The translations under genes were made by a program, and so were the position numbers. DNA of 64,000 nucleotides from Bryum argenteum (lineage: Eukaryota; Streptophyta; Bryopsida; Bryales; Bryaceae). Positions 1 through 64,000 of this stretch are shown one piece after another. The stretch spans positions 7,274,001 through 7,338,000 of the forward strand of contig CM073321.1 of NCBI GenBank assembly GCA_037043015.1, read 5' to 3'. The notes beneath the pieces were generated by a model that was given only the letters and a program-made list of their open reading frames with translations, was not told where the DNA came from and made no database searches. Each line of letters begins with the position of its first letter. The stretch's first letter is position 1.

Positions 1-29
1 CATTTACAACATCATTAAAAACGCAGGTT

Positions 30-230
30 TCTTATAGTGATCGGGGCCGGTCGATCGTGGCCGGTCGTTCGCGCCGACCGATCGCGGCCGGTCGATCGTG
101 GCCGGTCGTTCGCGCCGACCGATCGTGGCCGACCGACCCTGGCCGCTCGATGTCGACCGACCGATGCCGGTCGATCGATGGTGGCCGATCGATCTGGGCG
201 GCCGCTACGGGTTTTTTTTAATTTTTTTTT
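30..230. repeat. CpG-rich GGTCGGCCGATCG block 1
   Basis: About 170 bp of overlapping GGTCGATCG / GGCCGGTCG / GACCGATCG words, very dense in CpG and in CGATCG palindromes. It is followed at once by long T tracts. Similar blocks lie at 2095-2240, 4615-4800, 8640-8930 and 63255-63850. At the last three positions a TATA-like box follows, so I read these blocks as upstream promoter parts of one repeat family. No TATA box is obvious here. Apparent ORFs across the block come from repeat composition. Confidence 0.75.
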
Positions 231-1201
231 TTCAAATACTTTTAAATTTTTTTTTTAATAAAATATACCACAGAAATCTTACAAAACTGCATAGGATCCT
301 TTTTTATTCCTCAAAGATTTCTGTTATTTGATTCTGAGTGATTATTAGACAATGAAAAAAGGAATCCTATGCTGATTTCTGAAATGCTATATATTCTTTA
401 TTCACGGATACATTTTCACTTTAAATTTTGAGAACAAAACCATTTCCAGTCTACTCTTTAAAGTATAAATCTTCAAAAATCAAAGATGTTTCATACATGA
501 GGCATATATTTGGGTCGAGATAGTTTCTTTCTTCTCTATTTTCCTTTTGTAAATTAATTAGCCATTGGCTTAATGAATCAAACTTTGAGCCACATGACCT
601 ACAACAGTAACTCTATTCCAATATTGCATGGTTGAAAATGTCAATTGGAGTATCCTCATTTTAATATAAGACACTTATTTTGGAGCAGCGTCATTTGGTT
701 AAAAATAGGCTATGAGATTGAAGATTCTATAATCCTAAATCCTATGTTGAATGTTGAATGTTCAATATTGTACGAGTATATTCTTTGCAATAAATGTGTG
801 ATTTATTCCATGTCAATAACATCTTCATCAAAAATGATAAATACAAAATAGATTATTTTGCATATAATAACTATGCGATGTAGAGTAGTGCAATTGTTAT
901 CCATTTAAAATATAATTGAGAACTACACCATACATACACAAATCCATTATTTCCCTTCCACACACAATGGTGTTTGCAAAGCTTTGCAACACCAAAACTA
1001 GAATTAAAATGAAATCTATTCCAAATTCCCAAGACCCTAAACCCTAAACCCTAAACCCTATACCGTAGAGGCCTAAAGAGTTATTCATACATCCTAAACC
1101 ATAAACCATAAATCCTATCTACAAGTGATTTTATCCACGAGATACTCTAAATGAAGAAGAGATGCCTCTTTAAAATATTCTATTCTCAAAACAATCAATC
1201 G
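230..1201. repeat. AT-rich direct repeat X, copy 1
   Basis: This noncoding segment recurs in the same orientation at about 2263-3142. Shared anchors are GCATAGGATCC (289 and 2324), 'ctatgagattgaaga', 'tttgcaaagctttgcaacac' and a CCCTAAA-type telomeric tract. Copies differ by many substitutions and small indels. Nothing coding is supported. It may be the body of a decayed LTR or a tandem duplication unit; the window start cuts the oldest copy. Confidence 0.75.
1028..1058. repeat. Interstitial telomere-type (CCCTAAA)n tract in X1
   Basis: About four CCCTAAA units, the last degenerate. The matching tract in X2 lies at 2966-3011. Because both copies of X carry it at the same place, it belongs to the repeat and does not mark a chromosome end. 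Confidence 0.8.
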
Positions 1202-1715
1202 AAGGAAGAGTTAATTCAGAAATTACTAGAAATTGTGAAGATTGTTTTTGTAATCTCTCAAGGCTACCCTTGTGAAATTGACAAACATTTTGACTTGGGT
1301 CACTTTGGAACTCAAGTAGTAAATTGTTCATGAACATATTTCCAAAAAAGAATTTCAAACAAAGACTAAATTTAAACAACCCTTAATGGACTTCAAACCT
1401 CAATATTCTAGATGTAGGTTGTAAATTTGGAATTTGGATATGCAAATTTTACCACATGCACTTTGCGGTGTAAGGAGCACCCAGTAAAAATTTAATAAAA
1501 AATTATTACTTTTGACGTCTTCATCTAAGCTGCCCGAAATAGGAAACCTCCACTTAGGTGGCCATGGATCTTTAGGGGTTAAGAAGGAATATTTTAACAA
1601 AAATAAATTAATGTGTACAATCAAAAACATGGTCTCTAGATTATAATAAGAATTGGCCCCATGGCGTTTGCTATCCTTACAGACAAGGGCATCAACTCCC
1701 AATGCCTTCACAAAT
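1202..1715. other. Spacer without recognisable gene
   Basis: About 510 bp of AT-rich sequence between X1 and Y1. It has no match to the corresponding spacer 3143-4230 that I can see. Short ORFs on both strands show no motif. I see no feature to call. Confidence 0.5.
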
Positions 1716-2095
1716 GGGAAAATTGGCCCCACTATATTGATTGTTAAATGACTACTCCAATTCAAGCCAATTGGGCACAACAACTCAAAAAGTGAGTGTA
1801 TTGGCTTGGAGATTTGCTCGCCTTCACTTCCCTTGAAGAGAGTCCCTTATTATAGATTTATTTAAAGCCGAGAGTATCTTTGTCATAAAACATTCTCGTT
1901 TGGGACAAAGAGATACTCCCGACATTCTCTTGTCAGAACATTCCCTGTCCATATTTAGCCGCCACGTGGACCATACAGGCTAAATATAGTAATTTTGAAA
2001 ATGCAACTATGCAACGCAGAGAAGTGATTGTAGTTGTGCAAACGGGAAGTGTTGGGGAGAGGCAAGAGGAAGAGGGGGAAGGGGGTACGCGGAAC
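1716..2095. repeat. Direct repeat Y, copy 1, with conserved hairpin
   Basis: Y1 matches 4231-4600 in the same orientation, starting from 'ggaaaattggccccactatatt'. It contains an inverted repeat (GAGTATCTTTGTC at about 1869, GACAAAGAGATACTC ending about 1915). The second copy keeps its own version of this hairpin. A CACGTG box sits near 1964 in this copy only. Each Y copy is followed by a CpG-rich block (2095-2240; 4615-4800), so Y plus the CpG block act as one module. Confidence 0.7.
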
Positions 2096-2245
2096 GACTG
2101 TCCGATTGGTCGCCCGGGGGACCTGGTCGGTCGCCAGGCCGGTCGCCGGTCGCCGGGCCGGTCGTCCGACGCCTGGGCGGTCGGCAAAGCGGTCGTGACG
2201 GCCGACCAATGGCAGCCGATCGATATGGGCGTCCGCTCTGGAGTT
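2095..2245. repeat. CpG-rich GGTCGGCCGATCG block 2
   Basis: GGTCGCCGGTCGCCGGGCCGGTCG-type words, ending in 'cgatcgatatgggcgtccgctc' and then T tracts. The junction to the T tract closely resembles the one near 200 in block 1. The longer ORFs on either strand are composition artefacts. Confidence 0.75.
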
Positions 2246-2262
2246 TTTTTTTTTAATTTTAC

Positions 2263-3142
2263 TTTTTTAAGCGTTTTTTTAAAAAAATAAAAAAATAAAA
2301 AATTACTGAAATCTGACAAAATTGCATAGGATCCTTGTTTTATTCCTCAAAAATTTCTGTTATCCGATTCTGAGTAGTTAGTACACAATGAAGAAACGAA
2401 TCCTATGTTGATTTCTGAAATGCTATGTATTCTTTTTTCACGGATACATCTGAACTTTAAATTTTAAGTTCATAAACATTTCCAGTGGACTCCATAAACG
2501 TATAAATCTTCACAAATCCAAAGAGGTTTCGTACAAATACTACTTGAGTACTCATACGTTATGATTTAGCGATCTATGAGGCTCTATGAAGTAAACTCTG
2601 AGCCACATGACCTACAATAGTAAATCTATTCCAATATTGGTTAAAAATAGGCTATGAGATTGAAGACTCTGGAATCTTAAATCCTATGTTGAATGTTGAA
2701 TATTGTACCTATATATTCTTTGCAATAAATGTGTGATTAATTCCATGTCAATAACATCTTCAATCAAATATGATAAATACAAAATAGATTATTTTGCACA
2801 TAATAACTATGCAATGTAGAGAAGTGCAACTTTTATCCATGTAAAATATAATTGAGAACTACACCATACATACAGGAATCCATTATTTTACTTCCACACA
2901 CGATTGTGTTTGCAAAGCTTTGCAACACAAAAACTAGGATAAAAATGAAATCTATCCCAAAACCTCAAGACCCTTAACCCTAAACCCTAAACCCTAAACC
3001 CTAAATCCTAGAGGCCTAGATAGTAATTCATACATCTTAAACCAAGAACTTAAATCCTATCCACAAGTGATTTTATCCATTAGATACTATAAATGAAGAA
3101 GTGATGGCTCTTCAAAATATTCTATTCCCAAATCAATCAATC
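2263..3142. repeat. AT-rich direct repeat X, copy 2
   Basis: Second copy of X (see 230-1201), offset by 2035 bp from copy 1. It carries four to five CCCTAAA units at 2966-3011. No gene. Confidence 0.75.
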
Positions 3143-4230
3143 ATAGTATACGAATAATCAATTTTATTTAACATCTAATCTTAGTACTAATGTACTATAC
3201 GTGTACAATATCAAATATGATTAAAAGTTTAGAAGTTGATGCCATTATTGCCATATATTAAACACATATAGGGTGGGATATTTTTTAAAATTTATTTGTC
3301 TCCCTATTTATTTCTCTTATTTTATGATCGCAAAATAGTAACAATAGAAACTTATTTCTATTACCTTCGTAAGAGGGGAATAAGTAACTATTCTAATCCA
3401 TACAATAAGAATAATGCTACAATTAATTTTTTAAAAAGAATATGTGCAAATTAGTTACAATTATATGTACTAGATTATATATATACTCCTAGGTTAGTTG
3501 AAGGGTGTCAGACAAAAAATAGCCAATAATAGAATTAATTGTTTAAGCACAATGTTTTTTTACAATAAGTACTACTAAATTAGATACACAACGATGGAGT
3601 AATTACCAAATGCCCATCAAATAATATAGACCATAAAATGTGGAAAAGTTAAGGCCCAAATAGAAAGTCTAAATATTGACAAACACAGTAATACCAAAGT
3701 TATGAAAACTAAATGCTCACACATGCTCACCTACATTTCATATATACTTAGATCTCTCCAATGTTAGACATCAGTATACTCTCATCAAGGAATAGTTTAA
3801 ATTTATGGAATGTAATTTGAGAGGATTTAAGGCCACCTCAGGGTACACACTAGGGGCCAAGCCATGAGTGGGGGCCAATACATGGCAAAATCTCCTTGTG
3901 AGACTGGATAAATTTTTGACAAAAGTTGAGAGATAGAAGAAATGAATGTCAATCCATGGGAGCTTGCAATACTAGCACTCACCACTATGAACTATGGTGA
4001 AACCACCTAAAGGCGGGCACCCAAGATTCTTGCCTTCATAAAGATCTCATCTTCCTTGCATGTACCTCATGCGTACATATTTAGGGTGCCCGCCTTTAGG
4101 CTTCTCCTTCTAAAATTTGTATTTAATTATGAGTGAGCTATAATCAAGCACATAAATAGGGTTAGCTCGTCTTTTCCTATTCGCTATTCGTGAAAAACAG
4201 TAACCCATTCATTTCTCACTCCAAGTATAT
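3143..4230. other. AT-rich spacer with a 17-bp perfect hairpin
   Basis: No coding region is supported. The one structured element is a perfect inverted repeat: CCTAAAGGCGGGCACCC at 4006-4022 and its reverse complement at 4084-4100, with a 61-nt loop. Nothing else recognised. Confidence 0.6.
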
Positions 4231-4905
4231 GGAAAATTGGCCCCACTATATTTATTGTTAAATGTTTTGTCCAATTCAAGCTAATTGGGCAACATAACTC
4301 AAAAAGTGAGTGAATTGGCTTGAAGATTTGTTGGCCTTCACTCCTCTTGGAATTGTCCCTTATTATAGATTTATTTAAAGCCTAGCGTATCTTTGTCATA
4401 AAACATTCCCGTTTATGACAAAAAGATATTCCCGACATTCCCTTGTCAGAACATTCCCTGTCCATATTTAGACGCGACGTGGACTATACTGGCTAAAAAT
4501 AGTACTCTTCAAATTGCAAATCTGTAATGGAAGGAAATCCTCAAAATTGTGCAAACGGGGAGGGTTGAGAGATGCAAGTAGAGGAGGAGGAATGGTGGTA
4601 CGGAGGAAGAGAGGTACGTCGGGTCGGTCGCCAGACGCCGGCCCGGTCGCACGGCTGGTCGCAGGACGCTAGCCCGGTCGCACGGCCGGTCGCCGGTCGC
4701 CAAGCCGGTTGGTCGAACCGTAAAACCGGTCGCTCGGATCGGTCGGCATCGGCGGCCCCGATCGATCGATCGGTCGTGCGACCCCGATCGGTCGCACGTC
4801 CGATCCAGGCCGCTTGACTGGCGATTTGACCGCTGCCGTCCAGGATCGGAGGGCCAGTGCCAGCTGGCCAATGGTGTCCGATCCCCGGTCGCCATAAATA
4901 GGAGG
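4231..4905 (+). promoter_or_regulatory. Repeat Y copy 2, CpG-rich block 3 and TATA-type promoter
   Basis: Y2 (4231-4600) runs into a CpG-rich GGTCGCACGGCCGGTCG block (4615-4800). A CCAAT word follows (about 4867) and then CATAAATAGG at 4893-4902. The nearest downstream gene-like sequence is the + strand gene from 5193. The arrangement (CpG block, TATA, short transcribed leader with T tract) is shared with 8.6-8.9 kb on the - strand and 63.3-63.9 kb on the + strand. Promoter function is inferred. Confidence 0.55.
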
Positions 4906-5192
4906 GGAGGGGCTCATTCTCCCTCACTTTGGTGAACGGGCTGTACGTTGTGGTTTTTTTTTAAGCTGCATCGACTGCGTTGCTCAGGGTCTGCCTGGGT
5001 CACCCACGCCCACACTGTGCATACTTGTCGGTGCTGAGAAGGGCCCCGAAGTTTTCATGTTCGAGGGGCGAGGCCAAGTCTCCACGACCAAAGGGCGACC
5101 CTCCAAAAATGGATTGGGAAGCATGGAGAGACCCAAACTGTGTTGCAGAGCCGGGTTGGCGAGAGGAGGGGGCAGACATTTGAAATTGCACC

Positions 5193-6255
5193 ATGTACAA
5201 AAAGTACGTGAAGATGTATCACATAATAGAGTTATGGCCGCGTCACGAAGCAGAGAAATATGGTCCTCGTCGTGAAGGCCTTGTGAAGAGTTGCAAGAGC
5301 GACCATTTTGCGCACAAATATCATGAAGTAACAATTGCGGTTGGAATGAAGAACACAAGGCCAGAACTGATGCTGTATTCTACCATGGCCATGGTCTGGG
5401 CTGAAATAGTCCTTCACAAGGACATTGACAGGACCACTGTGATAGGTTTGAACGTGCATTTATTGGATCGCAGCAACCGATTCATTCCAACAAATTGGAT
5501 GGGACCAAGCGATTGTTATACTACTTATTCAGAACGTTCAGCTGATATGGATGCATAACTTCAACAACATGGAACTCCAAGGGCATATGGAGGCACTAAC
5601 CAAGATTCAAACCATGACAATCGTCAAGCACCAGTATTCTTTGGCACATGAAGTGAGGGGTATTACCATGGTAACCACCAATTCAGTACTCCGGTGAGTT
5701 ATATGCCACCCCATCAGCAAAACACGTACGGAGCCGAACGCGAGTACGGTAGAGGTGGATCTAGTTTGAACTACCCATCTCCAATGTATGCAGGAGGTAC
5801 ACATGGTTTAGGAGGTGAGCAGGGTAGCGGATCCAATGCTCAATGCAACTCAAGCCCAACTCATTCTATAAACCCATACAATCGTGAGATCCAATACGGT
5901 ACAACATTCGGAAGTCCCGAGTACCGTAGGCCATCACACCTGAAGGAAACATACGAGTATGGAGGTCAATATGATAGAAGATCAGACATTGTTGGCTACA
6001 CAAATTATGGATATGGTCAGAATGCATAGGGAAGTAACGACATGCCTTCAGCACCTTTACTATCTCTTGAGAACAAAGAGGCGAGTTACCAACGACATCT
6101 GCAACAGCCACACTTCTAAGTCAGCAGGAATACATTGAACAGCTTGAAGCCGAAAGAAACTTTAGGCAAACTTATTTGTTTGGAGAATCTTCTCGAGGAC
6201 CACCTTCTTACGACGCAACGCCAAGTCGTAAATATGATGATGAAGACTCGGATTA
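5193..6255 (+). pseudogene. Gly/Tyr/Pro-rich gene of unknown function, broken
   Basis: One reading frame can be followed from the ATG at 5193 to about 6110, with in-frame stops near 5556, 5650 and 6027. A one-frame shift then leads to an acidic C-terminus ending KYDDEDSD at 6255. The first 120 residues form a mixed, probably folded domain (KHDIDRTTVIGLN-like, NWMGPSDCY). The middle is low-complexity and rich in Gly, Tyr, Ser, Pro and Gln (GAEREYGRGG, EYGGQYDRRS). Near the end SQQEYIEQLEAER suggests a short coiled coil. I do not recognise the family. It lies downstream of the promoter at 4893 and converges with the kinase-like gene, which recalls two-gene DNA transposons with opposed promoters. 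No transposase motif is visible. Confidence 0.45.
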
Positions 6256-6965
6256 AGAATGACAAATCATCATATATAGTGTCATTATAGTAAAGGTTAT
6301 GTAGGTTTTTGCAACGGATAATGTCTACACCATTATCGCCTTGCTAGGGGCCAATTTTGAGGATCCTGAAATCCATATTTTGTTTCTGCATGGATTATCC
6401 GATATCGGACTATATCATTATATATTAATATACTATGCAATTTGTTATTTCAAGGATTTTATTGCGATGTCTTGTATTTTTACTATGAGTTCACTTGGTG
6501 GTAATAATTTCTATTGTTTGGCTTTAAGCCTTTTTTCAAAGTCTCACACTCTCACCTAACATATGATATGTTCATCAATTCATACAAATAAAGGCATATG
6601 TAAGAAAAGTCATATTATGCTTGACTTGACTTTGGACAAACCATTAATATCGCAACTACGCAAGGTTGATATAATGAAGAAGTTTCACAATTCATTATAT
6701 ATTCTCAAATATTGTTCATGAAGATTTGGAGATAATTCTATTGAAGGTATGAAGTAATAAAATAAAATAACAAACAATGGAGAAGAAGTCATTCATTAGA
6801 ATCATTGCAAGGTATATATAAACAAGAATGTACTTGAAGCCGCTACATATAGAAGGCATGTAATACATTTGACTACAAAAAATTTGCCTACATCTACATG
6901 AGAACTTCAATGAAGAATCTAAAAAGCTAATAAAGCCGCAAGAACTAAAACAGATGCTCGAACTA
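6256..6965. other. AT-rich intergenic gap between convergent genes
   Basis: About 700 bp with no supported gene, lying between the 3' ends of the + strand and - strand genes. I see no clear terminator or polyadenylation landmark beyond general A/T richness. Confidence 0.5.
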
Positions 6966-6970
6966 ATTTA

Positions 6971-8443
6971 CTAATCATATTTGGTGCGATAATGATCATT
7001 TGGCACCGCCAATGGAATGATTCCATGAAGCGGTTGACAACGTGGGCGGCGTATACTTTGCATCGCGACCATCTCCAAGTATTGGTCAAAAGCATTTGCC
7101 AAGTCTTGATTTGACCACCGGTCGAGGCCCGTTGTACTTTGGCAATTCTCGTAAGCCGTCGACATGCTCTTCTTGAGGATTCGTTGTGCTATTCGTGCCG
7201 TAGCAAACTCCTCCGGCGCAATCAAAAAGGGGAATAACGTCAATGTCATCACTCCGTTTGTACAAGTACGTCACCCGAGGATCCACCCAATATCGTGCTT
7301 GTAGAGTATCAATTCTCTCTTGGGGTTTTGTGAACGTATACAAGGACCTCATTTTATCATCCATGCTCGTGGTTAGCCCCCAATCGCATACTCTAATATA
7401 CACTCGTGATTCATCTTGAGGGAAGTGAAGAAGTATGTTGTCCGAGACACATCGTTGTGGAGGTAGTTCAACCGGTGGACTTCACACATGATATGCACTA
7501 AAGCCCAAGCAAGCTCTGTTTGTTTTTTGCGAAACCGGACCAATCGCCAAGCTCGAATACGCTCATCATCGGAATGAAGTGTGAGTTCGATCTCTCCATT
7601 AACATCATCTCCATATCTTGCATCAAGGGCCAACATCGATCGAATCGTGCCGCCATTCCACCAGTACGTATAGCCTTGGAACTTATTTGCATGAATGGCT
7701 ATAAAACGAATAACACCTGCATGTTGTATCCTCACAGCAAACGCCTTATTCTGATGCTCCACCTTAGCCAAGTCTGGTCGTGTCACAGCATGGTTGGGAG
7801 TCTTTGCAGCAAATTCCCAATACTCTTCAATGGCCACAACCCCTCTTATGTGAACTTTGGAAATTGTGCCGTATCCTCCCCTCGGAGTCCTCTTCTCAAG
7901 TTCGATGATACGGGCCGTGACAGGAATTACTATCAAATTATTTATGCGACCCGGCTCCGTTAACCTTCCTTGATCCGTGTGCCACCATCCTATGGAGCCG
8001 CGCCGGTTTTGATTCTTGGATTACGGCCTCATCGCTTGTTGAAAAGCCTCCGCCCTCAATATCACATCTCTAAACTCCTCATCACCCGCTCGACTCGTTC
8101 TCTGCTACCTCTTCAATATGTTGACAGCGTTCCAGAGAGCAATCAGAGCATCGATTAATCTATCCTCCATCCAATCCGTAAAGCCACGCTTTTCGGTCTC
8201 CGGTCTCCACACCGGATCTTGGAGCGCTTCCATCATGAGGTCCATCATATCGTCCTTGAATTTGGCCTAAGCTTCCTCTTTGTATCTCACGTATTTGCTG
8301 AACAAACGTGAAAGACTGTTGGCCTCATAAAATCGCACGATTACATTCTCTCGAAGGAAGTTCTTGCACTTATTTGGTGGGTGCTCCACCGCTGAAGATG
8401 AGAAAACGCCTCGGGTCTCCGGCCTCGATTCCCCCCACTGCAT
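6971..8443 (-). pseudogene. Protein-kinase-like gene with HND/DWG motifs, broken
   Basis: Read right to left from MQWGES near 8443. The N-terminal region of about 150 residues precedes a kinase fold: glycine loop RGGYGTISKV (about 7860), AFAVRI where the usual VAIK lysine is Arg, catalytic loop LHNDVSRTT (about 7440, HRD read as HND and the following Asn replaced), then VCDWGL (DFG read as DWG, about 7385). A C-lobe with RRP-type end stops at 6971. The frame changes at least at 7380-7400 and about 7250, with stops near 8275, 8110 and 8045. The lysine and asparagine changes suggest a weak or dead kinase even before it decayed. HND/DWG kinases of this type form large families in some seed-free plants, as I recall. 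It is driven by the CpG-rich promoter at 8.64 kb. Confidence 0.6.
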
Positions 8444-8489
8444 CCAACCCCATCTTTTGGTATCTTTTTTTCGAAAAAAAAAAAACAAA

Positions 8490-9108
8490 AACTCCCCCCT
8501 GTTACAAATAGAAAGACTTCTTTCTTCCCCAAGATAAGCAGCCAGTGGATGAAAATTAAGAAAATTTCCAACCTACAACCACTCCTCACCCCGAAAAGGA
8601 AGAAAAGAAGTGAGGAGGGTGGAGGACCGGTCGGCCTTATGTAGGCCATGATCGCATGGCCGACCGGCCGACTTATATCCAACGATCGCTGGCCGACCGC
8701 CCCGACCGATCGGACAGCCGGCGGCATCTGGTCGATCGCGATCGATCGGACGGCCAAAAGTGACCGCGACCGATCGGTCAGCCGACGCCGACGGCGCCCC
8801 ATCCGACGGCCGACCGAGACTGCGATCAATCGGACGGCGTGCGGCCGATCAGACGACGGATCCGTTGGCTGCGACCGATCCGATGCCGTCGACTGGTCGG
8901 TCGGCCGTGGCTGATCGGACGGTCCTGGGCCGCCTGATACAATCAAATGGTAACCACCTAAACTCGCAACACAATTTCAACGACTAAGATGCAACCTCCA
9001 ATACGATTTGACGGTTAAAAAATTTACTATTGTCATAGTAATTCCAATTTACCCCTCCGAACGGACGTCCGTCCGACCAGAAAAACTCAAAAGACGTCCG
9101 GATTGACA
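8490..9108 (-). promoter_or_regulatory. CpG-rich promoter module, inverted copy of 63.05-64 kb
   Basis: The reverse complement of this segment matches 63053-63990 in order: 'tcaatccggac', GGACGGACGTCCG-type words, 'ggtaaattggaattactatg', 'gtaaattttttaaccgtca', then the CpG GGCCGTCCGATCGGTC block, a TATA-like TACATAAGG (about 8636-8645) and a leader 'tgtaggttggaa...tttcatccactg'. The module ends sharply at about 9108 on this side. It reads leftward into the kinase-like gene. The copy at the right edge reads rightward out of the window. Sharp inner ends and an internal promoter fit a terminal inverted repeat of a DNA transposon family. A target duplication could not be confirmed. Confidence 0.65.
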
Positions 9109-9184
9109 TGCCTACGTGGAATGCCTCGGTGACATGGAAAGCTTATATTGAAGATAGGGGTGACGAGGACAAGTAGGTGTTTGG

Positions 9185-9605
9185 TCCTGGGGGATGTCAA
9201 TAGTGACGTTGGCGTTTTTTTTTTACGCAAAATTGTGTCAATTTGTGTTTAAGGAAACGTAGTGATATAGCTGACGTGTCAATTGCATTTATCGTAAGGG
9301 TGACGTGGCTCTTAGGGTTTGACTTGGTCAATGATCCTAGAGAGTGTCAATGGTGACATAAATGTCAAAAGTAACATAGATTATGTTAAATTGTGTTTTA
9401 GGAAACGCGTTTCAAGAATGTGCATGGAGCTTTAGGGTTTCGCGGCGGCTAGGGTTACTGTGTCAAAAGTGACGCACGCGTCAAAAGTGACATATGTTGT
9501 GTTAAACACTCTTTTTAGAGACGTCATCATATAGGGTACGTGAATGCGTCACTATTGACGCAGTTTAACGCCAAACGTCACACTTTTGACGTAGAATAAC
9601 GCAAG
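9185..9605. repeat. Cluster of GTCA-N4-TGAC palindromes
   Basis: Sites such as GTCAATAGTGAC (9198), GTCAATGGTGAC (about 9348), GTCAAAAGTGAC twice (about 9460 and 9480) and GTCACTATTGAC (about 9547), plus the looser GTCACACTTTTGAC (about 9577) and half sites. The first and last parts are loosely inverted (GTCAATAGTGACGTTGGCG against CGCCAAACGTCACACTTTTGACG). There is no ORF. It may be subterminal repeats of a small foldback or MITE-like element. Confidence 0.55.
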
Positions 9606-9659
9606 GAGTACCCTATCACATGACTTCCACTATGACGTCTAGAATAACGGACTTTAGTC

Positions 9660-10633
9660 CATCCGGAGGATGACTTTCATCGGGGTGGATGAACAGATGC
9701 GGCTAGGGTTAGCTGCCAGAGTTAGGTTATGGTACTTTTAGGGAAGATATAAGTTAGAATCTCACTCTTGCTTTCATTTCTACGCAGTTTGTGTTAGAGT
9801 TCTACAGTTTTAGAGAGTAACATATTAGATTGTTAATGTATGGATTGTAGAGGTGTTAGAGTTTTACAAGTTTTTCTTCTTTCTTTGCAATTTTTAGGTT
9901 GTTCAAGAGTTGCATCGTGATGATTCCCATCCCAGTTTCATTGCATGACGTGCCTTATTAAACTTAGCGTGTCTGTGGTAATGTGTGCTGTGCAGATCAA
10001 GAAGAATCCAGCATGACGAAACCCAAAAAGTCTGTCAAACCCTGTTCTCCAATATTTTTATTTTTATTGCGTGTTTAGGGTTTAAATGTTAGTTTTAGTG
10101 TTTGGAAATAAAGACCGGACAGTTAAAACTGGTCCGTAGATAGTATTTTAGTGTTGTGGTTAATCCGGTTGGCCTTAGTAGATTCTAGAGCCTACCGGAG
10201 TGTCTTGTTCTCGTCCGGTTTTCCCATGTGAATTCCGGGTGACCCGGTTGTTCTACCGGGATGGTCACCGGGGCGACCAGTCGACCCGACAAAATGGCTG
10301 GAATTCTCGCGCGCGCCCGCAAGTACCACCGGCGGCTCACTCGTGCCCGGAAGAATGACCGATGTACTTCTATAGGCCGGAGTAATGATGTCTCGAGAGG
10401 AGGTTTCCGAATTAAGGCTTTTAAGCGCTACCGCCACCATTTGTGACCATTCCAGTTTCGATTCGCGCGTTCTGAGCTCTCAATCATCTCCGCGCGCTCG
10501 GTACCCTAGAGAAAAGCGACATTTAGCGAGTCGAGTTAGGGTTCCGGGACATAGGGTTTTCACCGGAAGGAGTCCGGTAGCTCAGAGTGTGGCGAGCGAT
10601 TCCGAGCGTAGGAACAGGATTAGCATCGACGCG
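9660..10633 (+). other. 5' flank of ORFX copy 1
   Basis: Noncoding. The part from about 9990 resembles the flank of ORFX copy 2 (about 37260-37800): 'gtcaaaccctgttctccaa', 'gtgtttaggg', 'ccggttggcctta', a CCGG-rich stretch and TTTTAAG before the coding start. So ORFX moves with its own upstream region. No other gene seen. Confidence 0.55.
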
Positions 10634-11610
10634 ATGACGAGAAAGAGAGACGTGGAGTTGTGGCGAGTGTGGAAGCTGACTCCCATCAAGACGGTGAAGC
10701 CGGACTTCCCACGGTCACCACGCCATGAAGCGGAGTTGAAAGAGGACCTCCTCCGGATGGAGTGCGCCGGCCTTTTAGACGTTCCGTGGGATATGTCCGA
10801 CCAGCTGATCATCGAGGAGACAATCGGCAAGCGGTTTCCGGAGCAGTTCGTGGCGCATTGCTTAGAGGGGAAATCGGAGAACTGGAAGCCGCGCCGTTGG
10901 AGGGCGACCTACCGGTTTCGAGACTCCCCGGTGGGTTACATCAAGATTAAGGGCGATGAAGGGCTACAAGGCTGGTTCCGCAGGTCGCCCGATACGAAGG
11001 CCGGTTTCACAATCGAGGATTGCAAGAGCGACCGGGAGATGCGGCTAATCCGGTTCCAGGTGCCCATTCTCAGTCCGAATAAGCCAACAATCTGCACCAT
11101 CAAGCTCATGAAGTCCATCCTGTGGAGCTACGATGGTAAGCAGGTGGTTGGATGGCATCACACCATCAGCGTTGTGGTGCAGCGGGAGATTGCTAAGGTT
11201 GGCGACCGGAAGGGGTGTCCCCTGACCCCTTCCTTTTCCACTTCTACGCGGGATTCAGCATCCTCACCGACCGGGAGGTGTTCTGCTGGAGCTACAAGTA
11301 GCCCATGCTGTCCAGAGACCCTCAGGAGGACATCTCCTTGGAGTCGGAAGAGGAGGGAGAAGGAGTGCGACCTAGCGACTTGGAGGGATCCCCGGACTTG
11401 GCTGGTGGGTAGAAGAGGCAAACGGGGCTGAGCCAAGCCGGGCCCAGCAAGGCACCCCGGTTGAGTGTTCAAAGGGAGGAAGTGAACTCGGTGCCTGCTA
11501 CCCGGATACGCAAGGCTGTGCCATCCGTGTTCGTGCCAAACGCGGATGAGGAAGAGGAAGAAGCCAAAGAACCAGAAGAACGAGCCAATCCGGTCGAGGA
11601 AGAGGAGGAG
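10634..11610 (+). pseudogene. ORFX copy 1, frameshifted and cut by a retrotransposon
   Basis: Start chosen at MTRKRDVELW because it aligns with MPRKRADLPW of copy 2. Conserved blocks: MECAGLLDVPWDM, WRATYRFRDSPVGYI, LIRFQVPIL and KLMKSILWSYD (found in copies 1 and 2), then KGCPLTP. A one-base loss near 11230 shifts the frame; the other frame continues FYAGFSILTD as in copy 2. Then comes an acidic Glu-rich tail. The tail is interrupted at 11611 by the terminal CGCGACA of a chromovirus LTR. Function unknown. The layout recalls uncharacterised 'plant transposon protein' ORFs of gypsy-type elements, but I cannot assign it. Confidence 0.6.
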
Positions 11611-11866
11611 TGTCGCGACCCTAATTATTCCAACTCATTTTTTTTTCTTAGTGAGCCTTACTTGGTAGCGGAATCCCGGCTCACTTAGTTGGTAGCAACC
11701 GGCCACGACTTTGCTAACACTTGCATGTGCCCTCACACACAATGTTAGCACCATTCTAAGTGAAGGTGTCCAACCCACCTTGACTCCATAACTCATTACC
11801 GGATACTCATAGCTCGTTACCCGGGACTCTCACCAACACATGAGCATGCCAACCCGGAACTCCCAC

Positions 11867-12669
11867 TGTTACCCGACTGACGTCATCGGGTAACCTCGGC
11901 GGCCAAAGCGGGAGCAGCAGCGGCAACGGAGATAGCAACACTTTTTCGGTGGAGGCACCAGCAGTTAACTGTAGATGCCTCGGCAGTCGATAAGGGCACC
12001 GTTCGGTTTCAGGGATATCCGCGGCAGCCGTAGTATAAAAGGTTGTAGAAAATAGGAGAGAGACACTCGTTGTAGTCACCGTAGCAGGATATGTTCAGTT
12101 TATCTTGGCAGAACGCTTGAATGTACTCCGTTGTTATCAATTGAATACAAAGGCCATGAGCCACAGTCTTTCTCTCCCATCCTTGTGTCTCCTCATCTCT
12201 CACCTGTTTACTCCGAATACCGAGGCTTGCTTGGTAGACTTCGGCAGTAACCCTAACTGCTGTCTTAGACGTTCTACACCCACGGTACCTTCATCGCTAC
12301 AGTATCACCGAGGTTACCAAAGAAGGTCCGGTAGACAGCCCGACCAGGTTACGGGCTTCGGTGACCTCAGCTGTTGCCACGGTTAAACCTCGGTACCCCC
12401 CCCTCTTTTCCCTTCAAGATCAGTACTACCCACCGATTCTATTCGTGGGTAAAGTAAAAATAAGAAAGAAGAAGACGAATGAAATGCCCCTCCTTCCGCA
12501 GCACAACCAATGTTGCCGAAGTCAACGCTCGGCCTTTTTGGCTACTCCCTGCTGTCCCTGTTAGACCGAGCATAGCTCGGCCTCCCTCGTTATCCACCGC
12601 CATCCCAAACTCAAGTACCTCCGGCGGATGAGCTCGTAAAGCACTCCATCCTCGTTACCCAGGCTAACA
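11867..12669 (+). repeat. 5' LTR of gypsy element A
   Basis: 803 bp, TGTTACCCGACTGACGTCAT...CAGGCTAACA. A TATA-like GTATAAAAGG lies near 12031. Compared with the 3' LTR it has scattered substitutions and about 49 bp (after AAAAGG) that the 3' copy lacks. Confidence 0.9.
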
Positions 12670-12672
12670 TTT

Positions 12673-12690
12673 TGGCGACCATCTTTGGGA
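12673..12690 (+). other. Primer-binding site of element A
   Basis: TGGCGACCATCTTTGGGA begins three bases after the 5' LTR, the expected place and form (TGG start pairs with tRNA CCA). I do not assign the tRNA. Confidence 0.65.
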
Positions 12691-12743
12691 TGGAGTGTTG
12701 AGTCATCCAAAGAAACAGAAACAAAAACGTCAAACACGACACA

Positions 12744-13960
12744 ATGCCTCCACGAAAAGCAACAGAAAGAACCGCGGAACCTGAGGAGGTTATACCCCAA
12801 GAAGACGAAGATACCACGAGAGAACTTCTCCAATGGATGAAACAACAAATGACAGATTTGGTGGCAAAAAACGACGCCACCAATGCCAAGATCGAAATAT
12901 TAAACTCACACTATCTCCAAGGGGTAGGAACATCAACGACTGTTCCGCCCATCGTTACCATGGCCGGACCATCACAACTACCACCGATTGATCCAAACAT
13001 AGCCGCTTCTATGGCATCAAGGAAAGGGATCGGCTCATCAAGCTACCAAAGATACCTTACCCAATCTTTCATGACTCCGAGATCCCGATTGGCACATACG
13101 CAGTTTTAAAGTAATAGCTCGAACCAACGGTGTTACCAAAGACCAAGACCTACGAGAACATCTTCGAACCACCCTTCAGGGCAACCACATCAATCGGGTA
13201 CATTGATTTGAAGCCGAACATTTGTTGCCGACATGGGAAGAAATGGAGCGTAGCTTTTTGCGAAGTTCGAAAGTTAAAAACAAGCTCGGAAATACTCCGA
13301 GCTTTAGGCAATATACACAAGAAAAAAGAAACGAACTCGTCGACAAGTTTTACGACATTCAAACAATCGGCCGACAAACTCGAGTCAACGGCCTGAAGAA
13401 GACTACCTATGTGAATGGTTTTAAAAGGGCTTGCTACCGTGGATACAACAGGGCATTATCATCCGCGGTGTAAAAACGTTGCAGGAGATACTCACAACCG
13501 CCAATGACATTAGCGGAAATTCGGCGTCATAGACAAAAAACACGACACCGTTGCTTCCGCTACCAAGAGTGCTTATCGGGGGACAATGCACCATGCACTA
13601 CTTGCGGCAAACTACATGCGGGGCGTTCTTTCGGTTTTCCAATACACCGCAAGAACGGAAGATACTCGGCCCACGCGAACAAAGCGCATCCATGTACCCG
13701 GAGGAAGTCGATGTAGACGCGTTTCAACCAAACAAGAACGATGGTCATTGGGAATGCGGATCCCCGCACCACCGACGAGGCCAATGCCCCGTGTTAAGAC
13801 AACAACACCAACACCCGTGCTACCACGGACACCAAGCAGCACATCCCGGCAAAGACCGGCTACTCGCCGGCAATAGAAGGGGGAGTTTACACTTACCAAG
13901 TCCACGGCACCAACGCTGCTACCATAAGTACGGCCCGCGGTAACTACAAGATCTAAGGCT
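12744..13960 (+). pseudogene. gag: gag of element A, multiply frameshifted
   Basis: It starts MPPRKATERT, with a helical, charged N-terminus (ELLQWMKQQMTDLVAKND). It is followed in shifted frames by WEEMERSFLRSS and a degenerate CCHC-like stretch APCTTCGKLHAGRSF near 13590-13630. At least three frame changes and several stops are present. The position directly after the primer site fits gag. Confidence 0.55.
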
Positions 13961-14112
13961 ACCTTAGATAAAACCGATAAACATGTCATAGAACATCGCA
14001 AGCCTTTTGCGAACAAAAGATTGGGAAAGATTGAACAAATCATGAACTCAAATTCAAAACGACACGAAACAAATGTGGTCCTGAATCGCAACAAGTATTA
14101 GAAAAAACCGAT

Positions 14113-14730
14113 GTGCGCATTACATTAGCCGATCTGTTGAAGATTAGCCCAGAATTGCAGACATACCTGCAAAATATGCACACTATCCCAACAAAAGGCA
14201 CGACAACCGTGGAGATTAATGCGACAACCATAGACAACGATGCCGCCGTCATACATGTCCGATTAGGACAACACCAACTGGCCAATGTATTAGTTGATGG
14301 AGGCTCCGGAGTCAACGTTATCAGCGATCACCTAAGACAACAGTTGGGACTACCACACCCTACAACGGCACAGTTCGTTTTGAGAATGGCAAATGATGCC
14401 CCGGTGACCCCATTGGGAATACTTTCTACCGTGGCCATCACAACTCACGGTATCTCTACACCGGCAACCTTCGTCGTGATCGACATGCCGATAAATGACA
14501 ATTTCCCTATGATTTTGGGCCGACCTTGGTTAAGAGACATGAATGCAATTCATGACTGGGCCAGAAATCAGATCAGAATTCGAAGATACGGGAAAACAAT
14601 GATCATTCCCGTTGACAGCTGCATCACTCGAGAAAAAGTCAAACAGATCGGAATCGGTAGCAGACGGCTGGGGAAAAAGGTCTCACGCACGAGCAAGAAG
14701 CCCTGGTGTTCCATGCCGACCCCAATCTAA
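14113..14730 (+). CDS. pro: Aspartic protease region of element A
   Basis: Open frame of 205 aa. The retropepsin core is LANVLVDGGSGVNVIS (about residues 55-70, Asp-Gly-Gly-Ser in place of the usual D-T/S-G). Downstream FPMILGRPWLRDMNAIHDW is the conserved hydrophobic-Gly-x-x-W/F-L block of Ty3/gypsy proteases. It would process the Gag-Pol polyprotein. The frame is locally intact but cannot join the upstream gag frame. Confidence 0.75.
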   Translation: MRITLADLLKISPELQTYLQNMHTIPTKGTTTVEINATTIDNDAAVIHVRLGQHQLANVLVDGGSGVNVISDHLRQQLGLPHPTTAQFVLRMANDAPVTPLGILSTVAITTHGISTPATFVVIDMPINDNFPMILGRPWLRDMNAIHDWARNQIRIRRYGKTMIIPVDSCITREKVKQIGIGSRRLGKKVSRTSKKPWCSMPTPI

Positions 14731-15843
14731 TTCCGCTGGCGGAGATTCACTTGGCCAGCGTGGTTTCAGAGGAGGATACCCTTGATATCCCACCCAGGTT
14801 CACCACCGAGGTTTCCGAAACAGTCATAATTGATAAAACTCCGGCAGCCGAAGCTTTAAGTAAACAAGTAGTCACTGGGTGGACACATAGCTCCACAGAG
14901 CAAGTACAGTTGGTCAACCTCGGCACCGAAAACGAACCAAAGAATGTCAAGATTAACGCCGACGCACCGCCTGAAATCAAACAAGCAACAATAGCTCTCT
15001 TCAAAGAATACCATGATATCTTTGCCTGGACGCATGAAGACTTAAAGGGGATACCGAGGACTATAGCCGAACACACTATAGATCGATGCATCAATGCTCA
15101 CCCGTACAAACAACGTCGGTACCGCATGAATCAAACTATCTTTGTCGAGTCAAAGCGGAGCTCGACAAGTCGCTCTCTGCCAAGTTTATATCCCCGGTAG
15201 ACTCGGCACCACGGTCGTCTCGGATGGTCATCATTCCCAAAAGAATGGCGCATTACGAATCTGTGTGGATTTTTTCGTAAACTTAATGCGGCAACTAAGA
15301 AGGATCACTATCCTTTCCCATACATGGAAGAAATCATTGACGAAGTAGCGGGACATGAAATGTACTCATTCCTGGATTGTTTTTCCGCTATTATCAAGTC
15401 GCCATGGCGAGCAAGACAAAAGCAAGATCGCGTTTTCCACGGAGTGGGGTCCATACCAATTCGAAAGGATGCCGTTTGGAGCGAAAAACGCACCCATGAC
15501 ATTTCAACGTGTCATGGAATTGATCTTTCGCCCCTACTTGAAGAAATTCTTCCGCATCTACCTAGACAATGGCACGGTGTATGGGCGAATGCAAGACCAT
15601 TTTAACCAATTAAGACAAATTTTTCAGGCATGCAGAGAAAACGGGGTAAGCCTAAATGCCGACAAATGCATGTTTCTGTTCTTCGCAGGAGTCATCTTAG
15701 GTTATATTGTTTGCAAATATGGCAAACTTCCTGATCCCTCCAAAATCCAAGATATCCTAGACATGACTCCACCGAAAGATCAAAAGGGCGTCCAAAGATT
15801 GCTTGGAATCTCTCGGTTCAACGAATGTACATCGAAAAGCTAG
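14731..15843 (+). pseudogene. Reverse transcriptase of element A, frameshifted
   Basis: Pieces in three frames: FAWTHEDLKGIP, PYKQRRYRMN, PYMEEIIDEVAGHEMYSFLDC, WGPYQFERMPFGAKNAPMTFQRVM, then FFRIYLDNGTVYG where the active-site Y-x-D-D reads YLDN. KCMFLF and ILGYIVCKYG follow. The D-to-N change plus the shifts near 15140, 15290 and 15400 rule out activity. Confidence 0.75.
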
Positions 15844-16330
15844 CACACCGACGCAGACCGATAGTCGCTTTAAATCATGCCGGGTATTCCTACCCCCGAG
15901 ATTGGACCCCGGCAGCACAGACAGCGTTAGATAAAATAAAACAAGCATATTCACAGGCACCGATACTATTGGCACCGAACTGGGCCAAGCCTTTCCACGT
16001 CCACACAGATGCCTCCAAGATCGCCGTGGGAGTAATGCTGGCACAAAATGTCAACGGTAAACACGACCAACCGGTGGCATACGCTAGCAAAGTCTTTGAA
16101 TCAAGCCGAAAGAAATTATTCAACCACGGAGAGAAGCGGCGGCAATGGTCTACGCGTCAAGAAATTCCGACATTACTGTTGGGAAACAGATTGATTCATG
16201 GTGGATCATCATAGTCTATCTTACTTAGTGAACCAACCGTTAATCACCGGCAGTCGCTCGGTGGATCATGATCCTCATGGAATATGATTTCGAGGTGGTT
16301 TTTGTACCAAGAAGACGACACACATCGTCG
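15825..16330 (+). pseudogene. RNase H region of element A, frameshifted
   Basis: WTPAAQTALDKIKQAYSQAP, then PFHVHTDASKIAVGVMLAQ and PVAYASKVFESSRKK is the Ty3/gypsy RNase H start (HTDAS with the first catalytic Asp). The frame is lost near 16110-16200. Confidence 0.7.
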
Positions 16331-16444
16331 CAGACTACCTTTCCCGGATACCAATGCCACCGAAGAAGGCATAGATGACTCTTTTAATGAGCCGTACATA
16401 CAAGTCGCCAGATCGAGCCACCATGGATACCGCGGAAACTCCAA

Positions 16445-17690
16445 ATGACTACGAGACATGACATCATGGCTTACTTGAGACAAGGGATTATACCCAATAA
16501 GCTAACCGGCACCCAAAAGATCGGCTTTGTGCGAACCACGCTACCATACACCGTGGTTGACGGAAGACTATACGAAAAAGGTGCGGACTTGGAAATTAGG
16601 CTCTGCGTGCCCGTGGGGAACAACAACAAATCCTCGAGAGTCTCCACGCAGCCCCCCGGGGGACATCAAGGACCGTGATACAACATTCGAAAAATATTGG
16701 TCGCCAAATATTGGTGGCCCACGCTACATAAGGATGTCCTCGCATACATTAAAAATTGCCACGTATGCCAAACAACGACCACCAATTTTCAAATCAAGGA
16801 AAGTGCCACTCAATCGATACCACCGTTGGGACCCTTTCAACGATGGGGACTTGATTTTGTCGGTCCAATTAAACCAGCTACAAAGCAAGGATACAAGTAT
16901 ATTTTGGTAGCCACGGATTATACTACCAAATGGGTAGAAGCCAAACCATTACGCAACAATACTTTGCAATGGTAACCGCCACTTTCCTTTACGAAAACAT
17001 TATTACCCGCTTTGGGTGTCCCTTGAAATAGTTTGGATCAAGGTACCCACTTTGTCAACGCTGTCATCGAAGATCTCATGGACAATCATATCATCAAACA
17101 CAAGACGAGTACAGTTTATTACCCTCAAGGAAATGGACAAGCAGAGTCCACCAACAAGACCATCTTAACCATGTTGCGCAAATTCGTATTGGCTAACCAA
17201 GGTGATCGGATGACTCTCTTCCAAAGAAATCTATGGGCCTATAGGGTGGCCACCAAAGCGGCCACCACCCGACAGATCCATTCGAGTTAGTCTACGGAGC
17301 GCAACCGTTGCTACCAACGTAATACATCGTGCCTACCTTTCAGTCCATACAACCTCGGGACTATCAGCCCCATCGAGTCTTAGCAGCTCGCATGCAGGAC
17401 CTACACAGACTCGAAGGATCCCGTTGAGACGCAAGAGTCAACATTCTACGGAGACAACAACTTAGTGCAAAGTATTTCCAAGGCACTAAGCCCCCTCGAA
17501 TATTCCAAAAAGGGGATATGGTATTATGGTGTCCAAGAGATCCAAAGATTAGAAAATCCAAATTAGGGACAATTTGGCATGGACCTTACACAGTGCAACT
17601 GGTTTTGCCAAATAATACAGTTCTTTTGGTCAACAATGATAACTACGACAACCAGGCAACCATAGTGAACACAGCAAAGTTAAAATAATA
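16445..17690 (+). pseudogene. Integrase of element A, frameshifted
   Basis: Zinc-binding end with YIKNCHVCQ (about 16755). The core has WGLDFVGPI (first Asp), MDQGTHFVN (second Asp, 17033) and PQGNGQAESTNK (Glu, about 17130). The C-terminal GPY-type module reads GTIWHGPYTVQLVLPNNTVLL (about 17570-17640) and ends in AKLK near 17687. The catalytic triad is kept, but at least three frame breaks occur (16520-16700, 16970-17033, 17290). Confidence 0.75.
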
Positions 17691-17727
17691 TCATTCCATC
17701 TCCCAAGACCAACAGCCAATTGTTAGT

Positions 17728-18132
17728 TTGGGCCAACTGCAAAATATGCTGTCCACGGAAGCCAAGGGGCAAAAATTGCAGCAGGACATCACAAACTCCT
17801 CAGACCCCGTGGATTCCAAGGATGCCGCAGAAAACAAAAATATCCAAGGGGCAAGTCTGCCCCTTATTTACTTAAATCACGTCAGCGTGGTCTTTGTTGA
17901 CAACCAAAGACATTTTGGCTGTAATCATAACAGGGATACCGAGGAAATTACTGTCCAAGGACGCGACCCCCTCGGAGGGCCTAGACTAGCCAACAGGAGC
18001 CATCAAAGGCCTTACACAGCCGCCGAATTGGCTTTTGGCCGATGGCCACTGGCAGTCATCAATCCCACTCAGCCGCCAATTACTCCCACTACCGCGGAAA
18101 CCGAGGATGGCAAATGGCCGTTGCAGACCTAT
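17728..18132 (+). CDS. ORF downstream of pol in element A, 5' part
   Basis: Begins MGQLQNMLSTEAKG and stays open into the inserted LTR B at 18133. It is Pro/Thr-rich toward the end (NPTQPPITPTTAETEDG). No domain recognised. It may be spacer sequence or the start of an extra gene cut by the insertion. Confidence 0.35.
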
Positions 18133-19683
18133 TGTCACATCCCTTTCCAAAGGATGCCCGAACACCGTGGTGAGCCGAGAGGACCCCGGGAGTGACGCCC
18201 CGGGCTTGGCAAGAGACAAGGTGAAGTGACCAAGGGGAGTCCCGAGCAAACAGCACGCAATGGCGTCGTCCTCGGGACGAACTTGGTGGCGTGTCTTACA
18301 TGGTTGGAAACCTTGTTTGAGCACGCATCCATGGGTCCAAAGAACGCGCGATTTGGAGTTGTGAATCATGAGATATGACTCTCCAAAGTTGGAGCGCGTT
18401 CCGGGACACTCCGGGACTCGGGAGTGTTGCCTTTCGGGACTCAAAATGTCGTCCCTCATGGATGGCAGCATGTTGCATGTCTTTGGAAAGCTCTGGACAA
18501 GAGCTTTCTAAAATGCTAAGGCTCGTGAGGAGCAAAGCAATGCTTTGGGAGATATGGCTCTCCAACGCATCGGGACTTCGGGACTCCGGGACTGCTTCCT
18601 CCCGGGACTGCTGCCTCCCGGGACTCCCGAATGTTTAGAGGAGCATAGCTCCCACATGGGAGCTTTGATTGGGACAAGTGAGGACTCTATCGACATCTAC
18701 TCGAACAGTAGATGTCGAAAATGGGCTCGCACGTCCCATTTGGATAACTGAGCTACACGTTAGCCCAAGAAGAAGATCCGGCCCGTTTTTGAGATTAAGG
18801 CAAAAACGGGTGGTCTTCCAAAACAAAAGTGTGTCACGGAAGGCCCCTCAACACAAGAGGGGGGGGGCCTACCGAAGACTCCAGAGAGTACTATGAGGAG
18901 GGGTGGTCTCCCTCCTCACTTGCACATGGTGCCTTGAGGAGCCGGGGTGGCTCCAAGGGGTGAGGCTTGGGATGGGGCCTCACTCCTGCACCTTGTGGAA
19001 AATGGAGAGTGCTTTGGAGCATCTGTAAACATGGGATTGGGAAGTGTCCCTCTCCAAGTTAGTCCCTGTGATAAGTAGTGCCGGTTCCCGGGAGTGACCG
19101 GGGATGGCTCAAGAAGGTGAGGCATGGAAAGGAAGCCTCACTTCTACATCTTGGGCATTGTGGGATGCTCTTGAGCATCCCGCAACATTGGGTTGGAAAG
19201 AGTCCCGCTCCAAACTAGTCCCCGAGAAAACTAGTGCCGGATTCCGGGAGGATTTCCGGCACAGTCCCGAATGCGGTGAGAAACAAGAGTGGAAGGGGAC
19301 TAGTGGGAAGTTGGACAATGGATAAGGGCGGTTAGCTCCGGGGGTGATTAGTAGCACCCTTGGGAGCTTGGACATTTGTGGAAGGCCGCCCCGTGCCACC
19401 AAGTGGCATGCCCATGTGTTGGTGGGAGTTCCGGGTTGGCATACCCATGTGTTGGTGGGAGTTCCGGGTAATGAGTACCGGGAAATGAGTACCAGATAAT
19501 GAGTTATGGAGTCAAGGTGGGTTGGACACCTTGACTTAGAATGGTGCTAACATTGTGTGTGTGGGGCACATGCAAGTGTTAGCAAAGTCGTGGCCGGTTG
19601 CTACCAACTAAGTGAGCCGTGATTCCGCTACCAAGTAAGGCTCTCTAAGAAAAAGAAGAGTTGGAGTAATTAGGGTCGCGACA
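18133..19683 (+). mobile_element. Solo chromovirus LTR (copy B4) inside element A
   Basis: 1551 bp, TGTCACATCCC...GTCGCGACA. The flanking 5-mers are CCTAT (18128-18132) and CCCAT (19684-19688), a target duplication with one change. There is no internal region. It probably formed by LTR-LTR recombination after inserting into element A, so the chromovirus family was active both before and after element A arrived. Confidence 0.85.
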
Positions 19684-19829
19684 CCCATTGTCCTCATTTG
19701 AGAACACACACGGCGCCGCAGTGCCTCACTGTTCCTTCTTCTCTACAACGCCGCCTTTGCTCTCTACTGTCTTCCACTGTGCAGATTGAGCTACACAGCT
19801 TCGCCACACCAAGCTTTTCCTCGGTAACC

Positions 19830-20562
19830 ATGGCTTCTCGCAATGTGACTCCGCAGAAGGGGAAGCCCGAGGCGCCCTTCTTCATGCCGAGGCACCTCCT
19901 CGGTTGGCGCAGCAGGATCGACGGTGTGTGGACACAAAACACCGGACTTCACCGCTTTTGGGAGGATATGAAGACCTGGAAGCTCAATGTTAACCACCAC
20001 TGCAGGCAATTTGTGGACAACATGAAGCCGCAGAGTCATGGAGGTCCTTACCCGACCGGCACCGTGGATGGCGTCGAAGTACAGATTTCCGCGGCATATC
20101 TGTATCACCAGTATGGGTGGGACGGCACCGGCATCACACAAAGGGATGAGGGATGGGATTTGAAGCCCGACATAGCACGCAGATACCGGGGTTGGAGCCA
20201 AGGGAGAAAGGATATGACACCTACGCAGATTGGAGCGATGCTCAAGGAGCCCTGGTTTTCACGCATCCGCGGTATCATCGATCGAGATCTCTTTTCTGTC
20301 GGTGCAATTGCAATTACATTTTGCCCGCACAGTTGGAATCTTTTTCATGATGCAGTGCCAAGGTGAATCTGGGAATGCTTTTCGAGGATCACCCGCAACC
20401 GAGTTGCAAAATCATCGAGGGTTTCGGAGTACTCCGGCCCCATTGGACCATTTCTCGTCCACCTACATCATGCGGTATCTTGATGATCACAAGGTGAATG
20501 GCAAATTGCCGCCCATGTCGACTTTCGTAGAAATTCAACGGCGAAATTACCATCACCTATGA
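19830..20562 (+). pseudogene. Extra ORF 1 downstream of pol in element A
   Basis: The ATG at 19830 (MASRNVTPQKGK) opens a region of about 178 residues with several Trp/His-rich blocks (HLLGWRSRIDGVWTQN, LHRFWEDMKTWKLNVNHHC, GWDGTGITQRDEGWD). The frame shifts near 20300, and the other frame runs on to about 20560 (YIMRYLDDHKVNGKLPPMSTF). I recognise no domain. Plant Tat/Athila-type elements carry extra ORFs at this place, so it is more likely part of the element than a captured gene. Confidence 0.5.
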
Positions 20563-21600
20563 AATCCATCGGGGACACCGCGACATCGAACCCAAACAAG
20601 AGACAACAGACAGATGACGAGGGCCCTTCCACAAACGCCGGCACACTCTCGCGAGATCAACTCGATGCACACAAGGCATCGCCCATGGCGGCTTGTGTGG
20701 ATAAAGTGCTACGGCACTTACAAGCTACCGAGGGACAACAAAGCGGCTACGGGAGGAGAAGGATCGGCACTCCAATGCCACACAGACCTACACACACAAT
20801 TGCGGAAAAAGGAGGAGGAATTAGGTCACGCAAGTCAAAAAATAGAAGAGGCTAACCGCTACCGCACGGATGCTACAGTCGTCACCGCGCAAAAGCGGTT
20901 GACATCCGGCGGTGACATCCAAGCTTGAAGGAGTCACCAAAGAAAGAGATAGTGCAAAGGAGCATCGACATCCCTGTTAGCACAAAAAACGAGGAATCAT
21001 GGCGGTAGTGCCGGAATTTGATTGATACAAATCCTTCAAATCCTGAGGCACGAGTCCGGAGGAACGCGCAAGGCTTTGGTTATCGAGGAGGAAAACTTTG
21101 AAGCCAACAAGCGTGGCTTGGGTCCACGATGCCGCAGCAATATTGGGGAGATATTGTTTAGGGCAATCCAAATGAGAGCCTCCGCAGACGGATGACATCG
21201 CGGTCAACATGGTGGCGGCTTTGCATCGAGGAGACACTCACAAAATTACAAAAAGCGCGGATTACGAGGAGAATGGCGAGTCCATCACAAAGACACCAAT
21301 CTACCGGATACCGTGGTCACCGAGCGCCATCGATCCCCACAAAGAGTTACCGCGACACCGTATTTCCCGAGATAGTGGCCCAGATGACACCACAGTACCG
21401 AGCAGGAGCGTCAGCAAGAAGTCAAGGTATGGACATACCGGAGGAGCAAGCGATTCTGAGGATCGCGTGCACATCCAACACCTTACCGACACCGAGCGGA
21501 CACCACAGCATCGCATCGAGGGTAGCAGAGGAGAAGGAGCAATCATCGGCACCGACATCCACAACGACATCCACGCATGTGACCATCAACCCCTGTAACC
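20559..21600 (+). pseudogene. Low-complexity continuation between the extra ORFs
   Basis: Charged, Thr/Ser-rich pieces in changing frames (TSNPNKRQQTDDEGPSTNAG, LQCHTDLHTQLRKKEEELGHASQKIEEANRYR). The second piece suggests a coiled coil, which would fit one long protein running from extra ORF 1 to the zinc-finger ORF. Broken by many stops. Confidence 0.35.
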
Positions 21601-21633
21601 CCTAAAATTTCATTTGCAGCTCACCGACAGGCA

Positions 21634-22008
21634 TTGATACAGTTATCAGATGATAACACTTGGCATGTGGAACCTGAAAATGACAGCGATGCCGATGAGG
21701 AGTACCAGGATGCGCACGATGAAGTTCAGAAATACTTCAACAACCACCCGGATTTGGCCCAACGTTTTGCAGATCACACGGCTAGCGACGTTCAGTGTCC
21801 GGGTTGTAACAAAATGCTGGGCAAAACAGTCCACGATATCCATGAACACGCCAACACAATTCGAAATCGACGCTTGCTGCACATGGGCATTGCCGCGGCT
21901 ATCCGATCGCTATACGACGATCAGCCTCCACCACGCCGACAACAACAATGGCCACGGGAACAGACTCGTCCCGACCGGCGACCAGCGGAGCGACGTGCCA
22001 GGCACTAA
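21634..22008 (+). CDS. Extra ORF 2 of element A, CPGC zinc-finger-like
   Basis: 124 codons. An acidic N-terminus (ENDSDADEEYQDAHDEV) is followed by VQCPGCNKMLGKTVHDIHEHANTI (residues about 54-77), with Cys-x2-Cys and His spacing like a C2H2 finger. An Arg/Pro-rich end follows. It ends 43 bp before the 3' LTR. The likely role is nucleic-acid binding by an element-encoded protein. No relative can be named. Confidence 0.5.
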   Translation: MIQLSDDNTWHVEPENDSDADEEYQDAHDEVQKYFNNHPDLAQRFADHTASDVQCPGCNKMLGKTVHDIHEHANTIRNRRLLHMGIAAAIRSLYDDQPPPRRQQQWPREQTRPDRRPAERRARH

Positions 22009-22033
22009 GCAATCCGGGACGGATTGCGCTCTC

Positions 22034-22050
22034 ACAGGGGGAGGGCAAAA
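22034..22050 (+). other. Polypurine tract of element A
   Basis: ACAGGGGGAGGGCAAAA ends exactly at the 3' LTR start (22051), the standard position for the plus-strand primer. Confidence 0.8.
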
Positions 22051-23893
22051 TGTTACCCGACTGACGTCATCGGGTAACCTCGGCGGCCAAAGCGGGAGCA
22101 GCAGCGGCAGCGGAGATAGCAGCACTTTTTCGGTGGAGGCACCAGCAGTTAACTGCAGATGCCTCGGCAGTCGATAAGGGCACCGTTCGGTTTCAGGGAT
22201 ATCCGCGGCAGCCGTAGTATAAAAGGTGTTCAGTTTATCTTGGCAGAACGCTTGAATGTACTCCGTTGTTATCAATTGAATACAAAGGCCATGACACTAC
22301 AAGGAGAATAGTATCCTAATTGACGAAATTTTGACAGAAACCTGCCAATTGTTCCGTCAATTAGGAGACCCTGATTCGGTCACTCAATTGACAGAATTCT
22401 ATCATTCATTTGTCAATTTGGACGAAGTTCCACAATGCAAAAAAATTAAAAATTCGGAAATTTTGAGGAAACATTTCTCTGCCCGGGCACGCCGGGCAGC
22501 AGCGTTGGCACAACGAAAAATAGCGCGGGCCCCATCAAGGGGGTAGCGAGGGCCCTACCGCGGGAAATGCGAGCCCTACCGGTGGAGGCTCACAAGTGGT
22601 ATGTTAGGGGATTCGATCCCTTGACCTCACGGGTATAGTCCAAGTGACTAGCCAACTCACCTACTATCCAATTTCATGTCCGAAGCTACGTTTTTTTTTA
22701 TATATATATGCTTTAAGTACAAGTATAGTAGACTTTGAATATTTTTCACGATGTAAAAAAAAAAAAAAATTTCAAAATTTTTTTTGAAATATTCTATGCA
22801 GGTATTTTTTTATATGTATAAAAAATTTCAATTTTTTTTGAAATTATTTTTTTTTTATGCTAGGGCCTTTTTTTACTACCGAGTAGACTTTGAATATTTT
22901 TCACGATGTAAAAAAACTTTTTTTTTTCAAAATTTTTTTTTGCACTATTTCATGCAGGTATTTTTCTATATGAAAACCAACCCAAGTGATTTTGTCCAAA
23001 ACGGAGTCCGGATGAAGAAGTTATAGTTCTTCAAAGTTTCGGCCCTTCATGCAAAATGTCGTATTTTGGCATTTTGCATCAACTTTGAACGTTATGATCT
23101 CACAAATGGAGAAGATCCAACGGTTGAAAATTTCAGCGGTAGCTCAAAAACAAGTAAATTACAAGATCCTACGGTTAAAGTCTACAAAAAGTTTTAGCAA
23201 TTCCATGCTTGTCGTAAATAAAAAAAATTGACAAGAAGTTGACTAGAATTTGACAAGAAGTTGACAAAAACATTAATAATGTCCAAAGTGACAGAGTTGG
23301 GCTGCGAGATGCTGACTTCGTCATTTCGGACATTTTTTTGTCAACTATTTGTCATCTCGGGCCCCATTTCCTTGTAGTGTAAGCCACAGTCTTTCTCTCC
23401 CATCCTTGTGTCTCCTCATCTCTCACCTGCTTACTCCGAACACCGAGGCTTGCTTGGTAGACTTCGGCAGTAACCCTAACTGCTGTCTTAGACGTTCTAC
23501 ACCCACGGTACCTTCATCGCTACAGTATCACCGAGGTTACCAAGGAAGGTCCGGTAGACAGCCGGACCAGGTTACGGGCTTCGGTGACCTCAGCTGTTGC
23601 CACGGTTAAACCTCGGTACCCCCCCCCCTCTTTTCCCTCCAAGATCAGTACTACCCACCGATTCTATTCGTGGGTAAAGTAAAAATAAGAAAGAAGAAGA
23701 CGACTGAAATGCCCCTCCTTCCGCAGCACAACCAATGTTGCCGAAGTCAACGCTCAACCTTTTTGGCTACTCCCTACTGTCCCTGTTAGACCAAGCATAG
23801 CTCGGCCTCCCTCGTTATCCACTGCCATCCCAAACCTGCTACCTCCAGCGGATGAGCTCGTAAAGCACTCCATCCTCGTTACCCAGGCTAACA
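22051..23893 (+). repeat. 3' LTR of element A, interrupted by a CACTA element
   Basis: The two parts, 22051-22294 and 23380-23893, together match the 5' LTR. The interruption falls at the sequence reading CCATGAGCCACAG in the intact 5' LTR. The start of the downstream flank CCCACCAACAC gives the CCCAC target duplication of element A. Confidence 0.9.
22295..23379. mobile_element. Non-autonomous CACTA (EnSpm) element, 1085 bp
   Basis: Ends CACTACAAGGA...TTCCTTGTAGTG form the family's terminal inverted repeats. The flanks are TGA (22292-22294) and TAA (23380-23382), a 3-bp target duplication with one change, as expected for CACTA. Subterminal repeats of TTGACAGAA/AATTGAC type lie at the left end and GAAGTTGAC type at the right. 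There is no transposase. A decayed short ORF at 22331-22546 is not convincing. Homopolymer-rich centre. Confidence 0.85.
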
Positions 23894-25205
23894 CCCACCA
23901 ACACATGGGCATGCCAACCCGGAACTCCCACCAACACATGGGCATGCCACTTGGTGGCACGGGGCGGCCTTCCTCAAATGTCGAAGCTCCCAAGGGTGCT
24001 ACTAATCACCCCCGAAGCTAACTGCCCTTATCCATTGTCCAACTTCCCACTAGTCCCCTTCCACTCTTGTCTCTCACATCATTTGGGACATTGCCGAAAA
24101 TCTTACCGGAATCCGGCACTAGTTTTCCCGGGGACTAGTTTGGAGCGAGACTCTTTCCAACCCAATGTTGCGGGATGCTCAAGAGCGTCCCACAATGCCC
24201 AAGGTGTAGGAGTGAGGCTTCATTTCCATGCATCACCCTTTTCAGCCATTCCCGGTTACTCCCAGGAACCGGCACTACTTATCACGGGGACTAACGTGGA
24301 GAGGGACACTTCCCAACCCCATGTTTAGAGAGGCTCCAAAGCACTCTCCATTTTCTACAAGGTGCAGGAGTGAGGCCCCATCCCAAGCCTCACCCCTTGG
24401 AGCCACCCCGGCTCCTCAAGGCACCATGTGCAAGTGAGGAGGGAGACCACCCCTCATCATAGTACTCTCTGGAGTCTTCGGTAGGCCCCCCCCCCTCTTG
24501 TGTTGAGGGGCCTTCCGTGACACTCTTCTGTTTTGGAAGACCACCCGTTTTTGCCTTAGTCTCAAAAACGGGCCGTATCTTCTTCTCGGGCTAACTTGTA
24601 GCTCAGTTATCCAAATGGGCCGTGTGAGCCAATTCTCAACATCTACTCTTTGAGTAGATGTCGATAGACTCCTCACTTGTCCCCAACAGAGCTTCTATGT
24701 GGAAGCTATGCTCCTTTGAACATTCGGGAGTCCCGGGAGGCAGCAGTCCCGGAGTCCCGAAGTCCCGATGCTTTGGAGAGCCATATCTCCCAAAGCATTG
24801 CTTTGCTCCTCACGAGCCTTAGCATTTTGGAAAGCTCTTGTCCAGAGCTTTCCAAAGACATGCAACATGCCGCCATCCATGAGGGACGACATTTTGAGTC
24901 CCGAAAGGCAACACTCCCGAGTCTCGGAGTGTCCCGGAACGCGCTCCAACTTTGGAGAGCCATATCTCATGACCCACAACTCCAAATCGCGCGTTATTTA
25001 GACCTATGGGTGCGTGCTTAAACAAGGTTTCCAACCATGTAAAGCACACTACTAAGTTTGTCCCGAGCACAACGCCATTGCGTGCTGTTTGCTCGGGACT
25101 CCCCTTAGTCACTTCACCTTGTCTCTTGCCAAGCTCGGGTCGTCACTCCCGGGGTCCTTTTGGCTCACCACGGTGTTCGGGCATCCTTTTGAAAGGGATG
25201 TGACA

Positions 25206-25829
25206 CTCACCCCCACCAAACAGCGTCGATGCCCTCATCGACAATCTCTTGTCGGCAAAACCAAGTGTCGGATGCCATGTTTTCACTTTATCTTCCCTTA
25301 CACGTTTATTGGTGTAAAACCCGTGTTCAGGTGACTCGTGTATCGTTCCAGGGATTCTGTGAAGTGATCAAGACAAGTAGTGCTAAAACAACCAAACCCA
25401 CAAACGTTTTCTAGTCCCAACTTATGTTTTAGCCTTGCAGGGCAAGGGTATCCCTTTGGAAGAGGGGATGCACAAAGACTCTTTCCCTTATGTTTACCGT
25501 GGCGGAAACTTCCACACTTAGACTCTACACACACACACACTAAGGCACACATTACGTCCTCACAACTAATCCGTCCTATCCGTCCGAACTAGCAGGTCAC
25601 GCAGGCCGTCCTGGTTACCCTATCACACTTACTACAATGACAGACTCCAAGAGCTCCGAATCCGGCTAGAAGACGTCTACACGTATTCGGGTCACATACT
25701 ACGCTTGATCCGTCCTCTGAGACTACAGAGGAACCCTAGTCTGTGGCAGCTGGAGGTCGGATTGGAATCCGACCTCACAAACTCTACTCCCAGACCCTCC
25801 CAGAACGTAAGTGTTTACCACAGCAGTTT
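25206..25829. other. Spacer between inverted LTR copies B1 and B2
   Basis: Bases 25206-25265 are the PPT-side stub of the - strand chromovirus (same as the reverse complement of 30465-30526). The remainder is unassigned sequence with a short (AC)n tract near 25532 and several CCGTCC words. The junction 25237-25266 is nearly repeated at 33125-33158, marking a rearrangement or insertion boundary. Confidence 0.5.
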
Positions 25830-27150
25830 TGTCACATCCCTTCAAAAGGATGCCCGAACACCGTGGTGAGCCAAAAGGACCCCGGGAGTGACGACCCGAG
25901 CTTGGCAAGAGACAAGGTGAAGTGACTAAGGGGAGTCCCGAGCAAACAGCACGCAATGGCGTTGTGCTCGGGACAAACTTAGTAGTGTGCTTTACATGGT
26001 TGGAAACCTTGTTTAAGCACGCACCCATAGGTCTAAATAACGCGCGATTTGGAGTTGTGGGTCATGAGATATGGCTCTCCAAAGTTGGAGCGCGTTCCGG
26101 GACACTCCGAGACTCGGGAGTGTTGCCTTTCGGGACTCAAAATGTCGTCCCTCATGGATGGCGGCATGTTGCATGTCTTTGGAAAGCTCTGGACAAGAGC
26201 TTTCCAAAATGCTAAGGCTCGTGAGGAGCAAAGCAATGCTTTGGGAGATATGGCTCTCCAAAGCATCGGGACTTCGGGACTCCGGGACTGCTGCCTCCCG
26301 GGACTCCCGAATGTTCAAAGGAGCATAGCTTCCACATAGAAGCTCTGTTGGGGACAAGTGAGGAGTCTATCGACATCTACTCAAAGAGTAGATGTTGAGA
26401 ATTGGCTCACACGGCCCATTTGGATAACTGAGCTACAAGTTAGCCCGAGAAGAAGATACGGCCCGTTTTTGAGGCAAGGCAAAAACGGGTGGTCTTCCAA
26501 AACAAAAGTGTGTCACGAAAGGCCCCTCAACACAAGAGGGGGGGGCCTACCGAAGACTCCAGAGAGTACTATGAGGAGGGATGGTCTCCCTCTTCACTTC
26601 CACATGGTGCCGAGGAGAGCCGGGGTGGCTCTAAGGGGTGAGGCTTGGGATGGAGCCTCACTCCCGCACCTTGGGCACTATGGGATGCTTGTGGTGTGCA
26701 TCCCGAAACATTGGGTTGGAAAAGTGTCCCGCTCCAAACTAGTCCCCGTGAAAAGTAGTGCCGGTTTCCGGTAATGTCCCGAATGGAGAGTGTAGACATG
26801 AATGGAAGGGGACTAGTGGGGAGTTGGACAATATGCAAGGGCGGTTAGCTCCGGGGGTGAGTAGTGCCACCCTTGGGAGATTGGACATGTGTGGAAGGCC
26901 GCCCCGTGCCACCAAGTGGCATGCCCATGTGTTTTGTGGGAGTTCCGGTTTACGGGTTCCAGGTAATGAGTTGGGGGAGTCAAGGTGGGTTGGACACCTT
27001 GACTAGAAATGGTGCTAACATTGTGTGTGCTTGGCATGTGCAGTGTTAGCTAAGTTGTGGCCGGTTGCTACCAACAAAGTAAGCCGTGATTCCGCTACCA
27101 AGTAAGGCTTACTCGAAGAAAAAGAGTTGGGAGTAATTAGGGCCGCGACA
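25830..27150 (+). repeat. 5' LTR (copy B2) of chromovirus element B
   Basis: 1321 bp, TGTCACATCCC...GCCGCGACA. It carries the family hairpin GACATCTACTC...GAGTAGATG near 26371-26396. It lacks about 170 bp present in copies B3 and B4 near the GTGAGGC repeats. It is an inverted repeat with B1 across a 624 bp spacer. Confidence 0.9.
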
Positions 27151-27168
27151 CTTGGTATCAGGGCAGGC
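27151..27168 (+). other. Primer-binding site, initiator tRNA-Met type
   Basis: CTTGGTATCAGGGCAGGC follows the 5' LTR directly. TGGTATCAGAGC is the common plant priming site complementary to initiator tRNA-Met; one base differs here. Confidence 0.85.
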
Positions 27169-27196
27169 TACGTTACGGGATCCAATCAAGAGTAGG

Positions 27197-28057
27197 ATGG
27201 CACGAGGGGCCGGAAGCTCGCGACGTGGCCTGAACACACGTAGTCAAGCCCTTGAGGCCGGGGATGCTCCTAATGAGGAGTTTTCTCAAGATGTCTCGGA
27301 AGAGCGGGAGGAAATTTCAAGAGGAGCAAGGGGACCCAAGGGAAGTTGCTAGTGGTGAGGACACTCACCATGATGAGGAAGAAGTTCCCTCAAGTCCCGT
27401 TCCCGGGATACGAGGCTACAAGCGGAAGGCACGAGATGAAATGTTTAATGAGCTTGTCAAATCTCTTCAAGTCATGCAAAAAGAGATCAAGGAGCTCAAG
27501 AGAAGGGCATCATGCCCTTCTTCCCGCAAGTTGTGCAAGACCAACTTGCCCTCTTCCTTCACGGGATTGGGCAAGGCAAACAAGGTCAAGGACTTCATTG
27601 TGGAACTTGAGCTCTACTTTGAGGCCCAAAGAGCTCGTGAAGAGGACAAGATCACCATTGCCGTGACCTTCTTGAAAGAGCATGCTCTTTTGTGGTGGAC
27701 TCGTTTCCGGGATGAAAATGCGAGAGTAGTGAGCAACTTAACTTGGACCGGTTTCAAGGAGATCCTAAGTGAGCGCTTCACCCCGGAGTACCAAGAGATT
27801 CGGGATGGCATGGCCCTTGTGCGATTGAAGCAAACGGGCACCCTTCATGCCTATGTGAGGGATTTCAATGCACATTTAAATGTGCTCCCGAAGTAAGATG
27901 AATTGGCCAAAAAGGTCATTTTCTTCAATGGAATCCAAGGTTGGGCGGAGCGGGCATTATTTAGGATGCTAAAGTTGCCAGAAACTTCTGCCGAGTTGCT
28001 CAAGTTGGCAGAAAGAATTGGTGATGATGAAGGTTTGCATTTGAGAGAAAGAAATTA
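27197..28057 (+). pseudogene. gag: gag of chromovirus element B
   Basis: Begins MARGAGSSRRGL at 27197 and shifts frame near 27300. It then continues with VKSLQVMQKEIKELKRR (coiled coil) and the conserved Gag block NKVKDFIVELELYFEAQR, FLKEHALLWWTRF, FKEILSERFTPEY, VRDFNAHLNVLPK. A stop follows at 27894. The same frame resumes (DELAKKVIFFNGIQGWAERAL) to about 28057. The CCHC knuckle is lost in the deletion. Confidence 0.75.
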
Positions 28058-28079
28058 GATGGCACTCAAATCAATTGGC

Positions 28080-28285
28080 CAAAGCATGAAAAGGAGATGT
28101 TTGCCGTGGTGTATTGTTTGAAAACATGGCAACATTACCTTGGTCTCCACAAGACCAAGGTATTCACCAGTAATGTTTCATTGAAGTACTTTGAAACATA
28201 AGCCAAAGTTACACCGAAGCAATTGGGTGACATGTTACCTTAGTGCTCATAAATGTGGAGTTGATTCACAAGCCGGGCCGAATGA
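28080..28285 (+). pseudogene. RNase H tail of chromovirus element B
   Basis: KHEKEMFAVVYCLKTWQHYLGL, then TKVFTSNVSLKYF is the C-terminal half of a Ty3/gypsy RNase H, directly after the deletion junction. Stops follow near 28200. Confidence 0.7.
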
Positions 28286-28991
28286 ATGGGCGCCGGATGC
28301 ACTTGGTTGGAAGGTGAACATAAGTCAACTACCACGCAAGTCTTGAGAGTGATGTATGCGGGAGAAGGTGATTTGACAAAACGGATAAGGGAGGCCTATA
28401 TGAAAGACCCCGAGGCTCAAAAGTTCTTAAGTGAACTTAGGTGTGGCAAGAAGCCCAAAGGTATCCGGCTTCATCAATCTAGAACCAACTTAAAGCAAAA
28501 TAGGGTATGTGTTCCAAAGGGCATGTGGAGGTTGAGTGTGCTCAAGGAGGAGCATGACAACCGCTTGGCCGGGCATAGGGGGGAGAAGTCCACCATATGT
28601 TTGGTTTCAAAGAGGGTCTATTGGCCCGAAATCACGGAAGACATTGCCCATTATGTGAAGACTTGTATCACTTGAATGTGAAGCCAATCGGGCGCCACAT
28701 CAAAAGCACGTGGGTTTGTTACGGCCTTTGCCTATCCCGGATGGTCCATGGGAGTGTGTCTCCATGGATTTTATTACAAGCCTTCCGGAGTCACGAGGAA
28801 GTGACGCCATCTTTGTGGTGGTGGATAGGTTTTGTAAGTTGGCAAGGATGGAGCCAACAAAAGGGATGGCGACCGCCTTTGACAAGGTGGTGCTCCTTTT
28901 CAGCGTTTGGTGGCGGCATCATGGGTTGCCGAAGACCAAAGTGATTGGAGTGATTACTTGGGTTTGGCGGTTGGTAGCCATAATGCATTGA
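28286..28991 (+). pseudogene. Integrase of chromovirus element B
   Basis: The zinc-binding domain is intact in form: EEHDNRLAGHRGEKSTICLV, then YWPEITEDIAHYVKTC, ending at a stop near 28675. In another frame the core begins WECVSMDFITSLPESRGSDAIFVVVDRFCK (first Asp) and runs to 28991. The rest of the core, with the second Asp and the Glu, is deleted. Confidence 0.75.
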
Positions 28992-29249
28992 GGCATGGTG
29001 CTATGAGTCAATCGCCGCCCAAGGTGGCTTATGTGTGAAGCCACTTATGCCTAACAACCTAGCTTTTGAATGGATTGCAATTAGAAGATGGAACAAAGCC
29101 AAGGTGCAAAAGACTTGGTAGCCATGAGATAGCAACTTATTGAAAAGGACCAAGAAAAACCTCGACAAGGCCCGAAGAGGTATGTGAAACAAGTTAACAA
29201 AGGGCGGCGCCATGAGGAGTATGAGGAAGGCTAAAAGGTGTGGTAGAAT

Positions 29250-29693
29250 GTGAAGAACTTCACCTTACCGGATGGCTTGACTCCCATATCCATGGCAAAG
29301 TATGTAAGTCCATTTGTCATTGCAAAACGGTTGTTTGAGGATGTGTATAAGTTGGACTTACCACCGGAGACCATGATTCATCCCACCTTCCATGTGTCAT
29401 TACTCAAGCCATATCACAAAGATAAGGTGAGGCCGGAACGCAAGCAAGTGTTGCGGCCTCCACCCGAACTACTTGGTGATCACTTGGAGTTTGGAGTAAA
29501 TTGCATTATGAACTGCCGGATCACCAAGAAAAAGGGCAAAGAATACTTGGTGAAGAGGCGGGGTACCATGAGAAGGAAACAACATGGGTTGAGGCCAAGT
29601 CCATGGCCAATGCAAAGTAGATGGTGGAAAGGTATGAAAGCCAACGGAGATCCAAGACACCGAGAAAGCATTGATGAGGACATCAACCTTTGA
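29250..29693 (+). pseudogene. Integrase C-terminus and chromodomain-like end, element B
   Basis: SPFVIAKRLFEDVYKLDLPPE and HPTFHVSLLKPYHKDK are the usual last integrase motifs. CIMNCRITKKKGKEYLVKRRG is the chromodomain-type segment that gives chromoviruses their name (targets silent chromatin). The aromatic cage looks incomplete. The reading frame ends DEDINL. Confidence 0.7.
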
Positions 29694-30526
29694 AGTGGGG
29701 TGAATCACCACACTTGTGTACACTTGGCCTAAGTTTTGTCTAGCACTTGGTGCAAATGACACATGTTGTAATACTTGGTTGACAATAAAGATGCTGGCAA
29801 GTTCCTTGATTGCATGTTGGAAGTGAGATGAGTCCTAATCTCATTTTGGATTGCTAGGTTGGTTTGAAGAGGTTGAAGGATACGCGAAGCCAATACTTGG
29901 AATGCTGCAAAACAGGGACCTTGGCTTGGGAGTTGTGAGTGGGTGAACCCCCACGACTCTTAAGCTTAGGACTTGCTCGGGCGGGAGCAAGGTAGTGGCA
30001 CGGGCTCATAAAAGTGCCCTTTGCGGGTTGACCATCGTCAACGCATGGCTTGATCACCCAAGTCTCGGTACAGTGAAGCAAAGGCTAGGTCGGGCGGGAC
30101 TTAGCATTACCCCTAGGCGAGCAAAGTTCACCAATTGAGAGCCTAAGTGTTTGAAAAGAGGGCTTGGTGTTGCGACTAAGAAAGTGTTGGTTAGCCTTGA
30201 ATTCAATTCTAAGTCATGTGAGTATGATGGGCTAGTTGAGCCTAACTTGGGGCCATTGGGGGCCTTCCAAGTGAGTCCCAAAGTGGATAGGTCTAGTTTA
30301 TGTGGGTCATTCCAAGGAAAGTTCTTGGGTGGAAAGGACCTTAGACCTATCGGGTGCCACCTTTGAGACTTAGCCACTTTCCAAGTAAAAGGATGCTTGG
30401 AGCATTGCGGGGCTAGCTACCCTCGAACGCAATGCAAGTGCCAAGGAGGCGGCTACCTCAAGAACTTGGTACTGCCGACAAGAGAGATTGTCAATGAGGG
30501 CATCGACGCTGTTTGGTGGGGGTGAG
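29694..30526 (+). other. 3' noncoding region and PPT of element B
   Basis: No gene. It ends in GGTGGGGGTGAG, the polypurine tract before the 3' LTR. The reverse complement of the whole stretch recurs at 33130-33940. Confidence 0.7.
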
Positions 30527-32015
30527 TGTCACATCCCTTTCCAAAGGATGCCCGAACACCGTGGTGAGCCGAGAGGACCCCGGGAGTGACGTCCCGGGCT
30601 AGGCAAGAGACAAGGTGAAGTGACCAAGGGGAGTTCCGAGCAAACAGCACGCAATGGCGTCGTGCTTGAGACGAATTGGGTGGTGTGCCTTACATGGTTG
30701 GAAACCTTGTTCAAGCACGCACCCACGGGTCCAAAGAACGCGCGATTTGGAGATGTGAGTCATTAGATCTGACTCTCCAAAGTTGGAGCGCGTTCCGGGA
30801 CACTCCGGGACTCGGGAGTATTGCCTTTCGGGACTCAAAATGTCGTCCTTCTTGGATGGCGGCATGTTGCATGTCTTTGGAAAGCTCTGGACAAGAGCTT
30901 TCCAAAATGCTAAGCCTCGTGAGGAGCAAAGCAATGCTTTGGGAGATATGGCTCTCCAAAGCATCGGGACTTCGGGACTCCGGGACTGCTGCCTCCCGGG
31001 ACTCCCGAATGTTGAGAGGAGCATAGCTCCCTCATAGAAGCTTCGATTGGGACAAGTGAGGAGTCTATCGACATCTACTCAAAGAGTAGATGTCGAAAAT
31101 TGGCTCGCACGTCACATTTGGATAACTGAGCTACAAGTTAGCCCGAGAAGAAGATACGGCCCGTTTTTGAGGCTAAGGCAAAAACGGGTGGTCTTCCAAA
31201 ACAAAAGTGTGTCACGGATGGCCCCTCAACACAAGAGGGGGGGGCCTACCGAAGACTCCAGAGAGTACTATGAGGAGGGGTGGTCTCCCGCCTCACTTGC
31301 ACATGGTGCCTTGAGGAGCCGGGTTGGCTCCAAGGGGTGAGGCTTGGGATGGGGCCTCACTCCCGCACCTTGTGGAAAGTAGAGAGTGCTTTGGAGCCTC
31401 TCTAAACATGGGGTTGGGAAGTGTCCCTCTTCAAGTTAGTCCCCGTGATAAGTAGTGCCGGTTCCCGGGAGTGACCGGGAATGGCTCAAGAAGGTGAGGC
31501 ATGGAAAGGAAGCCTCACTTCTACATCTTGGGCATTGTGGGATGCTCTTGAGCATCCCGCAACATTGGGTTGGAAAGAGTCCCGCTCCAAACTAGTCCCC
31601 GGGAAAACTAGTGCCACATTCCGGGAGGATTTCCGGCAAAGTCCCGAATGGGGTGAGAAACAAGAGTGGAAGGGGACTAGTGGGGAGTTGGACAATATGC
31701 AAGGGCGGTTAGCTCCGGGGGTGATTAGTAGCACCCTTGGGAGCTTGGACATGTGTGGAAGGCCGCCCCGTGCCACCAAGTGGCATGCCCATGTGTTTTG
31801 TGGGAGTTCCGGTTTACGGGTTCCGGGTAATGAGTTGGGGGAGTCAAGGTGGGTTGGACACCTTGACTAGAAATGGTGCTAACATTGTGTGTGGGGCACA
31901 TGCAAGTGTTAGCAAAGTCGTGGCCGGTTGCTACCAACTAAGTGAGCCGGGATTCCGCTACCAAGTAAGGCTCACTAAGCAAAAAAAGTGTGTTGGAGTA
32001 ATTAGGGTTGCGACA
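30527..32015 (+). repeat. 3' LTR (copy B3) of chromovirus element B
   Basis: 1489 bp, TGTCACATCCC...GTTGCGACA. It ends directly against ORFX copy 3 at 32016. Confidence 0.9.
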
Positions 32016-32373
32016 TGTGCGGACTCCCGTGGAACGCCTTCTTCGCCCATTTGTGTTTCCGGCCGCACAACCCTACTCCACTGTTTACGGTCAAGCCGTA
32101 AACAGCTCTCTAATGGTCGACCGTCCAAGAAGCCGGCTTCCCTCTGACCGTCCCCTCGAACTGCTTTGGCGTGCCGACCTTGATCTCGCGCACCATCTCC
32201 GCGTTGCGCAAACCCTACGGCGTGTCCAGGAGGCCGGCTAGTTCCATCTTCTCGAGATCCTCCGTCAAGGACTTCTTCTCGTCCTCCTTGATCGGAATGC
32301 ACGGTGACACTAACTTGATGGAGATCTTCAGCTCCTCCTGCTCCTGAGCGGAAGCGGACGCCGTTCCTGCCAT
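32016..32373 (-). pseudogene. ORFX copy 3, N-terminal half
   Basis: The ATG at 32373 opens MAGTASASAQEQEELKIS. KMELAGLLDTP follows and then TAG exactly where copies 1 and 2 have Trp (VPW). Continuing through the stop, GLRNAEMVREIKVGTPKQF, then RAVYGLTVNSGVGL and HGSPH align with copy 1 up to its FRRSPD block, where LTR B3 begins. The other half is not found across the chromovirus at 25829, so the locus is rearranged and is not a simple insertion. Confidence 0.55.
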
Positions 32374-32911
32374 GGGAAAGAAGTGCGAGAGAAAATACAA
32401 AGTGGCCGGGCTGAGATCGGCCAGTGGGCCGGATCGGAGCTAAGGGACGGAAAGGAGAAGACGGAAGGCAGGGCGCAAGAAGACAAAAGGCGCAGAAAGC
32501 GAGGAGGCAGGTGACCACAAGGGCGGACGGGTGGCCTTTTATCGAGGGAGCCGGAGTTAAGTCCGATCATCATGACTTGGTCCGCCGCCATCATTGTCCT
32601 CTCCGTACGGAGTTGCCTTCTAGATTTCTCGCCATTATTAAATTCTTCGCCACTCCGTCCTTCACCTGCCGTCATAACTCCTATTCCGGCCTCTGACAGC
32701 ACGTCCTAGCCGTACGGTGACAGAGTACGGATTGGCAAATCCGTCCTTAATAACACAAACTAGATTTTAACTAATTCACTTATTTGTAAAAACGTAATTG
32801 CCTTATAATATACGGCTTGGCACATACATAGGTCGGATTCTAGACTCTATACTTATACTTAATGCGCAGTAGAACTTAGTGGCCAAAAATCGAAAAAAAC
32901 GGGGTCCGACA
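32374..32911 (-). repeat. 3' LTR of another gypsy element (D), partial assignment
   Basis: On the - strand TGTCGGACCCCG begins at 32911, directly after the polypurine stretch AAAAGGGGGTAA (32912-32923). A TATA-like CGATAAAAGG lies near 32540. The 3' end of the LTR is not certain; it may stop near the ORFX copy 3 start. Confidence 0.55.
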
Positions 32912-32949
32912 TTACCCCCTTTTCAATTGTAAAGCGTCCTCGCGAACAC

Positions 32950-33115
32950 TTAGCCGTATTCCGAACTCTCGTCCGAAAAATCTTGTGGGTTGTATTTCTT
33001 GACCCGAGATCCGTTCACCCTCGTGTCTAGACTGTTTCCTCTCACGTCAGACAACTGTAAGGAACCATTTGGGTAGACGTCCTGCACTTGATACGGTCCC
33101 ATCCATCTCGTGTTG
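32950..33115 (-). pseudogene. Integrase C-terminus of element D
   Basis: TRWMGPYQVQDVYPNGSLQLS and TRVNGSRVKKY form the GPY module that ends Tat/Athila-type integrases. The stop is at 32950, 27 bp from the polypurine tract. Its upstream part is missing: at about 33115 it abuts the inverted chromovirus. Confidence 0.65.
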
Positions 33116-33116
33116 G

Positions 33117-36100
33117 CAGTACCAAGTCGACAATCTCTCTTGTCGGCAGTACCAAGTTCTTGAGGTAGCCGCCTCCTTGGCACTTGCACTGCGTTCCAAG
33201 GTGGCTAGCCCCGCAATGCTCCAAGCATCCCTTTACTTGCAAAATGGCTAAGTCTCAAAGGTGGCACCCGATAGGTCTAAGGTCCTTTCCACCCAAGAAC
33301 TTTCCTTGGAATGACCCACATAAACTAGACCTATCCACTTTGAGACTCACTTGGAATGCCCCCAATGGCCCCAAGTTAGGCTCAACTAGTCCATCATACT
33401 CACATGACTTAGGATTGAATTCAAGGCTAACCAACACTTTCTTGGTCGCAACACCAAGCCCTCTTTTCGAACACCTAGGCTCACAACTGGTGAACTTTGC
33501 TCGCCTAGGGCTAGTGCTAAGTCCCGCCCGACCTAGCCTTTGCTTCACTCTACCGAGACTTGGGTGATCAAGCCATGCGTTGACGATGGTCAACCCGCAA
33601 AGGGCACTTTTATGAGCCCGTGCCACTACCTTGCTCCCGCCCGAGCAAGTCCTAAGCTTAAGAGTCGTGGGGGTTCACCCACTCACAACTCCCAAGCCAA
33701 GGTCCCTGTTTTGCAGCATTCCAAGTATTGGCTTCGCGTATCCTTCAACCTCTTCAAACCAACCTAGCAATCCAAAATGAGATTAGGACTCATCTCACTT
33801 CCAACATGCAATCAAGGAACTTGCCAGCATCTTTATTGTCAACCAAGTATTACAACATGTGTCATTTGCACCAAGTGCTAGACAAAACTTAGGCCAAGTG
33901 TACACAAGTGTGGTGATTCACCCCACTTCAAAGGTTGATGTCCTCATCAATGCTTTCTCGGTGTCTTGGATCTCCGTTGGCTTTCATACCTTTCCACCAT
34001 CTACTTTGCATTGGCCATGGACTTGGCCTCAACCCATGTTGTTTCCTTCTCATGGTACCCCCGCCTCTTCACCAAGTATTCTTTGCCCTTTTTCTTGGTG
34101 ATCCGGCAGTTCATAATGCAATTTACTCCAAACTCCAAGTGATCACCAAGTAGTTCGGGTGGAGGCCGCAACACTTGCTTGCGTTCCGGCCTCACCTTAT
34201 CTTTGTGATATGGCTTGAGTAATGACACATGGAAGGTGGGATGAATCATGGTCTCCGGTGGTAAGTCCAACTTATACACATCCTCAAACAACCGTTTTGC
34301 AATGACAAATGGACTCACATACTTTGCCATGGATATGGGAGTCAAGCCATCCGGTAAGGTGAAGTTCTTCACATTCTACCACACCTTTTAGCCTTCCTCA
34401 TACTCCTCATGGCGCCGCCCTTTGTTAACTTGTTTCACATACCTCTTCGGGCCTTGTCGAGGTTTTTCTTGGTCCTTTTCAATAAGTTGCTATCTCATGG
34501 CTACCAAGTCTTTTGCACCTTGGCTTTGTTCCATCTTCTAATTGCAATCCATTCAAAGGCTAGGTCATTAGGCATAAGTGGCTTCACACATAAGCCAACT
34601 TGGGCGGCGATTGACTCATAGCACCATGCCTCAATGCATTATGGCTACCAACCGCCTAACCCAAGTAATCACTCCAATCACTTTGGTCTTCGGCAACCCA
34701 TGATGCCGCCACCAAACGCTGAAAAGGAGCACCACCTTGTCAAAGGCGGTCGCCATCCCTTTTGTTGGCTCCATCCTTGCCAACTTACAAAACCTATCCA
34801 CCACCACAAAGATGGCGTCACTTCCTCGTGACTCCGGAAGGCTTGTAATAAAATCCATGGAGACACACTCCCATGGACCATCCGGGATAGGCAAAGGCCG
34901 TAACAAACCCACGTGCTTTTGATGTGGCGCCCGTTGGCTTGATATTCAAGTGATACAAGTCTTCACATAATGGGCAATGTGTTCCCTTATTTCGGGCCAA
35001 TAGAACCTCTTTGAAACCAAACATATGGTGGACTTCTCCCCCCTATGCCCGGCCAAGCGGTTGTCATGCTCCTCCTTGAGCACACACTCAACCTCCACAT
35101 GCCCTTTGGAACACATACCCTATTTTGCTTGAACTTGATCATAACTTGATGAAGTTGGATTCCGTTGGGCTTCTTGCCACGCCTTAGTTCACTTAAGAAC
35201 TTTTGAGCCTTGGGGTCTTTCATATCCGCCTCCCTTATCCGTTTTGCCAAATCAACTTCTCCCGCATACATCACTCTCAAGACTTGCGTGGTATTTGACT
35301 TGTGTTCATCATTCCAACCTAGTGCCTCCGGTGCCCATTCACTCGGCCCGGCTTGTGACTCAACTCCACATTTATGAGCACTAAGGTAACATGCCACCTC
35401 AATTGCTTGGGTGTAACTTTGGCTTATGTTTCAAAGTACTTCAATGAAACATTATTGGTGAATACCTTGGTCTTGTGGAGACCAAGGTAATGTTGCCATG
35501 TCTTCAAACAATGCACCATGGCAAACATCTCCTTTTCATGCAATTGGCTTCCTTCTTGCATGAGCACTCCCCCGACGGCAAAGTCACTTGCATCGGTGTG
35601 CACCTCAAAAGGCTTATCAAACTCCGGGAACTTCAATACCGGCGGGGAGGAGAGGTTCTCCTTGAGTTTTTTTGAAATGCTTGCAGACATGAATCGTTCC
35701 CATCCAAGGCCAAGTTTTTCTTAAGCAATCCGGACATGGACTTAGCAATCTTGGAGAAGTTCTTTATGAACCTCCCCTAGTAATAGGCCAACCCAAGCAA
35801 TGACCTCAATTCCCTTTGTGAAGTGGGTTGGCTCCCCTTCTTGATTGCTTCTACCTTCTTGTGGTCCGGTTTGTCACTTTGCCCCGTCATAATGTGTCTC
35901 AAGAGCTCAATCTCTTGCAAGCCAAACTCACTCTTCTCCCCATTTGTTACCACTTATTGTCCCTAAGTTTTTGAAGCACAATTGCAAGGTGCTATGCATG
36001 CACTTCCGCCGTTTTGGAGATCACCAATATGTCATGAATGTAACAATGACAAGCCCATCCATCTCTTAATGGAATACCGTATTCATGAAGGTTGTGAACA

Positions 36101-36465
36101 TTGATGGGGCGTTGCACAACCCAAAAGGCATCACGAAAGCCTTTTCCACGTCCCAAATACTCTTGGGAGGTGTGGGGTTAAAAGTGAGCTTATTCACTTC
36201 AAGTCCCAAATCGGTCCTTAGCATTATCAAGAACCGGGTTTCCTCTAACTCCTCTAAGTTCACCAAGTTGATCCTACTCCCCAACATGTTGGGTGCCTTG
36301 GTGAACTCCAACTCAATCTCCTTGCCTTCGGGGTTGGCAACCACACTCAATGGCCGCCTCCTTATATCCACCCCATAGGTGTCAAAGAAAGTAGTACCCA
36401 AGATGAGATCAATCCCATCCATCTCACTTATAGTGAAGTTTTCCACAATGACAAAAGCTGGCTTC
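33117..36465 (-). mobile_element. Inverted, truncated chromovirus internal region (element C)
   Basis: On the - strand: end of protease (EMDGIDLILGTTFFDTYGVD, about 36410), an internally deleted RT (AFVMPFGLCNAPSMFTTFMN, about 36100; FGLQEIELL and LLGLAYY in broken frames), RNase H start (FEVHTDASDFAVGGVLMQEG, about 35600), integrase zinc domain (about 35050), core (MDFITSLPESRGSDAIF, about 34840) and chromodomain-like end (34001-34372). It is nearly identical to the reverse complement of 28080-30490. It has no LTR next to it: it ends in ORFX copy 4 at 36465 and in element D at 33115. Confidence 0.85.
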
Positions 36466-36890
36466 TCTGAGTTGAGGATGGGTGCCAGAAACCTCAATAG
36501 GCGACGTTCCTTTGCATTGATGCAGTCCGCCACCCGGTACCCGTCGTTCTTGTGCACGGGATTGTAGCGCATGGCACTAAGTGATTGGTTGTTGCTCACC
36601 AGGATGTAAGGCATAGAGGAGTCTCGGAAGCTGTAGGTCGCTCTTTAGCAGCTCTACTCCCAGAACTCCGGTTTTGCTCAGACTGGGTTGTCCCCGAAGT
36701 CTACCGCATCGTGTTCGGAGACAGCCTCCTCAACAATACCTACTCCGTTCACGTCCCACGCAACCCAATACAGGCACACGCAACTCATCTACGTGAAGTC
36801 CTCGACCAACTGTGCTCGGGCAACCACTCTCTTCGGAATGCCGACCCGGATGAGCTTGCGGCTGATGGGCACCGTTCTGCTGACGTACGT
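36466..36890 (-). pseudogene. ORFX copy 4, joined to chromovirus protease
   Basis: Following one frame through three stops: PISRKLIRVGIPKR, WDVNGVGIVEEAVSEHDAVDF, then RATYSFRDSSMPYILV, GYRVADCINAKERRLLRFLAPIL and NSEKPAF. Each block has a counterpart in copies 1 and 2. After NSEKPAF the open frame continues directly into chromovirus protease (VIVENFTISEMDGID), so the two are fused in one ORF of 182 codons. Confidence 0.6.
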
Positions 36891-37817
36891 TACTCCGGGT
36901 ACCGTCTCTCTTGGCGATGGCGCTCCCAATCAACGTGCACCGAAGGGAGCACAATCGCGCGCGTGTGCGAACAAATGCGACGAAGTTGGTGAGCGCGGAA
37001 AACAAGAAAGATGAAAAGAGGGCGGTAAACGGGCCGTTTCCGAGCGGAAGTGAAAAAGGGGAGGATGGTACAAATTATCATTTGGCGGTGCGCCATTATG
37101 ACGAGCGTTTCTGGTCAAGGTCCGGCGGCGCCGCCACCTAGATTTCTGTACAGCTGGATTGTATCCGCGGTCGGTCATCTCCGGCCTCAGCCGTTTCCCT
37201 GTACTAGATCTTGCATATTGAGAAGATGTTGAGTCAGGGTCTTTAAATCATGCTCCTCCAATCCTCCCATGGACTTGAAGAACTCGCGAGTCAAGACGGC
37301 TGTCGAACCTTGTTCTCCAAAATTTTGAGTTTTGTTGTGTGTTTAGTGTTTAGAATAGTACTTTAATGGCTAAGAATAATGATCGGATGGCTAAAACCGG
37401 TCAGTTAGTAGTTCCTTAGTATGGCAGCCAATCCGATTGACCTTAGTGGATTGTTAGGGTTACCAAAAGTCCGGTAATCCAATTTCCCCGCGACTGTGAG
37501 TAGTATGGTCCGGATAGGCCCCTACATTCGGAGTAGTAGCCGGTTTACTGTCAGGGTAGTCGGAATGGCGGCGCAACCGGAAATGTTCGGACTGCTGCTT
37601 TTAAGTTCTGCCGCCATCAATTACTCCCACTCTGTAAGTGATTTGTACGCTCGGAGTGCTCCTTCACTCCCGCACACCCAATTTCACCTCCCATTTTGAA
37701 TTCTGAGCGTCCAATTAGTGTTCCGGAGAATAGGGTTTGCGCGGAAGAGAGTTTGGAGAGAGAGAGGAGTTTTGAAGGAGAGCAGGAAGTTTGGAAGAAG
37801 CGCAAGTACTGCCGCAC
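36891..37817 (+). other. 5' flank of ORFX copy 2
   Basis: No gene supported. From about 37260 it resembles the flank of ORFX copy 1 (see 9660-10633). TTTTAAG near 37599 could be a TATA-like box. Confidence 0.5.
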
Positions 37818-40205
37818 GATGCCGAGGAAGCGAGCTGACTTGCCGTGGAGGTTGGGGAAGCCAATCCCGATGAAGATGGTGAAACAGGATTTTCCGCGGA
37901 ATCAAAAGCATGGGGAGCAGCTGCGGGAGGACCTCGTCCGGATGGGCTGCGAGGGTTTTTTTAAGGTCCCCTGGGATCTTGTCGAGCAGAAGATTGTCGA
38001 GGAAGTGGTCAACAAGGAGTGGCCGGAGGAGCACCGGAATCACAAGTTGCGTGGCAAACAGGGAAGCTCGACGCCGAAGCAATGGCAGGCCACCTACCGG
38101 TTTCCCAACTCGGTGGTGGGCTACATCACAAAAAAGGGTGATGAGGGGCTGAAGAGTCGATTCAACCAGCCGCCCGACAACAAGGACGGCTTCAAGCTTG
38201 ATCAATGCAAGAATGCGCGGGACCAAGGATTACTCTGGTTTCTGCTGCCTATCCTCAGTTCGGATAAGCCGACTTCTTGCACGATCAAGCTCATGAAGTC
38301 CATTCTGTGGAGCTACGACCTAAGGAGGGTGATCAAATGGCACCACATCATCAACAAGGTTGTGCAGAAGGAGGTGGCCAAGATCGGCAACAAGAAGGGA
38401 TGTCCCTTGACGCCCTATCTCTACTATATGTACGCCCGGTATGGTATTCTAACTATTCTTACTCAACCGGAAGCGGCAAGATGGAAGAGGCTACAGCCCT
38501 TGGAGGTCGCTCCTCCCCATGTTGGCCTAACTTCGGAATCCGAGGAGGAGGAGCCAGATAGGGTAGTCTTCGACTTGGAGGGATTTCCCAAGTATGTCAA
38601 CCGGACTCTACAGAAGAAGAAGAAGGCCAATCTCTATGGAGCTGGACCTAGCAGCGCACCCCGGAGGTCAACCCCACGGAAGCACACCGGACAAAGGCCA
38701 GCAACCTGGTCGACACAAGCGATTCCATCCATCTTCACACCTTACGGAGATGAGGAGGAGGAATCAGAGGAAGACCAAGAAGAGGAAGAGGCGACTCCTC
38801 GGATCTGGAGAAGGACGCGTTTACAGCAACGGGCAGCCAAAACCGTAGCAGAGGCTGGAGGGGATCAATCCGAGGAAGATGATAATCAAGAAGAGGACGA
38901 TCCAGAAGGAGAAGATTCGGACGAGGAGGAAGAAGGAGGAGCCCGATGGGAAATCCCCGCCCAACCGGGAACGAGTGCTGGAAGGAAGAACAAGAGGAAG
39001 TTCACACCCCGGTTGGCATGGTGCGGACTCATAAATCGACACCTAAGAATAGAAGAAAGGCTTCCCGAGCAGCAGCCACATCGGGTTCAGTTGATCCGCC
39101 CAGAGTAGCGTCACCAGCTTCAGCCTCTGAGCACGCAACCACAGGAAGGCAAGTGCCAAACTTGAAGGTGAAGACGAGCAAGAAGAAGAGGACGATCGAA
39201 GCGGAGCCGGTGGAGCCGGAAGGCAGAGAAGAGGAGGAGGAAGCCCTGGATCCCGATGTCATGCAGGATTCGGAACCCATCCCGGTTATCAATCCGGGAG
39301 GTGATGTCCAACCCGATCCGGTTGACGTCCCGATGACGAGTTCAGTTACCTGCGACAGCACCTGCCCCGAAGACAACACCTGCGACAGCACCTGCAAGTC
39401 CGGTTGATGTCCCGATGACGGAATCAGTCAGCCCAGCGGAATTGGTAGGTGTGCAAGGGGATACCGGAGTAGTCGCCCCAGCCCAAAGAAAGGTGGAATC
39501 CGCTCAGCCGGCAGGAGTCGGCGTAGTCGGACCTCGTGAAGATGAAGGAGGGCGGGCCATCACTGGATACGCCATAGCCGAATTGCAGAGGGAGGAGGAT
39601 AAGACACCGGGTGCAGGACCCATGGTGGCACCAGAAGTACAACTTGAAGTGCAGCCGGAATTGGAACCGGTAGTGCAACTGGATGTGCAACCAGCAATTC
39701 AACCAGTAGTTTAACCAGTAGTCAAGGCAGTGGAAGAACCGCGTAGACAACCGGTTATGGAGGAGTCGAAAAACCCGTACAAGATCTCCCAATCTAGGAG
39801 CAGACCAAAGCGATGATATTGGAGGAAAGTGCTGAGGAGGCTACCACGGTATTATTGGAGGAGATGCAAGTAGAAGAGGGCAAACAGAAGGACGAGGTGA
39901 CGTCCCCCAAGCCGGTGGCCCGCGTAAGTACTCCGGTTTCTGTGCGTATCGGAGTAATTCTCCCTTTTGTGCAGATTCAGGAGCCGGCCGACCTGTGTCA
40001 GATCGCCATTCGGATGCCCGGGACCTCTGGGTCAATGTGGAGGAGTGTAGATCTGAACGTGCTATTTCCAATCCCGGTGAGGATTGTCGATACCAATCCG
40101 GAGAGCACGCGAGGATCTGGGGAGTCTACACCCACGGCGGAAGAGGATAAGACTCCTACGCGGAGTCCCGGTCGTAGAAACTCCTTTTTGCGACCCTACA
40201 GCTAG
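37818..40205 (+). pseudogene. ORFX copy 2, longest copy, with acidic repeat-rich tail
   Basis: Start taken at MPRKRADLPW (37818). The frame is open upstream to 37696, but the homology with copy 1 starts here. The N-terminal domain of about 200 aa (MGCEGFFKVPWDL, WQATYRFPNSVVGYI, LLWFLLPILSSDKP, KLMKSILWSYD, NKKGCPLTPYLYYMYARYGILT) is intact. The tail is acidic and highly charged (DEEEESEEDQEEEE, EGEDSDEEEEGG). A shift near 39000 moves the tail to a frame with KTSKKKRTIEAEPVEPEG. Later frames carry Val/Gln/Pro-rich repeats (VQLEVQPELEPVVQLDVQP) up to 40205. Function unknown. Confidence 0.6.
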
Positions 40206-40850
40206 TAGAGACTTTGAGGGAACCGCCGTTAGCGAGCCCGGGGAACCAGGAATCCGGGTCAGCAAAGAAGGCTGCGCCACCTTCCACTCCGGCTAGACCA
40301 GTCATAGACGAGGGCGTAATTTAGTAGGTAGTAGAATTAGATATTTAGATTAAGGACAAAAATGCAGATGCATAGCTAAATCTACTCACTCCGAAAATCT
40401 CAGATTCCGGATATTTTGGATCTGATGAGGGTTCCCAGTTAAGTCGGGAGCCCTGGATACTTATGGGGTATTCTACGGAGTCGCTCGGGTCTTATTTGTA
40501 TTTCCTGCACCATCGAGTAAAGGTTTAGCTTGCATCTCCACCCTGTGAGTCTTTGTTGTTGTGTGATTTCGGAGTTGTCTTGTGTAAGTGCGGTCTGTAT
40601 CCGGTTGTAGTGACAGGAAGTCCCTTAAAGATTTGGTGGCTGCCGCTCTGGTACCCGGTTTGGGGTTGTTGGGGTGGTTGCGCTGTCAGTAAAGATCCGA
40701 GTGGGAGAGTCTGAGCGTACGTGTGTGTACTGGTCGAAGGGGTTGCAACTGTACTCCGGATTGGACAGAGGTTCTGAGTTAGTGAGTAAAGCTGGCCTGG
40801 TAGCCAACCTCTCAGATGGGATATCCAGTAGAGGGATGTGAACCAAAAAA
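40206..40850. other. 3' flank of ORFX copy 2
   Basis: Noncoding, rich in CCGG and GTGTG words. No polypurine tract, LTR end or gene recognised. Confidence 0.45.
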
Positions 40851-42230
40851 CCATCATGAGGTGGCCTTTGGTCACAAGGGGTTATTTTAACAATGGAAAA
40901 CGGGAAAGGGAAAAGAAACAACAAGAAACTTGGAAGAGAATGGACAACAAGAAGACTTGGGGGAAGAATTTCCCCCACTGGTCCGAATCACATGGAGGTG
41001 GCCCTTAGTTTTTGGTCCACCATTTCTTCGTCGTAACTCCAAATGGGGCGTGCCGTAGCTTTTTGGAAAGCTAACCTCAATGTGCACACACCCCTAAAAT
41101 CTCAGAACCAGAAGGTTTGTGAGCTAGGACTGATTGCCCTTTGACTGCGGCTCTTTTTTCTACTGCTGGTGGGGAAAATCCTTCAACACCTCTAACTTTA
41201 GAGACCCATATCTCCCTCCCTAAAACTCGGAATTGAGCATGTTATATACCAATGGAAAGCTCTACTCACATCACAAGCTACACAAGCTACAAATCTCAGC
41301 TAACTTGGATAAAAACTGAGTGAATGATGAGGGAAAAACTGAGAGGTACAGGAAAAGACACCACACATTCAAGGCAATTTCTACTTGCATGGAAAAGGAG
41401 ATGAAGAGAGGTGAGAAGGAGGCCCATGGCCTTCCTTCTCTCACTAACTAAGCATTAGAAGAGGGAGAGGGAAAACACCAACATGAATCAATGAACAAGA
41501 GGAGAAGAGATTGATTAAACAAGAAAGATCAAGGAAAACAAGGAAGAGAACAAGGTGGAGGAGGAGGCCTACGGCCCTCCTTCTACTACTCTAACTAGAT
41601 TGATGAGATTGTGCAAGAAGCTTGGAAACAAGCTCTTAAATACAACATAAGGAGCCGCCGGAGAGGCAGCTCACCTTAACCCTATCAAGGCTCAAAGCCC
41701 TAATCTAAGGTCCTTGTGAATTAATGTTGCCCCAACTCCATAGCGCTCCGTTCTTCCAACACACCAACTACTCCACCGGCTCTATGAATGAATGTAACTT
41801 ACCAATGCCACCACGAAGTTAGATGAACAAAACAAATACAATCAAATCACAAACACAAACATAAATACCAAAAGTTAATTACGCAAGGCTAACGGTAAAT
41901 ATCTAACCCAAAGTCAAGCAACTAATCTTATGCTAATTAAGGATCCACTAGGGGGCTTTTTACCTCCTCTAGTCCTTCCTTATTAAACCATTCACTCCTA
42001 ATCTAATTTAAATTCAAAATTGATGCTAAATAATCTACCCTAGGCCTTACAAAAATTATCTTTTAACATGCATATTATGTTCACAACTTAATTATCTTGA
42101 TTTTGTTAAATAACCCCAAGATTGCATTGTTCATTAACAATTCACTCACAAAACCAATGAAAAACTTACAATGAAACAAGAGAGCCAAATCAAGCTCTCA
42201 CAAGGGAGTTCTCACTGGAACTAGTGTGTA
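40851..42230. repeat. Unassigned repeat-like stretch, possible LTR relic
   Basis: A-rich and GGAAAAG-rich, with words typical of plant LTRs on the - strand (CCATATCTCC, TTTGGAAAGCT, and GTATTTAAGAGC near 41640 as a TATA-like box). No ORF of interest and no matched ends found, so the assignment is weak. Confidence 0.35.
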
Positions 42231-42847
42231 AACCCGGAAACCGGTTTAGTTCTAAAGGACGTTAGTCGAAATCTGGAGATTGAACAGCGGGATACTATTC
42301 ACTGCAATCTGGATCGCAAGTTATCATTAGACTAAGGAGAGGGAGAAAACCTGATAACTGCTTGAGTGACCTGCTATTTGGAAGGTGAAACCGGGTGGCA
42401 GAAGTAGTTGTAAGGGAAGAACTCCTGAAGAGGGAGAGACGAAGTATCAAGTAACAAACCGGTGAAACTCCAATTACCTAAATCAACCGGTAGAGAGTGA
42501 TATAATTCCGCACTCTTCAAATTTATAGGAAGGATCTCTCCGAGGATTTACGGAGGTAAAACTAAATCAACATTCGTTACTTAAACGCTACCCGATTGGT
42601 AGAGTACTCGATTGGGAAGGGAAACTAGATCAAGAATTTCCCGCTTACCTGGGGTTTTGGATTGAGGTTGACCGGATCCGAGTGAAATAGTCATCGGTGT
42701 CGCCAACCGGATTGGGTAGGTCGTTGTAGCATTAAACCGGTAGCCCTACCTAGATTGAGTCTTGTTTCACACTTCATAGAGTCTCCAAGGAACGTTACCC
42801 GGAAGGTAGACCCTTTTCTTAGGAATTAGTGGTTAATTGGATTGTTT
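42231..42847. other. CCGGT-rich spacer
   Basis: No gene. Repeated AACCGGT words recall the ORFX flanks. It abuts the truncated 3' end of ParB-like gene 2. Confidence 0.4.
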
Positions 42848-42853
42848 TTGGTC

Positions 42854-44759
42854 CTACTTGGTTTGGTAACTCGCGACAACGGCCTCCTTGGATTTCAAGT
42901 CCCAGTCATGAGCTTGATTGAAAGGCGCGCAAGTATCGGGTTCGATTAAGTGTTCTAGCCCGTTAGCCACGATAACGGTGGACCACAACTGGTATACGTT
43001 CTTAGAAGCAGGGATGATGTCTAATTCGTTAACGAGGTTGGCTAGCCTCAAGAGCTTGTCGGTTGTTTTAGTATTGATACTCATGAAGTGTTTGACCATG
43101 GCCTCCTCTAAATCCTGAAGAAAAAACAAGGACGTGATTGACAGACATGACGAGATGATATTGAACGTTTAGTTAGACTCGAGCTAAATTCAACGCGAAC
43201 TACCTGAAATGAAAATACAATATGTAGCAAAACCTACCTCATACTTCTGTCAGGCAGCAGCTTGTTCGACAAACTCACGACTAGACTTGGGCTTCGGACC
43301 ACACTTCACGGGCGACCCATAGTCCAACCAAACACTCATCGCACCCATGATGTTTGTGGCCCACGAGGGTGTGAACGTTCCGACGATGTTGGTCTTCTTT
43401 GCCATGATTGACACGTCCATAATTATGTTCGCGTCAGAATGCCAAACAACATGTTTCTGCCAAGTTTTGAAGGAGGTGATTTCCTCTCGTGGGATTCTAG
43501 CATCCCTTATTAGCTCCTCAGCGGCTTGAACATGATGCTGCCCATCGATGACACGGAACATGCACTTTGAGGCAAGTAGTGCATCCCTGTCCCATATCTG
43601 AGGAGCCTCAGCGATCATGGACATAATAATGATGGACTGCCTTGACTTCAAATCGATTGCATTTGTCAAGATATTCTTGTAATGCACAACTCCGGCGGGC
43701 TCTAGCTCCCGGACGATGTACCGCGCATCGGCTTTCACAAGGAGATTAATTCATACAATGACTGAAGTCGAGTCCTTTCCAGAAACGTAACAGGGCTCGC
43801 ACTTCTCCCATGAATCCTTAAGAGTCTTACTTGCTGCATCGTAGTCAATATCCTTCTCGGAAGTGGCATGCTTCATAGAAGGATTCAGATAAGTAAGTGT
43901 ACTTCCTCCCAAATTACTTGTGGATTTCTTACCCTTCTTATTAGCACCTGAAGAGGAGCGGTTCCAGTTGGGGCCTTTCTTGGAAGGAGTAGGAGTTGCC
44001 TCAAGTGAGGCCATACCCGATCGAGTTGTCCCTGACCCGGTACCCTCATCCAAAGCAGCCACAGGTGCCTTTGACAAGGGAGCTTTCTCCTTAGCCTTGC
44101 TTACTTCGTGATCAGTCAAGGCACTCCAGATATTTATGGTATACCACTGGTAGGTCTGAACAAATTTCTTGGGAGAGCTCAGAGTGAGTATGTTCTTGAC
44201 AATGTGGTCTACAAGTCTCGGCTCCGTCTTCCCGACCAGGTAAGCCCTAATAGTCTCGTGCAAATATCAAACATCGTTCGTAGGAAACACGATAGTCTAC
44301 ACGAACCCAGAGACGTAGGTCGCCTAAAGCGTGATCAAGAGGTGCAATTCCTCATAGTTGACAAACAAGATGTATGTCTTGTTGCAGATGGAAAGATACG
44401 CAGGATTATTTTCAGACTGCTGGAAAAGGTGGAAAAATGTGGACTTATCAATGAGGTAGATGGACTACGATAAAATGGAATGCGCCTTCGGAGCCCACAA
44501 CACCCCGGATCGCTCGGCGTCCTCGGCAACAGAAGCAAGGACATCCGACGGCTCCAGGAGTAAAGGCGCAAGGTAGCCTTCAATAGCTTTTGTGTCGAAC
44601 ACCACCTAAGATGACTGGAAACGACAGGAATTAGCTTGAACCGAGCTAAATTCTTAGCCAGGGATGTACCGGATGTGATTTTTGAAATGAAAACAAACCA
44701 ATAGGGTTTAATCGATGTATTCTTACCTCATTATCACGACCTTCATCCCGAGTCCCCAT
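42854..44759 (-). pseudogene. ParB-like gene 2 (DGQH motif), truncated at 3' end
   Basis: Modelled as exon 1 44759-44727 (MGTRDEGRDNE, donor GTAAGA), exon 2 44605-43238 and exon 3 43114-42854, with GT-AG introns. Exon 2 has a decayed N-terminal part, HETIRAYLVGKTEPRL, a Ser/Lys/Gly-rich linker, DYDAASKTLKDSWEKC, then FRVIDGQHHVQAAEEL (about 43555-43510), which matches the Asp-Gly-x-His signature of ParB/sulfiredoxin-fold proteins. WQKHVVWHSDANIIMD and WATNIMGAMSVW follow. Exon 3 has EEAMVKHFMSINTKTTDK. Every block has a counterpart in gene 1. Stops at about 43752 and 43250. Six 21-bp palindromes lie in its introns and 5' flank. The ParB-fold assignment rests on a short motif. Confidence 0.55.
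43168..43188. promoter_or_regulatory. Family-2 palindrome in internal intron of gene 2
   Basis: Left arm TTTAGTTAG, spacer ACT, right arm CGAGCTAAA. It sits inside the intron 43237-43115, the same intron that holds the family-1 site 56772 in gene 1. Confidence 0.7.
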
Positions 44760-45020
44760 AATAAAGTCTATCTCTCAGTTAGCTGAAATGATTCTAGTGA
44801 TTATTCTGGAGCGAGCCATGTATGCAATCTAGCACATAAAATAGTGAGTGTCTACGCTGACTAAAAAAAGAAGGGCGGCTACTTAGCTCGGGTCGAGCTG
44901 ATTTTCCAAGGATAGTGCTGAACTTCTAATTTATTTAGCTCGAATCGAGGTGAAAGCATAGATTTTAGCTCGTAAAGTGGAATAAACGTGTTTTGCAAGG
45001 TAAACACGCATCGAGCTAAA
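44630..45020. promoter_or_regulatory. Family-2 palindrome cluster, intron 1 and 5' flank of gene 2
   Basis: Sites at 44630-44650 (intron 1), 44882-44902 (left TTAGCTCG, spacer GGT, right CGAGCTGA) and 44934-44954 (TTTAGCTCG, AAT, CGAGGTGAA). Half sites lie at 44964-44984 and 45000-45020. The consensus arms are TTTAGCTCG and CGAGCTAAA with three bases between. All lie within 300 bp of exon 1, as expected for operator-like sites. Confidence 0.7.
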
Positions 45021-45354
45021 TGCACACTGTAAACCTAGGCAACAAATCAAAATGTATCGCACGAAGAATGAGTTTGCAAATTTCAACTTCAAATGCAAAA
45101 TGCAATTGCAATCACAATGGCGTACCTAATAAGAGTACTTGTAAGTAAGACAATCACAAAACCCTGCTCCGGAAGCAAGCAAAACAAGCTGAGAAACGAA
45201 AACTTCACTTTACTTTGCACTATGTGACAAGGTGGTAGAATTGCGTGACAGATGTGAGGGTGAATGCGAGAACAAATGCGAGCGATAGAGGTGCAAAAGG
45301 GCAAGCGTCAAGAAGCGGGAAGAGTGGAATGGGAGGAGTTAACGCGCAAGCTGA

Positions 45355-45536
45355 GGAGGAACAAAAGAGCAGCGCAGGAACAGAAGAGCAGCGGAGGAAC
45401 AGAAGAGCAGCGGAGGAACAGAAGAGCAGCGGAGGAACAGAAGAGCAGCGAAGGAACAGAAGAGCAGCGAAGGAACAGAAGAGCAGCAAAGGAACAGAAG
45501 AGCAGCGAAGAAACAGAAGAGCAGGCGGAGGAACGA
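45355..45536. repeat. 19-bp minisatellite, about 9 copies
   Basis: Unit GGAACAGAAGAGCAGCGGA repeats at 45377, 45396, 45415, 45434, 45453, 45472, 45491 and so on. Because 19 is not a multiple of 3 and the unit has no stop in any frame, all frames stay open and produce the same 19-residue cycle. Apparent ORFs of 147-163 codons here are artefacts. Confidence 0.85.
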
Positions 45537-45699
45537 TGCGAATGTTGGCGCAAGTGGGGGTCGAGGAGTATGTCGGCGCCTCAATCCGCAGGATGCCCGA
45601 GGGGCCCAAAGCCGGCGCTGCCGCGTGGTGCCCGTTGCCTAGGTTGCACAGGGTGCCCAACATGCCCGCTGCCGGGGGTGCCCGGGTTGCCTATTTTTT

Positions 45700-48600
45700 T
45701 AAAAATTGATATTATTCAAAAGCTAGTTGGGTTTAGAAGCATGAACATGGGCTAAACCTTTTTGTAGCATGCCATCAACTGCCATTTTGTTTATGTAAAA
45801 AAAATTTGCTGTGAAAGTTTGTGCAAACAAGCAAAATTTCTTTCCTAGACCTATTTACACTATAAACCAAGAATTCTCACCATGAAATTATCAACAAAAA
45901 ATCCCAAGTCAATTAAAAAGGTAGTATTCCGATAAAATGGTGCACTTCAACTTTCTGAACCCTAGTTCAAAAACCATGAGATATAAAAAGAAATTAGGAG
46001 GTGATATTGGGGAATATGAGTGAGAATGTATGTAAAGATGTGATATTACAAAAAAATTGTGATAATAGAAAGTACCCTACTTCATAAGAGCACAAATGTA
46101 GTATCTGGTGTGACAAAATGCCACATGGGATAGTGCCATTTTGGCAAAATTGAGATTCCACCTTCCTCCATGCTTTATCTTATATATCTGCACGCACCCT
46201 TAATTTCATCATGTCTAATTAAATTTAGATAATTTGAGAAAAATACTTACTTTGGCTCTCCCTACTTTGGCTCTATGATTTTTACCATAATTTTTATACT
46301 ATGTGAGTCACCTAGGAAAATTTATCAAGACCCATTTCACTACCTTTTTGTGTATATATTTGCATTCACCCTCTTGCTTCAAATCATGCTGGTTTAAATT
46401 TTCCCATGTCTGATCAAGCACACAGATCGTATTCTCTTATGCTTTTTTCAGCACTTCCGTCGGATTCATAGGGTCCTTATTAGGTAATTCAAGTGTTAGT
46501 ATCACCTCGTCGACCCCTTTATTCTCTTTTTCTTTATCATTTGAAGTTCTCGTGGGTGCACTTAAATTATGACATATAGATGCATTTTCTCTATGGTTTA
46601 TTTTATGATTCCATCATTTTCATAGGGTTACCATTAGTTAGACCAAGTATAAAAAGCATATTATCCCCCCTATATCTATTTTTTCTCTATTTTTCAAAGT
46701 GCTCATGGATCCAAATACTTGCAACCAAAATCCATCATATGGATCCGTTACGTGTATGATTTTTTTTATAGCTCCATCATGTTCATTAGATACTTTTAAG
46801 CTAGTCAAAGATTTAAAATTATTTTTCCTCCCTCTCAACAATTTTCTCTCTTTTTTTCAAACTCTGGTCACTTCAACTATTCTAAACTAATTCGAAAAAA
46901 CTAGCTTCGTTTTTTTTCTAATTTTTATTTTAGTTCCAACATTTTTTAAGGGTTCTAATTTGCTCATCCAAATGCTAAGACCACCTTCCTCCATGCTTTA
47001 TCTTATATATATGCACGCACTCTCAATTTCAACATGTTTAATTAAATTTAGGTAGTTCGAGAAAAATACGTCCGTTTGTGGTTCTAAGATTATTACCATA
47101 TTTTTTATACTATGTCACTCACATAGAAAAATCATCAAGACCTACTTCACTATCATTTTGCCTATATATTTGCATTCACCTCTTGCTTTAAATATTCTAC
47201 CGGTTTAAATATTCTCATGTCAACTCAAGCACATAGTTCTTATATTCTTATGATATTTTTAGCACTTCCATCGCATTCATAAGGTCCTTATTAGCTTCTT
47301 CAGGTGACAAAATGACCTCTCACCTTTTATGCTCTATTCCCTTATTATTCAAAGTTCTGATGAATACATGTAAATTATGACATTTAGATGCGATTATCCT
47401 ATGGTATTTTTTTTGATTCGATGAAATTCATGAAGTCATCATTAGGTAGTCCAACCATTAGTTTCTACTTGCTTATATATTTGAAATCTCTCCCTTACTT
47501 AAAATAACATGGATTTAAATGTTCCAATGTAAGCGCAAACACATAGTTCTCAATCTCATATGAATTACGGAACACTTCCATCACATTCATAAGGTCCTTT
47601 TTAGCTAATTTAAGTGTTATTATCACCTCCTTTAACCTTTCATTCTTTATTTTCTTCATATTATTCTCCCACCGTGCTTTGCACTACGTGAAACGAGCAG
47701 ACAAGGTGAAATTCGATGGGAAAAAGCGTAAACGAAGGCGAGCAACAAATACGACTGACGAATGCAAGAATGCAAGCGATTGGAACATGAAATGAATCAT
47801 TACTAGGTTAACCTAAACTTTGTTGACATTATAATCATTAATTTTTATTTTTTAAATAATTTTATACATATCATCTTTTATTAATAAATCCACATCTTAT
47901 AAAACTCTTCATTACTCAAAAATAATTAAAATAATTACCTAAAACTTGAGACGATTAAGCTCAAAAAACTTCAATGTAATTATTATCCAAAACATTCAAT
48001 TGTAATGTCTCATACTCAATAAAATTTCAAATGGAATTTTTTATATTCGCAAGCAAAATCTTTAGCATAGTAGTCGAAGTAAATAACCATATAACTCAAC
48101 CAAAACATCGATCAGTCGGTGTTATACACACAACCTAACAAATTCTCCAATGCAATAATTTATAATACATGAATCTAGATTCTGTTTTACATAATTGGTC
48201 ATTGTCCTTTTTTTTTCTTTTAATATCTCTTATTGTAAAACCTACGTAACTTCTAAATTTTCTTGTTCCAAAATGTTCTCGTACACAAAATTTGACCTTT
48301 TCATAGATTAAGCTCTAAAAACTTTAATTTTATCATTATCTAAGATATTTAACTATAAAATTCTTAATCTCAGTTACATTTTTTTTTCGCATACCAAAAC
48401 TATATTGTACATTTTTTTATATTTATAACATTGAAATCATAAAAGTGTATTGTATTTTTAGCCGTATGCAACTTCATGATATTCAACACATCCGGTAAAT
48501 CTTCACTCATGGGACAAATGTTTAGCAAACGAGCACTTACACACAGCTTTAAGTATCTAATGTCCACCATGTATTGTTTCATATAATGAAACTTGTTTCG

Positions 48601-51600
48601 TTGCGCTCTTCATAAATATTGACACTTAATCTCGCGATGCAATAGTATGAGATCCATAGCCACGCGGGTATGGACGTCTTTGAGCTTGTGCAAGCGCTTT
48701 ACAAAATTTACAAAAAAGTAAAGCTTTGTGTCTTTGAGTACAAGCAAAGCAAACAACAAGTTATTAGGTCGCCATACCACTACAATGTTTGACAGTGTCA
48801 TGTTTTTAGGCACAACTTCTATTACCGCTCGATGATAAACATACTCCATAGCTCGTAAGGTAATGAAACAATTGTGGACTTGGCTTTATATTGGAATTCA
48901 TCGTATTATGCCGCACGCCAAACCTTGACTTTATGTTCTAATTACTTTCGATGTCTAAACATTAACTAAAATATTTAACCGTAAGGTGTCAAATTTGACT
49001 ATACATTTTGTTATGAAATTATTTGTAAAATCAAATAATAAAAGTTTAGAGTATTATTCTAGTGAGGAAACCTCCAATAAGTTGTTTTGGATTTTAAAGA
49101 TATTGAATATAAAATAATTTTAAAATAAATAAATAAACAAATGATGCATGTACATATTCTTCTGTAGTTCATACTCAATAGAAACTAATAATTTCATGCA
49201 CTGTTGTCTACAACTTCAATTGTTATATCTACATAGCTACAAACTAAAATTGTAAATAAATTTCAATATACTTTTTTTATAAACTATACACTTAGAAAGT
49301 AAAGAAAAATATAATAATAATCTTTCTTGAAAATACGGTGTCACGGTCTAAATGCATCTTACGATATATTGTATTAATAGTACTGTACGGTACTCTTACA
49401 CAGAAGTTATTCATTAAAAAATATAGTTTGGATACTTGTTTCCTTATAATATATAATAGAAAATATACAGTCTTATGTTAGAAGTTGAAAAGAAGAATGC
49501 AGGTTACTTTATAACAAAAATATTTCTAACGACATATATATAATGAGAGATTTGAATTAAGTGTGATAAGTTATTGAAAAATTAATTGCTCAAAAATTCA
49601 ATATTACAAAATTTGGTCTTAGTTTTTTATGACGCAAGTTAGAAGATATGAATCAAATTAGTTTTCGAAGTAAAGTATAATTGAAGATTAATATTAATAA
49701 TATATAGTAACATTAAATTATAGTTTACAATTACATTTAATGATGTAATCAATTTTGTGCATACAAAGAATGTGGGTGTATTTAATTATTGTCAAGGTAT
49801 TACGTAATTTTTATTGAATTAACATAAGATTTACTGCGTTTTGATATTTGTATGTTACTTATGTTTCAAACATATCATGTGTTTTAAACTTTGTATGTAA
49901 TTAATGTTTCAAAGACATAATGCGTTTTACAATTTGTATGTTACCTATGTTTCAAAAACATTATGCGTAATCGATATAACATCTAATGTTGATTTTTAAT
50001 ATATACTTATGAAAGAAAACAATAAAATAGGTACACAAGTATTAAGACGTCTAGTTGATCATGTCTTCTAAGATTAGAACTACTTACATTTTTTAAAAAA
50101 CTTTGTTGATTTAAGTCTCAAAAATAATAATAAAGTTAGTTATTCTAACGCTAATAATAATAATTAAGATAAGTAATATCATTTGAATCGACTATATATT
50201 ATTTTTTATGAAATATAGTATAATAATGCATAAATGTGATTGATATGTTTAATACTGATAATAACCATTACAATTAATACGATTGCACAGATATGATGAA
50301 ATAATTGAAATTTGATTACGCTTTTGCAGTTTTGTTTTTGAAATTAGTTTATGTTTGTTTTATCTCCATAAGAGTGAAATTGAAAATGTACAACGTTCTG
50401 ATAAATGTTTTGTATTAATAGTTTATATATATAATTAAACTTTGGTTGCTTTAATTGGTTTTCATTAATCTTATTCTTAAGATTCCACCAGATAAAATGC
50501 TTTTGTATAAAAGAATGATATATGTCCGGCGTTCCACATACACTCTTTATTACGTATTTAAGTAAATTCTAGATCTATTTAATCTTAAAGTATTAAAGTT
50601 TAGAACATGATATTATCACGTAAAATAAGTTGTTCTTATGATAATAATTAGATGGAAATCTAGTTCATAGATTAAATAAATATTTGGATATGTTGTTTTA
50701 AGATTGTGCATTCCATATATCTGATATTTTGTTCATTATTTATATATATAACTTTGTTCAGTCATCTACATAAGAAACCTTATAATTATATAATTTTAAA
50801 AATAAATAAGATTAAAACATAAGAGTAATAGCTAAACACATTTATAAAATAGAGAGTTTAAATTGTATATAAAATGGAGATTTTATTTTATTGTTCGTTA
50901 ATTTTATGTTAATCGCATGAAACAAAAGTAATAATGCATAATCTCATGAATCAAAACTTTCAATCAGTAATATATACAACTTAATCATTATCAAAAAATA
51001 GCCCATGTTCTCGTATTATATTTTCAATTATAACTTTTAGTTTATGTAAATAAACAAGTTTTTTTCTAAACATAACATGTTTTTGAATGTAAAATTTACA
51101 GGAACACGTACGTAATAAGCTAAGTTCCATTTTAATGTAAAGTGGTACAAGATTAATTCATTGAAGAAAATATTATTGTCTAATTTAAAGGTGTAATTAA
51201 ATAGTTTGTTCTTCATATGACTATAAGAAGGCCATATTCGTTAAATTGAGACAAAATGCACATTTTGAGACTATTAAATCATTGCCGAACAAAAATAGTT
51301 GTTGAATACAACGATAACTATGACAATAATTGGACATCAATTACCAATACATTGTGGAGCAGAAGTTGTCTTGAGATAAGTTCAGAGAATATAGAACAAA
51401 TATAACATCCATACATTAGTTGTGGGTAAACGATTAGTACCTAACATCGACAATGAATAGGACCCATGAGCCATGATGAAGAAGTGTCTTAATGAAGACT
51501 ACAAGTTTATTTAATATTGTTGTTGTATACATATATATGTTGATGTATTCACAACATTTACGAAAAGACATACATATGAATGATTCTATACTATATATAG

Positions 51601-51715
51601 GCACCATGTGGTGGTCACCGACCGAATGGAATATGAAACGTCTATTTAAGGACCATATTTCTAAAATTTTATGCGGTAGGTAAAGACTTATTTTAGGGAA
51701 AAATCTTCTCTTGGA
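45700..51715. repeat. AT-rich region with degenerate repeats of about 820 bp, no gene
   Basis: Six kilobases without a convincing ORF. Bases 46161-46530 recur at 46982-47340 (anchor CCTTCCTCCATGCTTTATC, offset about 823). A partial third copy lies at 47460-47680 (anchor ACATAGTTCT). The stretch at 47680-47785 loosely resembles 45210-45300 (TTTGCACTAYGTGA...). From 48 kb on I see only A/T-rich sequence with short direct repeats. Confidence 0.55.
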
Positions 51716-52809
51716 GAGCTCACTTCTTCAATAATGCTTCTTCCTTTGCCTTAGCAGCTTCTTCTGCTTTTAGCTTGGCCAAACCTCTCATGATATCGTC
51801 CCGACGCGAAGGAAAGGAGGTGGAACCCACACCTACCGCATTATAACATGCACTATCGTATCCTACTCTCCCGTATTTTGGTTTTTTTCTTCCAGTGCTA
51901 TTTGAGGCCTTGCCCACCTTGCCCTCTGAAGGGGACCGTGTCTCTAGAAGAGGAAGCCGGGACATTGTGGCATTGAGCTTCTTTCTATACATAACCTGAA
52001 TACTTAATGGTTGTGGCGGTTCAGTGTGAGCAGGTTCGACAACTATAGGATTCCTAGAAAGAATTCCCTTCCGTACATATGGAGATCTAGTGATGATGGT
52101 CGCATGTACAGTTGGCTCAAAAGCAGCAACCTTAGGCGTCTCTTTCAGGTGTTGAGGTTCGCGCGTCGCCTTGAAGAGGAGGTTAAGTTTACGATTGGTC
52201 CCCTCGCCAAATGGCACATTCGGCGAAAAACAATCGTCTCGACTTGACGATACGCGCCTCAACGGAGATGGGAAACACACGGGGGTTGCGACTAGACTCC
52301 GACTAGACTCCGACTAGGGGGACTATTCACCATGCCATCTTTGATGTTTGCTTTGGAATAGTCTGTGGCTGCAAATATGGAGTCCACCGCTGATCGCAAC
52401 AAATATGGTTTGGAATATGGAAGTGAGTCGCAACTGGCTCCTTCGTAATCTGATTTGGAGCAAAGAGTTCTAGTCAACCCATAAGGACTTCTCGTTTTGA
52501 GGATGCTAGTATATCCATCCTGTTATACACAATGCTTAGAATGAACTCTGTCGCACACCAACAAGCATATTCAAAACAAGCAAAATTCAATATGATACAC
52601 AAACATTGGAAATTAATTACAAATAAACATTTAGTCCAATCTTGGATTGATTTAATTACAAATAATTATTTTACACAAAATTGCATCCTAGATAAACTGT
52701 TTGTTACCTATGCTAAACCCATTGCCCGAAGCTGAGACATAGATCTAACCCTTCCTGCCTCAACAACCATATCCAACCCAGGAAGATTGAACCGCGCTTC
52801 CATATTCTT

Positions 52810-53480
52810 TTAGGACTCCTTAATCCTATCGATGAGGTCACCTAAAGCCAAGTCACCCGCACTCAAAGGATTGACACCAATTCGATGGTTGTAATCATAT
52901 CTCTGTAGGTCACCCGGTTGGCACCTTGAGTCTAATCCTTGAAGCCACAGTAAGAGTTCTCCCAGAAGGTAGTCGTCCTCTCCAACATGAGGATTCCTAG
53001 TGCGAAGGAACACAGCGTTGCCATTCTCATTGGAGATGCTCTTAGTTGGAGAGTCGTCAATGAGAAGGGTATCACCAGAGGAAAAGAATGCACCCCTAGT
53101 AGGGTTGGTGAACAAGGTCTCCGAGAGGACCTTTATACAAATCAATTTCTGACCAACGTGGAAGAAGCGCCCAGGAGAGAGCTCAATCCTTGTACATTGT
53201 TCGTGGCTCAGGATCGCGATAGGACCTTTTGTACCGCGGAAGAGGTGGCCAACAATGGCTTCCGCATTCCGCTTTTGCATTGAGATCCACACTACGACAT
53301 TATCTGCCATACAGAAAACTTGGCATAGGAATTCCCCAAGATTTGGTTGGGCGAAAACCACCTTAGGACCGATTATAGTTGAAATTCACTGGCAGAGAAT
53401 ATTGTCCTCCAACTTGTACGACCTTTGTCCAACACGCAAGACTCCATGCAATATAGAATCATCCAAAATAATAAGTGTCA
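52810..53480 (-). pseudogene. FCP1/NLI-interacting-type HAD phosphatase-like domain of gene 1
   Basis: In one exon stretch: LIILDDSILHGVL where the DxDx(T/V) nucleophile motif is expected. GEFLCQVFCMADNVVVWISMQKRNAEAIVGHLF follows (the FxV-x-VWS and N-x-xxI-V block), then EQCTRI, and GDTLLIDDSPTKSISN, the characteristic L-I-D-D-S-P of this family. WLQGL and a short tail close it. The first motif is poor (no second Asp at +2), so catalysis is doubtful. It joins upstream repeats through one frameshift near 53490, so it is part of gene 1 rather than a separate gene. Confidence 0.5.
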
Positions 53481-53690
53481 GATTACTGTACCTGATTGGA
53501 ATCGTCAGTGGCGAGAGGTTGATCGCAAGGAGGAGGGGGGATTTCTTGTCCAGTGATGGCGATGTCCTTAGCTTCCAACTCGTAGTCGACCAAATCTACA
53601 TCCGTTGTGGATGGCGATTGCGACTCTTTCGAACCTCCTACAAGGTCGCCATCCACGGTAGCCCCAGAGGCATGTCTTGGAAGGTGAGTG

Positions 53691-53975
53691 TTATCATTGG
53701 GTCGACGATAACCCTCAGGCTGATCAGCTTCAACAAGGTCATTCCGGTCCCGCTGATCCTGATCGGCAAGGATTACAACCTAATCTGATGCGCCAACTGC
53801 TCGGCCAGCTACTGTAGCAGCAGAAGCTTGCTGAGTGAGGTGAGTCATATCGTCGAGTCGACGATAAACCTCTGGCTGCTGAACCTCAGCGACAGCAGTG
53901 ACGACAAGCTTATCATTACCTGAAGGGATGTCGGCGTCAAAGGATGTCCCGAACTTATCGTCAGTTTGACGATAG
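53691..53975 (-). repeat. Coding palindromes: family-1 sites read as YRRxDD peptides
   Basis: Sites at 53691-53711, 53847-53867 and 53955-53975 lie inside coding sequence and translate as GYRRPNDN, VYRRLDDM and VYRQTDDK. The two downstream ones sit in a degenerate protein repeat (QPEVYRRLDDMTHLTQQASAATV against QPEGYRRPNDNTHLPRHASGATV). A looser site (ATCGTC...GACGAT with a 7-bp spacer) at 52233-52251 is also coding. Confidence 0.65.
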
Positions 53976-55551
53976 ACATAGAAATCATCTCGTTGAGGCT
54001 TGTGCAGAGGAGCGCTCATGGACGGCAATAGAAGAGATACATTGGCGGCTGGCAGAGCCAGCACTGACTGGCTTTGAGAGGCAGCAGCCGCTACAACAAA
54101 CTTAGCCATCTGTTCCTGCAATAGTTTAAAGTGCTCTCTTGCCTCATCTTGAAATGCCTGAAGTTTTTCCGTAGCCTCAGCCTTCAACCTGGGCGACTTT
54201 CTCCGTTGCAAGTCAAATTGCGTCTTCAGCATCAACAAGCTCCTTTTGGGCTGCTAGACGCTCCTTCTCTTCCTCCGCCGCTTTCTGCGCCTTAGCCTCC
54301 CGCCGCTTCGTCTTCCTATCTAACTTCGCCGTCTCCCTGGCCCAGTGGTCCTTTTCAACCTTTATTGTTTTCTCCTTGACAATGAGAGCTTTCATATCGG
54401 ATGGGGGAAGATCATCCTTCTGATTATCGCTATCCAAAGAGTAAATATCAAACTCACTATCACTCAAATTAACGATGTCTTTCGGATCTGGAGGTTGTTT
54501 CTTGACTATTGCGGAGATCGTGACATTGTCATCGTTCACGACCTCCTCCTCTTCTGCAGCAGCGTCACCCAAGCGAGCAGCTTCCGATTCTTCAACAACT
54601 CTCTCCTGTCGTGCCCTAGAAGACTCGACGTTGTCTTGTCCATCTAGCGCAACCTCGTCGTTCTGCTGTTCAGCATCCCTTGGGACTAAATCGTCATTAG
54701 CCTCCTCTGCGACTGCTTCTTCCATTGAAGCGCCAGCTCCATCATGTTGCTCCCCAATAGCTTCATCTGTCGAAGCGTTCACAGCACTGTCCTGATCGTT
54801 GGACTCATCGAAAGCCTCTCCAAGGACTCCTTCAACGACCTCCCCACAACTTCTGCAAGGACATTGTTGACAGGCTCGACTCCGGCGGTGTCATCCGCCT
54901 ATTCCATGGCAATATCCACAACGGTTTCATCGTATGGCACGATTGCGTTGTCGTTGTTTGGACTTTCTCCGCCAAAATGTACACAAGTGCGCCCTGGAGA
55001 TGGGGCAGGGTCATCTCTTGACTTTGATTCTGAGTCAGAATCTGACTTGGCCTCACTCGCCTTTCTTTGTTGCGCCTCATCGCCAGATTTGTCTGGATTC
55101 TCCTGCGCCAAACTCACAACACTCCCTTCCCATGTCGGATTTAGGGACAATCTAGGGGAAGACGACAGCAGTGACATGATCTGGAAGGTAATTGTCCCAA
55201 ACTGATCGAGACCTTCAATTCCAGTATCGCAAGAGACATGAGGACCCACACACTCAGTGTGTCTAACAGACGCAGGTAATAGCTTGTGGGGTGACAGCAG
55301 CGGAAATGCCGGAGTAGGAGGTGAATCAGAGTGCACGATGACGGGCACGCGACTCTTTGGGCGCTGGTACGTGCTCGTGTATGGAGAATTTGCAAACATA
55401 AAATTGTTCTTGTCCATCTTGTTTGCGACTCCTACAAGTTTTAAGGCTCCCTTCACTTTCTTCTAGTCTATGAAGCCGAAATAGTACGCTCCGAACATCT
55501 GCATAGAAATGATCACGCAATCATTTTAAAAGTGTGAAATGAGTCGGAATG

Positions 55552-55774
55552 TTATAGTCGACCCGACAGTATCAACTTCCAAGTCAAGTGTTATTATCGA
55601 CTTGACGATATGAGCTAGTGTATGAGAACATCTTTAACAATTCAATCCTAGAGCGACATACAACACTGGAGGTTATTGTCGACCCGACGATAAGGGCTAG
55701 CTAATGGGAACATCACTATCAATACAATCCGAGAGCTGCGTACAAACTAAAGGTTATCGTTGACCCGACGATAA
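55552..55774. promoter_or_regulatory. Four family-1 palindromes in one intron of gene 1
   Basis: Sites at 55552-55572, 55591-55611, 55673-55693 and 55754-55774 (left TTATCGTTG, spacer ACC, right CGACGATAA). The intron runs 55792-55499. Confidence 0.75.
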
Positions 55775-56771
55775 CGAAGGATGTGTCATTACCTTCGCTG
55801 CTAGAAGAAACTTTGCGCCGGCGTAATCCCCGTAGCATTTCTCCTTTAGCGGGGGTGTATGTAGAGACCTTCGTCTCGTATCCGAAGAGCTCCCGAGCAG
55901 CAAATGCTGAAGCGACCAGTATGTCGTCCTTGTTGAGAATGATGAAGAGCCAAATCTTTGGAGTATCGATCGCAGGCTCAAAATCCTCTTGCAAGAAGCT
56001 CAAGAACGGATCGATGGCGCTTCTTGTGTTCGTCACGAGGCAACGTGGAATGTTTCGAACATCCAATACAGCGAGGTTTACCGGTAGACTAGTGTAAGTA
56101 TACATAGAACTCTGAACAAACGCCCTGTTGGCCCAGTCTATTCCTCTCATCTGTACTCCTCCTGCACTCCCGGGTAATCGGTATTTCAAGGCCATAAACC
56201 TTTTCATCATAAACTGTACCTCGGAATGAACATCCACCATATCTTTTGCCGGCTTATGTCTTGCCTCATTGCGGAGTCTTTTTGCGCTTATGCCGCTCAA
56301 CCCAATCGGCGCATGACATCTTGTCGAGAATGAGAAATTTTGTTTGGTTCACTAAGATCTTGAGATACGGTGCATTTCGACCAGGGGTCAACGCAAGCAG
56401 ATGCTGAATCACGGTTTAAAAGTCCTTGTCTGTGAACCAACCGAAAGGTTTGAAGAACTCCCGCTTCAGAACGTGCGTCTTGTACCCCTTGGCGAGCTTA
56501 TAGGGCTCCATCGTGGTTGGGTTAATGACTTCCCCGGCGTGGTGCAAGGTAAGGAATTCCTGCCACTGCTTCCAGATATCATCCAGCAAAGTGAACATTT
56601 GGAGCTCGTTCTTCAGATCTTTCAAAGATTGAATCTTAGCTCCTTCACTATTAGGGTTGATGTTCTGGAATCTCTCCATGAGAGCGTTCGTGAAACTCTA
56701 AATTTTATCATAAAGTTCAAGTAAGTAAATGCAAGCTAGATTACAAGAATCGATCAAGTAATAGAAGAGCG

Positions 56772-56792
56772 TTATCGTCGACCCGACGATAA
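56772..56792. promoter_or_regulatory. Perfect family-1 palindrome in internal intron of gene 1
   Basis: Left arm TTATCGTCG, spacer ACC, right arm CGACGATAA, all 9 pairs matching. It is in the intron 56813-56698, between the ParB-like exon and MERFQNIN. Confidence 0.85.
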
Positions 56793-58321
56793 CAAGCGTG
56801 AATGCAAAATAACTTTGTAATTTGCCTCGTTGAAGACAGCGCCATTACCCCTCTCTTTGTCTTCAAGACTAAACTTGGCGGAATGATCGAGCGAGGTCCA
56901 AATGCTTCTACAACTCACAATCTGGTTGCTCCATGTTGACTTGGCATGGTCCAGATGGTTTGTGATGTTATAAAATTTGGGAAATAGCCCTCAGCTGAGA
57001 TGGATCGAGGGACCACACAATGAATGCACTCTATGTGCGAAGCCTCTTACAGCAATCTGCTCCGCAAACTCCAGTCTGAAGTGCCTTTGAAGCAAAGATA
57101 TTGTGCTAGCCGTTTATGATCATGAAATTTCTATCCTTGATATCTTCCCACTTTGAAGGCTTCTTTTTAAGAAGTTGATTATTCTTATCAACAGGCATCA
57201 AGCAAACCTTCTGTCTTTGCCGGACGTCAATCATATTGACAAGACTAACCTTAACGCTCTCCATTCTGTTCTTCTGAAGGGTTCAGATAATGTATTGATC
57301 ATTCGCAAGGATGCATTGATCGATGATCACATCTACAGGCTCCAAATCGAAGAAGAAGCACTTCGTGTGATCTTCCCAAAATTCCTTCTGCGTGGTCGCA
57401 ATCTTTTCAAAATCGAGCACTTCATCTTTGGACGATGTGCGGGCGGCTGTAATAGTTGTTACAGCCAAAATACCACTTCTAGCAGTTGAATTGTCAGCAA
57501 CAGCCAAACAAGAAGCACCTGCGCTCTTCCTCCGCTTTCGGCTTGAGCCTGCAGCTGCTTGAGCCTGCAGCTGCTTGAGCAGGGGCATCCCTCTTCGTGG
57601 CCGCCAGTCTGGGCTGACTGGGCTTCGTAGCATGGCTCCCGCATCCAGCACCCGAGGAGGTAAGATCTGTCTTCGACTTCGTGGGAGCCGCGCTCTTCTT
57701 CTTTGATTTGCCCCCAGTATTCGGCGTTTTGGTGACAGATTCAGTGGCGTACCGGTAGAGAGAGGCAAAGATTCTATTGAATCGATTGGCAATACTATTT
57801 CCAGTATTGTACACCCAGGGAATATAATTCAATTTTGTAAATTCCTCGTTGACGAGGTCCCATTTTGTCCCTTGGATGAAGGACATGAGGTTCTCTAGAT
57901 TGAACCTCGCATGTTCCTTTCTACAATCTAGGACAATTGAGTGTCTAAGTACAATCACTATGAAGTGATCCCAGACATTCTCGATGATCAAGACTTTCTC
58001 GTTTAGGTTCCAGATACTGAAAACCCCCGAGGCACCGACCTGAATGCGCAGGAAGACAAAATTCTTGAACTTGTTCACTCTGAATGACCACTGTATCATG
58101 TTCTCTCGGAATTGGAAGAACTTGTTGTATGTGCCTTCCATTTCGCCGAATGCTTCCTGCTCCAAGGGATTCTCGAACGGTACGAGGTGATGACGAGTGA
58201 CATCGTAGTTGTATGTATCTACGGATGTCATTGTCGCCGTCTAAATAGAACAAAAGAAGCAACCTTAGGAACTGACTCAAGGAACATAATGACATTGTAC
58301 AGCATGACTCTACCTCCTAAT

Positions 58322-59405
58322 AAATAGACGACCCGACGATATCCTATGTCCATCTCAGGCACTAAATTACTATAAATTTAAGCACATAAAAAGATAAGGG
58401 AGTTCTCGGGAGTCCAGAAGTTTAAATCTTATCATCGGCCCAACGATAAGAGGTTACAGCTATTTGAGAGACAAAGGAAAACAAGGACCTTCGTCTAACC
58501 CTTCTAATCAGTTAGAACGATGCACGTGGATTTCAAAAACGAATTCTAGGGAACTCATACCTCTGCGTGCTCTGATGTCTTACCAGACAAGTGATCAACT
58601 TCCATGTTTTCGACCTAGACAATTCAAGCGGTGCATTTTGTCATCGCCATTGCTCTAGGCATTTCAAGATATATCATGTCATACATTCGGATTTGATGCT
58701 AGTCCTACGGAAAGTTCCTTATCGTCGACCCGACGATATGTACTACGATGTTCTAATTAGCTCTATTTATGCTTTCTCACATTTTCTTGAGACAGCACAA
58801 ACTTTAATCCATATCGTCGTGTCTACGATAAAAACATACACTTACTTACATATTACAACTTGCTTGGTAATATTTCTTCAAAATCTGTTTTAACTTCTTT
58901 ATGATTATTTATTTCTAAGATTACGTATCGATATGTTGTGAATTTTAATGATAAGTTTACACGATTTAGAATCTACAATCAAACTATATCGTCGCCTTGA
59001 CAGGTTTAGCGCAATCCAAGGCGGGAAATAATTCTTACTTATCGTTGAGTCGACGACATCAACATGTTGTTCGCATTCCATGATTTATCATGCTATACCT
59101 TCCTATGCAATCTGTTAGACCTACGGAATGTTCCTTATCGTTGACTCGGCAATATGTAATACGATATTCAAATTAGCTCTAGATATCAAACATTTTTGTG
59201 TGACAACACAAAATACAACCAATATTGTTGCATTGACGATAAACATAGGTACTGACATACATATTACACAATTCATGGTTATATTTACTCAAATCCCGTT
59301 CTATCTTTTGTTTAATGAAATGTTGAAAGTTATCGTCGTGTCAACGATAACTATGTTCACTTTTATTTTAAAATATGTCAATGATTATCGTGGGGTCAAC
59401 GATAA
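58322..59405. promoter_or_regulatory. Family-1 palindrome array, intron 1 and 5' flank of gene 1
   Basis: Sites in intron 1: 58322-58342 and 58429-58449. Upstream of exon 1: 58719, 58811, 58986 (half), 59039, 59135, 59222, 59330 and 59385 (start positions, 21 bp each). Variation is mostly in the 3-5 bp centre, and paired arm positions often stay complementary. I see no further copies after 59405. Confidence 0.8.
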
Positions 59406-59970
59406 ATGTGTTTACTTTTATATAAAAATATGTCACTACTTATTGAAGTACCTCTTTACAACCTAAAACCTCAAGTTCCATATGATCTATTCTAGATCGA
59501 CTACTTTCACAACCTTACTTTTGTGAACATAAAAACTGGCATGCGAAGTGATGTGAAGCCATCAATGAAAGACATTTCTGGCACATTTTCATGCCTCACA
59601 CGTTCGCAACAAACTAGAAACGCTGCTCCTTGCTCCTGGGAGCTAGACAACTGTAATTTAGATCTAACTTTAGCGAACCCCACCCACACTTCAATGTCAA
59701 CGCTGACACCGACAGCTGCAACTTACAGATACGCTACCTGCAATCACCAAAGCATTCTTGTAAATGAAGACAAGAAGTCCGGGGAAGAAGAGCACTTCCA
59801 ACACAAAGACCATCATTCTGCATTCTTCCACTTTGACAAGTCGTTGAACAATGGGTAAAACTGAGGCCTCACTATGACAACAAGCTCGAAACACCGAACT
59901 GCACGTTACAAATAGTTTCCCGTCCCTATTCAAAGCTTTGGAACGAGGTGCTGATTGTTTAAAGACTTCT
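59406..59970. other. Region between palindrome array and Tic62-like exons
   Basis: No recognised gene. On the - strand 59690-59510 is open (EVWVGFAKVRSKLQLSSSQEQ...) and may be another captured exon, but I cannot name it. Confidence 0.35.
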
Positions 59971-59977
59971 GCAATTG

Positions 59978-60586
59978 TCCTCCAGGCCTCACAATCTGTG
60001 GCAGCACTTAAGAATGGTGAATCTTTCGGTGTAGACAAAAATTACGGTCAAAGTCATGCTAATTTTTACTTTTTAGATTATCCACCTAGAACCAAGTAAG
60101 AAGTGCACTAATTTTCAGGTTAACTTCCTCTAGGCAGATGTAAAATTAGAAAGACTATCAAAAGAGATTGAATGTTGCAAAATTTGTTTACATTACAGCT
60201 AGAAACCAGGTGTGCGGCACTCACAGTGTAAGGCAAACCGCTTTCCTTAAGAGCCTTCTCAGCTTTAGCTTTCCAAATTAGAACGCCCCAAAACAAGCTG
60301 CCAAAGCACGTACAAATCAAATGTGAGAATAAAATCATGGAAAAATGTTGCTTGCCATTAAATGTCATAAATGTCGTCAAATTCATCTTAGAGATCAATA
60401 ACGCTCATATCAGTATAATGAAATCAGACTGCGATTGAAATACTCTCAACGCTAAGAACATACTGCACAAGATTTTCTGAAATCAGAGAGGCGATAGGTA
60501 AAGAATTTACTTTAGCACAGAAGCGGGCCATCCGAATTTTGTTGTTCCCAGGGTTGTCACCAGAATGAAGTGATTGACAAGATACA
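59978..60586 (-). pseudogene. Tic62-like chloroplast gene fragment, three exons
   Basis: Exon a 60586-60511 (VNHFILVTTLGTTKFGWPASVL, ending AA), exon b 60297-60225 (LFWGVLIWKAKAEKAL, KESGLPYT) and exon c from 59995 (IVRPGG). Splicing AA to C gives Asn in PASVLN-LFWGVL, and ACT to ATT gives GLPYT-IVRPGG, exactly the order in TIC62, a Rossmann-fold NAD(P)-binding protein of the chloroplast import machinery. The donors GTAAAT and GTGAGT and all acceptors are intact. After IVRPGG the homology stops (QLQKSL then other sequence), and nothing upstream of exon a matches. This is a captured fragment and not the whole gene. Confidence 0.7.
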
Positions 60587-60950
60587 CTACATCGGTTGAG
60601 CCAAAAGACCTTCGACCATGATCAAGAAGCACACTCAGTAGACAGCACATGTCAGTCGAAATCCTTGAGAATCGACCAGATCCCATGAAACATTTGTGTC
60701 CCGTTGTGCTTACAAAGAGTCTGAAGAATGAACGAGCACGAGATTGAGCATTACCTTTCAGGCACAGTCTACTCGAGGTAACCAAGCAACAGCTCCAAGT
60801 GTCTGAAAATAGATAAATGTCAAAACCTGCCAACATGCAAGATCCAATTCATCAAAACTTCGTTGATTCCATCATGTAAACACGTCGTCTCAGTGCTCAC
60901 AAACAGACTTGATTGCAGCTACTGCAAATCTTAGAATTCAGCTTGCATCC
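60587..60950. other. Unassigned flank of the Tic62-like fragment
   Basis: A - strand frame (60836-60587) is open but has no recognised motif. It may be intron sequence of the captured gene. Confidence 0.35.
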
Positions 60951-62800
60951 ACATGCTCGATGAAAGTCTCTTGGTATATCCCAACTTCACATCTGTCGAC
61001 ACCTCCAGATCATGTTTTCTTAATCATGTCCAACATGTATGCGAGTATTCACAACGTGGCCATGGTTATTAATACACTTCTATTGATCATGTCTAACATG
61101 CGGCTGACAAGAACGTGAACACGGGTTGAAGCTGATGTACTTTTTAAGAGATGTGCTCTTCAAGTGTGACCTTTCAAAAATGGCCGCCCATACAAACAGT
61201 GGCAACATCCTCATCGCACATATTGTACTCTAAGAACTTAATTTTCGATGGTACGGCCGACGATTTTCATCGAACTCAGAAGTAACATTCAGAAAGAAAA
61301 TCCACAAATCTCAAGCGCCCACAAGCATCACAGTAGCTCGTGAAGAGACCAAGAGCTTGCTCTTGTATTTAAGCAAGCAGTCACTCACACACTTTTGTGA
61401 AGAACCTTTGTTATCAACATCAAGTTAGTGACATAGCTATTCTCAAGTTCCATCTAACATATTCAAATGAACAGGGGACACAGAATGCTGCTGCTGAACT
61501 CTTGAAACCCAAAACTATTTAGAAACAGCCACCGACGTAGACAGTAACAACATCCTCATCAAGCACGTTACTCTCGACGAACTTAGTTCGTGTCGATACT
61601 GGCAGCCGTGATTATCATGCTCACAAGTACAAATCAAATAGCAACCCACGGATTCCAAGCGCCCACAAGCATCACAGTAGCTCGTGATGGAACACCCAGA
61701 ACGTGCTTTCACATCTCATCGAACATTCATTCATACACTTCGTGAAAGACATAAGATACCAACACCAAGTTGGTGACATAGCTATTCATCAAGTCCTATT
61801 GATTGTGTTCAACATGCAATCCTGAAGCACATGGTCGAGGGAAGTAACTTCAAATAATCACCAAAAAGTTATCAGAAATGGCCGCCGATAAAGGCTTCAC
61901 AACATCCTCATCGAGCACATTAATCAGAGTTTTTGATGATACAATGGGCGATTCTTCAACATGCTCGCAAGTTCTAATCAAACATCCCAAGCCCCCACAA
62001 GCATCACAAGTAGCTCGGGATAGAAGACCCAGAACTTGCTCTCACATCTCACCAACTTCTCACCCACACAGTTTATAAAAGACCTCGGTTAGATACATCT
62101 AGATAGTAACATAGCTATTCACCATGTTTTATTAATCATGTCAACATGAAAGTCAACAGAACATGGACACGGGATGATGCTAATGAACTTTTGAAACAGT
62201 CAGCTGAACCATTACAAAAACAGTCACCACAGTAATCGGTAACAACATCCTCATCGATCACATCATTCTTGGTTCTTAATAATACTGGCAGCCTTATTTG
62301 TCATATTCACAAGTACTAATCCACGAATACCAAGCGCCCACAAACATCACAATTGCTCGTAATGCAAAAACCCAAAACTTCCTCACATCTCATCATAACT
62401 TACACAGTTTGTGAAAGACCTTGCTTACCAACACTAAGTTACTATAGTGATATAATTATTCATTGAGAACTAAGATTATTGTGCTCAATGATAATATTCG
62501 ACATGCAAGTTCAAAGAACATGAATAGAAGATACTGCTGCCGTACTCCAAAGTGATCACCTGAAACCTTTAAGAACCTGAAACCTTTCGGAATCGGCCGC
62601 CCAAGTAGACATAGAAATCATCCTAATAGAGCACAATGTTCTCGAAAAACTTACTTCCTCAAATCATTGGCAGCAAGTTATCACGCTCACAAAGATCAGA
62701 TAACACATCCACAAATACCAAGCATCATAGCAGCTCGTGTGCAGGGAAAGACCGAGAACTTACTCTCACATCTCATCAAACATTCAACATGACATGCCTC
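60950..62800. repeat. Degenerate tandem repeat of about 350 bp, five copies
   Basis: Anchor CAACATCCTCATCG occurs at 61203, 61548, 61900 and 62243, with a weaker form at 62616 (steps 345, 352, 343, 373). Each unit also has a GGCCGCC/CAGCCACC word 25 bp before the anchor, then CAAGCGCCCACAAGCATCAC, AGTAGCTCGTGA and GTTGGTGACATAGCTATTCA. No ORF. Confidence 0.7.
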
Positions 62801-63052
62801 AGATACAGACATGAGAGACTGTCAAGGACGAAGAGAACATCCCAAACCCACCTTCTGAGGACCTTGAACCTACACTTGGCGGCCTTGTAGCGTACCAACT
62901 CCTCTCCAGCGCACAGATCGCACATACAAAGCACCTCAACGAGCAAGTGCTAGAGAGCGAGGAGCATGAAAGATCTCCAAAGGAACAACCTTCCACCTCC
63001 CAAGGGTTTCACTCGCAAGCTATGATGAAGCTCGAGAATCCCTGACCATGGA

Positions 63053-64000
63053 TGTCAATCCGGACATCTTTTGGGTTTTTTTTGTTCGGACGGACGTCTG
63101 TCCAGGACCGTCGGGACGTCCGTCCGAGGGGTAAATCGGAATTACTATGCATGTAGTAAATTTTTTAACCGTCAGATCGTATTGGAGGTCGCATCGAAGC
63201 CGTTCAAATAGTGTTGTGAGTGTAGGTGGTAACCATTGGATTGTAAAGCGCGGCCCAGGACCGTCCGATTGGCCATGGCCGACCGACCGGTCGACGGCGT
63301 CGGATCGGTCGCAGCCGACGGATCGGTCGTTTGATCGGCCGCAGGCCGTCCGATCGGTCGCGAATTCGGTCGGCCGTCGGATGGGGCGCAGTCCGCGTCG
63401 GACGTCCGATCGGTCGCGGTCAGCGTCGGCCGTCCGATCGGTCACGGTCTCCGTCGGCCGTCCGATCGGTCACGGTCTCCGTCGGCCGTCCGATCGGTCA
63501 CGGTCTCCGTCGGCCGTCCGATCGGTCACGGTCTCCGTCGGCCGTCCGATCGGTCACGGTCTCCGTCGGCCGTCCGATCGCTCACGGTCTCCGTCGGCCG
63601 TCCGATCGCTCACGGTCTCCGTCGGCCGTCCGATCGCTCACGGTCTCCGTCGGCCGTCCGATCGGTCGCGACCGGCCGGTCAGTGCCGGCCGTCCGATCG
63701 GTCGGCCGATCGGTCGGATCGGTTGGCCGATCGGTCGGGTCGGCCGCCGCTGATTGGTCGGGTCGGTCGGGCCGGTCGACGCCGGCTGTCCGATCGGTTG
63801 GGTCGGTCGGCCATCGGCCGTCCGATCTAGGTCGCTGGTCGGCCATGCGACCGCAGCCTATATAAGGCCGACCGGTCGTCCACTCTCCTGACTTCTTTCC
63901 TTCCTTTTCAGGGTGCAAAGTGGCTGTAGGTTGGAATTTTTTTTTAATTTTCATCCACTGACTCCTTATCCTGGGGAGGAAAGAAGTCTTTCCGTTTGTA
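63053..64000 (+). promoter_or_regulatory. CpG-rich promoter module, inverted copy of 8.49-9.11 kb
   Basis: Starts TCAATCCGGAC at about 63053, runs through the CpG block and 28-bp minisatellite to TATATAAGG at 63859-63867, then a leader 'gtaggttggaattttt' continuing past the window. It probably drives a gene to the right of the window. The sharp start at 63053 and the match to the 9108 end of the other copy suggest an element terminus. Confidence 0.65.
63405..63670. repeat. 28-bp CpG minisatellite, about 9 copies
   Basis: Unit GGTCTCCGTCGGCCGTCC plus GATCGGTCAC, starting at 63446, 63474, 63502, 63530, 63558, 63586, 63614 and 63642, with degenerate units at both sides. The last units change GGTCAC to GCTCAC. 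The inverted copy at 8.7-8.9 kb has only diverged, unexpanded units, so the array grew after the two copies separated. Long ORFs here are artefacts of a repeat length that is not a multiple of three. Confidence 0.85.

Follow-up and report, generated by a model that had tools for sequence, protein, structure and literature searches.

Two related genes lie in one stretch of a moss chromosome, each accompanied by its own 21-bp palindrome, and the question that the locus raises is what these palindromes mark and which protein, if any, reads them. The DNA analysed, hereafter the window, is a 64,000-nucleotide stretch, C1:7274001–7338000, of a 258.8-Mb assembly in 25 contigs. The palindromes mark copies of a large mobile element, one of whose genes encodes a ParB-like, methyltransferase-like protein of bacterial type. 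The two window genes are best explained as decayed copies belonging to two families within one kind of giant DNA transposon. Each element family has a different palindrome for the most part, a pattern in the sequence that suggests that each family may recognise and tag its own DNA.

Palindromes and genes in the window

A scan of the window allowing up to 3 mismatches reveals four matches to the gene-2 motif TTTAGCTCGnnnCGAGCTAAA, all in gene 2 (chance expectation from shuffles 0.01; four or more matches in 0 of 100 shuffles), and 12 matches to the gene-1 motif TTATCGTCGnnnCGACGATAA, all within 53691–59405 (shuffle expectation 0.02). The four gene-2 palindromes start exactly where the preliminary description had placed them, with 2, 2, 3, and 2 mismatches to TTTAGCTCGnnnCGAGCTAAA; of its two half sites, the one at 44964 is correct, but the one assigned to 45000 is at 45012–45020. 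The features are:

42854–43168, minus strand: gene 2, start of methyltransferase-like exon (matched by eye to aligned homologues; the ORF runs into the intron)
43168–43188, no strand: gene-2 palindrome in intron 1, which separates the ParB and methyltransferase-like exons (2 mismatches)
43250–44266, minus strand: gene 2 exon 1, ParB-fold domain with motif VIDGQHHVQAAEEL (a stop divides it into two ORF pieces; fold from homologues)
44630–44650, no strand: gene-2 palindrome in the intron preceding the ParB exon (2 mismatches)
44882–44902, no strand: gene-2 palindrome in the 5′ flank (3 mismatches)
44934–44954, no strand: gene-2 palindrome in the 5′ flank (2 mismatches)
44964–44972, plus strand: gene-2 half site TTTAGCTCG (read from sequence)
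45012–45020, plus strand: gene-2 half site CGAGCTAAA (read from sequence)
52810–53385, minus strand: gene 1 C-terminal piece, resembling the NIF phosphatase exon of locus L053 (matched by eye to L053:7610–7999)
53691–53975, no strand: three gene-1 palindromes (53691, 53847, 53955; motif scan)
55673–55774, no strand: two gene-1 palindromes in intron 2 (55673, 55754; motif scan)
55719–56697, minus strand: gene 1 methyltransferase-like exon (ORF pieces 56416–56697 and 55719–56348)
56772–56792, no strand: gene-1 palindrome in intron 1 (perfect, 0 mismatches)
56772–58240, minus strand: gene 1 N-terminal and ParB-like exons (ORF pieces 57494–58240, 57283–57828, and 56772–56990)
58429–59405, no strand: six gene-1 5′ palindromes (58429, 58719, 58811, 59039, 59330, 59385; motif scan)
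18487–18714, 24640–24851, 26183–26394, and 30881–31092: four places with two further 9-3-9 palindromes

Gene 2 of the window is a decayed fragment, truncated near 42854 and with an in-frame stop that separates ORF pieces 43250–43750 and 43751–44266. Because the copy is decayed, selection is unreadable from it alone and is read from the family. The N-terminal and ParB-like part of gene 1 is 46% identical to locus L055 across 157 residues; its C-terminal piece (52810–53385) gave no match in a Pfam search, and the stretch that this piece resembles, L053:7610–7999, matches NIF at E 9.3e-7.

The palindromes had been described as occupying matching places in otherwise unalignable introns. In both genes they lie in the 5′ flank and in the introns on either side of the ParB exon; sites in the following intron are present in gene 1 and in longer gene-2-type copies, but the window gene 2 is truncated before that intron. 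Among 15 chosen intron or 5′ segments compared with the palindromes masked, there is no between-type similarity at E ≤ 0.01, and only two pairs align, both within the gene-1 type.

Other repeats are present in the window. The further 9-3-9 palindromes, AAAGCTCTG-GAC-AAGAGCTTT and CATCTACTC-AAA-GAGTAGATG, occur with small variants about 200 bp apart, and their four places are probably copies of one repeat. A 19-bp tandem repeat, GGAACAGAAGAGCAGCG.., lies upstream of gene 2 at 45311–45543, and diverged repeats of ~340 bp lie upstream of gene 1 at 61178–62786. The stretch 37800–40200 appears by eye to be another repeat family, its start resembling, in by-eye translation, a long ORF beside the element copy on contig C6 (B 10661–13708).

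The element and its two genes

Across the assembly, the first motif (gene 2) occurs at 11,511 places and the second (gene 1) at 844 (up to 2 mismatches), and the backwards-read controls occur at 3 each. The ParB exon of gene 2 has 150 scored relatives, among 751 candidates, with 127 of the 150 on C1; many gene-2-type copies carry stops, and on other contigs several retain an open frame. For the gene-1 exon there are 108 matches. Contig C1 (G000, 44.1 Mb), perhaps a non-recombining or sex chromosome, makes up 17% of the assembly yet holds these 127 scored gene-2-type places, many of them decayed.

The longer copies share one plan. A 5′ palindrome array precedes exon 1 (ParB fold), and one or a few palindromes lie in the intron that separates it from exon 2 (methyltransferase-like); the next intron holds a palindrome array and is followed by a charged exon 3 and an exon of the NIF phosphatase type. 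Exon limits were set by open frames and homology rather than by transcripts. The ParB and methyltransferase-like exons are consecutive on one strand, and we infer that they are spliced into one protein. Two gene-2-type copies, on C3 and C6, are ~90–95% identical across the stretch from the palindrome array to the NIF exon. The 3′ terminus of the element is sharp: GAATTACGTGTT is present in 18 of 20 fetched copies and variants of it in 2, and the sequence beyond differs in each copy. The C6 copy diverges ~26 bases ahead of this terminus; a 3′ end at ...CAGTATAT was rejected, being 26 bases short of the true terminus. No inverted copy of the 3′ terminus is present in the two joined stretches or the window, and neither a 5′ terminus nor a target-site duplication was found. 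By eye, nine of the 12 fetched 5′ segments agree with one another, and the other three with one another, as far as the fetched DNA reaches; the 5′ end is therefore located beyond it. A viral origin was rejected: neither exon alignment has a relative in viral contigs, and P0006 has no tblastn match in phages.

At locus L078 (C1:1967910–1968035), the end of a gene-2-type element is 5 bases away from a palindrome of the gene-1 type, which would fit an insertion beside or into the other family.

The predicted fold of homologues matches structurally the ParB N-terminal CTPase fold, and the predicted structure places an amino-methyltransferase-like domain after it, both structure models being of low overall confidence (mean pLDDT 51 and 52). 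The CTP-binding residues of the ParB superfamily form a GERR-type box; at the putatively equivalent position, aligned by eye, the proteins read DGQHH in type I and NGQHS/T in types II and III, and a DndB match at E 0.049 is a weak echo of the DGQH motif. Above the cut-offs, the ParB and methyltransferase-like exons have no Pfam match and the ParB exon has no NCBIfam match, and sequence gives no meaningful link to solved structures. In ParB proteins a central helix-turn-helix (HTH) binds parS. No HTH is recognised here: the flanks of the ParB domain are of low confidence in the model and have no meaningful PDB or Pfam sequence match. Amino (N4/N6) DNA methyltransferases have a Rossmann-type fold and carry a catalytic DPPY motif and a SAM-binding FxGxG motif. 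Neither is recognisable in the methyltransferase-like domain in alignment A2, where the places judged by eye to be equivalent read DLRxVPG and AGTKP; this domain may therefore not methylate. The likeness to partition or restriction-type recognisers that the preliminary description had drawn appears apt, given the predicted ParB CTPase fold and amino-methyltransferase-like domain.

A protein fragment, P0142, is encoded upstream of the C6 copy on the opposite strand and is 32–33% identical to the two L010-type frames tested. Its position and copy number suggest that the P0142-type protein is probably a transposase. Among five L010-type homologues, the Pfam domain DUF7869 is above the cut-off in three, below it in one, and absent from one. 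At 67 of the 150 gene-2-type ParB places, the closest neighbour within 30 kb is a P0142-type match that lies upstream on the other strand; 71 places have no transposase-like match within 30 kb, and 12 have another arrangement. The match lies within 20 kb at 62 of the 67 linked places, whereas 500 random placements gave 3.4 on average and at most 11, and the median distance from ParB place to P0142-type match is 11.3 kb. In the 67 linked cases, ParB and P0142-type subfamilies pair without exception (27 and 40). The longer gene-2-type elements are composed of two divergent genes, and both have 5′ arrays: the C6 copy has 11 palindrome sites 5′ of its transposase-like fragment. Two L010-type genes, on C3 and C8, with long open frames of 989 and 980 residues, have 8 and 9 perfect TTTAGCTCG palindromes, mostly 45–46 bp apart, within ~750 bases 5′ of the first ATG. 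The L010 type lies 9–10 kb from both type III genes; it was rejected as the partner in gene-2 elements, copies off C1 being, by eye, not within 15 kb of gene-2 places.

The sequence (TTTAGGG)4 occurs at 997+224 places in the assembly (0 for the reversed control), including window 2978–3005, C1:227366, C1:2531497, C1:6717117, C1:5240545, and others. Repeats of TTTAGGG point to the green lineage. By eye, several are located 0.5–2 kb away from palindrome arrays of the gene-1 type or 5′ of transposase-like genes of the L010 type, as though the elements included short telomere repeats.

Palindrome sequence and protein family

The two motifs had been assigned the same 9-3-9 geometry. Both are 21 bp long, but types I and III have 10-1-10 palindromes, since their "spacer" is fixed as A-S-T (1.82, 0.57, and 1.72 bits in type I), and the gene-1 type is closer to 8-3-8, since its spacer is nearly free (0.32–0.63 bits) and its outermost bases are weak (0.47 and 0.60 bits). 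Array flanks partly extend the palindrome, with GCCCA/TGGGC in type I and CAG/CTG in type III and its transposase-like genes; in the gene-1 type the flanks are unconstrained (≤0.38 bits). Regular spacing is seen in type I (52–53 and 35 bp), in type III with L010-type genes (45–46 bp), and in the type I variant Ib described below (30 bp); gene-1-type palindromes have no regular spacing. At L051:2197–2269, five single TTTAGCTCG half sites form a direct array with a 16-bp period, 5′ of the palindrome array.

We compared palindromes and genes across 43 loci: 37 of type I, 4 of the gene-1 type, and 2 of type III, with overlapping, gene-less, and very short fetched loci excluded. Palindromes avoid coding sequence, with 3 of 506 sites in exon 1 or 2 coding sequence versus 260 expected from length. 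By eye and at the protein level, the ends of homologues from other sequence sets match palindrome-encoded peptides, as if the next intron had been read through: LARVELK/N in P0013 and P0014, SSTRAK in P0018, and a one-base variant in P0012.

With more paralogs collected, palindromes sort by gene family: sites of the TTATCGTCG type (up to 3 mismatches) are the only ones at all 4 gene-1-type loci and are absent from the remaining 39. The proposed co-divergence of motif and protein is thus supported by the sequences, with limits. In particular, type III (L011, L012) is a third protein type that carries an unchanged TTTAGCTCG palindrome, although at the ParB domain L011 shares only ~25% identity with gene 2 and 36% with the gene-1 type. 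The same palindrome is therefore partly shared regardless of protein divergence, a pattern that the preliminary description had named as contrary to its proposal. In a tree of the methyltransferase-like exon, the gene-1 type forms one clade (4 rows, 100/100), type I forms another (8 rows, 99/100), and type III is placed with support of 51/36. The type III pattern is compatible with a single motif switch on the gene-1 branch.

One type I subfamily, that around L023–L049, has its own asymmetric motif, TTTAGGTAGnnnCCTGCTAAA (Ib), at 473+557 places genome-wide in a count made without a control. Among the first 100 listed TTTAGGTAGnnnCCTGCTAAA sites, 57 lie beside genes of that subfamily (47 ParB, 10 transposase-like), all oriented along the gene, 0 lie beside the other subfamily, and 43 have no gene assignment; among the first 100 listed sites of the type I motif, 45 lie beside the other subfamily, 1 beside the TTTAGGTAGnnnCCTGCTAAA subfamily, and 54 have no gene assignment (assignment used 50 of the 150 transposase-like places). 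The motif switch within type I is incomplete: in L022–L050 the asymmetric motif is present at 24 of 29 loci, all 24 also having TTTAGCTCG-like sites, and the remaining 5, like gene 2 of the window, have only TTTAGCTCG-like sites.

Candidate functions and known systems

Given the observed element structure, gene linkage, motif placement, and association of motif with family, we favour, with moderate confidence, a reading in which the ParB-type protein acts on its own element, family by family, as VANC proteins do. The element's protein, combining a ParB fold, an amino-methyltransferase-like domain, and a NIF phosphatase, would bind its own element's palindromes, namely the arrays 5′ of both genes and the intron sites. 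Binding would mark or shield element copies from silencing, and both genes would stay expressed; motif and protein would drift together between families, each family mostly serving itself. Several observations weaken this self-marking reading: type III shares the type I palindrome and two motif variants coexist at many type I loci; 71 of the 150 ParB places lack a transposase-like match within 30 kb and 12 have another arrangement; of the first 100 sites listed for each of two motifs, 43 and 54 lack a gene assignment; the methyltransferase-like domain looks degenerate; both structure models have a low mean pLDDT (51 and 52); and neither the 5′ terminus nor a target-site duplication was found. 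A more specific version, which we regard as tentative, is that a eukaryotic transposon lineage has recruited a bacterial ParB/methyltransferase protein for a parS-like self-address, private to each family: a nucleotide-gated clamp would load on palindromes in the introns and promoters of its element, spread on element chromatin, and protect it.

The transposase-like protein could be the binder instead. CACTA and Mutator elements have subterminal repeats bound by transposase, and the palindromes could be repeats of this kind, with the ParB-like protein an accessory that has another target. Arrays do lie 5′ of transposase-like genes, and motif families correspond to subfamilies of the transposase-like gene just as they do to those of the ParB gene; however, the introns of the ParB gene, deep in the element, are also full of sites, where end-binding needs none, and we consider this explanation unlikely. 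Plain transcriptional autoregulation, in which an element repressor or activator tunes both promoters without an epigenetic mark, as KorB does on RK2, we judge quite improbable: the intron sites and the 24 and 31 sites in L051 and L052 exceed what two promoters need, and a methyltransferase-like domain follows the ParB fold.

A stem of 9–10 bp with a loop of 1–3 nt, located in introns and partly lengthened by type I and III array flanks, could form an RNA or single-strand hairpin, for example in intron splicing or transposition. Arm changes, however, are mostly non-compensatory: one-sided and two-sided changes number 116 and 3 in type I, 33 and 0 in type III and its transposase-like genes, 51 and 11 in the gene-1 type (5 of the 11 still paired), and 287 and 31 in Ib (16 paired), and 22 of all 45 two-sided changes retain a pair. 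Moreover, Ib sites keep their sequence with pairing of only 18–24% at three arm positions, and direct arrays of single half sites exist. Protein-bound DNA appears the better reading of these patterns, and a hairpin is extremely improbable. Functionless tandem-repeat drift within a mobile element would fit the tandem arrays, the recent copies, and the partly conserved type I and III array flanks, but it is hard to reconcile with the same 21-bp sequence in different introns and 5′ regions at spacings of 52–53, 45–46, and 35 bp, with its presence in two divergent protein types, and with gene-1-type arms that are conserved when flanks and spacing are not; we regard it as very improbable.

If the self-marking reading is true, sequence-specific proteins by which an element recognises itself, as known from VANC, evolved at least twice from unrelated proteins. 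The sequence displays candidate target sites in the thousands, in three or more motif variants that go with particular element families, and the guess that ParB+methyltransferase proteins bind their own element is now testable with short oligonucleotides.

Bacterial ParB, Noc, and KorB have multi-copy palindromic targets: parS, NBS, and OB. The elements resemble these systems in the CTPase-type fold, as a structural match, and in multi-copy palindromic candidate targets, and differ in having no recognised HTH and 21-bp sites in arrays. Closer in setting are the ParB+methyltransferase proteins noted in algal transposons and suggested to bind, and modify, their own transposon (PMC12477816). As there, ParB-like and amino-methyltransferase(-like) domains are encoded on the strand opposite a (probable) transposase in a giant DNA transposon; unlike there, the methyltransferase-like domain here looks degenerate, a NIF phosphatase domain follows, and relatives of the partner carry DUF7869. 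The passages on those proteins name no target site, whereas the elements described here display candidate targets whose sequence depends on the element family.

The Arabidopsis protein VANC21 removes methylation and binds YAGTATTAY motifs, repeats of which are found in introns and ahead of the transposase gene; related VANC proteins serve other VANDAL families (PMC5735166). The likeness lies in an element-encoded protein, a short tandem-repeat motif in introns and upstream of a (here putative) transposase, and related proteins associated with different element families. The differences are that VANC proteins contain DUF1985/DUF287, for which the exons scanned here have no Pfam match, and the present elements have ParB, methyltransferase-like, and NIF domains instead; that YAGTATTAY is shorter and not this kind of inverted repeat; and that VANC binding and demethylation were shown experimentally, whereas binding and marking by the present protein are proposals. 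By analogy, the present elements appear to combine a protein like the algal ParB+methyltransferase type with a target layout like that of VANC and VANDAL.
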